From: Pycnopodia helianthoides
Taxonomy: Eukaryota; Echinodermata; Asteroidea; Forcipulatida; Asteriidae
Direction of reading: 5' to 3'
DNA length: 64,000 nucleotides
Assembly: GCA_032158295.1 (NCBI GenBank)
Contig: CM063263.1
Span: 7,622,501 to 7,686,500 of the forward strand
Shown: positions 1 to 64,000 of the stretch, piece after piece
How positions within the stretch are numbered: position 1 is the stretch's first letter
Layout of the letters: the number at the start of each line of letters is the position of its first letter
Position numbers and translations under genes: made by a program
Notes under the pieces: model-generated
The model's input: the letters and a program-made list of their open reading frames with translations, nothing else
What the model was told of the DNA's origin: nothing
Database searches by the model: none

Positions 1-135
1 TCACAGCCTTTGCATTTGATACAGCTTGACTTTACTTACCCTGTGAGCAACACTGTGTTGCCAGAAGAACGAGTAGGCCCACTGCAAAAGCGGAAGGCGG
101 ATATTGTCTCTGCCGAGTATGGCCACCCATATTAG
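1..135 (+). CDS. C-terminal coding exon of an unrecognised protein (partial)
   Basis: Reading from base 1, 44 sense codons run without interruption to a TAG at 133-135. The predicted tail is hydrophilic and ends SAEYGHPY. An AATAAA polyadenylation signal lies at 195-200, about 60 bases past the stop, as expected of a terminal exon with a short 3' UTR. The upstream splice site is outside the window and I do not recognise the protein. The alternative is a chance open stretch. Confidence 0.4.
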   Translation, partial: SQPLHLIQLDFTYPVSNTVLPEERVGPLQKRKADIVSAEYGHPY

Positions 136-484
136 GACTTCAAACTTCTTTTGCCAAAGACTCTGTTAGACAAAACAACAAAATAGAACCAGGAAATAAA
201 ATCAGTGAAGTAGTTGTCTGCTTAATTGACTTGTTTTATTTCCTTGTATGATACTGACAACTAATAAGTAAAACGAAGTAATCTCAGACTGTCGTTGTTG
301 TTTTTCCCCAGTTTTGTAACACTTGAACACAAATATATAAATTAACAATGGAATTATATTTTGTTGTCAAATTTTTGTACGTTCACATAATACGAATACT
401 GATCACGATGACATCAATCTATATATAAATATAAGTAAGGTCGATATTGGGTCTTTAGATAGCCAATCTTTTTGTCTGGGCTGT

Positions 485-665
485 CTCGGGTTAATATACA
501 AATATAACATGGTTTGAGGGTGAACAGTCGATATTAGCTCCCCGAGGTATTGGAAGTTGACAAACTAGTTCCCGAGGCGAAGCCGAGGGAACTAGTTTGT
601 CAACTTCAATACCGAGGGAGCTATTATCGACTGATCAACCGAAATAAACCATGTTATATTTGTTT
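485..665. repeat. Long fold-back element (palindrome)
   Basis: Two arms of about 85 bases are inverted copies around a short centre near 575-580. Matching pieces include ATATAACATGGTTT on the left with AAACCATGTTATAT on the right, and TTGACAAACTAGTTCCC with GGGAACTAGTTTGTCAA. There is no coding potential. A fold-back MITE is the likeliest explanation. A decayed half copy of the right arm is visible at about 23,490-23,565. Confidence 0.75.
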
Positions 666-1218
666 TACTATACCTCATACATATTCAGTCACCGATACAA
701 TATTAGGACCAAGGGGAAAATGACGACTGTGAAATGATAAATTGCATCCAGGATAAGTTTTTCATGTGTTGGATGTCGCTAGAGCGATGTTTGCGTATGC
801 GGACAACACCCGGTGAACAGTTCCACGATCGTAAAGCGCATGACAAGGGCTGTCCGGGCGACAGTCTACTTGTCATGCGCATTTACCATGTGCGTGAATA
901 CTCGCGTGCGCGCTTAGTAAACAGCAATTATAGTGTCTGGCACGGATGTTGAATGGACCAGTGAGAATTCGACTCTCGGTCATGAATATGTATGAGTAGT
1001 AGTCAAAGCTGTAGCCGCGATCCGAAGAGTTGCGACGATGAGACAGCATATTGTGTGCGCGAGAGAGTGGCGAAACCTCAAAAGCTTTTTGTTATTGTCG
1101 TTGATTTATTTATAAAGATTCAAACATAAATTATTTATAATTTTTATGTAAATAAGTAGAGTGTTGAAAGGTAAACCAATCACAGTGCACAATAATAACA
1201 AAAATAACAATAAATAAC

Positions 1219-1592
1219 GGTGGCCTCTTATATAGCGCTAAAATCCGTCACTCAGTGACGCTCATGGCGCTCCAACATTATTATATTATAATTATCCTGC
1301 AAGGTTTGTGGAGATATGTTTTGAAGTATGAGACCTTCTTTCCTTTACATAGCACCATGTAGTGGTTTACACGATGCTGTGGCACAATATGCTGTCAATC
1401 AAACCAGGAACACCGGGGTGAACCCCTTCTCTTTTAGTGCATTGGGTTCTTTTACGTGCATTACACAACACACAGGACCAACAGCTTTACGTCCCATCGG
1501 AAGGACGAAGCAATAATGGTTAAGTGTCTTGACCGGGACTCGAACCCACACTCTGCTGATCAGAAACACCAGAGTTTGAGCCCATAATGATT
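1219..1592 (-). repeat. tRNA-derived SINE, copy 1
   Basis: Read on the minus strand, the 1520-1580 end carries a tRNA B-box-like GGTTCGAGTCC. The body shares long blocks with copies near 20,000-20,295, 53,275-53,560, 58,392-58,825 and 63,330-63,690: AGCACCATGTA, TTTTACGTGC, ACACAACACAC and CCGAAGGAC. The distal end (TATATAGCGCT, GTCACTCAGTGACGCTCA) is also in the 58,392 copy. In the more complete copies the 5' head resembles a Ser/Leu-type tRNA. Confidence 0.7.
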
Positions 1593-4500
1593 AATGTATG
1601 CTGACCCTATCGCTAATGATTGGTTTGGAATTTTGCTCTCCCGGCAAGGGGAGCACTAAATATCAAGAAATAAAGAAAAACATGAGAAATTCCTGACAAA
1701 TGGAAAGGGCTCTCATGGCTTCGCCACTCGCACGGTTCCAGTCGCTTCACAGCTACACAGCAGAAGCCACCAAGGCCTTGACGAAAGTCTATCCTTGAAA
1801 CTATCTTACACATTATTTCATACCGTTAGCTGCCAACATCCTTGCCAACATAATTATTTTAATATTTCCCGTCCATCTGCAATTTCACTAATCAAATCTA
1901 CTTTTTGGCACAAGTTGCGGTACCACTGGCGTGCTAGCCCATATCTGACCGTAGGGCATGATGCACATACGACGAGGGACTTTTGATATTACTGTCATCA
2001 GAAATACTGTCACACAAAACAGTCCTTAAAAAGGGAATAATTTGCAGAATAATAAGAATTACCGTTGCTTATTGATTGCAGCATTGGACAAGAAAAAATG
2101 TACACTTCCACAAAATTTGAAACAAGCCTCATCGCACGTTCACATACTTTGTTCATCGGGCAACCATCTTGTATTTTGTTTTCGACGCAGCTCTTTGTAG
2201 TCAAACCGCCTTTTGAAATGGAATAGTCCTGATTTCACCTCGTGATTATATTCCGCGACAATGCACTCTATATGCATCCATTTAATAAGTACGTGAGTAT
2301 CCGGTTACAACCAACAACAGATTATTGGCAATGAAGTCCACTCCGGTCCAATCATTTCCCCTTGCCCTGGTTGCAAACAACAGATATTGGCGTCCTACCA
2401 GGACTACATATCCCCACATGGCCCTGCCACCCTTTACTCAACCAACACCGGTTTTCGATCACCAGCAAAATGTGCAGCTGTACAGCTGTTGTTTTTGTAA
2501 ACTTTGAATTTATGTGAAAACTATGACACAGATTATAAATTGTCCCATTGGGCCTGTGTAGCATCTTGCCCGTCAGGAATAGCATTATGATGTACGAGGT
2601 CACCACTCTGTAAACAATTGTAACATGCTCTACCATGCCCGATATATGGCAAATGGACCCCCCCCCCCAAATGTTCCTGCACTCTCAAATTCTACACCAT
2701 TTCTGATATTGGGGCAGAGAATACCCCCTAATGTTCACATACTTTAATACACTATTTTCCACTCGCACATACATACCCCCCCCCCTCCTAAAATCCTCTA
2801 ACGAATTCCCGAAGTTCCAAGCAAACATAGAAAATACAACAGAGGGGGGGGGGGGTTACCACCACGCCCCATATCGAACACCAAATGTCACACTCTTACC
2901 CTTGTAGAGTACTCCCCTCACCCCCAAAATCATGTAAAGAATTCCTGAGATTCCTAAGGAGTGCAATGAAGACACAATGGGAGGGGCGGTTACATCACTA
3001 CCTAGTTTGGAGCACTAAACGTTTAACCTTAATCTAAAATTACAATGGGCTTATGGTGCCCGTATTATATCACAATAAGAATGGGTTAAATTTCAAATAA
3101 GATAAACGCTGGATGTGAAAAAAACACTCCAACTCACCGATAGCTGACTGGTTCTGTCAGTCTGGATGTGCTGTTGAAGGTTTATCTCCGTAAACGAGAT
3201 AGCACCCGTGTCTATCAGCAGACACAACTAACTCGTGCTCTGACGTACGCCTGAAACGAGTATCAGCCGTTGTTCTTGATTGTTGTGCGCATCATAAAGG
3301 CGAATTGTCGTATGCGTGTGCGTGTGTCATTAACGTTACATACGAAGTGCGGACCTCGGAACAAAAGAGGTCCACGCAGTGTGGGGACCTGAAACACACT
3401 TACAGATGTGAATTTATGTCCATACAGTGTTTTTTACAGTGTTGAAGGATTTATTATTTTTCTTAATAATAGTGTACAGAACAAAACATGTCCACAGAGT
3501 GTATGCAACGTGCGTGTGCGCATGACCAACTTCCTCACAGCGTGTAGACCCCTTGCATACAGCAACGCTGCTGGTACGCTGAGATCCCAAGCACGTTTTA
3601 TGCACCTAGAGCAGCTGTCGTCACTCGTACTCTTTTTGCCTCAATGAGGGTGCTGTTTGAGAGTGTGACGTCATATGCAAGGAGTCTATTGAGCTGTACA
3701 ACAATGGTCGGGTACCCAAATCCGTAATTCCCGCCAATTTGCCAACTGCGCCGATCAAAAGCAAGCGCATATTATTTAAATCTCATCATGTTTTATAAAT
3801 CTTTTTCGAGATGTAGGAGTGTACCCGCCCCTTTGGGGACCCAATTAACGCGCCCGCAGTGTGGTGTCTTTGGTAGTCCATTGTAAATGTCTGCAAATAA
3901 ATGTTTTCAGTTACCACCACCGGTCACCCCCGTATTTGTTGCAGCAGTATGATGCAATAATCATACACAAGAATTGTTGATTGCAGTGCAACACTGAATG
4001 CAAGAATTCTGGAGCTCTTGCGATAATCACAGGAATTAGGGTAAATAAACTTCCAAATGAAAAACCTGTTAGCTGTTATAACAAGTACAAAACTTTATTT
4101 ATACAAATACACAATATGCTTCAAGTGCCCAGTAACAATATTATAGGCGCAAGTTAGGGGTTACACAAAATCCCGTGTTCAATTTGAAATGCATTAACAA
4201 TAATTACGAGCATTTTCGAAATAATGGTTTAATCCTTATACTTTTTCCTGGTAAGCAAATTATTGTGTACTAACTAATAACAGACTTGGCATGAACTAAA
4301 CGACAGGTTTACCAACTAAATCATGCCGTTTAAGCACAAACAAAATTGGCCAAGTCTTTAAAAGTATTGATGAGCAGAAATGGGTTACCAGCTTAAGTAG
4401 TGTGTAATACTGAACTTGTGACTGGTTTCCGGCTGATTTTGCTAAACAAATAAAACTGTCAAGCGAATTCTTTTTTTAGCTTAACAGCTTATGAAATTTG

Positions 4501-4836
4501 GTCCTCAGATATCAACTACTCACTTTCAATAACTGTTTATGTGTTTTATATCTTCAACTCAATAATCCATTTTAATCCAGCAAGGATTGTACAAGCATTT
4601 TTAAAAGATTTTGTAAAGCTAAGAAAATATTTATTTACAGCTTTTTTAGCTGATCTTGGTCCAGTAATGTTTACTCGCTCAGAAAGTAAGCTTTTATAAA
4701 CCAAAACAGGTTAGACCCGTGCCCGTACAGATCCAGATTCAGGTCAGTGAATTATGTTTAGATCTGTAAAACAAGGCGGACGGAGCTTCTCGCGGAGGCC
4801 GTAGCTTAAATATTGTATTAAAAGTGTACATGCTGC

Positions 4837-4955
4837 GCAAGTCTCGCGCGTATTCGAACATTGGGACCGTATAGAGTGCGCAAGTTTGTTTCCTTCACGT
4901 GTTAAAGCAAAGTACATGGGACCAAATTAAGAGTTCGAATACGCGCGAGACTTGC
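4837..4955. repeat. Fold-back element with 23-bp perfect arms
   Basis: The arm at 4837-4859 (beginning GCAAGTCTCGCGCG) is the exact reverse complement of the arm at 4933-4955. A 73-base loop separates them. The loop has no ORF. It is probably a small MITE or its terminal repeats. Confidence 0.75.
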
Positions 4956-5062
4956 ACGGTCTATGAATAATCTTGTCATGATTGGTTTGAAATATGCCAC
5001 CTTAATCTACAAAATAGGTATTTAAAAACATGCTTGACATGCTCAAGTTTCATCCGAGTAAT

Positions 5063-5065
<3 letters not shown>

Positions 5066-5156
<91 letters not shown>
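5066..5156. repeat. (TA)n microsatellite
   Basis: About 45 uninterrupted TA units. The tyrosine/isoleucine ORF across it is an artefact of the repeat. Confidence 0.98.
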
Positions 5157-5603
5157 CTGTCTTTCCACTAATACGACGACCGCAGAAAAAAGTGGTCATA
5201 CGACGTCCACCTACAATTTTATGATGTTAGGTATTGTTTTATGTAAGGAAACAATCGTCTTTACCTAGAAAGGCATTTCACTTTCACAGCTTTGGTCTTG
5301 TATATTTAGTTTGCACATTGTAGGGGTTTTGCCGATTTTTTGGTGGGCGGGTAATTCAAAAAAGCGTTCCAAACTGTTTGTAAACCAATACAACGACCGG
5401 TGGCAAATGCTGGACCTAATTTATGGTCTGGCGCCCTCAAGTGGCCGAATCCATCTAGTTTTGTAGCACTGTTCGTACCGTAAAAAGGGGATTTTCAGCT
5501 TATAAATTGTGATTTAAGCCGCTTTTCTGATCAAAGAATTGACGTTCTTTAAAATGTGTTTTGTTTAATTAACCGTGCGTGACACCATCAACAACAACAA
5601 AAA

Positions 5604-6067
5604 CGCACGCTTACGCCATCGAACTGTGATCTACTGTCCGTTTGTATTTGACGTAATTCATTTTTTTGGAGAACCCAATTACTTTCAAATTGCCCAAAAC
5701 CTTTACATATAGGGCTAGACCCTTTTGACTAAATGAAACAAATAAAAGCACTATAATTTGAAAGGGGGCCACATTAGTCTATGTGTATGTTTATACCATA
5801 TGGTTCAATTTACCTAATGTGGCCATTAGCCAAAATGATGAAAAATGGCCAACAATTTCTCAGGGAATTCCGGGAGAGCTGGTTATTGATGGACTTTTGG
5901 GGGTGAAAAAGACCCCGGATAGTAACAAGACATTTACCATGCTATTTGGCTAGGTGTAGATGGGGAACCTGTAATATTATGAGATTTAAAAAAAGAAAAA
6001 ATTGCGGAGTACTGATTAATTAATTAAAAACGGACAGTGGACTACAGTTCGATGGCATCACGCAAAT
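5604..6067. mobile_element. MITE-like element with about 40-bp imperfect terminal inverted repeats
   Basis: The left arm at 5604-5647 contains GCCATCGAACTGTGATCTAC and CTGTCCGTTT. The right arm at about 6027-6067 is its imperfect reverse complement, containing AAACGGACAG and TACAGTTCGATGGC. The interior of about 370 bases is AT-rich and non-coding. No clear target duplication was identified. Confidence 0.65.
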
Positions 6068-6639
6068 TCTATTATTTAAAATACTTTCTAAATAAAAGTA
6101 ATAAATCTTTGTAATAACAATAATAACATTAAAAATGATGTGCTTATATTTTGGAGAAACGCATCTCGGAGACCCCCAAAACCAATCTTCATTTCTTTTC
6201 TTTGATGGAGCTTGTTTTGATCAGTTCCCCTCCTTCTTAAAACTTAGAACATTTTGGGAAACGCATACACACTCTATATGAATAGTGGGGTCCGGCGCCC
6301 ATCGAGGGCTCGCATAGGACCCTGAGATGGTTTGAATAAAAAAAATGTAATCCTTGGTAAAGGTTCAGCTTTTCTTGGTTAGGCCTATCTTTTGCGGAAA
6401 AGTTTAATTCATGTTTTTTTTTTTCTTCCAATCATTTTTAGTCTCTGACACTTCCTTACACGAATTTTACAGCATAATGACTATTTTAAAGTTGTTGTTT
6501 TTGTTTTGTTTTTTAGCTTAGGCTACTTGTGAATAATTATTTAATCATTTGCTGAGCACAGGATCACTTCACTTTGTGTACTTATTTCATATATTTGGCT
6601 TCTTTGTTTAGTGCTTGGCAACATTGGGTGGGGGTGACA

Positions 6640-7460
6640 GGACATCAGTATGCCCCATCTAGGTGTGCCCCATGGCACACGAGTTTGGCTCCACCCCCCC
6701 CCCCCTCCATCACCGCAGAGGAATAATGGAATCATGGTTATTTTCATATAACTGCCCTCCAGGTCCCAATCACGGCATTCATCGAAGTCCCCTTTTCTCT
6801 GAAGATAACTCCCGAATAAATCTGATAGATGATTTAGCCGCCAAAGGACGACCGCCGAATAAAAACTGAATGAAACTACTATTGTAGTATCAGCCGCCAT
6901 AGGACGACCAATTTGAACAACCGTGCATGCTCAATGTGGGACAAAGTGTCCTCTAAGGATGGTGGGGGGTGGTGGGGTGTGTGTGTTTGTGTTGGGGGGG
7001 GGGGGGGGATGATTGTGTGGGCCACCCAAATCAAAAAGTGTGAGTGTAACGCCCCTCCCTTCCCAACCCCAACCCCAGTTTTTGTGCGTCTGAACATCTC
7101 AGCCGCCATAAGACGACCAGTCAATAAAACTCCGTTCTTAGAACGACCATGACCAATTTGAACAATTATGGCACACAATTTGAGTATGATCAACCAAACT
7201 CCCCGCTGAGGAATATCATGGTTATTTTTTATATTAACTGCAATTTAGGCCCAGTCACGGGATTCATCATAGGCCTTAGTCCCTTTTTCTCTGAGGGTCA
7301 CCACAGTAAATATAATTCCCGAATATCTGATTGATAGTTGATTTAGCCGCCATAGGACGACCGCCCAATAAAAAGCCGTTCTTAGAACGACCAATCATTT
7401 GAAGTTCAGTCTTAAGTCGACCAAGACCAATTTGAACACGAGTTTGATCTCAAACCGCCA
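6640..7460. repeat. About 260-bp tandem repeat family, cluster 1
   Basis: At least three units in tandem. The hallmarks in order are AGCCGCCATAGGACGACC, CCAATAAAA, CCGTTCTTAGAACGACC, a CAGTCTTAAGTCGACC-like block, GACCAATTTGAACA, CATGGCACACGAGT, CCCGCTGAGGAATATCATGG and CAGTCACGGGATTCATC. Starts of the first hallmark are near 6835, 6890, 7100 and 7345. There is no long ORF. The repeat family is unknown to me. Confidence 0.8.
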
Positions 7461-7599
7461 ACCACATTAAAAAAAACATTGAATTATATTATATTTTATT
7501 TGTATTAATTAATTTATTTATTTTTGGCATCAAAGAACCCTTTATTACAATCTGAGTATCAAATCTGGAATTAACTGATGATTCCTGGATGGATCTGCT

Positions 7600-9110
7600 A
7601 TAGTATTAGCCGCCATAGGACGACCGGCCTATATACAAGAACCCGTCTTGGTTAAGGATGGTCGTGGTGGTGGTGGTATACGTAATTATGTCCGCTAGAA
7701 CATTTGAACATCTCAGCCGCCATAACCGAACTCCGTTCTTAGAACGACCAGTCAAGTGAAATTCAGTCTTATGTCGACCAAGACCAATGCGAAAGTCCAT
7801 GGCACACGAGTATGACCCAACCCCCTCCATCCCCGCAGAGGAATCATTAAAGGAACACGTTGCCTTCAAATCTCTGAAATCTCATGAAATTTTACTGTTT
7901 GGAGGTGTTCCTTATACTTATTAAGAGTTGTTCTTGCAATAAAACACCTTTAATGTGTTATAATTAGTGAATGGTAATTAAAAAAAACAAACATTGACCT
8001 CTGATCCCCGAGACATGTCCTGCGAAATGTATACGTTTTTCAAGCCGTCAATACGATCGTCGATGCAATAACGGTAACGGGTACCAGACCTTCTTACACC
8101 ACACAAAGCATCGGTGTTACTAGGTTGGCCCCGCTAAAATCTTACATTGTACGAGAACCCTGTCTTCGCGTCGTCTACTGTACTGCAGCATGCAGGGGGA
8201 GGTCTATGGGTGGTATGGTCGCGGGGTTTTGCTTCTGCTGGTACGTCCCTGGACGCCCGGACGGACCGAGACGTGGGGACTTGCTACTTAATTATTTAAC
8301 GTAGGCCTATGTTTTTTCTTTCTTTTTTCATTCATTTATTAACTGGATATTTATTGGAATACAATAAACAGATGGTAATCGTAACATTTTTAATAAAATA
8401 ATTGCTCAGTCGTAGTTCAACAGCTACGACTGGAAATAAGACTAATGGAATTTGTCCGCCATTTATGGGAGTCAAAATCTCCCATAAATGGCGGAGCGTT
8501 TTGTTTCGCGAAAGTTATCAAAAGCGAAGCATTTCCAAGGCACGTTTGTGTGGATCATTATATTCTCCTTTTAAACATCTTTCCGACAGTGCTCATTATA
8601 CATCAAACGCTTGTTATAGCCCAAAAGCGCCCAACAGCGCCCAGCAGCGACCAACCCGAAGGCAACGTGTTCCTTTAACTGCATGCCCTGCAGGCCCCAA
8701 TCACGGGATTCTTCGAAGACCCTTTTACTCGGAAGAAATTCCCGAATATCTGATAGTTGATTTAGCCGCCATAGGACGACCGCCCAATAAAAAGCCGTTC
8801 TTAGAACGACCAATCATTTGAAGTTCAGTCTTAAGTCGACCAAGACCAATTTAAACAACCATAGGCTACCGCACGAGTGTGATCCAAAACCACCGACCAG
8901 GAAGCAGGAATCATTGTTATTTTCATTTCCGCCTTGACGGGATCCTTGCATCAAAGTCCTTATATATTACAATCTCTGAGTATCAAATCTGGAAATAACT
9001 GATGATCCCTGAATTAATCTGCGATATTATTAGCCGTCATAGGACGACCGTCCTTTATACAAGAACGTTCACTTCTTTGGAACCCCATAAGTTGACGACC
9101 AAATTTTTAT
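7600..9110. repeat. 260-bp repeat family, cluster 2, split by a MITE
   Basis: The same hallmark blocks recur at 7610-7848, 8684-8870 and 9030-9110. The cluster is interrupted by the TTAA-flanked element at 7851-8674: the repeat text stops at GCAGAGGAATCA and resumes at ACTGCATGCCCTGCAGG, matching the uninterrupted order near 6715-6765. Confidence 0.7.
7851..8674. mobile_element. TTAA-flanked MITE (family B, long form)
   Basis: The terminal inverted repeats are AGGAACACGTTGCCTTC at 7851 and GAAGGCAACGTGTTCCT ending at 8674. Each is bordered by TTAA (7847-7850 and 8675-8678), the target duplication used by piggyBac and Kolobok-type transposases. An internal perfect palindrome at 8455-8495 (TCCGCCATTTATGGGAG arm) resembles the core of the other family B copies. 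No transposase ORF is present, so it is non-autonomous. Confidence 0.8.
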
Positions 9111-9256
9111 TATAAGAATAAACTTTTCTGTGATTTCATATGGGGGGGCAAGAGGGGGGGGGCAGCAAGAGGGGGGCGCAGGCCCCTCCCCTGCCACCCT
9201 GCCCCCCCTCTTGCCCCCCATATGAAATCACAGAAAAATTTATTCTTATAATAAAT
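9103..9256. repeat. G/C-tract fold-back element
   Basis: Arms of about 55 bases: left ATTATAAGAATAAA...TTCTGTGATTTCATATGG then a G-rich tract; right the C-rich mirror, then CCATATGAAATCACAGAA and TTTATTCTTATAAT. The arms differ by only a few bases. The centre (about 9160-9200) is purine/pyrimidine-skewed with GGGGGGGCA blocks. Confidence 0.8.
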
Positions 9257-9715
9257 AAATAGTTTAAGGCTGCATTAATGCTGCCGTAAAAAGTAAAACT
9301 TGTATTCACATCAGTATGTCATGATGCAATTGGTGCTCGATATGGGGCAGAGGGAACCCCCCCTTCCTATTGTGTCTTCATTGTGTGCTTGGAATCTCAT
9401 GAATTCTTTTGAGGATTTAAGGGGGGGGGGGTAGTTCTATACAAGAGGAAACTAGTGTGTATGGGAACATTGGGGGGGACCCCTCTACCCTATATCGGGC
9501 AGGCTATATCACGATGTGGCCTATAACGCAGTCATGACAAATGCATGGAAACGTGCGCACAAACGATCGTATTGGCGGTAAATGTACGTTGTGGTTTGCG
9601 GTTACAGAGAGTGCAGGAAGTCACAAAGTTCAGTTTGATGTGGGGCTGAACGCTGACCAATATCTCTGTTAGCACAATGTGGTCAGAAGCACAACAGAGA
9701 GATTTAAACAGCAAA

Positions 9716-9836
9716 ATGGCCGGCGAAAAAAGTTAGCTCAGACCATTCTCCATATCAAAGCGCTCGTCTTTGCCTCGTGCTCCAACACCCAAGAGGCAGA
9801 GTCGGGAAAATACAGAAGATTATGATTCTGATGTTG
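9716..9836 (+). other. Possible first coding exon with an in-frame TAG (doubtful)
   Basis: An ATG in good context (AAAATGG) is followed six codons later by TAG (9734-9736). The same frame then stays open for 33 codons, reading RSSLPRAPTPKRQSRENTED-like polar sequence, to a GT donor (GTTG|GTAATC). No downstream exon can be linked to it. It may be a decayed exon, an exon with a sequence error in the preceding A-run, or chance. Confidence 0.2.
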
Positions 9837-11865
9837 GTAATCACTGTTGGTAATTTAATCCTTGCAAGGGCGTCGATTGCTACTGAAAAGTAGGGGGACG
9901 GGCGAGCAAGTCATGAAAATTTTTTCGTTTTTCTTTTGTTTTAATTGATATTTTGTTTGTGTGTAGGGGAAAAGTGAATCATACTTGTAGCCTTGTGTAA
10001 ACAGACCATTAAGATGAGACTAGTGTGCCCACAAACAAATATTTTGATGGTTTTGTATTTCAAGCATCATTAGAGTGTTTTTAGAGGACTAAAGCACACA
10101 AAATAGTAGTACCGGAGCTTACTCAAACTGTTCAAAAAGCTTTAGTTATAGTAATTTATAAAATTCTTCCCTTGTTAATGGAGAACCATGTGTGGAAACT
10201 AAAGCTTTAAAGAACGTATGAGGCGATATGTGTAGTTCTTAATAGGGAAGGGGGTTGTGGTTAAGTTAAAGGGAAAAACCAGAAGGGGAACAGATGTTGG
10301 TAGGGGAGGGGTCTGGAAAGGATGGTTTGTGTGAAGAGGAGACTGCCAAAATAAACTTGAGTGAAATCATGGAGGAATAGTGAAATGCACCGTGGAGCGG
10401 GAAATTCGGAACCAGATCCGGTGCTAGCAAAGATAGATTGGCAGCTAGAGGGAGTGAAGGGAAGACACATGTCGGTGTGGTCTCTGGTAGTAAATCATCC
10501 CCTGACAGTTTGGATGTTGCTTTTTGGTGGACAACAAGTGTCTCCGTTATCCAAGTACTCAAGGCAATGGTTAAAACAGAGCTAATTTTTGATTGTTTTT
10601 ATGTAACCACATGAAGGAAAGAGAGGGGTTGTTTGTGGGTTTTTTTAAAGGGGGGTGGAAGGGGAAGGGGTTGTTTGAACTCACTAAAAAGAACCTTTTT
10701 TCCTGTTGGGACGTAGCCACTGAAAATAATTTTATAGTATCCATTTTAATGTGCTTCGGGAGTCCGGCGTTTATCGTGTGTCTTCGAAAAAACACTGCTT
10801 CTTCGACAAATCTTGTCATGGCCGAAACTGCACTACATTGTGTGCATTGTGCGATTGTAACAAAATGTAACACATTTGCACGTGCGCGCACACACAGACT
10901 TTCTTTGTGGAGGGATCATGTACCGTACATTATAGCATACACAAATGACGCATAACTTGAATGCTAACAAGGTATTTAAGCGGAATTTTGGCTTTTATAT
11001 ATGTCTTGGACGAAACTTGTTGGTTATTGTCTGTATTATAGAAATGGAAAATGGGCCCAAAATACCATTCTGCGCGTGGTCCATCAGAGCCAAATAAGAA
11101 AATAAAGAAAACATTTTAACGTTTAATGCTCGATAGTTTTATTTTAACAAAAATTGTAATGAAATATTGAATCAAGGAAATGGTGTATATTTTATATTTT
11201 TGTTGCATATTTCTGATGAACAGTCAATCAAAAAGTGGGGGGGGGGACATCTGATATGCTGATATGCTTATATGCTGGTCCCCCCACCCATCGACGCCCT
11301 TGAATCCTTGTATACAGTCGAAAAGTTTTATCTTATAAAAATGACAAGTTCTCTAAGATTTGGTTGTTTTCGCAATCTTTTGTTACCTGCAAACTATGTA
11401 GACTTTAGAACTGCATTGGTGTGTATCAACTATCAGTTAACATATTTAATGATAATCTTGCACTTCTTTACCCCCCTCATTTTTGTTTTTTAATCTTTGC
11501 CCCCACTTTCCCCCTCCCAAATGAAAATGTCTAGTTACGCCACTGCAAGGGTTGTGATGGTATTGGTGCAGGCGCGGATCCAGGGGCGTTGGGTCGCACG
11601 CCCCCTTTTCTTCATGCAAAAAAATAAATAAGTAAAAAATAAGAAAAGAAAGAAAAAATTAGGAAGAAAAACAAAACAAAAGAGAAACATACAACAACCA
11701 GAAAGGAAAAAAAAGTTCAAAGAAGGAGGGAAACACAATATTATTAGGGCATTACACGTCAGACTGCACATAGCCTAGCTGCTGTAATATCTAGGAGTAG
11801 ATACTCCACTGTGCAAGTTTGGGGCTACAAGTCAGACGACATCTATGGCTCGGGCTGTGATTTGT

Positions 11866-11974
11866 TTTTCTGCAGCATACATGTACTTCGTCAATACAGT
11901 CAACAGTTAAGAGATAGGCTGTTGTTCCCTATCCCTTAACTGTTGACTCCATAGCCGACGTGTGCTGCAGAAAA
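11866..11974. repeat. Fold-back element
   Basis: The outer arms TTTTCTGCAGCA and TGTGCTGCAGAAAA, and the inner arms AGTCAACAGTTAAG and CTTAACTGTTGACT, are inverted around GAGATAGGCTGTTGTTCCC. There is no ORF. Confidence 0.75.
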
Positions 11975-12397
11975 TAAGGCGGGCTAAAAGGAAAAAAGGT
12001 TTCTTCAAGTTCTACATATTTTTGTCACTTTATTTCAGGTTTACGTTTTCGTAATTTTTGCAAATAATATTGATGTAATTACGGAGTAAAATGTTTCTAT
12101 CCGAGCAAGTTCATAGTGTGCCAATAATTTGTATACCCCTGCTTAAAAAGCTGTACACCTATATTCAATAATGGAATGGTCCATAAAGTTTTCCCAACGT
12201 AGCGCGCGGTTAATATCTAGGTCAACTCAAAAGTATTAATAATATGTACAATCATGTACATGTGATTTTAGCTGTCTTTTTTCTGACTGAACAAATTCGG
12301 GGTAACAAAGTCATATCCTGCCTTGTGGCCCTATTACTTGTGGCCCTTATTATTGCATCCCTGATTCACTAGCTGCAAACTCGAAAATTATGTTTAA

Positions 12398-12784
12398 AGG
12401 AACATCACAGAATTGGTTTTTGCTAACAAAACACTGGTTGGCAGTGTAAGCACTGTATGTATTCCACCATATACATAAACTGACAAACCTGTTGAAGTTT
12501 GAGATCGATCAGCCATCTGGGTCACGAGAAAATAGTGAAAAAACCGATTACACATTTGCATGAAATCATATAGATTCAACAAAATGAATAAAACGCTCAC
12601 TGAGCGATAAACTCCAATCGGAAAATTAGTTTATTCATTTCTCATCAAATATGTCATTTCAGACAGAAATATTTCAAGGGATGTTTTCTACTATCATCAT
12701 CATTAGACCGTGTAAGTTTTATGTAAATCTATGATCACAAAGTATTTTTTACAAGTTTTTTCTTACCAATTCTGTAATGTTCCT
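12398..12784 (+). mobile_element. TTAA MITE family A, copy 1
   Basis: An element of 387 bases between TTAA duplications (12394-12397 and 12785-12788). The termini are AGGAACATCACAGAATTGGT and ACCAATTCTGTAATGTTCCT. The interior shares landmarks with the other copies: GGCAGTGTAAGCACT, GGGTCACGAGAAAATAGTG, AAACGCTCACTGAGCGATAA and TTTCAAGGGATGTTTTCTAC. It encodes no transposase. Confidence 0.9.
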
Positions 12785-12964
12785 TTAATGATGTTTATAT
12801 GATGAACCTTTGCTAAAAAATAAATAACCTACAGTGGTCAAATATCGCCTGCATGCACAGAACATCTACGAATCCAACATTTTCCGGGACCCTTAAACTT
12901 TGCTTCACGCTACGCGCTCGCAGGTGTCCCAACTTTCCTTTCGCCGTGTTTATACATTTGCTGA

Positions 12965-13725
12965 CATATGCAGCAAAATGCCCCCCCCCCCCCGTTTGGA
13001 AAATCCTTGATTCTGTGGGCCACCCCCCTCAAAAAGTGTGAAAATAACGGCCCTCTCTTCCCAACCCCACCACCCCTGGTTTTGATGCATATGGCCTTTA
13101 GATCTATTAGTACTAGAACATCTGAGCATCAGCCGCCATAGGACGACCGGCCAATAAAAACTCCGTTCTTAGAACGACCAATCAAGTGAAATTCAGTCTT
13201 AAGTCGACCAAGACCAATTTGAACATCCATGGCACACGAGTCCAGTATGATCAACCAAACTCCCCGCTGAGGAATATCATGGTTATTTTAATATTAACCG
13301 CAGTTTAGGCCCCAGTCACGGGATTTATCAAAGTTCCCTTTTCTCTGAGGGTCAACACAGGAAAGATAATTCCCGAATATCTGATAGTTGATTTAGCCGC
13401 CATAGGACGACCACCCAATAAAAAGCCGTTCTTAGAACGACCAATCAAGTGAAAGTCTGTCTTATGTCGACCAAGACCAATTTGAACATCTATGGCACAC
13501 GAGTCCAGTATCAACCAAACTCTCCGCTGAGGAATATCATGGTTATTTTTATATTAACCGCAATTTAGGCCCCAGTCACGGGATTCATCATAGGCCTTGG
13601 TCCCTTTTTCTCTGAGGGTCAACACATGAAAGATAATTCCCGAATATCTAATAGTTGGTTTAGCCGCCATATGACGAACGACCAATCAATTTGAACATCC
13701 ATGGCACGCGTCACACACGAACTGA
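12965..13725. repeat. 260-bp repeat family, cluster 3
   Basis: Three tandem units whose AGCCGCCATAGGACGACC hallmarks begin near 13131, 13396 and 13662, about 265 bases apart. The third unit is truncated. The leading part (C-run, TGTGGGCCACC, CAAAAAGTGTGA) matches 6990-7070 in cluster 1, so both clusters derive from one longer composite unit. Confidence 0.8.
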
Positions 13726-13987
13726 CGTGACCCTGATGTGTTACAAAAATAATCGCGCCGGGTATCCGAACCAAAGCAGGTAACCAGGCTTACCGCCATG
13801 TACGTAGTGTTATAAGTCTATGGAGGCTGTAGTTGTTGTGTATGATTCAATGTTGAAGTGCAGACTGCTGCAGTGCCACCACTCACGACCAGCAGTACTA
13901 ACTAGGCTTAGTTGAGTAGGGCCTACATTGAAATCAACTGTTCCTTTTTTCACAAATTAAATTCGTCATACACTGAACAAGTTCAAA

Positions 13988-14143
13988 ATGGCTATTAATG
14001 AAGTAATAGTTTGTCATCCCACCTACCGAGAGAAAATTATGGAACTAGAAAAATTAACACGGAAATTAGTCATTGCCGTGATTGTCCTGTTCATCTTGGT
14101 GGCATTTTTGATTGTTTTCACCATACTTGCTGCATTTATGTAA
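13988..14143 (+). CDS. Small ORF: 51-residue single-pass membrane peptide upstream of the SET-BRCT gene
   Basis: An ATG in good context (AAAATGG) opens 51 codons ending TAA at 14141-14143. Residues 1-27 are polar and charged (CHPTYREKIMELEKLTRK). Residues 28-50 are a continuous hydrophobic helix (VIAVIVLFILVAFLIVFT) and the chain ends AAFM. A consensus donor (AC|GTGAGT) follows the stop within two bases, and the next acceptor is at 14,417. The ORF could therefore sit in the 5' leader exon of the SET-BRCT transcript as an upstream ORF. It could also be a one-exon small gene or chance. No family is recognised. Confidence 0.4.
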   Translation: MAINEVIVCHPTYREKIMELEKLTRKLVIAVIVLFILVAFLIVFTILAAFM

Positions 14144-14424
14144 ACGTGAGTAGTAACTTGTAGTGTAGGCCTATACACAACTTAATTTAAACTGATCATC
14201 GGTTATTTTTGTCAGTAATGTCACAAGACACAAGTGAAAGGTAAAAGTCTAAAGAAGGTGCAGGCTCATTGTCAAAGTATGATAATTATTTATTAATGTT
14301 AAATTTATTCAAGTCTAAGTCACTCTAACCAAGGGCAATAATTTTCAAAAAAATGTGTATCTTTGCTTTCATTTTTTGGTTTGAAACTAACTCTTAAAAA
14401 GTCTCTTTTTGTTACAGAATTATA

Positions 14425-17400
14425 ATGCCCTTTCCCAGAAGAGTATCTCCAATTGCTGAGGCAGAACATTTCTGTCGATCAGGGTTGGATAAAGAAGGGT
14501 TTTGCCACAGATATATTGATGACTCTATAGGTAAGCTTAAGTGAATCACCACTTCAAAATAGATTATACTAGAAACAAAATCAATTATATGCTTTTTAAT
14601 ACTGATGTAGGTTGTGCAGCTGACAGTGAGCTATACAAATTATATTTTTATGTGAAACCGCTATATAGATAATGTTTATTCTCAGTCATTTTCTGCAAAT
14701 GACTGGGCAATTCAAACCCAGTCTAGTGGGTAGTGTTATTCTATTTTGCTCAAAATTGAAAGGGGCAAGCAAATGTTCTCTAGTGTTAGACAGTTAAAAA
14801 AAGACTGTTCAGTTAAACAAATTACTCTAATACTATAGCATTTAAGTTTTGCAGCAGTTTTTCACAACATGTATGGTCATCATTAAAATTCAAGGCAGAC
14901 ACTTGTGGGAATAGTGCGCCTTCATTTTTTGGCCTGATTTGTGAAGTTGCTTGTAGCAAGGTGAAAACAAGGTGAACAAATTACACTGGTAGAAATTTCT
15001 AGGACTTTGTGTCTACTATTTCAAATTGAATGCCAATTTTGTGTGACTAAAATGGTGATTTTCTTTTCAGGGTATGGCCTTTTCACAACAAAAAGGTTTG
15101 AACAAGGAAATTTTCTGTTAGAGTACAGAGGACAGGTCAGCAGGGCTATAAGCGAAGCTGATGAAGCTAGTAACAACTACGAGTTCATCTATCTTCACAA
15201 TGGTGTTCAGTACAGGTGAGTGCATTCATAGCATTTTAGTTGCTTTAGAGACAAACCCTCAATCAAATGGTGATTTATGCATTCCCATCTATATTTTTTT
15301 TGTCACTACTCAATTCTGTAAAAATTTTACATCATCAGCATGTATTTTCTGCACAGCACAATGCCCATGACTTGAAACAATAATTTATTATTTGCCCAGT
15401 CTTCCATGTGAACTTGTTAACTTCTTGGGAACTCGTAGCCTCATTAAAGCACTAGGTCTTGAAATTTATGGTGGAACTTTTGATTAACAGTTGAGATATG
15501 TAGAGCAGTATGACATAAACATGATAAAGTACTACCAAAATGATCCCATTTTGTTTAGTATTCCACCTTTGTTAGTCCCCCACAACAGGTTGAAACAAAA
15601 TAATGATATTTTAGGTGAAGCCTGTTGTTCAATTGATGAGTACTGGGACAGTGTAATTTTCAGTTTAGTAGGATCTTCTCAGTACCAGAGCTTTTATAAC
15701 TTAACACTTCTGAATTGAAAAAATAGTTAAAGCCAGAATGTCAGATTTATTATTAAGAATGATACACAAGTATCACTATTAATTGATATTACAAAGTATA
15801 CATGCAGTTCTTCTAAAATAAATGATGACTTTTCTAAAAGTGCAAAACGAATCTGACAGTAATCGTCTTTTTCCTCCAACAGGGTTGATGCATCAAATCC
15901 CGATTCATGCCAGGCCCGGTACATCAATGATGATAATAAACACCCTAACTGTAAAATGAAAAAAATTGTAATCAACAACACGCCTCATCTCTGCCTATTT
16001 GCAATTCAAGATATTGAGGCAAATCAAGAACTACGGTACGATTATGGACAAGATGACTTCCCATGGCGAAAGGTACTGAACCAATTGTTTTTTTCTCTTT
16101 TGGGCAAACAAATCACACTAAAGAGAGTTATTTAAATTATCATACAATTTCAGAAAGTGTAACTCGCATGATGCCCCCAAAAATGAAAAACGTTGCATTA
16201 GTGTATGTAGTTGCCCATTCCTGGCCAATCAGATAAAAAATTAAATTCTTTATCATTTAATTTTTAAAAAAGTAGGTGGAATTTGGTTTTTTCAATTTTC
16301 TGAAAATATTTTAAATACAATGTAACTTGCGTGACAGAAAAATGTGCCTCGCGTGACGACCTTTAGTTTTAATCTTTTTGAAAAAAGAGCAAGCACCAAA
16401 GCAGCCTAAACAAAGCTTCAAAGATGCTGTTAAAAAACAAAAGATGAATTTTACTTTTAAAAAGCAAGAAATGTGTTGTTACGTTAAAGTATACAATTCA
16501 GCATTGCTTTCTATGCATGAGCCACACACTGGTTTGCAGCCACAAATAAGGCTTCAGTATAAATTGGCAGAATTCAACTAATGGTTCCCCTAAAAATTCA
16601 TTGCAACTTTTAAAACTCTAAAAGCCCCAAACCCATATTTTTCATGTTGATTGAGTAGTTTACACTTATTTTAAAGCAAACTGATGACTCATGTCTGTGT
16701 GTTGCATATTAAACTAAAGCTTAGTCGGTGAAAGACCACAGGTTTTTGAAGCCCATGTTAGTCTGAGGATGGATCCTAAACACAAGGGATTTAGGATTAG
16801 ACTTACAATTTTAAACACTGTTTATCAATATTATTACTTTACGTGTTGTGTTTTTAACTGTGTAAAGTGCTTATACTTTGTTACACTTTTTGAATGTTTT
16901 AGAAGTCTACCAACCTCCCAGCTCCTGTGTTGGCTTCTACAAACCTCACTGCAGCATCATGCTCCGATTGTTGTCCAACAAAAGCATGTCTACTTAATAC
17001 ACTCCTGTCCTCAGAAAAAGTGGTAAGCTAAAAACAAAATTGTACAGTAGAACGTCGCTATACAACACTGAAATAACTAACATTCGGCTATATCAAACAA
17101 AGCCTTTGGCTCTTGATTTTTGTACACAAAGTGAACCAAACATCTGGCCGATGCTGATGCGAAATTACCGGATTTATCAATGTTTAATTAACAATTAAAA
17201 TAGCATTTAATGTGAAACACAATGCTCACTGCTCAAAATGACAGACAGGCAGTATAGTTCCCAATTGATAGAATAGAAAATCAACTGTTATCTAAGGTTT
17301 TCTTTGAAAATGTACATTATGGAAGGACGTCCAATGTTTCTACATGAGAGCATGATGTCCCATTCAAAAGTTACAAGTCGATCTCAGTATCACGCACAGG

Positions 17401-20400
17401 GGACCAGCCTCACAATCGGTTAGGGATTCTTTTTTTGTTTTCATTTTAAACTTAAGCTTCAAAGGCATGGTACAATTTTGGTAGTTACTCCATAAATTAG
17501 ATACGATAAAATTTTACTTGAAAATGATCACTGGAGACCTGTTGATAGTATAAAATACATGTATTTTAAGAAATGACTCCCTTTGAAGTAACATAGTTTA
17601 GCAGAAAGAGATTCTTTTTTTCCCAAAATGTCAATCTGAGAAAGGCTTCTCATGCATCTGAAAGCGCACAATTCTATGCAAAAGTTGCTTTTGTTTTCTT
17701 TCTTTATTTGTTCACTTTTAATTTCTGATTGAGCCCAAATTTGTACATGTTTGCTAATTTATGCATGTATGTTGGGATGCACCAAGTGCCTGTAATACAT
17801 TGAAAATCATTTTTCAAATAACAAAAGTAAAAACCATTTTACATGTAAATTTTTGCGAACATATGCAAAGTTTAAACAAGATTACAGTAAAACAAATTTG
17901 ATAAATTTGTGTACAAAAAGTTGTCGCAAACTGGCCCACAAAGTGTCCTTCCATACCTTCACTACACATTTCCGGTCTATCTGTAAAAGGGTCTATGTTG
18001 AATCTATGTATGAGCTGACATACTGGAAGGTCCACCAATAATGGGTTGTTGATTTTGTTATTTGTGCAGAGGAAAGTTAAACAGCTGGCATTTTCAACCA
18101 ATAGTAGGTGCACAAAAGAATTTAACTCATCCACCACCCATGTGATCACTGACGATGCAGGTAACATAACCAAAGCGTACATGGCTTTGAATATCTTGAA
18201 TATTATTGACATATCAAAGTGATTGTTATGCAATATAAGCCATTTAGATAAACAACAGCCACATGTCGTTACAAGCAGTTGTCAAGTTATCCTAATGTTT
18301 TACAAACTTGTAGAATTTTTCATATAAACAAATAATTTCTTCACAATTTTTTGAAACAGTCACAATTCTGATTCATGATTTTCATGAATTTTAGTAGGCC
18401 TGTTCAATATGCATACAATTTGTATTTTTAAATAATAGATGGTGAAAACGTGGCCAGAAGGAGTTACAAGCTCTTCCAAGGACTGGCTGCCAAAGTGTGG
18501 GTGGTGAGCTACAAATGTAAGTGACTTTAACACCAATAAATGTGACGCTGTTATTATTGTCTTAAAGCTTGTGAGGTTTATAAGTAAAGATTTGAATGCT
18601 CAGTATAGTGCATCAATTTGCCATGTTACCAATTCTATATTTTTTGGCAACATGTGGTTGTACTTACTTGCACGTATGATGCTTGTGTTTACATCTCCTC
18701 ATGAGAAGAACATGTACAATTTATTGGATAGTCAGTTTGTTGTAGTTATATTTACATACACAGCACCGTACTTTGCGCAACAATGTCACATAAATGCATT
18801 GCTTTCGCTGGTGGTGAATTATGCAATAGGAGGCGCTGAATATTCATTAGTAAGATAGCGTTGGACCAACGGCCGATTTAGGGTCTGTCCGTAGAATGTG
18901 GTCACGTGGACCAGGGAGTCCTTGTTGGTAACTACAAGTTATAGGAAATCTCCTTATGGCTCGATATGCTCATTGATTGATTGGATATTGGTGTCTCACG
19001 AGAGGGCGTCATTATCCAAAAAGTTACAGTAAGTTTTTTAACACTATTGACATAAATTATTCAGTGTGCATAATAATAACTGGACAACTGTCAATCACTC
19101 CTCCATCATTTCCTTAATTATTTGTGTATTGTTTGCAGGGGTAACAGCTTCGTTGAAAACGGGGGTCTTACTCCCAGAAAAGGACTTTGAAATCCAGAGA
19201 ATTTGGACCAACGAGCTGAGTGAGGCAGATTTACCTTCACGGTGTGTACGGCTTGCCAGTACAAGCAAACTCTTTGCCAAGTACATGTTTTATGTTATTG
19301 GTCAATCTGTAGATATCAATAAAGGTATGTATGTTTCAAGTTGATTAAAATTATGATGCATAATATGATCATGATAATATATACACCTGATGAGAAGATC
19401 CTTTTCATTAGATTGGAGGATTGGAGGTGGCACGGATTAGTCACACCATTTTATGGAGTGAAATAGAAAGTTGCACCCTCTTAATTTAAGTAATCCTATT
19501 ATTGCTGCTTCCAGTTAAGGTTGTATTGAAAACCTGGATGTGACAGCAAAATTAAGGTTGAGGGTCTTTATGTGACATAGAGGTCAACAGGACCAGGTTA
19601 ATACTTGGCTGCAGATTGGGCCACAGCACCTTTTAACCATTACATGGTGCTATAAAAAGGAACAGGTGTCATACTTAGCTATGCATACCTTAAAGGAAAA
19701 CACTGAGCACTTTGAGACACACGTCGGGTGTGATAAAGCTCTATATATAAGAATCGGTGTCATGCTTTACCCAGCACCCCTATCTGACTACAGAGGGCAC
19801 TATTTCAGTTCTTTTCTCGTGCGTTTATCTTTTCTGTATGTTCGGCAGTTATTGTGTGACCATTAGTTTTGCTGTTGTGTTCCGAGTGAAGGTTGCACAT
19901 ACGGAATAAAAGCTTTTTCCTTTACAGTTACAATTATTAATATTATTATTATAATATAAAAACACAGATTTTATATAGTGCTTTATCACACCCGAAGGGC
20001 GTCTCAAAGCGCTCATTATTTTGCTTCAAGGTATGTGGAGCTTTGATTGGACCCAGGTCCTTTACATAGCACCTTTTAATGGTTTACAAGGTGCTTGTGG
20101 CATAGTCTGCAGCCAGCCAGACCAGAAAACACCGGTACCAACAGCTTTACATCTTATCCGAAGGACAAAGCAATCATGGTTAAGTGTCTTGCCTCATGAC
20201 ACAAGTGTCACGAACAGGACTCGAACCCACCACTTGCTAATAAGAATTAACTGAGCTTGAGTCTGGTGCTCTAACCGCTCAGCCACAACACCCCCTCCAA
20301 AAAAAAAACAAACAAACAAACAAACACCCCAACATCCCCCCAGTCTTTAAATAATTGATAAATGTTAATTTAATTGAAAAAAAGTGTGCTAAAAATTGCA

Positions 20401-23400
20401 AAAATATCTACCGAACTTTCAAATTTAAGCCCATTTTCCTTTAATTTGGTAGGGAAAAAAATGAGCAGTGGGAAGTGTTATTTTGGAGAATGCTAACCAA
20501 AAAGCAACTTTGGGTCAAAATTGTCACTTTTCCATTTCCCAAACCCCTCCCCCAGTTGTTTGGGCAAGTTCAGAGATTGCCTGAAATGCTGTTAAAATTG
20601 TTTCTCTGGGCAGATCAAGTACTTCATCTGCTGAGTTTGTGTGGTGGATCTACTTGGAAATGGACGCCCGAACGTAGTTGCAGGACAGATACAAATGAAT
20701 ATGCTGTTGTATTCATTGGGTCAGATTGGAGAAATCATCCATTTTTCAGGATATTTAATGGTATGTGTATTCAATTATTTGTACATGTGTGTATGGTTCA
20801 AACTAGAGAGATAAAAATGAATTAATTTGTTTCAATGTGCAGAGGTGATGCTAAAAATGAAAGGAATGCAGTGTAAAATTACTACATGAATGCTAAAAAG
20901 TTGATAGTAAATACAGTAGTTGTGTATATTGTACATAAGTACATTAATGGAAAAACGGGTAAGCATTTTATCAACACTGTTTTTCAATAACTTGCAGGAA
21001 ATTTTACCAAATCGGGGTTTTCTTGTCCTGAAAACACAAGCCCGAGCACTAATCGGTTTATGAATGGATTATTCAATGACTGAACTCTTCCTTGGCATGC
21101 GTCACATGTGATGTAGGCCTACAAGAGGTCAAATAGTAGCAAGTTACAATGTCAGGGAACATTTTTTACACAGGCTTCAGGAAATAGCAGGTTGGAATAT
21201 TTTTTCAGTTACACTTGTTTCAACGGGAGGGAAAGGTCAAGTTGGGTCACATTCTGAAATAAGATCTTTTGAAATGTTAATCTTTGAATGTAGTTTCACA
21301 CCCAATTGAGGTCATCTGCATTCAAATTTGTACATTTATTCGAGTGTTGGAGTCTCATGAGCTTTTTCTATTATGGCAATTTTGTTGTTAATTAGGTTCA
21401 GATAGGAGAAAGCAAGGTAACAAAAAAGAGTCCAGAACAATAGGTAACAATAGGTGTCAAAATTTTTTTTATTTTTTTTTTTTTTTTCAGTCTTGTTTGA
21501 TGTATTTATTTAGTGCTCAATAAATGAGCTGGGGCAGGTTGTGTACAATAAATTTTAACCCATTAACAATATAAATGAATAATGACTTGTGTTTCCTGTT
21601 GTTATAGCTTCACCACACAATCATGTGCCAATCATCACATTAGACTGGGTGTTTGACTGTATCATGTTGTATGCCATCCAGCCCATAATAAACTACGCCG
21701 TACATATCTCAGATGTTAATGCAGGTAGGCGTAACTGAAGATAGTCACTTACAGTTTGTCATGCCTTTCTTAATTTTTTGAATAAGCTTTTTGAAGAAAT
21801 TTAAACTTATGAATTAGCTTTTTGAAGAAATTATAATTTTCGCAGTTTAAGGAAGTAGTTTTAAATCAAAATTCTGGATGGTTTTGCATTATACATATCT
21901 TTTTTCCTTTTTTTTTATGCAAATAGACTGGATATAAGTGCTCTTTGAAAAAAATGTAAATCTCTCAGTTATACTCCACATCTTCAAATAACCACTTACA
22001 AGAGTCCAAATTCCCAAACTTTGGAAATTGGGATGGGGAATGGCCATAGGATCATTTTCCAAAATGTGCTTATTATTTGACTCGTTCATAAAAAGTAAAC
22101 AAGCAAAAATGGGAGTATCTTGTCTCAAAATAACATGTACTCCTTACCATATCATGGGTCTGCCTTGACAAACAAAAAACGATAAGCATACATTATTTCA
22201 AACTGTCAAACTTTCAAACTGTCGTACAGACGTTTCAGAATCGTCCCCCACCCCCATGTTTCAACACACTTTTATGCCACCGACTACTTGAAAAAATGTG
22301 TTTTCATGTTATATCAAAATAAAATATCAAAGCAAATGGACAATTCATGTGGGCACCACTGGGTCTCAATGACAACAAGTTATGCTGTATGAGTCACAGG
22401 TTTTTACATTATATAGTACCTGCGAGCGGTTCATTGTTCCCTAAATTCACGAAACTTTGCTTTAAAGGAAAAATGCAACGGAGAGCAAATTTAATTTGAT
22501 TGTGACCTGACATCTTTTGATTGTGACCTGATCTAATTTCTTAGATCGAATATTGAGGACTTCCAGATCCTTATGCAGGTTAATTGTTATTATTGTTTTC
22601 AGTTGACAGGGATGACTCTGATGAAGGAACTCAAGGAGGTGACTCCCATGATGGAGGTAAAGGAGGTGACTCCCATGATGGAGTTAAAGGAGGTGACTCT
22701 GATGATGGAGTTGAAGGAGGTGACTCTCATGAAGGAGGTAAAGGAGGTGACTCCATGATGGAGTTGAAGGAGGTGACTCTCATGATGGAGGTAAAGGAGG
22801 TGACTTCCATGATGGAGGTAAAGGAGGTGACTCTCATGATGGAGGTAAAGGAGGTGACTCCCATGATGGAGTTGAAGGAGGCGACTCTCATGATGGAGGT
22901 AAAGGAGGTGACTTCCATGATGGAGGTAAAGGAGGTGACTCTGATGATGGAGGTATAGGAGATGACTCTCATGATGGAGGTATAGAAGGTGACTCCCATG
23001 ATGGAGTTGAAGGAGGTGACTCCCATGATGGAGGTAAAGGAGGTGACTCTGATGATGGAGGTAAAGGAGGTGATTCCCATGATGGAGTTCAAGGAGGTGA
23101 CTCCTCCCATGATGGAGGTAAAGGAGGTGACTCTCATGATGGAGTTCAGGGAGGTGACTCTGATGATGGAGGTAAAGGAGGTGACTCTGATGATGGAGTT
23201 CAAGGAGGTGACTCTGATGATGGAGTTCAAGGAGGTGACTCTGATGATGGAGTTCAAGGAGGTGACTCTGATGATGGAGTTCAAGGAGGTGACTCTGATG
23301 ATGGAGTTCAAGGAGGTGACTCTGATGATTCAATTAGTGATGGAGGTGACTCTGATTATTTAATTAAGTGATGGGGATGTCTCTGATGATGGAGTTGAAG

Positions 23401-23457
23401 GAAGTGACTCCCATGATGGGGGAGATGAAGTTGATTCTCATGATGAAGATACAGGAG
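14425..23457 (+). CDS. SET-domain (KMT5A-like) plus tandem BRCT (BRCA1-like) fusion gene, 3' end not found
   Basis: Ten exons with matching phases: 14425-14530, 15071-15215, 15883-16072, 16903-17022, 18070-18160, 18439-18516, 19139-19324, 20614-20760, 21608-21724 and 22603-23457. All have AG/GT borders. Residues about 20-145 form a SET domain like KMT5A: IGYGLFTTKRF (SAM loop), LLEYRGQ, YINDDNKHPNC and catalytic ELRYDYG, then PWRK. After a 40-residue Ser/Thr/Cys-rich linker come two BRCT repeats: STTHVITDDA, VARRSYKLFQGLAAKVWVVSYKWVTASL cut by introns, LLPEKDFEI, then LHLLSLCGG and PIITLDWVFDCI. The RxxKxF residues that bind phosphoserine in BRCA1 are present. Such a protein would be nuclear and pair a methyltransferase fold with a phosphopeptide reader. 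The last exon seen ends in phase 1, so more exons should follow, possibly in the damaged region after 25 kb. Confidence 0.8.
19583..20295. repeat. Two SINE pieces in inverted orientation inside a SET-BRCT intron
   Basis: The plus-oriented SINE tail at about 19,583-19,765 (GGCTGCAGATTGGGCCACAGCACC, then GAGCACTTTGAGACAC, TGTGATAAAGC) faces a minus-oriented copy at about 19,975-20,295 (TATATAGTGCTTTATCACACCCG, CCGAAGGACAAAGCAATCATGG, ending GCTCTAACCGCTCAGCC). The latter's reverse complement starts like a tRNA with an A-box. A (CAAA)n tract follows at 20,300-20,325. Confidence 0.65.
22603..23457 (+). repeat. Coding 27-bp minisatellite (9-residue acidic repeat exon)
   Basis: Roughly 26 units of 27 bases encode G-G-D-S-(D/H)-D-G-(G/V)-(K/Q/E). 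The exon starts VDRDDSDEGTQ and ends DSHDEDTG before a GTGAGT donor. One base is missing at about 22,751 (GACTCCATGATGG instead of GACTCCCATGATGG) and one extra base lies at about 23,366 (ATTAAGTGATGG instead of ATTAGTGATGG). The two cancel, so both exon ends stay in the gene's phase. The long antisense histidine/leucine ORF across it is a by-product of the repeat. Confidence 0.8.
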
Positions 23458-23459
23458 GT

Positions 23460-23851
23460 GAGTCTAGTCATTGTTCATTAGATGATGATAGAACAGTTTG
23501 TCAACTTCCAATACCTGTGGAGGTAGTATGGACTGTTCTCCCTCCAACTATGTTTTATTTAGATATTAGTGAATCCCACCTAACCTTGTTTTGCCCAACC
23601 AGAATAAACAACCAGCAAGAGATCTGATATCATTTATTATATATGTGGTTTAATTGTACCCTTTTCAATAGACTCAAAGGCTATGTATATGAAGGATATT
23701 AAAACTTACTTTTTGAAATATTTTTTTTTCATTTGTAAAGGAAATAAACATAGTGCTGAACCACAGGTAATACATATATTTTACTGTTTCTTAACATTAA
23801 TCATGACAACTCTTGCCAAACCCAAGCACTTACATGTTAAAAGACAACCCC

Positions 23852-23884
<33 letters not shown>

Positions 23885-24124
23885 GGGGGGGGGGGGCTTC
23901 CATTGAGCACGGTTAAAAATTAAGTTAATCTTATAACCAATACAACCTTTAGATTGTTTTCCTCTTTTATATCTGTTTAAAATTTTGTGCCTAAATTAAC
24001 ACAGTTACTGTTCTTTTGTTTTAATTTTAACAAACAACATTAATTATAGTTTTGTTTATTTTTGTGTTTGCATTGAAACATGTTTATTGTTTTTGTGTTT
24101 TTGTGTTTTTGTGTTTTTTGTGGG

Positions 24125-24156
<32 letters not shown>

Positions 24157-25240
24157 CCCCTGGAAAGGAGTTTCCACTTAACTCTTGAAAAATCATGACA
24201 TTTAAAGTTGTTATGTTCAAGAAGGAAATGCCTACTCATTGAGCTTTTTTTATTTTTATTTTTATTTTTAAGGAGTCTTGAAAATTTTACCTTATAAGGA
24301 AAATAGCCTCAAATTTATGTGCAACCCCGCAAGATACATATTTTGCTTTAGGAGTTTCCTAGTCTGCATTAACTGTTCATCATGATGCATGCTCAACGTT
24401 TAAGTCAATGCAACAATGTGATGTCTTGGTCATGTTTGTCGTGGTCAGGGCTATTGTTTGTGGGTCAAACTAAAAGGGAATGGCACCTCTTTCATTCTCT
24501 CATTAGTGTAGGAGACTTAATATTATTTTTATCTGTTGTTTTTCATTTAAGGTTTTTGCTTGCATTTATTGCTTTTAATCGCTTTTTGCTAGTTTACCTT
24601 TATAGTGCAATCTTTACAACCTAGGCTGTTACTATGAACAAAAGAAAAAGGACTGGTTTGTTCGATATGTCTGTGGCTCTATCAACGATTACTTTCAACA
24701 ATGAGTTGTACATTTAGACCTGCGTCTGTCTCCCTTTATACATGTACGTGTAGGAACATTATAGTTCCCTATTATTGAATGTAAAACATGTAAAGTGGTT
24801 GAATAATGAAAAAGCAAAGTTGTGCTCTTTAATTTACTGCATACTGTGAGGTTTTGCAGGGTCCATTAACAGTGTTGCTGACTCGAATCGGTGACTTGGA
24901 TGCGATTCTGACTTGTGTTACAATTGTTTGAGAATTTGACTTTGCTTGGCTTTGCCTTGACTTAAAAAAACATTACTTGCAGCTTGATTTTATTTGAACA
25001 AAAATGACAGTAGACTTGACTTTGGGAAAAAATTACTTGGTTACAACAGTTTATATTGGTATTTAGGGAATGAGGGTGGGTGCTTTTTGGTGATTTTTAA
25101 AAAAGGAAAACAAAATCTGTATTTAAATCATATTGGTGTGAATTTGGAATTTGCCTTTCTGTACGGAAGAAAAGAAATTAGAGAGATGCACAGGTGGTCC
25201 TCTAGTAATAAAATTATGTTTTCTTGATTTTTAAAAAATT
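23460..25240. other. Non-coding stretch, probable intron or intergenic
   Basis: There is no supported exon. The stretch holds a decayed half copy of the 485-665 fold-back at about 23,490-23,565, an A-run at 23,852-23,870, a G-run at 23,885-23,897, and a TTTTTGTG/poly-T tract at 24,085-24,153. Confidence 0.55.
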
Positions 25241-25242
25241 TG

Positions 25243-25975
25243 GATGAGACACGGAATGAACCACTTAGAAGACCAAACCGACCTTGTATCTACTGCGGCC
25301 TAATGCAGACACAACTTAGCCGTCATCTAAAGAGAAAGCACAGAAAAGAAGAGGAGGTCAAAGCCGCACTCCAGCTACCTCGTACAGAAAGAATTGAAGC
25401 AATGAGTCAGATAAGGAAAGATGCAATCTTTCAAGAAAATGTTTAAGAGAATAAGGACTGACTGTCGGCAGCCATTGTTGCGAGAGCGTCAACAAGGAGA
25501 TGCAGAAGTTGTCATGTGTGGACAATGCCATGGATTTTATAGTGTTCCCGCATATGGCGCCACAAACAAGTTTGCCATAGGGCATGTAGTAATAAAGTGT
25601 CGTCAGTGCCTGTTACATCATTGCTTCAAACTGAAGTTGGAGGGCGATTTAATTCCGAGGTTCTTCTTCGTTTTCGTAATGACGACATTGGATCAATCTG
25701 CAGGAGTGATCCGATGATAGTCCATGTGGGAAAAAAGTTATGGGCAAAATCTGTGCAAAGAGCAAAAGTATCATTATGAATGATATGAGGAAGTTGGGTA
25801 ACTTACTTCACAAGATGAGGTGCATTTCAGAGAACACGACCCTCACAGGGGAGGATATTTTAAAGAGACAAAATTTCAGTTTTTTTGGAAATGCTCTTGA
25901 CAGGCTTACAGACAAATCTTGTGATGAGATTAAGGCAGGACTCCGATTAAGTTTGGGTTACCTTATTAAAAACCC
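25243..25975 (+). pseudogene. Frame-broken ORF with CxYC...HLKRKH zinc-finger-like start
   Basis: Three overlapping frames join into one protein-like sequence. Part 1 (25,243-25,446) has RPCIYCGLMQTQLSRHLKRK, a Cys2-His2-type knuckle, then ERIEAMSQIRKDAIFQENV. Part 2 (25,421 frame) has EVVMCGQCHGFYS. Part 3 (25,597 frame) has LLRFRNDDIGSICRSDPMIV and GKKLWAKS. Part 4 (25,740 frame) has IMNDMRKLGNLLHKM and TGEDILKRQNF. The order and spacing resemble a multicopy family of uncharacterised proteins that I recall from fish and marine invertebrates; that is memory, not a search. At least three frame breaks (about 25,445, 25,600 and 25,777) make it a pseudogene or an error-laden copy. No acceptor was found at the start. 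It could be a further exon of the SET-BRCT gene. Confidence 0.5.
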
Positions 25976-28900
25976 TTATTTTTTTCTTTTTCCCCTTTTT
26001 TCCCAAAAAATTTTAAAATAAAAAAAAATTTTTTAATTTTAAACCCAATTCCTAAACAAAAACTCTTTTTTTCAAAAAAATATAAATTTTTTTTTTTAAA
26101 AATTTAAAAAGGTTTTTTTTTTCCCTTTTTTTTTCTTCCCTCACTTCCAAAAAAAAAAAAACACACAAAAAACAAAACCCCCCCAAAACCCCCAAAACCC
26201 CCAAACCCCCCCAAACCCCCCCCCAAAAACACAAAAAAACAAAACTATTTTTTTTTTTTTTTTTTTAATCTAAAATTTAACCCCCAAAAAAAAAAAACCC
26301 AAAAACCAACCCAAAAAAAAAAAAACACCCCCACCCCCCCAAAAAAAAAATATTAAAAAACCCCTTTCCCCCAACACAACCCTAACTATTAAAAAACACA
26401 CCATAAATATTTTTTAAAAAAACAAAAAAAAAAAAAAAATTTTTTTTCCCTTTTTTAATTCCCCTTTTAAAAAAAAAAATCCCCTAAAAAATTTAAACAC
26501 CTTTTTTCACCCCCCCAAAAAAAAAAAATATTTAAAAAAAACCACCCAAAAAAAAACCCCCAAAACCCCTTTCCCATTCATCCCTTTTATTTTTTTAACT
26601 CTTTACAAAAAAAATTTTTTTTAACCCTTTTTTAACCCCCCAAAAAAAAAAAATACCAACCTAAAAATTTTTTTAAAACCCCCCCCACACCCCAAAAAAA
26701 AAATTTTTTAAAAAACCCCCCCAATCACAACCCATAATATTAAAAACACACCATATTTTAAAAAACAACCCAAAAAACCCCAAAAAATTTTTTTTTTCCC
26801 TTTTAAAAAATTTCCCCAACAAAAAAAACCAACCTAAAAAATTTTAAAAACACCCCTTTTTTCCCATTACCCCCAAAAAAAAATTTATAAGAACCCCCTC
26901 GCATCACTAACCCATAACTATTACAATTCTCCCCCTTTTTTTTATTTTTTTAAGTATTTTCAAAACGAAAAATTTTTTTAAAACCTTTTTTAAATTTTTC
27001 CCCAAAAAAAAAAACCCAACCCCAAAAAAAAATTTTTTTTAAAAAAACCCTTTTCCTTCACTTAAACCCCCCCGAAAGAAAAAAGGATTTTTCTGAAGAA
27101 AGGACCATCCCCAATCACAAAAACCCCCTGAAGGGGTTTACAATTCATCCCGGGAATTTTAAAAATTTTTTAAATCTTCACAAAATTAAAAATTTTGTTT
27201 TTTGTTGTTTTTTTGCCCCAATCAAAAAAATCCCCCAACCCCAAATAATTATAAAAAACCACTTTTTTTCCTTAGCTGTGCCCCCCCCGAAAGAAGAAAA
27301 AAGTGATTAAATGGAAGAACGGACCCCCGCAATCCAAAACCCTGAAGCGATTCAATTATCACCAGGTTTTTTATTTTTTTAACCCAATTTACCCAAATTT
27401 AAAAATTTGGGGTTTTTTAAATTCTTTTTTGTTTGTTAATTACAAAAAAATCCCCCGCAAAAATTTTATTTTAAAACACCTTTTTCCCTCACGTGCCCCC
27501 CCAGAAAAAGAAATTTTTTTTTGGGGGAAAAAAAAGGCCCCTTCCCCCAAAATAACCCAAAAAAATGTTTTTAAAAATTCATCCCCCGGTATTTTAATTT
27601 TTTTCAACTATTTTTTTCAAAACTAAAAAATTTTTTTTAAAGTTTTTTTTTCTTTGTTCAATTCCAAAAAAAAAACCCAAAATTTCTAAAAATATTTTAA
27701 ACCCTCTTTTTCTTCAGCTGTGACCCCCAAAAAAAGGGGTGATTGATAAAAAAGGGCCCCCGCAACACTAAAAATAAAAATGATTAAAATTTCCCATAAA
27801 AGGGGTATTTATTTGTTTTTAAAATCTTTAAAATTAAAAATTTTTTGTATCGTCCTGTTTTTATTTCCCCCCAATAACTAAAAAAAAAAACCCCAAAAAT
27901 TTTAAAAATTTAAAAAACCCCCCTTTTTTTGAAAAAACCCCCCGAAAAAGGGAAGAGGATTAAAGGAAAAAGGACCCCCCAAAATAACCCCGAACTATTC
28001 TTTATACCGGTGTTTTTTTTCTTCCGTCCTTACAAAAAGAAAATTTTTTTTATACGTTTTCGTCATTTTTTTTTCCCCAATTGGAAAAAAATCCGGGGTT
28101 TTTTAATTGTATTGAACAATTTCTCTTTACGGAAACCAAAAAAAAAATTTTCCTAAACCCAATTAGCAAAATAACAAGGCGGAGCCCCTCTTTTCCCAAA
28201 AAAAATTTGATTTTCAAGAAAAAAATTTTTTTTTTTCCCTTTTTTTTTCAAGCCCCCTTTGAACAATTCAAAAAAACTGCAATGATGAAGGAATGTGTTT
28301 AAAATTTTTGGGGGGGGGAACCCCTGAAATTTGGAAAAGTCACCTTTTTTCCAGAATGGAATTTTGGGAAAATCCGTAGAAACCCCACAAGAAAGTTTTG
28401 TTCAAAAGAAAAAAATTTTTGTTTTAGTTAATTTTTTTTTATTGTGTACACCCCCACAAAACCCAGGTGAATCCCTTGAAAAAAAAAAAACAAAGCAATT
28501 TTTAAAAATGTCAAGACTCCCCGGGAATTAATTTTTTTAAAAAATTTTTCTAAATTACTTTCAAAACTCTTTTGAAGGTTGTCCCTTTTTTTATGTCCCG
28601 TTTGCCTTTTTTTTTTAGTTTTAAAACCCTTAATTTTAAAAGGGGGTTTAAAAAAATTTAAATTTTTTAAAAAAAAAGAGAAATTCAAAAAAAGGAACAA
28701 AGGGAAATTTAATTTATGGTGACCCCCCCAAAAAAAATGCAACATTTTTTTTGGGGGGTTTTGTATTTTTCCCCTTTCTTTTTTCCCGAAAAAACTGCAA
28801 AAAGACCAATTGTATTTTTTAAAATTTTTTCTTAACACAGCGTTTTTAAAATTTAATTTTTTTTTAAAACCCCTTTTAATTTAGGGGCACAAATTCTGGG

Positions 28901-31900
28901 AAAAATTGTTATCCTTTTTTGGTTTTAAGAAAATGTTAAAAAAACAAATTATTTCTTGGGAAAACAAAATCAAAATTTTTAAATTTTTTTTTTTTATTTT
29001 ACAAAAATCGAAAAATTCATAAAATATAAAATTTTGGGAGGCAATATCCTTCCCCATTAAAGTGAATTGGGGAAGGAGCGGTACAGTGTGGGCCAAAGTA
29101 GAAGGGGGCCACTAACCAGCCCTGGGACCATAATTAACACGGCCAACCTAAATCAAAGTTTTGTTTTTTTTCGGGGGGGGGCGGGGAAAACCCTAAAAAA
29201 AGAAATCCCCCTTTATTTCCAAAAGGGGAAGGAACCAGGGGCCAATTTTGGGGAAAGGCAGCGCCTTTAAAACCCCTTCACCCCTACTAGGATTTGCAAA
29301 TCAAATTTAACTTAATTTAATTTTTTTTTAAAATTTTTGTACTAAACCACCAGGGGGAGGGAACAAATGTCAGCAAAGGAACAGCAAGGTTAAAGGAATT
29401 AAACCCAAAATATGGACAGAGTTTTTAGGTTGGATTTCCCCAGGTAAGTTAAAAATTTGTAAACCAACCAGGTAAATTTTGATTTATAAATAAAACTTTT
29501 GCTAAGAAAATAAACGCAAAAATCACTTTAACACGACTACTTATTAAGATTTGGGCAAAAAAATTTTTAAAAAAGGGGAAAAAATTTTTTAAAAGAAAGC
29601 TTAGTTTAAAAAAAAACAAAAAAAAATTTTTTAATTTTTTTTTTTATTTTGGACATTTCCTATATATGTGGTTGCCAACATTTTAAAAGTAAAAAAAATT
29701 TAACTTTTTTCCAAGAAAAAATACCCGCCCCCAACCCCTTATAAAAGAATAAAACTTCTTTTTTTCTTTTAAAAAAAAACAGATAATCCCATCAGAATTA
29801 AAATAAAAATTTAAATTTTGGTAGGGCACATTTCCTAAACCCCTACAAAACACTAAAAATAGGTCAGTTAACAAAACAAATAAAATTGGCACAAATTCCC
29901 CAAATTTGGGTTCACAACAGTTTTTTTACGCCTTTTTATGAGTTTAAAAAGAAGAGTTTTTTTTTTTAAGATAAGTGTTCGGGGTTTAAAAAATTCCTTT
30001 CCCTAAAGGCCCCTTTTTTTTTGTTTTCCCTCAAGGAAAAAAATCGGTGGAAAATTTTAAAGAAAAGTTTTTCCCCAACTTAAAATTTTGGGGTAAAGGC
30101 GAAGGTTTTTTAAAATAAGTTTCAAGAAGGGAAAAACGAGAAAAAACAAAAAAAAAAAAGGATTTTGAATTGATAATTTTTTTTCCAAATAAAAACTGGG
30201 GGATTCCAGGGCAAAAAAGGTTTGGGACCATCCCCCCATAATAAAAAATTTTTGACCCGGGGTTGGGGGTCATAAGAAAAACCCCCTAAGAAAAAAAAAA
30301 TTCACTTTTTTTCCGGGAGAATTTAAAGGGAATTTTTTTTTTAATTTCCCCCCAAACTCGTTTTATAACCTTTAAAAGTTGGGGGGGCAATCATTTTAAA
30401 GTTCCCCTTTAGATTTCCTTAAGAAAAATTTTAAAGAATTTAACAAAAAATTTACATTTTGATAAACATTTTTTAAAGGGGTTTACGTTTCCTGCATTTG
30501 TTTTTAAAAATATAGGAAAGCCTATTCTAAAAAACAAAATAAGTCAAACAAAACCCATATAAAGCAGTTTTTTCCCTTTAAATAAAAATTTTAAAAGAAA
30601 ATTTTTAGGTGTTGGTTTACCCGGGGGCCCTTTTAAAATTTTTAACCCCTCTCAAAAAAAATTTTGTTTATAAAAATATTTTGGGGTTTTTCGGAGTCCC
30701 AAAGAACCCAAAATTCAAATTGTAAGACCAAAACTGTTATTTAACTTTTGACCATTTACAAAATTTTGCAAATTGGGAAAAAAGAATATTTTCGAAGGCT
30801 TGATAAAAAAAAAAACAAAAAATCTCTCTTTTTAAATTTTTTTTAGTTTTGATTTACTTTTTCCTATTCTTGTGACCCTGGCCTATGAAAAAACCCCCAT
30901 GCCAAGTTTTCTAAAGTTAAACACAAAACGTGGGTTTAAATTTTTTTTGTACAAAAAAAAAAACGCCAACTTTTGGGGAAAAAAAAAAAAAAAAAAAAGC
31001 AAAAATAAAATTTACCCCCAAAATTTTTTTTTTTTTCCAGAAAAAGTATTTTAAAAAATTGGACCTTTGATTCTAGGGCATTTTAAGGTCAAATGAAATT
31101 TGTTTTAAAACCGCGGTGCCCAAAGGATTTTTTCCTAAGGGGGGCGTTTTCAAACCACCGTCATCAAAAATTTCCGTTTTTCCTAAGTCTAACAAATTAT
31201 AACATAAATTAACATTTTAATAAAAAATTTTGGGGTTTGGCCCCACAAATTTTTTATTTTCAAACGCCTAAACAAATTTTAACACTCAGAGATAGAAAAC
31301 ATTAAGGATTTTTTTTATCAAGTACATTAAGGTATGGTATGAATTTGTTACGATATTTTTTCTTTTTTAAATCTGGCCCCGTTTTGGGGTGTTTTTCAAA
31401 AGGAAACAAAAAGAATACTTGATGATCGAGAGAATTTTTTTAGTAAAATGTTAGTTTTGTCGCCCTTTAAAAAATTTTTTGGGGGTTTGGTTGAAGGGGG
31501 GTTTAAATACTTTTTTATGTTAATATCAAATCAAAAAAAAACATTTAAAAAAATATAAAGTCCAAAAGATTCCTGAAAGGGTGTATAGAAAAGTTTGAGG
31601 CTTATCGTATACATGAATTCCAGTTGGTAACAATGATAAGGGGTTTAAAAAGGGATATTTAAACAAAACTGGGGCTTAAAAACAAAAAATCAGCGTATTC
31701 CAAATTTTTCTTTCAAGAGAATTTTTTTTTAAAATTTAGATTTGGGAAAGTTTTATGAGGAGTTTTAAATGGTTTGGGGGGCTTACATGTCCTCCCCTAC
31801 CCTCCATTGCTTTCCTGCTAAAAAACAATACCGTTTTAAAACAAGATTAAATAAATTAAAAACCCTTTTTTGGGGATAAAACATTGTTTCGGAAAGTTTT

Positions 31901-32605
31901 CTGGTTTGGTATTTTTGTTTTCATTAATATTTTTTAGGTCGACCCCTATTTTAAAAGAAACAAATTTGACCAAAAACACCAAAAGCTTTTTTTTTTTTTT
32001 CAATTTAAAAAATTTTAAAGAAATTTTAAGGAAGTTGGTTTCCTTTTTTTGGTTCTTTTAAAATTTTTCTATTTCATTTGTCAAAAATTCTTTTTTTTTC
32101 AAAAAATCTTCCGGTTTGATTTTTGAAGTGTTAAAGGAATTTTCAGAATTGGTTTAAAAAACCAAAACTTTTTTAAATAATTTTTTTATCAAATTTTTTA
32201 AATTTAATTTTAACCCAAGATATTTTAAAATAAAAAAAATCCCCCGAAATTTTCTTCGAAAGATATTTGAGGTTTTTAAATAATTTTTTGGGGTTTTACC
32301 TCAGGGGGAAATTTTTCATTTTTGAATTCATAAAATTTTTTTATGCCCAAATGTTTTAATCTTTTTTTTCACAAAATTTTTCTGACCCAGGGGCCCATCG
32401 ATCTCAAAACCAAGGTTTGCAGTTTAGATTTGGGGGTTAAAAAAGTGTTAACTAAAAATTTTTTTTAAATTTTTTATTTAAAATCCTGTGAAAAAGGACG
32501 TCAATTGTTTGTCGAGCAAAAAAACAGTTTTTGGCAAGTTAGCAAATCCACAAAGACATTTCAGCCCGGAAAAAAAGCATTTGTACCAAATTTACTGACG
32601 CTGCT
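25975..32605. other. Abnormal homopolymer-rich, partly G-less sequence abutting a scaffold gap
   Basis: From about 25,975 to 27,060 G is nearly absent and the sequence is runs of A, T and C. From 27,060 to 32,605 G returns, but runs of A, T, C or G of 5-12 bases dominate and no ORF resembles a protein. The stretch begins inside the zinc-finger-like ORF and ends at a 100-N gap. It most resembles uncorrected or over-collapsed read sequence used to fill a gap. No genes are called here. Confidence 0.75.
26130..28150 (+). repeat. Decayed about 215-bp tandem array with an exon-like core
   Basis: A recognisable core recurs at about 26,683, 26,866, 27,058, 27,274, 27,489, 27,719 and 27,930. The clearest are at 27,274 (TGTGCCCCCCCCGAAAGAAG, AAATGGAAGAACGGACCCCC, CGATTCAATTATCACCAGG) and 27,719. 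A TTCAG- or TTAG-like acceptor often precedes the core and GGTATTTT/GGTTTTTT follows it, so the unit may once have held an exon. Units closer to 26 kb are progressively stripped of G. Confidence 0.5.
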
Positions 32606-32705
32606 NNNNNNNNNNNNNNNNNNNNNNNNNNNNNNNNNNNNNNNNNNNNNNNNNNNNNNNNNNNNNNNNNNNNNNNNNNNNNNNNNNNNNNNNNNNNNNN
32701 NNNNN
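32606..32705. other. Assembly gap (100 N)
   Basis: Exactly 100 N, the conventional marker for a gap of unknown size. Confidence 0.99.
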
Positions 32706-32816
32706 CCGAATTGGCGGCTACAGCTAACGGCTACGACTGTTGCTATACTTCAACGCATGCTGACGCGGCGGTCCAGCCGTAGCCGTAGCTGTAGCCGCCA
32801 ATTCGGACACGGCTTT
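32706..32816. repeat. Fold-back MITE family C, copy 1 (touches gap)
   Basis: The arms CCGAATTGGCGGCTACAGCT and AGCTGTAGCCGCCAATTCGG enclose CGTAGCCGTAGC-type imperfect repeats. The left terminus is cut by the gap. Related copies are at 43,453-43,572 and 57,766-57,890. Confidence 0.8.
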
Positions 32817-32819
32817 AGC

Positions 32820-35600
32820 GTCCTTGCTCCGTGCTGTTTGATTGCTTCAGAAGACACGGTTTACACAAATATTTGTAAACCACTGCCTACACAGATTCAG
32901 CGGTTTAGAGTTACTGACAAAAAGGTCTGTATGTACGATCCTATTATTTAGGTTAGTTGAAAAATGTCATTGCCAACCTTTCGGCAACCCCCTTGCCGAT
33001 GAGGTTAAATAATGGAGGTATCCTTGCTCTATGGTTATATAGACCATGTATGGCATACATCACTTTCAGCAACATGTGTGTGTGTGTGTGATAAAAGGCT
33101 CTGGGAACAATCACTGATGAAAACCAACTGTGTTAAGTGTACTCAAAAAACGTACATCTTCATTTGAGTCCCGCAAGCTGACTTTACTTTGCCACCGTGA
33201 ATTGTAAGTAATATGAAATGCATCACTGCAGTGGCGTTATGTCTTAACCCCCACTCTCTACCCGCCCCTCCCCGAATTAAAATATTCTGTCAGCATTTTG
33301 TATCGCTGTATAACAAACGCTTCATAGCTGCATGTTATACGATGAAACCAACTTAAATGAGAAGTATAATGGACAGTGTTTTGACAACCAACAGTCACGT
33401 TGCCATGGCAACCGCTTCCGCTAAAACAATATGGAGGATACAGGCAGAAAACTGGGAAGCAATCTCCAGAGAATTAAGAGTTTTAATCATTTACAATTAC
33501 CCTCGCAATCTGAGTTTTAATGATGGAGAATTTTCCAGCAGAATGGTTGCAATATAAGTTTCTGTCCTCGTCATACTCCATTATTAAATATTAATATGAC
33601 CTAAATTTTTACAACAAACTATAAATCTGATGAAGATAGTAATAACGTGACACGATTCTGTTTTCAATGAACTGTTATTGTTATCATTTTAGTTTGTTTT
33701 TGTTTTTTACCACAATTTTTCAGAAAAGGAAGCTGCACTATAATAAACGCCCAAATCAAATATAGGTACTTTCATTTTGTCAACGTTTCGGTTTGTTTGT
33801 TTGCTTGGCTATTTAGTTTTTGTTCAAGCGGAACATGTAAGTTGATGTTTTCAAATTTTGATTGTACTGATATTGACAGAGGTAGACAATTTTGAACGAT
33901 CGGTTTTAAAAACCTAATAATTCCTCAAACATGGCTTCCACCAAATCCATAAGATCAACGCATAGCTCTGTACGTTATCATACCATGACAATCAGACAGG
34001 TGGTATCCATAATTGCAAGTCATCAGCAATCCCTTCACACCATACTACACTTTGGAAATCTCTCCCTGAGACTATCGTGGGGATCGAGAGGCCTAAGACA
34101 TTATTTTTGTCAACTTTTCAGTTCGGTGTGAGAATCATTTTGAGTCTCTCCCCAACTATCTTTTGAACATTTTTTTTTTCTTCAAAACGTCGAGTTTTGA
34201 AGTCCTCATCTTTTAATCTCAAATGAGTACAATCTTACACAACACCCATAACAATTTTTTACATGGTCCGTTTTTTATGAATCTTGCCAAAGTAATCCAA
34301 AAGCCAACGTTTCTAAAGATTACACATACCGGTAATTTCCCCTTTGTACATTACATTTTATACCTTTCTTTTTGGTTGGCAAGCCGTTTGCCACCATTTT
34401 TTGTAAATTTTATTATTTTATTCATTTATTTATTTGTTTGTTTGGTTTTTGTTGTTGTTTTTCTTCTTCAATGATATGAAGCTTGAAGAAGGAATATTGC
34501 ACTCATCCTCTTCAAAAAGGTGAGGGTGTGGCCGATAAATAACCTTACCTTACTGGTTATAGCAAGCTTGCATCCATACGTGCAAACCGCCAAATTGGAG
34601 AGTCCTTGTAACCAACAATCTTCCGTAAACAAATCACCAGTCCTGCCGTCATTTTATCGATTTTTCGGGCATGGTGATGGGTGTATTGTCATGCATTCGC
34701 ATTGCGATATTGGCAAAATGTTAACATACTATACTAAGGACCAACTTATATAAATATGTTACACAGAACATAATCTTAGCAAATTCGTATGCGGTACACC
34801 GGTCGAAAAATATGATGGCAGGTAATCTGTTCCTGGTAAGCAACATTTTTCTGTGCTTAGCAACTTTGTTCTACTTACAAGCTACATGAAATATGGCTAA
34901 GGCCACACGCCAGGCTTTCCCCTGCACATAACTCATTCAGGATGCTCAGGTACAATTTTATAATTCGTGCAAGAGAACCGCCAATATTATAAACAATTTA
35001 TAAATGTTGCTTCGGGTGTAGCAGTTACATAAAACATAACGTCAAGTTGTTTGATTATGTGCAATTTATATTCCAAATAATATCATCTGAATAAAAATGT
35101 GGTATAATAGATGTTAACTTACACTCCATCAGTGTAAGGGCAAAAACCAAATAGTAAAATGTGGTTAATATGTACATAAGAACCAAGAACTTTTCTCAAA
35201 AGGTTTTCATTTAGAAGATTGTTCAACAAATATCTAGGCCTACGACCCAGGGGGCGGGGGCAGCATGAAGAAAAAAAACTTGGACAGAGAAAGCAAAGTC
35301 TCTTTACCCAGTATTAGAAATTGGTACTTGTGTTCTTATCTGTGAAACGAATTGCAGGCAAATCAACCCCTCTGCCCCCTAAACCAAAGAGTCCCCATAC
35401 GCCCATGGTTCAACAGTTCTCTCTATAGGCAGTAAGTTAGCAGTTGAACTTTTTGAAAAAACCTCCATTATGCCAGGGGCTTTGGGTATACTCCCTACCA
35501 CGAGAGGGCGCTATATCCATCATTCTGTCTTCTTCTTGTATTGATGGTGAGTACTTCAGTTCTTTAAAAAGTTCTAAAAGTTTTAAAGTTTCCTGGGAAA
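32820..35600. other. Intergenic stretch without a supported gene
   Basis: Only short unsupported ORFs are seen. A (GT)n run lies at 33,078-33,090. A perfect RFX-type X-box palindrome is listed separately. Part of repeat family D is visible at about 34,830-34,890. Confidence 0.5.
33399..33412. promoter_or_regulatory. Perfect X-box (RFX-type) palindrome
   Basis: GTTGCCATGGCAAC is a perfect 14-base inverted repeat matching the RFX consensus GTNRCC(N0-3)RGYAAC, which marks promoters of ciliary genes in animals. It lies in a short ORF of doubtful reality (ATG at 33,357 or 33,369), and no downstream gene was recognised. It may be chance. Confidence 0.35.
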
Positions 35601-35624
35601 ATCAGGGAAGAATCCTGAGCTAGA

Positions 35625-38600
35625 TCACAGCTCTGAATGGGATTCCTTTTGTTTTTCTTTTTCCTCTATTTCTATCCGTTTCCTCTTGTAGGCTTCTGTA
35701 AGATACTCATCAGGTTTTAGTTTCCTCTTGTATAGCTCCTTCCAGCTCTCCTCCAGCCTGTGTATCGTCGTTGCATTCTCAAGACGCCGGCCGATAAAAT
35801 AACGCTCCATTTCTCCTCCGATATCAAGTTGCATGAGTCAACATCACAGAGATTTTGAAAGTTTACGTCGGCTCTGACTTTGGAGAAGAACTCGAGTCCG
35901 GAGGATTCACTGAGATTTTTGACAGGAACTTGGAAATCTTTGAGGCGGCGATTGGAGGGGATGGGTTTGTTTGGGACGATGAAAGCACCCACGGCTAAAA
36001 TCTCATCGTTTTCCTGGTTGCTATTCTCATTTGGTGGGACAGCGATGGTGATAAGTTTGTACAGATGGGTTGGCACAGCTACATTGTTTTTCCCGATAAC
36101 CTGTACAAAAATAAAGAGTACCTTGCATTGGGATGTCAAATAGCACCCCTTGCCCTTACATTCCAGAAAGAAAACTATTTGATATGGAGGTAAGCAGACA
36201 ATATAATTATGTGTATCAACTGTTGTGATTATCAAGTTGAAAGAATGGGGATGATACAACTCTTACTTTTGGACTGGAAAAAGAAATTTCAACAAAGAAA
36301 TCAGAAAGCTTTGTGTTGCCAAATCACTAGTACCTAATTGAGACAAGTTTGAAGCCAAAAATACTTTAACACATTTTGTCATTAACCTTTTTCAGATATG
36401 GTGGCCACTACAGAAGTGCAGTGTTTGGTTTAGGTGTATACAGATAGATTTACCCAAAACCTAGTTGTGCCATAGCATTGTGTCCACTACATGAATAATA
36501 TCTCAAAGTGGCTGATGACACATGTCCAAGTATTTGAAAATATTAATTTTTGTCACAACTCACCTGGTATTTTACAAATTTCTTTCCGTCCTCCTCAACG
36601 TTTGGCAAGATGAGGGGACCAGAAAGGACCCAAACATCCTTGTACGTCTTTGTGAGATCTCGGCAGTAGATTTCAAAGCGGTTCCAGAAGTCCCTGTTGT
36701 TGTCCAGGTCTTGTGGGACAATATTGGACAAGTAGAAAGATTCATCCATGGCAGCCTGTGTGAGACAGAGTTCAATAACATTTTCAGGTACAGTCAAGAA
36801 TATTATACAATCAAACTGACAGGTGGAGAGTGGAAGAATAAATCAAGTGATCACAATAGGGTGTCATGGACTCTTGTTATAATGGCCAAGTCATCGGCCC
36901 TATCACCCGTGGGTTCAAATCCTGTTCATGAAACTTGTGTCCTTGGCATACAGTTAACTGTAACTCTCATTACCCAGGAGTAAATGGATACCTGTGAGGC
37001 AGAGATTGCTGATGTGAACAATTAGCAACCTATGCACCCCTTTGGCTGCTGGTGCTGCATGCTCCTAAGGAGGTGAGGATGTTTCAGTAATGCTTAGACC
37101 TGATGAACAAAGGTAGTAGACTACCTTATACTATTAGTGTAAGGTGCTTGGATACAATGGGCTAAAAAGCACCAAATAGTGCCTCTAATATTGGTACTAA
37201 ATCTTGCTAAATTGCAAACAGGAAAGAAGGTGTGACAAAGCTCACTGTAAACTAACCATCAGGGGAAGTATAAATTTCCAATTTTTATCTGCTTACCTGG
37301 CTGTGCTTGTTGTTGCCAGCTGGTGCCATGTGGCCTCTAGACCAGCCACTTTTTGAGAAATCACTACTGTGAGACGAAAACCTTGGGATAATGTTTGGGT
37401 CCATTTTGAAGTTACTGTGCTTACGATTAGCCGGTCCTGAAAACAAAAATGTAGGTCTGTAAATAGTCTTATGATACAACACTTAAAATTAATTAATCAC
37501 TCACAAATGGTGACTACACTAACACTTTAACTAATTCCCTTTCAATTCTAAACCATTCTATAAGAATCTTATTTTGGGAGCCCTAAACAAAATAAAATTT
37601 ACCTAAATACCCTAGAAATATCAAACAAAATATTTAAATAGTGTAATTTTATATAGACTTACATGTATTCTGTATTGAACTATGCAATATCCCTTGTGTT
37701 TTCACTTGTCCTAAAAACCCCACCCCCACAAACGCTTCAAACTAACAGTCCTAAGACTACATTATCTAAGTACATACCTAGTCATCTGCATAACTGACCA
37801 GTGTAAATCCATGATATTAATGAATACAGCCATCAAAGATATTGTAATTCACACGACTAAAGCTATGTTACCCTTTGATGAGAAAATACCTTTAAAAATT
37901 ACAACTTCCTATTTCCTGAAATTTGTTTAACTTAGTTGGCAGATGATTTCATAACGTCTTTGACTCACCCGTCAGTCATGTGGTCAGCGTCTGGGTTCAT
38001 TTCCTCCACAAATCGAGTTCTTGACGAACACTTGAGTGGAGCCTTTTCAAAATTGTTGCCAGCTACAAAACTTAACGAAACCGAGTTGCCGATACCGAAA
38101 GGATGAACCCTAACATGTTACTGTTTTACAAATAGTGAAACCCTAAGTGAAAACCTGAAGCTGCAACTTTTTGGAGCTTTGCTATACTCTTCAATTACAC
38201 AAACTGAAGACCAACTGGTTTCTTTTCCCCCGAATCCTACAAGTAGCTCTAAAACTAATAGCAAAACACACAAACTGTAAACAAAAAAATCAACAAGCCT
38301 AAATTTCCTGCAGAAAATAAGGAAACTCAAAGCTGCGGTCTTTACACACCTATAAACATTGAGAAAATGACAATCTGTACCTTTCAGCTTATTTTGGGTG
38401 AGATGTTCTGCAACCCAAAGTGGAATCTTCTTGGACCGGTCGTAGGATAAGGCATGGTTGCTATAGTAACGGACATCGGGACCTCTGTCAGGCACTCCGT
38501 ACTTGAATATGTCTTTGAGTTTGTCATCTCTCAGCTTCAGTGTTGGCTCTGATAACAATCTTCTTTTATCGTCTGTGAGAAAGACCATCAGGATTAGAAA

Positions 38601-39637
38601 ATTTCTCGAGCAACTTCAAAATCAAGCTGATTCTTTTTGCTGTTCTTGATGAAGGGTTCAGGACAATTAGGCCTTACATTTTCTACTGTATACTGACCTT
38701 TTTAAAAGAAAGGACATACTTTGGTAATGACCCTGAAAGAAAATTGTGTATTTTTTACCTGAAAGCCTACTTGTTATAAAGATGGTAATGATAGTAAGCA
38801 TCCATTATTTCCTCTAAAGTGCCCCCGTTACGTCAACAAGTTTGTATCTCCAAAGACCCACTAAAGGAGACTTTCGGAAATTCATATTTCCATGGTGTCA
38901 GTTTGTGAACACTGTGGTCAGAGATGCGGTTGGTACCCGCTGTCACCTCGCTAAACGTGGATGGATCCGACGTTCTTGATGAAAATATTGGGATAGTTTG
39001 TTCCTGTTTTCTCAACAAGTACTGAGTAGACACTGTCCAGCTGACTCATTGGATATTGTTGTTATTGTATCTTTCTTGATAATTTTTCCTATCAAATCAG
39101 CATTACAATGACCATCCGAGTTGACAAACAAAAAAATGTAGAGTACAGACACAGTTTAGGCCAACAACATTTACAAGGAAAGTAGTGTTAGTCATTATTA
39201 CCAATTCTTGGCTTTTAAGTTTTATTGGTTTTTTTAATTTTGTTTAAATATAATTTATCCTCTTTGTGTTTCTATGACACACCATACACACAACCTGGGG
39301 GCCTGGGGGGAAAATTTCCTCCATGGTTAGAGTCCAACAGAACAATTAATGATTAAAATCTTGTTTTGTCGGGGGTTTTGTCAATGACAAATGTCAATGT
39401 CATGTTTGTTGTTTGTGCACGTTTAATCGCCATGTCAGTGACTGAGTGAGCTTAGGTATTATGTAGGTGTTTGTTTAACTCTGTAATTCACCTTCAAAAG
39501 ACATGAAAGACATGTTAGGACTTACCTTCTTTCTCATACACAGGCTCAGGTTCAACAACATAAGCAAAAATACTGTACAATGCAAAAGATGTCGCTGCAC
39601 CAGTGGCGAAACCTCCACCGAATAATCTTGCCGCCAT
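35625..39637 (-). CDS. EXOG: Mitochondrial nuclease EXOG (endo/exonuclease G)
   Basis: Five minus-strand exons: 39637-39526, 38572-38381, 37436-37297, 36755-36564 and 36100-35625, all with AG/GT borders and matching phases. The start MAARLFGGGFATGAATSFAL is a short membrane/mitochondrial signal. The DNA/RNA non-specific (beta-beta-alpha metal) nuclease domain follows: KYGVPDRGPDVRYYSNHALS, then the active site GWSRGHMAPAGNN with catalytic His and metal-binding Asn, FYLSNIVPQDLDNNRDFW, DVWVLSGPLILP and NVAVPTHLYKL. The C-terminal EXOG-specific helical region contains CDVDSC and ENATTIHRLEESWKEL. Allowing for one frame break near 35,830 the chain is about 370 residues, close to human EXOG (368). 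The family trims 5' ends during mitochondrial DNA repair. A paralogue lies head-to-head about 1.27 kb away. Confidence 0.92.
36810..37200. repeat. tRNA-derived SINE in an EXOG intron
   Basis: GTTATAATGGCCAAGTCATCGG then CCCGTGGGTTCAAATCC looks like a tRNA head with A- and B-boxes. The body (CCCAGGAGTAAATGG, GGCAGAG) matches 49,590-50,160 in a SARNP intron. Confidence 0.6.
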
Positions 39638-40907
39638 TTTGGCGGATTGTATGTGGGGAGAAAGAAAAGGGCTCACTGAATTTCAACACGATATTTTCTC
39701 CAAACTAAAACTGTTTGATGAAACAGCCGATGACAATGCATCCAAAGACAACTTCATACTTCAAGAAATTCCCATTTATGTAAGTCTTTCATCGTCAATT
39801 GTAAGGAAATTGTCAAACATCTTCCCACACATGTCACGCATGGTTGCAAATTGCAGACGACATTGTACGACAACTGGCAGGGAATGCTGGGTAATTGAGG
39901 GCGCTAACACGCCAGAAATTCTACATTCCTTCCATGAACCCGGCCCCTCTGGAAAAAGGGTGCTGGACTGTGGGAACAAGCGACTCTGCCTTCCTTAGTT
40001 CAGGAATACCACAAAAGGTTCACTTTGATCTTGCATTTGTGCGAAGCTATAACTTAAAGACATTTGTTTTATTGTAGTGCTCATGCGACATTGTCTGTCT
40101 TTTGCTTGATATTATTTTTATTGACTCAGTAGTCATCATGGCTGCACTTTTGCATGTGTAGGCCTGTGAGACCAAGACCAACGGTCCGAATCACTACTTC
40201 GGCTTGTTGTGAGCTTCGGTAGGCTCCGTCCGCCTGGTTGAAGCTCTGTTTCGAACGCTCATCTTTTCAAAATTATGACGGAGCCCATGCCATAGCCAAA
40301 GCCAAAGCTGTGGTTTCGAAAACGACCGTAACGAGGCGAGTTGAAAATAAATACAAGAGTCGATCGGCCCCAGAGGCCTGAGCCTCACATCAGAATCCGC
40401 ATTCTATTTCATGGAGATGATGTGGTGTACCAAAAAATAAATAACCCACACTCATAATTTGTACTACAAAGTGACATCGGATTTTTTTGGTTGCATATAA
40501 ATTCGGTAATGTCAGCTCGGTTTGCTACTGACGTATCTATACCTTTGACCGAATGAGTTCATGAGATATTGGCCCCTGATAAACAAAACTGAAGGGCCAT
40601 TATTACAACTCACTAATACCCAATATTCATTTCTGTACTTTAACCAAAACAGAAAGTGCAAAGGTTGGTATATTTATGTGTTTATCGCAGAGAATATCAA
40701 TACTAGAAGGACTGCATTATTTTTAAGTTTTGATATTTATTTTAGATCTGGATGCCTATCGGTCTACAATTGACCCAAGTTAGTTATTTTTGGGAAAAGA
40801 GGCTTGCCAGCCCACGCGAGTTTTCAACTACACACCACAATTTCCATTAATAGGAGAAAAATTCTGTGCGTGCAGGATAGTTGTTGACTCGGCGTGAATG
40901 CGGGAAG
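39638..40907. promoter_or_regulatory. Shared bidirectional intergenic region between the two EXOG genes
   Basis: The two EXOG paralogues are transcribed away from each other from this 1.27-kb interval, which must hold both promoters unless distant 5' exons exist. I see no clear TATA box. A degenerate family C-like repeat (GCCATAGCCAAAGCCAAAGC) lies at about 40,170-40,390. Confidence 0.45.
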
Positions 40908-43900
40908 ATGATGGAGTTAAAAAATGACACAATCACGGGATTTTGCCTGGGTTTTTTAACATCCCTGGAAATATGTATTTTCTACTGGTTGATGGTTTAC
41001 GAGCAGGCTGTGATGATGCCAAGGGTAGAGGTGTATCAATACATTGTTCCGGAACCAAAAGGTTTGTACGTTGCCTTCGGATTGGGCACTTCGGGCTGTA
41101 AAAGCAATTGTTATGAAATGAATTTGGTTGGAAAATGTTTTTAAAGGAACATTACACAATTGGTTTTTGCTAACAAAACAGTTGCTGGCAGTGTAAGCAC
41201 TTTATGTAATCCACCATAACTGACAAACCTGTATACGTTTGAGATCGATCGGCTATCTGGGTCACGAGAAAATAGTGAAAAACCGATTACACATTTGCAA
41301 GAAATCATATAGATTCAACAAACGAATAAAACGCTCACTGAGCGATAAACTCCAATCGGAAAGTTAGTTTATTCATTTCTCATCAAATATGGCATTTCAG
41401 ACAGAAATATTTCAAGGGATGTTTTCTACTATCATCATCATTTGACCGTGTAAGTTTATTAATCTGTGATCAAAAAATATATTCCATACAATTCTGCAAC
41501 GTGCCTTTAAATGCAGAATATAATGATCCAAACAACTATTGTGTGTGGCTTTCCTTTACTTCGTGAACAACACAGTCCGCCATTTTGTGGAGTCACTATA
41601 AAAATTAATTTGGTTCTACAAAATGGCGGACCGTGTTTAGTTCACAAAGTAAAAGGAAAACCTCACACAATAGTTGTGTGGATCATTGATCATAATATTC
41701 TGCATTTAAAACATCTTTCCAACCGTTCATTTAATAATAATTGCTTTTATAGCCCAAAGTGCCCAACAGGAAGGCATGCACGTGTCCCTTTAAGTTTTTG
41801 ATAGAAGAAGACAGGGGCATGATGGCCGACACGTAAAGTCCGTTTTTCTTTCAAAAGAATTTTTTTAATCGTGTATTTCCTTTTCTGTTACCTAACTCCC
41901 TTGATTAATTTGTTAGGATTGTTTCTCACTCTGACAAAATCAAACATCGGCAAGTCAATGTCAAAACTGTTCGGACTCTGATTATGGTGGTACACCTGAT
42001 CCCACGTAAAGCATGATCAGTTTTCCAATGCAGTTCTCAGTACAGAATCCAACAAAACATTCAGTTGAATTTTGAAGGGTTGGAGACTGTATAGCGGTCA
42101 GACTTACTGCTGAATGTGATCTGGCAAATTGTGTTTGTCGAGATTTCTGGTGCTGAAAACTTCAACCTCCGTCATACATTTCATTTTACTAACTCAAACT
42201 AATTGTCAAAAAGTGCAGTTGTTCTCTTTGTCTTCCAGGGTCTTCTGTGGCTGACGACATTCTCAAGTATGGGGTACCAGACCGTGGCCCGGAGACGCTG
42301 GTTTACGCAGATCACGTCATGGGATACGACCAGTCTAGGAAAATTCCTGTGTGGGTTGCAGAACACATTACCGTCGACAAACTCATAGGTCTCGTATCGT
42401 TTTTATAGGTGGATGTTTAGAATGGTGTATCACATTATACTGTATCGCTGTCTCAAATCCAAGTCTCTCTATACTTGTTTCATCTTCCTCGTAATTCTGT
42501 CAAGTAAAATATTATTCTGTTGTTTTGATTTACCAAGGTGATGCAAACATGTCTAAACGCACCTTCGGGCCAGACAAGGACCGATTACAAGAGCTGTTCT
42601 CCACCTCGTTAGAAGACTACGAAGGCAGTGGGCACAACATGGGTCAAATGTCACCGGAAGCCAATCACAAATACAGTCAGGTGGAGTAGTGTTGAATGTA
42701 CGACTTGACTCTCTTAGGGTCTAATGACTCAGATATGGTTAAAAGAAAATATTAACAATGCAGGGCAAAAGGTTTTTTTTTTCGACGTCAGACTCAACTT
42801 TATTGTTGGTCATTTTTAATATAAACTAGCTCTGTCGATCTACCTTTCCTGATCCTGACTCTAAATAGATCAGATTATTAATGTTTGACTCTAAAACGGT
42901 ATTGGTCAACTTATTAGTATTTTTCAAATGAGTAGACTCAAAAGAGTCAAATTACCCAGATGTTTTTTAAAACTGTTAAACTTCTGAATGTCTGACTCTC
43001 GAAAAGGATCAAACTGACCCTTTTGTAAAAAGAGTCAGTTTTCTGATCGGGTCAAATCTGCTTCACTATACAGGAAGCCATGCGTGACTCTTTCTATCTT
43101 ACAAACGTGATTCCTCAAGAAAATCAGTACTACTGGAGGGAGATAGAAGAACACTGCCGGAGTCTTGCCGGGATATTCCAGGACGTTCGGGTGATATCGG
43201 GCCCGGTGTTCCTCCCGACATCGGCGAACGCGACAAATGAGAAGCGATTTGTCAGATATGAGGTAAACTGGTCAGTCTTTGTAAACGTATGTGAAAGTAT
43301 TGTATTTGTCTGGATATCACGGTTTTAATCAAATTAATGCACAGACAGAGGCAGCCATATTTGGTCATGACATTAAATGAACAGGAGTCCATTGCAAAGT
43401 TCAACGTCATCGTCACCATTTGGGGTGTTCAGTAATAATTGTTCATTTGGACCATATCCGAATTGGCGGCTACGGCAACGTATGTTGCTAAGGACGTTCT
43501 ATACTTCAACGCTTGATGACGTGACAATTCAGCCGTAGCCGTAGCCGAAGCCGCCAATTCGTACATGGCCTTATTCTCACGTCATCAGCCAGTAATAACA
43601 GATGAGTCTAACCATAGATTCCCAGCCCTTTCAGAATGTTTCCACATTGACACTCACAAAAAGTAGGCATGTTTTACAGACCAGTAACTCAACAGACTTA
43701 ATCAATGGTCGACTATGACCGCAGGGAACCACCCTCTTATATCAGATGGTGCGATTCTACGTCGATCGGTCATCGGACGAGTTGGTGACAGACGACAAAT
43801 GACAGATGGTAAACTTTATAGCTATTGCAAATCAAATGTCCCTTTGTCTCCTCTTTTCCCCCTGTGATCTATCTAATAGGTTCTTGGTGAAAATAACGTA

Positions 43901-44571
43901 AATGTACCAACTCACCTGTACAAAGTCATCATAGTCGAGAATGCGACCGACTCGTCCAATACCACTTTATACTCTGCAGCGTTTCTGCTACCGAACGAGC
44001 CAATCAAATTGGATGTAACCGCAAAGAGTTTCCAGTAAAAGTTTATAAATGGGTTACAGTGTCGTGGGTTTGAACCCCATCGAGGTATCAATGGATTTTC
44101 TTCCCCTGCAGGACTAGACAACATTTTAGTACATGTGCAACTGTTTCACATAGATGAAAGTTATAACAACCCCCGATGCAAAATTTACTAAAAAAAAATT
44201 GAATATGAGTAAATGCAACTTATTGTACACTACGACTACAAAAAAAAACAACTCAAAGACAACAAAATTAGCTGTAAGAGAAACTTTATAACTTCATTGT
44301 CATTATTTTTTGTCTTCAAATGTCGGGCCATTCAGGTCCCACTGCAACAACTCGAGGTTCCACCGGTCCCCCGATTTTTCCCGAGGCTAGTTTGCGCACC
44401 TGTGGTGAACCTGTGTCAATCAAGGAGCAAATCGACCCGTGCAAGCTCCCGGTGAGAAAGACTTCCCCCCCTGCGGGGGTTTGCGTCCGGGGTCTCCGCG
44501 ACGGCAGTGTACCTTGCGTGGGCTTATGCGATTTCAAGTGGAAGGAGAGTGATGAAGTTTCAAAGAAATAA
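40908..44571 (+). CDS. EXOG paralogue with altered active site and damaged 3' end
   Basis: Exons 40908-41061, 42239-42388, 42538-42680, 43074-43262 and 43880-44035 match EXOG exon for exon. The N-terminus (MMELKNDTITGFCLGFLTSL) is a hydrophobic anchor. KYGVPDRGPETLVYADHVMG, FYLTNVIPQENQYYW, DVRVISGPVFLP and NVNVPTHLYKV keep the fold. The active-site segment reads GSGHNMGQMSPEANHKYS, so the His of the canonical RGHMAPAGN is Gln and the preceding Arg is Met; the final Asn remains. Exon 5 runs into TAA at 44,036, where a CAG|GTAAAA donor seems to have lost a G. EXOG-like C-terminal sequence continues at 44,336 (VPLQQLE, then FFPRL) and in another frame (IKEQIDPCKL), ending at 44,571 beside an AATAAA. 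To the TAA the product is 264 residues. It may be a pseudo-enzyme or a decaying gene. Confidence 0.8.
41066..41793 (+). mobile_element. TTAA MITE family B copy containing a nested family A element
   Basis: The left end ACGTTGCCTTCGGATTGGGC and the right end GCCCAACAGGAAGGCATGCACG form inverted termini. The core CCGCCATTTTGTGG / CTACAAAATGGCGG is an internal palindrome. The element is interrupted at 41,141-41,510 by a family A MITE with its own TTAA duplications. Without the insert the order matches the copy at 54,995-55,380. Confidence 0.7.
41145..41506 (+). mobile_element. TTAA MITE family A, copy 2 (nested)
   Basis: Termini AGGAACATTACACAATTGGT and the degenerate ATTCTGCAACGTGCC, flanked by TTAA at 41,141-41,144 and 41,507-41,510. 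The interior landmarks agree with copy 1. Confidence 0.88.
41957..42060 (+). repeat. Single dispersed unit of the 103-bp SARNP-intron repeat
   Basis: GGACTCTGATTATGGTGGTA, CCTGATCCCA, GTAAAGCATGATCAGTTT and CAGTTCTCAGTA follow in the same order and spacing as in the tandem array at 48,330-49,130. Confidence 0.75.
43453..43572. repeat. Fold-back MITE family C, copy 2
   Basis: The arms GCCATATCCGAATTGGCGGC-like at left and GCCGCCAATTCGTACATGGC at right, with ACGGC/GCCGT imperfect repeats inside. It lies in an intron of the EXOG paralogue. Confidence 0.8.
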
Positions 44572-44693
44572 ACAATGAATTATAACAATCATAAAGAACA
44601 TTACATTCTGTTGTCTTTCTAAACGGCTTATAAGAGTAGTGCGGTAATACTCCTTTCAATTCCTGGACAATATTGCAGAGCACCGATGGAAAA

Positions 44694-44793
44694 NNNNNNN
44701 NNNNNNNNNNNNNNNNNNNNNNNNNNNNNNNNNNNNNNNNNNNNNNNNNNNNNNNNNNNNNNNNNNNNNNNNNNNNNNNNNNNNNNNNNNNNN
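44694..44793. other. Assembly gap (100 N)
   Basis: Exactly 100 N. The missing 5' exon(s) of SARNP with the SAP domain could lie in this gap of unknown true size. Confidence 0.99.
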
Positions 44794-45175
44794 GTTGTTC
44801 GTCAGTCGGTTACAGTACAGTAATGTAAAGAAACGTTAAAATGTGCACCAATTTGCTTCCACGACAAAAATTCAAAGCAGGGTTCGATCAGACCATCACA
44901 TTTTTCCTTGGACCAACTTGTTATTGTGGCTCTACCTGCTGGCTGATACTTCATTCTTGCAAGGGCAGGGCAATTTTTTGAAGAAGAGGACACCTCTACA
45001 AGGGAAATTTAAATTTGTACTGGAACATTTCAAAGGGCATTAGGGCAAATGACCAGGGGGGCATGGAAGCAATTGCCGCAGGTGAAGTATCTGGACTGCA
45101 CGTGGTCACACTAAGGCCAACTGAATCAAACAAAATATGCAGTTGGATTTTGATAGACCCTCTGAGGTAGTTTAA

Positions 45176-45551
45176 AGGAACATTACAGAATTGTTTTTTG
45201 TTAACAAAACAGTTGCTGGCAGTGTAAGCACTTTATGTAATCCACCATATACATAAACTGACAAACCTGTAGAAGTTTGAGATCAATCGGCCTTCTGGGT
45301 CACGAGAAAATAGTGAAAAACCGATTACACATTTGCATGAAATCATATAGGTTCAACAAATGAATAAAACGCTCACTGAGCGATAAACTCCAATCGGAAA
45401 ATTAGTTTATTCATTTCTCGTCAAATATGGCATTTCAGACAGAAATATTTCAAGGGATGTTTTCTACTATCATCATCATTAGACCGTGTAAGTTTTATGT
45501 AAATTTGTGATCAAAAGTATATTTTACAATTACCAATTCTGTAATGTTCCT
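45176..45551 (+). mobile_element. TTAA MITE family A, copy 3
   Basis: Termini AGGAACATTACAGAATTG and CAATTCTGTAATGTTCCT (ACCAATTC at the right) between TTAA at 45,172-45,175 and 45,552-45,555. The interior matches copy 1 nearly throughout. Confidence 0.9.
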
Positions 45552-45559
45552 TTAAAGGG

Positions 45560-48140
45560 TTAATCTAACGAAGTATTGACGTGACGTTAGAGGTAGTATC
45601 TAAACAGAGAGGTCTTGTGAAATTGTCCAATAAAGTTAGTTTTTCTCATAGAGACATTTTTATTTCAACAATGAAAATATCTCTTCTAAATACTGTTCAG
45701 TTTGGTTTTGCTTGGCCTTTCCTACATTTCTTCATATTAACCCTCCTACTGTCTTACCATGCAATATCACAAACGTACTTTTGAATGATAAATACAAATA
45801 CTACGCCAGCCTGTAATATTATATCGTGTGTTGAATAGTTCACACATTGCACACAGTAATTTTTGTGGACAGTTCAGGCCAGGAATTTCATTCTTGAGAG
45901 GGCAAGGCCATTTTCATTTTGCAAAGGGCACTTCCGTTGGATAACCTTCAAGTCTATGGGAAACTTTTGAAGGGGCACCAAGGCAAAGACCAAGGGCAAC
46001 AGAGGCTATGGTCTCCTGTGTAATTCCAGGCCTGGCAGTTGTTGGGCTACCATTCACGAATGGTTTCCAATGGTTTAGTCAACCCTCTGGAACAATTTAC
46101 CAAGAGTAGGAGAGTAAATAATGTCTTGTAATTGCTTTCTGGGTAGATGATAACTGCAAGGTATTTCTATTGTTACTTTAACAGCATTTCTAACTTTCTT
46201 ATTTGTCTTATTCTTCGTTTGATTTCACAACGTTTCATCTTGTGAAGGCCTTTACATGTATAATACTAATTGCTTACGGGTACGTCGTGCACCAACTAAA
46301 GAATTGGCCCAACTATAGTTTGACTCGACCCAACACAGTTCGGTCAATCCCAACTACAGTGAGGCATGTCCCAACTATAGTTGGGCCGATTTTATAGTTG
46401 GAACAGAACAGGAGTGATGGCACAGAGAACATGTGTTTCTGAACTTTGAAATAAAGAAAAAAGTATTGATGTTTGCGGGATGAAATGTAAAGAAATGTTT
46501 TCAACAAAATTCTAAAAATCCCAAAGCTAAAACCCACCTGCTTGATTCTGTTTAACTGAAGAAAGAACGAAAAAACAGCAACATCTTACATGAGATAAGG
46601 CTTGTTTTAACCTTTCTAGAAACCCTCCCATAGGGCTTAAAAATCATCCTCTCTATGGCAACTCAACACCCATTTGTTTAGACTATTTTTGGCGGTCAGG
46701 CTGGCTTAGTTTGTATATTTCCTCGCCTTCCACCTCTGGGACCCCGGTTTGAATCCTGCTGGTGTCACTGGATTGAGTTTTCAGTCCCAACCTGATTGTG
46801 TGGGTTTTTTCTGGAATAATTCTCTGGGATTTTCCTCTCATATCTAAAACTGAAACTTACTTTTGTCTTCTCTACATGGGGGCTCTTTGCTAATATGGTG
46901 ATTAAGTTCGCTTTTCTGAGAGTCCTTGAATTCAATACCAGAATTAATGAATGAAACATACATTGTAATGTTGGTATTCCTGCTCCAATGATCAGCGATT
47001 GATATTAAGTTTGGACCTGCAGTACCGGGCCTTGCAAATTTTCTGAATAGGACTTTGGAGCAGTTTTAATCGTTAGTGTTTTACAAGGTTTGGGATTTTG
47101 AATGGTTAAAGTTTGATGCATATGGGAGGATCCTCAATGTAGAAAAAGGGTTTGTAAAGCCCTGGGGGACTCCCATGTGTAAGGGTGCGTTTTCGCGGCC
47201 GGAACCAATAACTTTTTCGATCATTGCCCAGTGATTAACCAATGGCCAAGTCAACCAAAACAGTTATTGGTTTCGTCCGCGAAAACGCACCTTACATGTA
47301 GGTGTTCTTGCCATGAGCTGTTCCGAGTCCATCTAAGAACTCCAATCTATTGTAACTCGTCATCTTAAGGTTTGAAATGTGGTAATATTGGTATGGTTTG
47401 CCCAGTCCTCAAGCCAAGAATGCCTGATTTGGGTACAGTACTAAATCCATCAAGCTAACAAAAATACTGTGAGACGGTTTGGAGGATTTGATGTGGCAAA
47501 CACATCTGTCATCAATATTTACTAACTAAATTAGCATGATGGCATGGTACACTGTATGGTTGAATGACTTAAGGTGTTACACAGGATTGGTGAGGGTAAA
47601 AAGCATTGTTTAATTTTAGTCTGAAAGCTACACATGTAACTGATTATGAAATTCATACTAGAATCATTTTTCTGTGAAAAATTTTCCTCTGAAATAAATT
47701 CATATTCAAGAAAACTTTATCTGAAAACCTAAAAAAAATGCAACATCTGATTTCACTTCTTACAACCAAAGTTAAAGACAATGTGTGCAAGGTTATTCAC
47801 TATTTTCTCCTGACTCACACAATAGATTGAGCCAAAATTTCCCCTTTTTTTTTTTTTTAAATTCATGTACATGTATGTATTTTCCTAGTTGGCTATTTCC
47901 CATACATTTGCCAGGATTAGTAATTAAGTTGTGAAAAGCTCAGCCGAAATTTCCTGGGAATTTCTTTGGGGAAATCCATCTAGTGTGGTAGGGGTTTAAG
48001 TTTGTAAGAACTAGAAATCTAGACCTAACAAGGCAGCAGAAGGATTGGTTCCAGTAAAAAATAATTGTGCAGACTTTACCGCCCCAAATAGAAAATCATT
48101 ATGCCACTAATTTATTCATTTTTGAACTTTTTTTTTTTTT
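45560..48140. other. Non-coding stretch upstream of the first visible SARNP exon
   Basis: No SAP-domain exon was found here. It contains repeated CCCAACTATAGTTGGG-type palindromes at 46,308-46,400, a tRNA-derived SINE at about 46,690-46,960 (CCCCGGTTTGAATCC B-box), and the fold-back at 47,183-47,300. Confidence 0.5.
47183..47300. repeat. Fold-back element
   Basis: The arm TAAGGGTGCGTTTTCGCGG...ACCAATAACT is mirrored by AGTTATTGGT...CCGCGAAAACGCACCTTA with few mismatches. The loop is about 35 bases and has no ORF. Confidence 0.8.
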
Positions 48141-48144
48141 ACAG

Positions 48145-51100
48145 ATGATGCCATTCTTGATAATGGTACGGAGCCATCAGATGCATTGTTAACACCAGAA
48201 GGTCAGTTTGAAATAAATTAATTTTCAATCAAAAGTGTGTATTTAACCCCAAATCTATTGAGTGATCATTTACTAAGATCCTCCCTCACTTAAAAAAAAT
48301 AAATAAAAATTAATACCATATTATGGTAATTGAACACCCAAACTGTTGGACTCTGATTATGGTGGTTACCTGATCTCATGTAAACCATAATCAGTTTACT
48401 AGTGCAGTCATCAGTTCCAACACCATACAGTAACTCAGCACCCAGACTGTTGGGCTCTGATTATAGTGGTATGCCTGATCCCATGTTAAGCATAATCAGT
48501 TTACTAGTGCAGTCATCAGTACACCATACAGTACTCTACACCCAAACTGTTGGACTCTGATTACTGGTGGTATGCCTGATCCCATGTAAAGCATAATCAG
48601 TTTACTAGTGCAGTCCTCAGTCCAACACCATACAGTAACTCAACACCCAAACTGTTGGACTCTGGTTATGGTGGTATGCCTGATCCCATGTAAAGCATGA
48701 TCAGTTTACTAGTGCAGTCCTCAGTCCAACACCATACAGTAACTCTACACCCAAACTGTTGGACTCTGATTATGGTGGTATGCCTGATCCCATGTAAAGC
48801 ATTATCAGTTTACTAGTGCAGTCCTCAGTCCAACACCATAGAGTAACTCATCACCCAAACTGTTGGACTCTGGTTATGGTGGTATGCCTGATCCCATGTA
48901 AAGCATAATCAGTTTACTAGTGCAGTCCTCAGTCCAACACCATACAGTAACTCTACACCCAAACTGTTGGACTCTGGTTATGGTGGTATGCCTGATCCCA
49001 TGTAAAGCATAATCAGTTTACTAATGCAGTCCTCAGTCCAACACCATTCAGTAACTCAACACCCAAACTGTTGGACTCTGATTATGGTGGTATGGCAGAT
49101 CCCATGTTAAGCCTAATCAGTTTACTACAGTCCAACAGCATCAAACTAAACATGCTGCTGGATTTAGACGGGTTGGGGATGGTTGGAGTTCGTCAATATA
49201 GTGATTGATAAAGCTTGTTTATGGAACATTTAACTTTTTACAAAGTGTGTTACTTTGTTTAAGTTTTTTTCTAATTTGTTTGTGTAATTACAGTGGAAGA
49301 GGAAGGGGATCTTTTAGCTCAAGAGGTAAGATGATCTACATTTCCTCAATATTGTTTTGTTTTTATCTCGGGCACAACTCAGTGCCAAGTGGTCTAGTGC
49401 ACCAAACTCAAGTTCTGGGCCCAATTTCATAGAGCTGCTTAAGCACAAAAAGTAGCTAAGCACAACAAAATGATGCTTGCCAGAATATGTTTACCAGCCA
49501 AAATGCCATGCCAAATGTACCATCTGTGACTGGTATCCTGCTCAGTTTTGCTTAGCGGCAAATTGTTTCCTGCTTAAGCAGCCCTATAAAATTTAGCCCT
49601 GGTGGCAGAATCTTCGGTGTATGGGTTAATACCCCTGTCATGACACTTGTGTTCTTGAGCAACTGTAATTGCTTCTCTTCACCCAGGAGTAAATGGGTAT
49701 CTGTGATGGCAGAGTTGGTTCTTGCGATTAGTTTAGCTTGATGTGCTCCATATGTGGCAGTGCAGACTTCATACTCCCAGGGAGCTGAGACGGTTCTAAG
49801 AAATAGAATCAATAGCCCTGAGCATCAAAATTAGCAATATATTATAAATGTCCATTGTTATGGTATATTTCGAGTCCTGTTTGCTTCTTTTCACCCAGGA
49901 GTAATTGGGTACCTAGATGAATATTATAATCAATGGCCCTGAGCATCAAAATTAGCAAAATATTAAAAATGTCCATTGTTATGGTATATTTTGAGTCATG
50001 TTTGCTTCTCTTCACCCAGGAGTAATTGGGTACCTAGATGGTTCTTGTGATTGAATTAGCTTGATGTCCAACATGAAACCCAAGCTTCATACTCCCCGGG
50101 GAGCTGAGACGGTTCTAAGGAATGGAATTAATGACCCTGAGTGTCCATTATGGGGGACACCGTCGCTATATAAATATCCATTATCATTTATTTTTTCAAG
50201 CCATCTGAAAAAAATGTTTTGACGTATACGAAAAAATCTCATGTTAGGACGAGCCCGACCTGCTGGATGATGAAGAAGAGGAGCCAGCGATACCAACCAA
50301 AGCAAGCATCATCACACCAGTCGTGATGACACAGCCGGTGACATCTCCCTCTAAGGACAAACCCAGCTCGCCCACTGAAGTTACGCAGAAGGCTGCTGCT
50401 GCACCAGCTTCTGCAAATGCAGCACTAACCGTTGCTCAGGTAAACTTTAAGGATACATTACATGTATGTGGGCCCTTCTGTTATTGTTCTCCTTTATGCC
50501 CCCCAAAACTAGCTGCTCTTTTGGAGACAATTCCTTCTCCGTTGCAGGACCACGTTTGTGGAACGCTCTTCCCGTCACCATAAATATGGAAGCACCATCT
50601 CTTCATCATCTTCAAAAAGAAATAAATTTCGGATTGAGCTTCATTTTTGCGTCAGTGGTCTAGCATACTAGGACTTTGTTAATATTGTTGTTGTTGTTGT
50701 TGGTGTGATGATGTGTGTTTGCATGTTCTGTTGTGTTGTTAACTATAAGTACATGTACTTCATACATGTCATATGTTCTTAAAACATCAACCATATGTAA
50801 CTTCAGTAATTTTGAACATTACAGCTAGATGGCTCAGTTGGTAGAGCTCCGGCACGTTAATCCAGAGTTTGCAGGTTCAAGTCCCGCTCTGGTCAGTTTG
50901 TCTTTGTTCAATCCCAAATTGTTAAAGATTTACCCAGTCAGTTGCCCTTGTGGTTTATTTCTCTAAAAAATTTGTAATTTTGTTTTCGCAGAGAAAAGCC
51001 TTGAGAGCAGAAAGATTTAACACACCACTTTCAGAAGATGCAAAGAAACAAGCAAGATTAGAGAAGTGAGTTGCCGCTCCCTGGACATTTCCAGTGTCTT

Positions 51101-53691
51101 AACCCTTTCCTTACCACAGGCCACTTAAGTCCACTGAGCTCATACTCCCTGTCCCTTACTACAGGCCATTATAGTTGACTAAGATCCCACAAACAAAAAA
51201 CTCCAGCCCGAACACAATTGCCTTTTATTATAAAGCTGTAGTTTTGTGCGTAATCACCGTCCATAGCCAAAAAAAGAAAATCAGATCTTTCCAATGAAGG
51301 TAAAAAATATAGTGTTTTTTATGCAATTTTCTCAAATTGGAGTGGAAAGATCCGAAATGTCAAAACACCTACATTTATAGTCTTACCCTCCATACATTTA
51401 TTATTCTTGGCACATGACGTCAGTGATCAATAGTGGATTATGTACGCTGGTACAATTTGCTGATTGGTTCCCCTAGGAAAGGCTGAGCAAAAAGCGTAAG
51501 TACACAATCAACTGTCGTTCACTGACGTCTTGGCCCAAGTACAGAGGGCGCCATGTTTGTTTATGAAAAAGTGAGGAAGACATTTAATGAAGTTATTTAT
51601 TTATATGGAGTCTTTGCTGCTTTGCAAAAGTTGTAATTATTGTTTTCTTCTTTTTTTCCACCCCTAAAGATTTGGTGGTAAGGCAGCTGAAGCCACAAGC
51701 CCAGCCATGCCCAAGACACAAGCTAAAGCATCTCCAGTTTCTGTAAGTAAACAATTTTGGTTTGTTGTAAAACCATGTGATATCTACTTTTCCGGAATAG
51801 AATTTAGTTCTGATAGGAACTTGTACAGCTAATTTCTTACTGAACTTGTCCTGCTATTCATCAACTGCTGGTGAGTAGAATTTAGTTCTGGAAGGAACTT
51901 TTCCTGCTAAGTTCTTACAGAACTTGCCCTGCTAAGTTCTTACTGAACTTGTTTTGCTATTCATCAACTGTCGGAGAGTAGAATTGAGTTCTGATAAGAA
52001 ATTGTCCAGCTAAGTCCTTACAGAACTTGTCCTGCTCGACCACGACATGCCAAAATAACTCCTGTACTGTCCAACTTCCCAATAGTTGACTTAATACTTA
52101 AGTTCTTCGCTTTCGTTTTGATCTTCGCAGGCCGAGACGTTAGACAAGTTGAAGAAGAGATCGGAGCGGTTCGGTGTCGCGGTGTCACAAGTTGTCAAGC
52201 AGGTGAGCCAAGCTGAATATTTTTGTAGCAATTTAATTTGGAGTCCTAAAACTTTTCTTTCCTTGTTAGGCTGTTTAAGAGCTCATAAGTTTGTAAGGTG
52301 AGTAGTTTCTTAAAGTAGAAACGGGTGACCAGCCAAAATACCATGTATCGTATATTGTTTGTGATTGGTTCCCTGCTAATTTTTTGCTTAGCAGACAAAT
52401 TTGCTAAGTGCCATTTTGTGCTTAACAGCTTTATGACATTGGGGCCAGGTGATGTTTGACACTGTTCCGTATCCTAAAATATTTTTGTTCATTGTAACAA
52501 CTTAGACAGACGAGGTGGACAGATTGCTGAAGAGGAAACAACGGTTTGGGGTGATCACCAATACGACAGCTACAGTAGGGGGTGTCAAAAGACTATCAAC
52601 AGAGGGCAGCAAATCAACAGAGGGCAGCACAGATGACGCTGAGGTACGAATAACATCTTAGCCCATTTGTATCGTTTGAAGGTCAATTCACGTCATGTAT
52701 TCACCACTATGTCATGGGTGGCTAGTGCGTAAAGTGCTCATCCTGACCACCCTGGTTCGATTCGCGGCTGGGGCCGTATGTAAGTTTAGTTGTGCATTGG
52801 TTGTTCTCCAGGTCCTCCAGTTTTCCTCCCTCCTGAAAAATCAAATGCTTTCGATCTCTGGCTGTGCTCCATTGTTGTGTATGGATCAATGTTGCTAGCC
52901 GCCAAATGTGCCCGCGAACACGCTGTAGCCACATCCTTTGCAATTTAGCTTCTCAACTGCAATTAAGGATGATTGGCCTCCCAAAATATTAGTATTACCA
53001 CGATAGTCTTGGTCGAACCATTTTGGTAGTAATTTTCCCCGTGGTGCATTTTAGGCGTGGTGTGCACTGTTGGACACACACACCATATCTTTATATGCGT
53101 TTGACTCCCAAAATGGCAGACAATGGGCAGACAGTAGTAGCCCCGTGTGATATTAGTGCAAGAGTTGAATAGAAAAATTGAATTGAATTGCTTGGAGGAT
53201 CTTTCATAGCAGAAATCTTGATCATTTAGTGGGTTTTAAAGTTATTCCCAAAAGATTCAGGTTTTTTATGGCATGTCACGACCAAGGGGGTCAATCGCAC
53301 TGTATTCAAGCTCTGGAGTTTCTGATCAGCAGAGTGTGGGTTCGAGTCCCGGTCTTGGCACTTGTGTCCTAAAGTAGAACACTTGACAATTATTGCTTCA
53401 TCCTTTGGATGGGACTTAAAGCCGTAGGTGTTGTCTAATACATGTAAAAGAAGCTGGGCAGTGCATTTATCGAAAAGAGAAGGGGCTTCCTTGCCCTGGT
53501 GTTTCTGGCATGGTCTGGCAGCAAAATGCGCCACCTCACATAGTATCCCTTTCAAGGTGTTTTATTATGGCTGCTTCATCTCATCAAATCATTCTTAACA
53601 AGCTCCACCAGAATCAATAATTCAGCTCCAGGAGTGTCATTTATGACAGACAGGGTGCATTATAAATGTATACTATTTTTAGTGTCACTAT

Positions 53692-53732
<41 letters not shown>

Positions 53733-53863
53733 TGGCGAAATGCCAAAAAGAACACACACTTTTTCAGTTGGATTGTAAAAAGAATTACATGTCTTTATTT
53801 ATTTATTTTAAATTGTTTTCACAGGCAAAGAAGAAGAAGCGAGCAGAGAGATTTGGACTGTAA
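48145..53863 (+). CDS. SARNP: SAP domain-containing ribonucleoprotein SARNP/Hcc-1 (5' end missing)
   Basis: Eight exons: 48145-48201, 49294-49325, 50248-50439, 50992-51065, 51672-51742, 52131-52202, 52506-52643 and 53825-53863. An acidic stretch (EPDLLDDEEEEP) and an Ala/Pro/Ser linker are followed by the family's serial basic motifs: RKALRAERFNTPLS, KFGGKAAE, LDKLKKRSERFGVAVS, VDRLLKRKQRFGVITN and the terminal AKKKKRAERFGL-stop, which is diagnostic. SARNP belongs to the TREX mRNA-export complex and helps load the DDX39B helicase onto RNA in the nucleus. The first visible exon begins in phase 1, so the N-terminal SAP domain is upstream, probably in or near the gap at 44,694. The 71-base exon at 51,672 has an in-frame TAA at 51,724; two bases too few for the flanking phases suggests a local deletion or sequence error. 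Confidence 0.88.
48330..49130 (+). repeat. About 103-bp tandem array in SARNP intron 1
   Basis: About eight head-to-tail units of AACACCCAAACTGTTGGACT, CTGATTATGGTGGTATGCCT, GATCCCATGTAAAGCATAAT, CAGTTTACTAGTGCAGTCCT and CAGTCCAACACCATACAGTA. Units are 90-97% alike by eye, and the outermost are the most diverged. Confidence 0.9.
49410..49605. repeat. Fold-back repeat family D (GGGCCCAATTTCATAGAGCTGC)
   Basis: The left end CCCAATTTCATAGAGCTGCT is mirrored by GCAGCCCTATAAAATTTAGC at the right. The interior has GCTTAAGCA, CCAGTCACAGAT-like and GCTTAGC blocks. Other copies are at about 52,300-52,445, 57,598-57,715, 59,390-59,525, 59,698-59,903 and 61,075-61,293. Confidence 0.7.
49600..50165. repeat. 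Partial SINE copies in a SARNP intron
   Basis: Three overlapping partial copies share CACCCAGGAGTAA(A/T)TGGGTA, TTAGCTTGATG and GGGAGCTGAGACGGTTCTAAG, and match the EXOG-intron SINE at 36,810-37,200. Confidence 0.6.
50822..50900 (+). repeat. tRNA-like SINE fragment or tRNA pseudogene
   Basis: TGGCTCAGTTGGTAGAGC (A-box) and GGTTCAAGTCC (B-box) have tRNA spacing, but the putative acceptor arms (GCTAGAT at 5' and CTCTGGTCA at 3') do not pair. It is therefore not called a functional tRNA gene. It lies in a SARNP intron. Confidence 0.55.
52690..52930 (+). repeat. tRNA-derived SINE in a SARNP intron
   Basis: GGGTGGCTAGTGCGTAAAGTG followed by CCTGGTTCGATTCGCGGC forms a tRNA-like head. The body (TGTGCATTGGTTGTTCTCC, TTTTCCTCCCTCC) continues for about 180 bases. 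Confidence 0.55.
53275..53560 (+). repeat. tRNA-derived SINE, plus orientation
   Basis: The head has CTCTGGAGTTTCTGATCAGC and GTGGGTTCGAGTCCCGGTC (B-box). The body (CACTTGTGTCC, TTGCTTCATCCTTTGG, AAAAGAGAAGGGG) is the reverse complement of the 1219-1592 and 58,392-58,825 copies. Confidence 0.7.
53692..53732 (+). repeat. (TAG)n microsatellite
   Basis: About 13 TAG units, 92 bases upstream of the last SARNP exon. Confidence 0.95.
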
Positions 53864-54994
53864 GCATCACCGTGGCAATGCCTTTGTGTCGCTCACTATG
53901 GGATCACAGTTCGGACTCTCCAAAGTTCATCACTTGAGGGGGGAATTCAAAACAGAATTTGGTCAAGATTAATGTGTCTTGCATAAATGGTTGTACCCCC
54001 TGAAAGTGTATTACACAATACAAGGTTATGCATATTTATGTTGTAGTGTCGTTCAGACCCATAGGAATAGCACCAGGAAAGTGCTGAGCGAGACCGCCCT
54101 CTTGTGTCCCACTGTGGACGCAGCCTATGGACCATGTGACCTGTGACATCACATGTTTACAAAAGAGCCACAGAGCCTTGACTTCCTGCAGGCACGATAT
54201 GTCCACAGCCCAATCGAAAACGAAAAAGTCTTACATTTTTATTAAGATTGCACTCACTGTCTGATTTTTATCAACTTTTGAAACGAATAAAGGGGGCACA
54301 TCTCAAAAACTTGTTCAGCTGTTACTTTTATAACTCTTCGATTCATGTGCAAAGTATAACACAAAATGTAAAAATTTCCCATATGCCCAGTGTAGTATCT
54401 CGCCTACCAGAAAGGCCCTGGAATTTACAAGGGCGCTCTTTTTGTTAACAAAGGTTACATGATTTATTGATACCATGGTTTAGCAAACTGACATGTGAAA
54501 TGCGTGTATGGGGAAAATGTCAATTTGATATTTTCTAGCGTTTCCATTTTATCCGAATTTAAACAAGCTGCTTTTGGTTCAGATGGGTTTAGGCTTTTCA
54601 GGACGAATGTCTCCGAAACATTTCTGCACGGTATTTTTTTTGAGCTTCTCGTTCGTTCTTCCCCACAAATAAACTGACCCAATAAACTCCGCCCCTTGAT
54701 GCAATCGTCCAATCACAACCTCGAACGGGTGTCGAAAAGTCTTGACAAGAGTCCGACACCTTGTATTTTGTGTGTGGCACAGGGCGGGAGCAAGATGCAT
54801 GTGTCGTACACCTCACCCATGTGGTTGCCTTTGATAGACAGTTGCCAAGGTGGGCGGGGTTTTATCCATCATTCTGCTAAATATAACTGCAGTCAGTTCA
54901 CTGGGTTTAACACAATTCACCTTCCATTTGAAGCATGTAGATTATTTGGAACCAATCTCTTCCAAATAGATTTATTGTAGTTCTTCCTTCTGGT

Positions 54995-55380
54995 TATAGT
55001 GACACGTTGCCTTCCGATTAGGCGCTTTGGGGTGTGAAAAGCGTTTGTTATAAAATGCATATGGTTGGGAAGTTATTTTAAAACTGGAATATAATGAATC
55101 ACACCAAATATCCCTTGAAATTGTGCAGGTTTTCCTTTTACTTGGTGATCTAACACGGTCCACCATTTTGTGGTGTCAAAATTTGGTTCTACAAAATGGC
55201 CGACCATGTGAATTCCCAAAGTATTACAGGAAAACCCACAAATTCAAAGTATATTTGCGTGGATCATAATGTTCTACTTTGAAAACATCATACCAACCAT
55301 ATTCATTTCATAACAAATTCGTTTTATAGGCCAAAGCATCCAATCCGAAGGCAACTTTTGCCATTAAAAACACTGCAGGA
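54995..55380. mobile_element. Family B MITE, uninterrupted copy
   Basis: Termini CACGTTGCCTTCCGATTAGG...GCTTTGG and CCAAAGCATCCAATCCGAAGGCAAC (in two parts) are inverted. The core ACGGTCCACCATTTTGTGG / CTACAAAATGGCCGACC is palindromic. It serves as the empty-site reference for the nested copy at 41,066-41,793. Confidence 0.75.
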
Positions 55381-56093
55381 TTGGTAGTAATGCTTTCTGA
55401 GCCTTGTACAAGTACAGGTGCCATTTCACCCCATGGGAATTTTCCTGTTGTCTCGGCCTTGTACAAGTACTCGGACGATTTACCCATTGGAATTTCCCGG
55501 CTCGAAAAAGCCTTCATCTCTTGATAAACACGCATACTGTATTTTTTGTAAATCATAGTGTTCAGATATGTTTTGTGTAAACTGGAGATAAAAATGAGTG
55601 TACTCTTCCAAAAACCAAGGATGTTTCTTTGGTTTTGTCGAATGAAAATAGTTTGTCTGAGTGTTCCAAGATTTAAAAAAATGAACAATGGAACTTTATT
55701 CTTATCTTTTAAGTCTGAATGCTTAATGTAAACAAATTGTTGAATATACTTCCTTTGATCAAATTTTCCAAACTTTTTTTACAAATAACTTAGCATGTTT
55801 TCCTCTTTTTCACTGAAGAAGCTTTTTAAAGGATTTCTGTGAAAGAAATTATTCAAGGTATTATATTTTAAAAGAAAATTAAACCTTTTATAGGGCAGTC
55901 ATCTTGTTTTTTGTTTTTTTTCCCCATTGAATTCAGTGTACCAATAACCAAAAATTAGTCAGGCCCCTTGTTTGTACAATTGGAATCGGTACTGCTGATT
56001 GCTTATGCAAGCAGGGAATCGGACAAAGATGGTTGACGTAGGGTCTATTTTTGAAGCCTACTAGGTACAGAAAGAGATCTGGCAGAGTATTAA

Positions 56094-56473
56094 AGGAACA
56101 TTACAGAATTGGTAAGAAAAAAACTTGTAAAATATACTTTTTGATCACAGATTTACATAAAACTTACACGGTCTAATGATGATAGTAGAAAACATCCCTT
56201 GAAATCTTTCTGTCTGAAATGTCATATTTGATGCGAAATGAATAAACTAATTTTCCGATTGGAGTTTATCGCTCAGTGAGCGTTTTATTAATTTGTTGAA
56301 TCTATATGATTTCATGCAAATGTGTAATCGGTTTTTCACTATTTTCTCGTGACCCAGATGGCCGATCGATCTCAAACTTCTTCAGGTTTGTCAGTTTATG
56401 TATATGATGGATTACATAAAGTGCTTACACTGCCAGCAACTGTTTTAGCAAAAACAAATTCTGTAATGTTCCT
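56094..56473 (-). mobile_element. TTAA MITE family A, copy 4 (reverse orientation)
   Basis: Lies between TTAA at 56,090-56,093 and 56,474-56,477. Begins AGGAACATTACAGAATTGGT and ends AATTCTGTAATGTTCCT. The interior is the reverse complement of copies 1-3 (TTATCGCTCAGTGAGCG, CACTATTTTCTCGTGACCC). Confidence 0.9.
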
Positions 56474-57765
56474 TTAAGGACTGCTCTATGGTTTCACTTT
56501 GTTTGGGTAGATATTGAGGGTTATTATACCAATTTATTTGTCTCTTTTTTCTTCCTTTCTTTTTTTCTTCCCCTTTAAAAAAAAAAAATTCCCAAGATGT
56601 TTTTGCTTAAAAAATAAAAGTCTCTAAGTCAATGGGAATTCATCACCGAAATGCTTTGCTGCTGTTCAGATTGAAATCCCGGATCTTCTAAAATCCAACT
56701 TTTGGTTTTGCTAGAACCTGATGGATTCGTTTATACTGAAGCCCCCTAATCATCTTTAGTCTGCAACTAACTGCTAAGCAAAACTGAGCAGGAAACCAGT
56801 CAAACACAGTCCATCTTTACGGGCAATTTGGGTTTGGGTGTTGAGCTGCGTCAAGTGTTCTAACTTTCCTACGCAGCCAAGTGGTTCACCTACCAATCAT
56901 GCATAGCATTTGATAAAACTCCCACATGCAGCCTGCGGTTTTAACGCACAACAAATAGTTGTGCATTATTTTTTTTAAATGATCATGCCTGTAAAGATGG
57001 CCGACTTTACACTGTGTGACCTCAAGCGGGAACTATATTCTGGTTATCAAAACTGTGTTGTGCTTAGCGACTGCTTATGCTTTTAGCAGCTGTATTAGTT
57101 TGGGATCAGTCTTCTAATAACGGGTCAAATGAAAATGGTCGAGTGTTGGGTTATACCTTTAGAGTTGAGTAATTTTGATGGATTTAGGACGACTAGTGGC
57201 CAGAATGCCTTGGGAGTTACAGTTCATGTGTAGTTTTTTTGTCTGTTTTACTCTTATTCACTCACAACTTTTTAAAAGACTTTTAAGGATTCTCTGTAGG
57301 GGTTTGTTTGTATACCACTTGTAAATAGTATTTTAAATGTAAAATTGTTTTTAGGGTTTTTTAAATGTTGTATAATTTGTGTGTTTATCGCAAGTTTGCT
57401 TTACTTCTGTCTTTCAGACGGATGTGTCACTTTGTTTTTTTCTGTTACAAAAGTGGGTGTCAAAATTCCTTTTACAGTCGTGCTCTAAGAAAAAAAGTTG
57501 AAGTGGGCAAATTGAAGAGAGTTGCTGAATGGACAAATCTGCTGTGTTAAAGGAGCCACAAATGCCTGTTCCTTTTACCATTTCCATACAGACTTGGGCC
57601 CAATTTCATAGAGCTGCTTAAGCACAAAATATTGCTTAACACTTGCCTGCTAAGCAGAAATCAGCAGGATACCAGTCACAAATTGTACATGTGGTATGGT
57701 AGTTTGACCTTTAAGCGACCTCTGAACAATTATGTTATGTAAGAGTGCCCTTTGCTCGGGAACTA

Positions 57766-57890
57766 GGGCTGTGTCTGAATTGGCGACTGGCTACGGCTAT
57801 GGCTGGATCACCACGTCAACATGCATTGAAGCATAGGCTGCGCTTAGCAACAGCCACAGCTGCCAATTTGGATACGGCCTTTACCGGTAT
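57766..57890. repeat. Fold-back MITE family C, copy 3
   Basis: GGCTGTGTCTGAATTGGCG at the left mirrors GCCAATTTGGATACGGCC at the right, with ACGGCTATGGCTGG and CAGCCACAGCTGC inside. It is more diverged than copies 1 and 2. Confidence 0.7.
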
Positions 57891-58391
57891 CGTTCCTCGC
57901 TAACCATTATAGTCCCGTGTCCAAAATCCTCAGAGTTTTGTCTGATTTTGAAGGATTTGGTTCTGTACCTCCAAGCCACTCCTTCTTTGCCTGGGGGCCA
58001 GTGTGCTAATCCTACCAGAGTCCAAATACTTTGGTGTTGAGTTACTATAGACTGGAGGATAATGGAGGATTCAGGATAGTCTCCATCTAAAGGCACTAAG
58101 GGTATGAAATTCCAGCCCTAACTTTCCAGCAAAGTTTCACCGCATAATTTTCCAAGAATAACTCTCAAAAATTTGCCCATTTTCTGAATTGGAATGCAAT
58201 TTTGAACGAGTTACCTGTATTCCTGGAATGCCTCTTTTTTTTTCTCTCTCTCTCAATGTTACTTGAAAGACTTTTTCCCTCTCTATTTTGTACATTTTCA
58301 ATGACTTTTGCAAGCCATATGGCAATAAACCATCTTTAGACTGATATTTCAACGTAATAAATAGTAAAAAATTGAAGTGATTTGTCTGTGA

Positions 58392-58825
58392 TTAGTTGTG
58401 GCTTCTTATATAGCGCTCCTATTCGTCACTCAGTGACGCTCAGAGGCGCTTCAACATTCAGTATTTTCCTGCAAGGTATTGTGGAGCTACATTTTGAAGT
58501 ATTAGACCTTTATTAGTCCTTTACATAGCACCATGTAATGGTTTACACGGTGCTGTGGCACAATATGCTGCCAATCAAACCAGGAACACGGGGCGAACCC
58601 CCTTCTCTTTTCGATAAGTGCACTGGTTCTTTTACGTGCGTTTAACACAACACACGGGACCAACGGCTTTAAGTCCATCCGAAGGACGCAGCAATAATGG
58701 TTTAAGTGTCTTGCTTAAGGACACAAGTGTCATGACCAGGACTTGAACCCACACTCTGCTGAACAGAAAGAAACATCAGAGTTCGAGTACGATGCTCTTA
58801 TCCGCTCTGCCACGACACGCCACAG
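58392..58825 (-). repeat. tRNA-derived SINE, near full length
   Basis: Read on the minus strand it begins GGCGTGTCGTGGC(A)GAGCGG (A-box) and continues to GGGTTCAAGTCC (B-box). The body contains CACTTGTGTCC and CCTTCGG and ends AGCGCTATATAAGAAGCC. It is the most complete copy here, about 430 bases, and resembles a Ser/Leu-type tRNA at the head. Confidence 0.75.
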
Positions 58826-59925
58826 ATCCAGGTACTGAGCTTCTATTTTAGTGCGGAACACCATTTCTTTCATTTTTCAAAAATCTTCAAAAAATCTAAA
58901 GCAGTCTTTACAATAAGCAGAGTCTGATGCCAAAACATTTTTTAGCTGGACAGGTCCAGCAATACCACTCTCACGCCCCACTTCAGAACAAATAAAGACA
59001 AGTTTTATGAATATAAACTACCTCTGTAGTGTTTTTAAAATACATATTTATTTGCACACATGCACACCTCTGAAAAAATGTTTAATTCCTTTCCAGTTTT
59101 AATTTTAGTTCTTTTCCTTCCAAATGTTCTAACCAACCTCGTTTAATACCTATACTTTTTAGAGGGAAAAAAATGAATAGAAATCATAATTTTGTGAATA
59201 CATATAATAGGAGTTTACTATTGTTATGGGGCAAACGAAGATCTATTACAATGTTTACCAAAGAAAGTTTCCAAAGAGGAAGTAACAAAGGGAAAGACAA
59301 TAATTATCATCGTCCGGGTAAAAATATTTAATTTTGTATAAAACCATAGACTGTTTTCAAACAACTGTGCTTGAGCAGAAACTGTTCCCTAACAATGTTC
59401 TACTGAGCAAAAAATAAGCAGGGTTACCAGTCACAGATGGTACATGCGACATGGTATTTTGACTGGTAACCTCATTCTGGTAAGCATAATGTTGTTGTGC
59501 TTTTAGCTACTTTAGCGGCTGTAAACAGCTGCATAGAACGTACACTTCTAAAACAAAACCATGTATTTCTATTTCTTTATAATATTCCTTCAATTTTTTT
59601 CCTGAAATGACATAGCAATGTCTGGTCGTATGGTGATGCATATACAGAAATGAACAGTGTCTAAACATCTTAAGGGTTAAAAGTGCTCTATAAAATTGGG
59701 CCCTGGGCACAATTTCATAGAGCTGGTTAAGCAGAAAAAATTGCTTAACAATTCCCTGCTTAGCAGAAATGAGCAGGATACTAGCCACACAATTGGTGCA
59801 TTCAGGCATGGCATTTGGCTGGTAACCTTAATCTGCTAAGCATAATTTTGTTGTGCTTAGCTTTTTTTTGGTGTGCTTATGCAGCTCTATAAAATTGGGC
59901 CCTGGTCAGTTGAAAATAAACACGT

Positions 59926-62900
59926 CTACTTCCTGAGCTTATAGGCAATGATTGGTTTGAATGGGGTGTGGATCATAGTTTTGTAGTTGATGGCTGGAAA
60001 GTACCCATCCACCAACGACAGCTCATATTTGCGTATCAGCACGGACATGATGGTCTTGATTTGCACGTAGGCGAAGTTCTCCCCGATACAACGATGGCGC
60101 CCGGCTCCAAAGGGAACGTAGGAGAACTTGTCACTGTTGGAAGCACTCTCATCTATGAATCTGTGGTTAAGAAAATGGGAGATATTGACGCTAAAAACTT
60201 TAAAGGGGAACTGTCGTCATGATCACAGAAGGCATGCGATTGTACATAAAATTGTACACTGTAACCCAGTTACTGCACTATCGCGTGCTGGCCGTCAAAC
60301 CTTAATAACATTGACGGTGCCCTTTGTGTTATGACAGCCAGTGCATGTGCGTGCAATGACTGGGTTAATCTCGGTTCATACTGGGACGCAAATTGTGAAA
60401 GCAAAGTGAACTTTCCTCCTCCACAATTGGAAAACAGCGCGTACAAGAATGTTTGCGTCACGTAGTTTGGTTTGCATTTGCTTCTGCGTGAAGTATGAAC
60501 CGGGCTTAACAGCTACAGGCCTGTTATGATCATGATGACAATCCTCTTCAAGGGTTTTGCAAAGTTTTCAAAATTGTTACTGTCCGAATCTCAAGTTCCA
60601 GTCTAGATGGTCGAGTCCAAGGCGTAGACCCAGCTATTGACCCATCGTGACTCAAGTCCGATTCTGTGACTTGAAATAGTGACCTGAATCAGACTTAAAG
60701 GCCCTGTACACTACTGGTAAGATCGAAAAACACAATGTTCACAGATTCACACATAACTTACATGATTTAAAGTAAGTAATGGTAGAAAGGGTTCCTTTCT
60801 AAAATATTTCTGCCTAAAATGCTATCGTTTCTGAGAAACGAGTAAAACAATAGTAATTATCGCGCGCGATAATTTGAAAAAACAGAAAACACATAAGATC
60901 TCTTTTCACTATTTTCTCGTGACCTCGATGACCAATTGAGCTCAAACTTTCACAGGTTTGTTTGTTCATGCATATGTTGAATCACACAAAATGTGGACAC
61001 TGATTTTGAGCTGTTACCAAAAGTGTACAATACCTTTAAGTACTTAAAGGTCTGATTCACATGTTTGAGTCCAGGGCCCAATTTCATAGAGCTGCCATGA
61101 AATTTCTTCATTGATAAAAACAGGATTACCAAACAAACTTCCACGTGATTTTCAGGTTAAGCAAACAACAGCTGAATACCAGTAACAAGCAATATGCAAC
61201 ACATATTTGGTTGGTAACCCTGTTTTTATCAAGGAAGAAATTTCATGCTAAGCAAATAGTTGTGCTTAGCAGCTCTATGAAATTGGGCCCAGATGGTTGA
61301 GTCAAAGTCCGAGTTATTGACCGTTGTGACTCGAATCCGAGTCTATGACATGAAAATTGTGAACTGAGTTAGACTCAAGTTGGAGTCTGAATCATACAAC
61401 ACTGGCTGCATGTGAATGGAAGAGATAAATATTAAGGAAATGAAAAATGTTTTTTCTTTACCGATCAGGGTTATAGGTCATGGGTTCTGGCATCCATTGG
61501 TCTTGAATTCGTTGGTTGACGGTCGGTGATACGCACACTTGATGTCCTGGTGGAATGGTATAACCTTGGACCTCCTGCGAAGAGAATTAAAAACCAAATA
61601 CCAAAACAACTGCTTCAAAGAAAATTCAATGTTTGATGTTTGTAGAAGATGTTTGGATAGTCTGAGACTCTCAGCTGAACCTACACACATGTAATTTACT
61701 GTTGAGAAGTACAGATTTTATACACAGTGCATTGCCATTCTGCGTCGAGTGACTTTGGCTATGGCTATGGTCGTTGACTTCAACGACAAGTTGAGGAATG
61801 GACCTTATGCACACGACATCATTTGTCGCCCTCGACTAGAGGTCAAAAGAAGGTTGCTCATTCGCCCATATTGTGCACCGCGACTACATAGCTGTGCTTT
61901 TTTTCCCAACGTTTAATCTTTGTATTTCCTCTAAGATTTGTGGCCTTATGACGTCAATGCATAAGGTCTATAGGACATTTCAACGATCCGGCCATAGCCA
62001 CTGCTGTCTGATTTTGGAAAGACCGTTCAAAATGTACACTGCTAAAAAACTGATGATGAACCCAAGACGAGGTTCGGAAAAGGCCCCTAGGCCCTTTTCA
62101 AAACCACGACTCTGGCTTCCGTTCTGGCTTTGGCTCCATCTGCCTGCTTGAATCCCCGTACCACTTAATAAAACTGCTTGCTGCTTACCATTGGAACCTT
62201 GGCAATTCTCATCATGGTCATGATGGGTGGGCGGAGCCTCAGGGTCTCCTTCAAGCAACGATCCAGTAAGGTCATATCTTTAACCTATGAATAAATCATA
62301 TCAGCATAAATGCACCAGAAATTTAACAAAAATAATCATTTAATTACTGTAAGCTTTGTACTTCATTTTGAATTACATGAAAAACATTTAAACAAGTTGT
62401 GTAGAAAAAAAGTTTCATTTAGTATTTTTTTCAATTTTTACACGAAGTTCATTTTAAATATTTAAATTTATTGAAATAGAAATCATGCACTGTTTTTCAT
62501 TGGAGGTCACAGGTTTCATCGTTATTGTTATGAAATTACAAACAAAATTAGAAAAGCTTTTACCTGATCATAAGTTAGGGGTTCGTCTATATCATCTCCA
62601 CAGACTTCAAGTTGCTCTTGGTAACAACGGTCCTGTTGGGAAAAAGGAAAGAATGAAAAAGGAAAGAAAAGAGACAAATAAAGAAATGTGAATGAATGTA
62701 CTCTTCCAACAAACAATTATGCATTGTACCTTGAACTGTTGCCTTGCATAAAGCTATCACTACTTTATTCTATTTTGTTACACATCCATCAGCACAACTA
62801 ATGCCAACAGCAGGATGAATAGGAAACGAGAAGAAATGTTCAGTTTTAGATGTGGGAGGAAAACCCCAACGGGGAAAACCCATGTAATCAGGGAGGGAGT

Positions 62901-63962
62901 GAAAACCCCAATCCACTTGCAAGGCTCTGGCCTGAGGTGGGACTCGAACTTGGGTCCACAGAGGTGAAAGGCAGGGGAAAAAACCACTGAGCCAACCTGA
63001 TCCACCAGGGTAGTGGCACTTGTGCCCCGGAGCAAGGATCTTTACCACAGCTTTGTCCTTCGGACTGGAAGTTAGGCCGTACGTCCTGTGTATTGTGCAA
63101 TGCACTAAAAGTACCCGTAGAGTGATTGTTTTAAAGAGAAGGGGGTTTGCCTCAGTGTTTCTATCATTATTGGCTGCAGATTGCACCACAGCACCTTTTT
63201 AAACCCTTACAAAGCTCTGCATACCTATTGTAAAAGTAATGAGCACTCTGAGATGCTTGTTGAGTGTGATAAAGCACTTAGCAAGAACTGTGTAATCTTA
63301 TTATTATTATTTTTTATATTTTTTTTATGAGATATTGCCTCACTCACAAGGCCGAACGGCCACTTCGAAGGTGAGGGCTACACTAAACTGATTTGGGCTG
63401 TTGACCCAAATCAACCAACACCAGGGGCACGTTGCCACGTACTCCTGGGGCTGAAATAGGGTTACACCCTTCACAGTCCGTAATGATGTAGGCATGGTAT
63501 CATCCACTAGGAGCCTGGCTGGTAGAGCAGAATGCACTACCTTCCCAATTTTACAAAGCAATTATGGTTAAGTGCCTTGCTCAAGGGCACAAGTGTCATG
63601 ACTGAGATTCGAACCCACACTGTGCTGCTGACAACACCAGAGCTCGGGTCCGGTGAACTAGACCACTCGGCCACGACACGCCACAATTACCATTATTATT
63701 ACATTTTGCACTAAAACTTTCACAAACTGTTTTTCAAGGAATGTCTACCAACATTTGTTGAGCCAAATAGGGAGGGGCAAAGATTTTCATATTTTCGGCT
63801 GTCCTGAAATCCTTCTCTTCAAAAACACCTACTTGTAGATCCTCGTTTTTGGCAAGATAGAATCCGAGCCATGAACTTGTAGTCGATGACGTATGCTGAC
63901 CTGCTAGGAGCAATCCTATACACATTCCGGCTACCTCATCATCTGTAAGTAGGTTACCATTT
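59926..63962 (-). CDS. CYP51A1: CYP51, sterol 14-alpha-demethylase (C-terminal exons; gene runs off the window)
   Basis: Five minus-strand exons: 63962-63833, 62632-62564, 62284-62189, 61574-61462 and 60160-59926 (stop TAG). Phases match throughout. The I-helix reads [20 protein letters not shown] followed by TSSTTSSW, the CYP51 signature. The K-helix ExxR is in [34 protein letters not shown] follows. The heme loop is [15 protein letters not shown] with the thiolate Cys. The tail [18 protein letters not shown] is typical. CYP51 is an ER-bound P450 that removes the 14-alpha methyl of lanosterol or related sterols. No broken frame was seen. The N-terminal half is beyond the right edge; the acceptor at 63,963 is the likeliest, but the exon could extend further. 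Confidence 0.95.
60699..61035 (-). mobile_element. Diverged TTAA MITE related to family A, in a CYP51 intron
   Basis: TTAA at 60,695-60,698 and 61,036-61,039. The termini are AGGCCCTGTACACTACTGGT and ACCAAAAGTGTACAATACCT. The block CACTATTTTCTCGTGACC...GAGCTCAAACTT...CAGGTTTGT is shared with family A, but most of the remainder has diverged. Confidence 0.75.
62770..63290. repeat. SINE-derived sequence in a CYP51 intron
   Basis: A minus-oriented tRNA-like head (GGACTCGAAC, CCACTGAGCCAACC) near 62,935-63,005 abuts plus-oriented SINE body text (CCTTCGGACTGGAAG, GGCTGCAGATTGCACCACAGC, TGATAAAGCACTTAG) to about 63,290. Confidence 0.55.
63330..63690 (-). repeat. tRNA-derived SINE in a CYP51 intron
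   Basis: On the minus strand it starts GGCGTGTCGTGGCCGAGTGG (A-box) and has GGGTTCGAATCTC (B-box). The body includes CATGACACTTGTGCCC and CTTAACCATAATTGC. The distal part (CCCAAATCAACCAACACC region) differs from the other copies. Confidence 0.7.
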
Positions 63963-64000
63963 CTGTTGGTAGTAAAAATGTGCAACGATCAAAATGTGCA

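Follow-up and report, generated by a model that had tools for sequence, protein, structure and literature searches.

A SET-BRCT protein as the probable N-terminal half of a tyrosine-recombinase transposase in a giant intron-containing DNA transposon of a sea star

SETMAR, a single domesticated primate gene, is a fusion of a SET domain with a mariner-type transposase. Cryptons are DNA transposons of the tyrosine-recombinase (YR) type that occur in animals, sea urchin among them (Kojima and Jurka 2011, PMC3212892); that paper describes them as lacking terminal inverted repeats and having nothing but short direct ones, the animal Cryptons as encoding the YR only, and DUF3504 as a domain family derived from them. 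Endogenous nimaviruses are described as encoding microsatellite-targeting YRs that combine a C2H2 zinc-binding domain with the recombinase, the targets being (TAACC)n or 28S rDNA (PMC10871703). Among the papers listed first in searches of the open-access literature, none described a SET domain joined to a recombinase or transposon in an element of this kind, or a giant YR element of animals.

A total of nine exons with AG/GT borders and compatible phases, exon 1 being counted from its ATG, were found in the window (the whole 64,000-nucleotide stretch of the sea star Pycnopodia helianthoides that was analysed), and together they give a spliced frame of 1180 nt and 393 amino acids without a stop (Table 1). 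The nine consecutive exons with consensus splice sites proposed in the preliminary description are therefore real as a reading frame, with exons 3, 4 and 5 lying exactly where it had placed them. Its claim that a KMT5A-like SET domain and a BRCA1-type tandem BRCT share this frame also held: Pfam-A recognises SET (2.3e-16, residues 36-139), BRCT (3e-12) and BRCT_2 (2e-10), and a sequence search of solved structures returned the BRCA1 tandem BRCT (2.2e-19), KMT5A (2e-13) and BARD1 (3.6e-8).

Table 1. Features annotated in the window (positions are those of the window).
Feature	Position	Strand	Description
(TA)n array	5067..5155	.	Insertion site, adjoining the element on its left
Mobile element, window copy	5156..25972	+	Right side cut; complete copies elsewhere about 31 kb
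Left terminal inverted repeat CCACTAATACGACGACC	5165..5181	+	Same 17 bp, inverted, at right end of the C16, C3 and C15 copies
Left subterminal inverted repeat, CATAGGACGACC-type motifs	6904..7651	+	Aligns with right end of the C16 copy at 76% over 832 columns
Exon 1	14425..14530	+	Start codon, N-terminus up to and into SET; N-terminus aligns with Amphiura SET relative P0002
Exon 2	15071..15215	+	SET domain (Pfam-A)
Exon 3	15883..16072	+	SET domain including YDYG and PWRK (Pfam-A, relatives alignment)
Exon 4	16903..17022	+	Linker
Exon 5	18070..18160	+	BRCT 1; start equals intron position at BRCA1 codon 1663
Exon 6	18439..18516	+	BRCT 1, 78 nt; borders equal intron positions at BRCA1 D1692 and W1718, same phase
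Exon 7	19139..19324	+	Last part of BRCT 1, first part of BRCT 2; borders equal intron positions at BRCA1 W1718 and D1778
Exon 8	20614..20760	+	BRCT 2 (Pfam-A; BRCA1 intron comparison)
Exon 9	21608..21724	+	End of BRCT 2 (Pfam-A; BRCA1 intron comparison)
Exon 10	22603..23457	+	Acidic repeat rich in Asp and Gly, built on a 27-bp minisatellite; reading frame open in C3, C15 and C16 but shifted in window copy
Putative exon 11, 26 nt	23741..23766	+	Would bring acidic exon into YR-exon phase; from splice signals only
Zinc-finger YR exon, broken 5' remnant	25243..25972	+	Catalytic domain missing in window copy

The catalytic tyrosine of the SET domain (YDYG) is kept in the window protein and in all 27 relatives compared, and the asparagine of the NHS motif is present in the window protein and kept in 26 of the 27. 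The window protein, like 23 of the 27 relatives, has aspartate in place of the histidine of this motif; three relatives retain histidine and one has a gap. The domain is fairly likely to be an active methyltransferase.

The preliminary description had placed the BRCT repeats closest to BRCA1 or BARD1. The stronger solved-structure match places them nearer to BRCA1, and derivation from BARD1 was rejected on its weaker match. The introns of the BRCT part have the positions and phases of BRCA1 introns, both in human (positions as given in PMC10504444, PMC2731042 and PMC8893798) and in the host's own BRCA1, a separate gene elsewhere in the sea-star genome. The borders of exons 6 and 7 are the same in host BRCA1 and in a diverged locus on contig C273, where SET and BRCT exons occur again on one strand. 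Identity between the element BRCT and host BRCA1 is 48% and 29% in two matched stretches. Among the residues of the phosphoserine pocket, in BRCA1 numbering, R1699, K1702 and F1704 are identical in the alignment with the BRCA1 structure, T1700 is replaced by Ser and M1775 by Ile, and S1655 lies outside the aligned part. Phosphoserine binding by the pair is somewhat more likely than not. The element protein begins with SET, where BRCA1 has its N-terminal RING.

The exons lie within a repeated element. Window positions 5061-25972 match copies on contigs C3, C15 and C16 at 99.3-99.6% identity, introns included, and positions 5061-19823 match a copy on C24 at 99.2% up to the end of that contig. 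Among the C3, C15 and C16 copies the match continues to about 36.1-36.6 kb; these copies are complete, with a length of about 31 kb and perfect 17-bp inverted ends within (TA)n arrays; they have both ends in common and differ in their flanks, while the window and C24 copies share the left end. All five copies examined (window, C3, C15, C16 and C24) have an (AT)n tract at the left end, and the three complete ones have one at the right end too. Exon 3 with its intron borders has at least ten matches in the genome, at least seven of them 100% identical. The element was thus dispersed recently to several chromosomes, and it has the inverted ends and preferred insertion site of a terminal-inverted-repeat element, with any target-site duplication unreadable within (TA)n. 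The window copy itself is dead, being cut at 25972 and frameshifted, and the right copy of the 17-bp repeat was not found in the window. In a Pfam scan of ten of the longest open reading frames beyond the gene, none passed the cut-off, the one match (E 0.074) falling below it, and no viral gene, such as one for a polymerase, capsid or core protein, was recognised among the reading frames examined.

The exon series runs past 21724, with the acidic exon at 22603 next. Further downstream and on the same strand is the zinc-finger YR exon, which is frameshifted in two of the three complete copies; the remnant match at C21:7647743-7648479 corresponds to window positions 25243-25979, and the longest match carries three internal stops. 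In the YR alignment, Arg, GKG/GKR, RH/RK, GH and Tyr line up with those of XerD, XerC, FimB, FimE and lambda Int. Profile comparison (hhalign) of twelve YRs with bacterial YRs gave E 0.0018 over 144 columns at a probability of only 14.6%, against 0.48 for the reversed control, and smaller sets gave E 0.054 (four YRs) and E 0.097 (eight YRs). Five members of the twelve-member alignment are imperfect: L055 is blank in the catalytic part, L050 does not reach the Tyr, the first Arg is replaced by Gly in L056, and pieces are missing from two gene models, P0004 and P0007. Searches of Pfam, PDB sequences and PHROGs with the YR proteins recognised no recombinase, and under a small HMM of five bacterial recombinases they scored no better than shuffled sequence. 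The identification of the protein as a tyrosine recombinase, made from motifs and one modest profile comparison, is supported but not proved.

The repeat copies, inverted ends, (TA)n sites, downstream YR, SET-YR chains in other animals and BRCA1-type introns together make it most likely that the exons form the front part of a transposase of SET-BRCT-YR type. We give a probability of about 0.76 to the reading that a giant sea-star DNA transposon, moved by a tyrosine recombinase and interrupted by introns, encodes its transposase in part through these exons, which would supply the N-terminal half. That they belong to a YR mobile element is very probable. That SET-BRCT and YR form one polypeptide is probable, on the strength of exon phases and of relatives in other animals.

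The element could instead carry the two parts as distinct genes, one for the recombinase and one, transcribed on its own, for an accessory chromatin effector. About 9 kb separates the SET exons from the YR in this element family, with BRCT and acidic exons between, and connecting the frames demands an assumed 26-nt exon; in addition, the SET relatives P0001 (Patiria) and P0002 (Amphiura) have no YR match. Against this, the phases from exon 9 to the YR fit in all three complete copies, and SET and YR occur in one annotated chain in three of the 27 SET relatives (P0013, P0014 and P0024), from sea urchin, crown-of-thorns (Acanthaster) and scallop. We consider two separate genes unlikely.

The SET-BRCT exons could also be passive cargo, captured by the element and without a role in transposition. 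The BRCT part is variable: it is listed in none of the 27 public SET relatives, and none was seen between SET and zinc finger in a C11 family near 12.07 Mb. Since the protein search for relatives admits proteins only up to a length limit, a full SET-BRCT-YR chain, of about 1200 amino acids or more, could escape it. The refuting outcome named in the preliminary description, that no related species shows the linkage, was therefore borne out in part: the 27 relatives list no BRCT, while three of them have SET and YR in one chain. In the sea-star genome, SET and BRCT exons recur at the diverged C273 locus. SET is, however, linked to the YR at many sea-star loci and belongs to the same chain as the YR in two echinoderm species and one mollusc. 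A same-strand YR was found within 20 kb downstream at 23 of 38 SET loci, an opposite-strand YR within 20 kb at none, and a same-strand YR upstream at five, all on C15; with C15 left out, the downstream arrangement is seen at 14 of 24 loci and the upstream and opposite-strand ones at none. The other 15 of the 38 loci have no YR match within 20 kb downstream; four of these, two on C24 and one each on C273 and C489, lie so near a contig end that the span is cut short. A different reader domain occurs behind SET in two relatives, FHA in scallop and PAH in brittle star. FHA was rejected as an alternative reader in the sea-star elements, as none of 13 FHA matches in the genome lies at a SET locus.

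The spliced frame has the same length and no indel in the four copies read across all nine exons (window, C3, C15 and C16), with 0, 1 and 2 substitutions against the window in the other three, and the cut C24 copy has no change across 916 exon columns; overall 3 of 4456 exon columns are changed against 53 of 23610 in introns and flanks, a weak difference (Fisher p 0.027) that speaks against cargo. We consider passive cargo unlikely. A normal host gene, encoding the damage- or cell-cycle-linked methyltransferase proposed in the preliminary description and lying by chance within segmental duplications, would explain the nine clean exons and intact frame; it was rejected as highly improbable because the exons belong to a dispersed element that measures about 31 kb and has a recombinase, and whose C3, C15 and C16 copies have common ends and perfect inverted repeats in (TA)n with differing flanks (window and C24 sharing the left end), the 27 public SET relatives list no BRCT, and the host BRCA1 sits elsewhere.

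As the N-terminal half of a transposase, the exons would give a protein with the order SET, tandem BRCT (from a BRCA1 gene), acidic repeat, C2H2 zinc finger, YR and repeated basic PRKKRRV exons. The recombinase would act at the element ends, beside TA steps. The BRCT pair may bind phosphoserine-bearing proteins where forks stall or breaks arise, for example at long (TA)n arrays, and so guide insertion. SET may methylate a lysine, H4K20 or another, in the chromatin of donor or target and bias repair or silencing to the element's advantage. Such steering of integration or repair by BRCT or SET is a tentative suggestion. More speculative still is an undescribed animal superfamily of giant YR transposons, in which the front of the recombinase would consist of a histone-methyltransferase-type SET and an exchangeable reader (BRCT from BRCA1 in the sea star, FHA in scallop, PAH in brittle star and perhaps a C1/PHD-type domain in fish), the reader directing the element to places where replication is damaged or stalled, (TA)n arrays for example, and SET rewriting the local chromatin. 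If the transposase reading is true, a methyltransferase and a BRCA1-derived phosphoserine reader within a recombinase would tie transposition to chromatin marking and the DNA-damage response. The sea star offers a recently dispersed giant element that is open to testing in cells, and animal gene models annotated as SET, BRCT or 'KMT5A-like' may in fact belong to transposons.

Among known proteins, KMT5A/PR-Set7 is the closest solved structure for the SET domain and BRCA1 for the tandem BRCT, but both sea-star domains are borne by an element, and the SET domain has Asp for the NHS His. SETMAR is similar as a SET-transposase fusion; the sea-star fusion would be YR-based and encoded by dispersed, recently moved elements. 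The fungal Starship elements, compared here by description, are likewise giant and mobilised by tyrosine recombinases, but they are fungal and rich in cargo genes, and the Starship abstracts consulted make no mention of a SET-BRCT front end. The nimavirus YRs, also compared by description, share the combination of C2H2 and YR and the occurrence of a large element in a simple-sequence repeat; those elements are viral genomes, whereas the sea-star element targets (TA)n and has no viral gene recognised among the reading frames examined. Cryptons are alike in being DNA elements moved by a tyrosine recombinase, and a YR is indicated in the sea-star element by its catalytic pattern and the hhalign match (E 0.0018, probability 14.6%), the library and five-sequence HMM searches being negative; the Pfam-A matches of eight YR proteins at E up to 1 include neither DUF3504 nor another Crypton-derived family. 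A Crypton proper, as defined in PMC3212892, was rejected on the 17-bp inverted ends of all three complete copies. The sea-star element differs from Cryptons in these ends, in its length of about 31 kb, in its introns and in its SET and BRCT domains.

The nine exons proposed in the preliminary description were recovered at their claimed positions, and when spliced they form a stop-free frame in which Pfam finds both of the domains that had been described, SET (2.3e-16) and BRCT (BRCT 3e-12; BRCT_2 2e-10). By sequence, KMT5A is the solved structure nearest to the SET part (2e-13; 8.8e-14 for SET alone), in agreement with the KMT5A-like character first assigned to the SET domain. The BRCT pair had been placed closest to BRCA1/BARD1; compared by sequence with solved structures, this holds for BRCA1 (2.2e-19), with BARD1 being more distant (3.6e-8). 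The nearest named relative of the SET domain is found in Patiria. Among the 27 public proteins related to this domain, the catalytic Tyr is present in all and the Asn of the NHS motif in 26, and the residue following this Asn is Asp instead of His in 23. A small ORF with one hydrophobic stretch was also observed close upstream of exon 1, on the same strand, and gave no match in Pfam.

The SET-BRCT exons belong to a young dispersed element. At least ten matches to a 261-bp piece around exon 3, which includes intron sequence, were found in the 479-Mb genome, and seven of these are 100% identical, the window counted. Copies on contigs C3, C15 and C16 of the same genome are 99.3-99.6% identical to window positions 5061-25972, and a copy running into the end of contig C24 is 99.2% identical over 5061-19823, where the contig stops (matches >250 bp only). 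The C3, C15 and C16 copies stay alike among themselves to approximately 36.1-36.6 kb (matches >800 bp), and they begin and end at (TA)n arrays beyond which the flanks differ. Close inside each array, the three complete copies carry the same 17-bp inverted repeat (CCACTAATACGACGACC) without a difference; further inward, the C16 copy has an inverted repeat of 832 columns (76%) with many CATAGGACGACC-type motifs. The right-hand terminal repeat was not found in the window, and the window copy is therefore cut at 25972. The coding exons are equal in length in the window and the C3, C15 and C16 copies, and the last three show 0, 1 and 2 substitutions relative to the window. Changes are rarer in exons than in introns and flanks (3/4456 versus 53/23610 columns, C24 part included; Fisher p 0.027), a weak difference as the copies are related. 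The 264,736-bp contig C24 contains at least three 100% identical copies of the SET-exon piece, which lie in both orientations, and one further copy at 97%.

Coordinates and lengths of the annotated features
Feature	Sequence	Position	Strand	Length or remark
Small ORF	Window	13988-14143	As exon 1	51 aa
Exons 1-9	Window	14425-21724		1180 nt spliced, 393 aa
Match to C3, C15 and C16 copies	Window	5061-25972		
Match to C24 copy	Window	5061-19823		
Tandem array	Window	48461-49231		104-bp units
Exon-like units behind recombinase	C16 copy (L021)	7043-8930		Nine in tandem, seven encoding PRKKRRV
Protein-kinase exons	Diverged C273 locus (L042)	4121-5060	Minus	Pkinase 8.8e-15; between SET and BRCT exons
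Host BRCA1	Window contig (C21)	9617396-9618191		
SET + YR in one chain	P0014, Strongylocentrotus			884 aa
SET + YR in one chain	P0013, Acanthaster			674 aa
SET + YR in one chain	P0024, Argopecten			898 aa, YR part cut

The exon following exon 9 (855 nt) encodes an Asp/Gly-rich repeat that is open in the C3, C15 and C16 copies and frameshifted in the window. Behind this acidic exon comes a frame that contains C2H2-like cysteines and histidines and, near its end, carries the pattern of a tyrosine recombinase (YR; NARRGGE, GKGSRKLVP, FRHRAST, HMGHS, NANIYQ). Two of the three complete copies have this frame shifted; in the third it is unbroken. Shifted matches between copies suggest that the array of exon-like units behind the recombinase varies. 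No Pfam match above the cut-off was found for ten of the longest other ORFs.

Searches of family libraries with the downstream YR proteins did not recognise the recombinase, and against a bacterial HMM built from five sequences these proteins score no better than shuffled sequence. In a profile comparison against XerD, XerC, FimB, FimE and lambda Int, the E value was 0.054 with four members, 0.097 with eight and 0.0018 with twelve (hhalign probability 14.6%, 144 columns; reversed control 0.48), eight of the twelve being from other loci of the same genome. In the 12-member comparison the catalytic Arg, Lys, Arg-His, Gly-His and Tyr are in register. Among the members, locus L055 has nothing in the catalytic part, L050 ends ahead of the Tyr, the first Arg is replaced by Gly in L056, and parts of the gene models P0004 and P0007 are missing. 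The nearest named relative of the YR is from Acanthaster and, together with Patiria for the SET domain, points to a probable sea-star host. We take the downstream protein as a probable tyrosine recombinase on the basis of the catalytic pattern, with the statistics in a supporting role.

All 65 SET and 78 YR rows, with matches up to 5 kb apart merged, gave 38 SET and 59 YR loci. Of the 38 SET loci, 23 have a same-strand YR no more than 20 kb downstream, five have one upstream on that strand (all on C15, where such loci cluster) and none has one on the opposite strand; without C15, 14 of 24 have the downstream same-strand YR versus none upstream and none on the opposite strand. Five of the linked loci are the window's own family and five more form a second family (C5, C10, two on C11, and C18), in which four copies match the fifth at 98.1-98.7% identity. 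A contig end falls within 20 kb at four of the 15 loci with no linked YR. Contig C15 holds 14 of the 38 SET loci, with 13 falling within 8-13 Mb, a regional concentration of elements. Three of the 27 public SET relatives also match the YRs within the chain that bears SET, and a putative 26-nt exon brings exon 9 and the YR exon into compatible phase in all three complete copies. Given the linkage, the public chains and the fitting phases, SET, BRCT, acidic part, zinc finger and YR are taken as one predicted transposase.

Five introns lie in or border the BRCT part, at codons 188 (phase 0) and 218, 244, 306 and 355 (phase 1); a hand reading of the structure-sequence alignment places their BRCA1 counterparts at codons 1663, 1692, 1718, 1778 and ~1823. 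Variant names in passages of three papers (PMC2731042, PMC8893798, PMC10504444) put human BRCA1 introns before c.4987 and c.5153 and after c.5074, c.5152, c.5332 and c.5467. Four of the five positions coincide exactly, the fifth is at most three residues off, where the alignment has gaps, and the phase is conserved at all five. At least four exact coincidences would arise by chance at ~6.5e-8 under random placement, as estimated with eight human introns. The host BRCA1, 46-63% identical to human over two stretches, has the same exon borders as the element at 1692, 1718 and 1778, and over two stretches the element matches it at 48% and 29% identity. The shared intron positions and borders, together with these identities, argue that the BRCT part came from genomic BRCA1 exons, not from a processed copy, and that its entry into the element is not recent. 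The diverged C273 locus carries BRCT exons 5 to 9, with the borders of exons 5 to 7 being those of the element, and has a same-strand SET exon ~15 kb upstream. Weak matches to the last BRCT exon (E 0.4) occur on C38 and C116, at 3.4 and 5.6 kb upstream of the YRs there. The C11 family near 12.07 Mb showed no BRCT between SET and zinc finger.

Other domains also occur behind SET. The scallop protein P0024 (Argopecten irradians) has FHA (1.3e-12), a phosphopeptide reader like BRCT, and the N-terminal portion of the recombinase in one annotated protein; the brittle star protein P0002 has PAH (5.2e-11) and no YR match, and a fish protein has a C1 match (0.0025) below the cut-off. With one example of each, a differing reader domain behind SET is a possible pattern, a lead and not a rule.

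The recombinase presumably works at the element ends beside TA steps and would join the element into (TA)n. Phosphoserine binding by the BRCT pair is plausible because R1699, K1702 and F1704 of BRCA1 are retained in the alignment to the solved BRCA1 structure sequence. Forks stall at long (TA)n arrays, which draw BRCA1-type complexes, and unmethylated H4K20 is read by BARD1; we infer that fork stalling at (TA)n and H4K20 reading may both be tied to this element protein.

Among the top matches listed in the open-access literature, no description of a SET-bearing tyrosine-recombinase element was found. Tyrosine-recombinase transposons are already known, and this one differs in its unexpected SET-BRCT front end.
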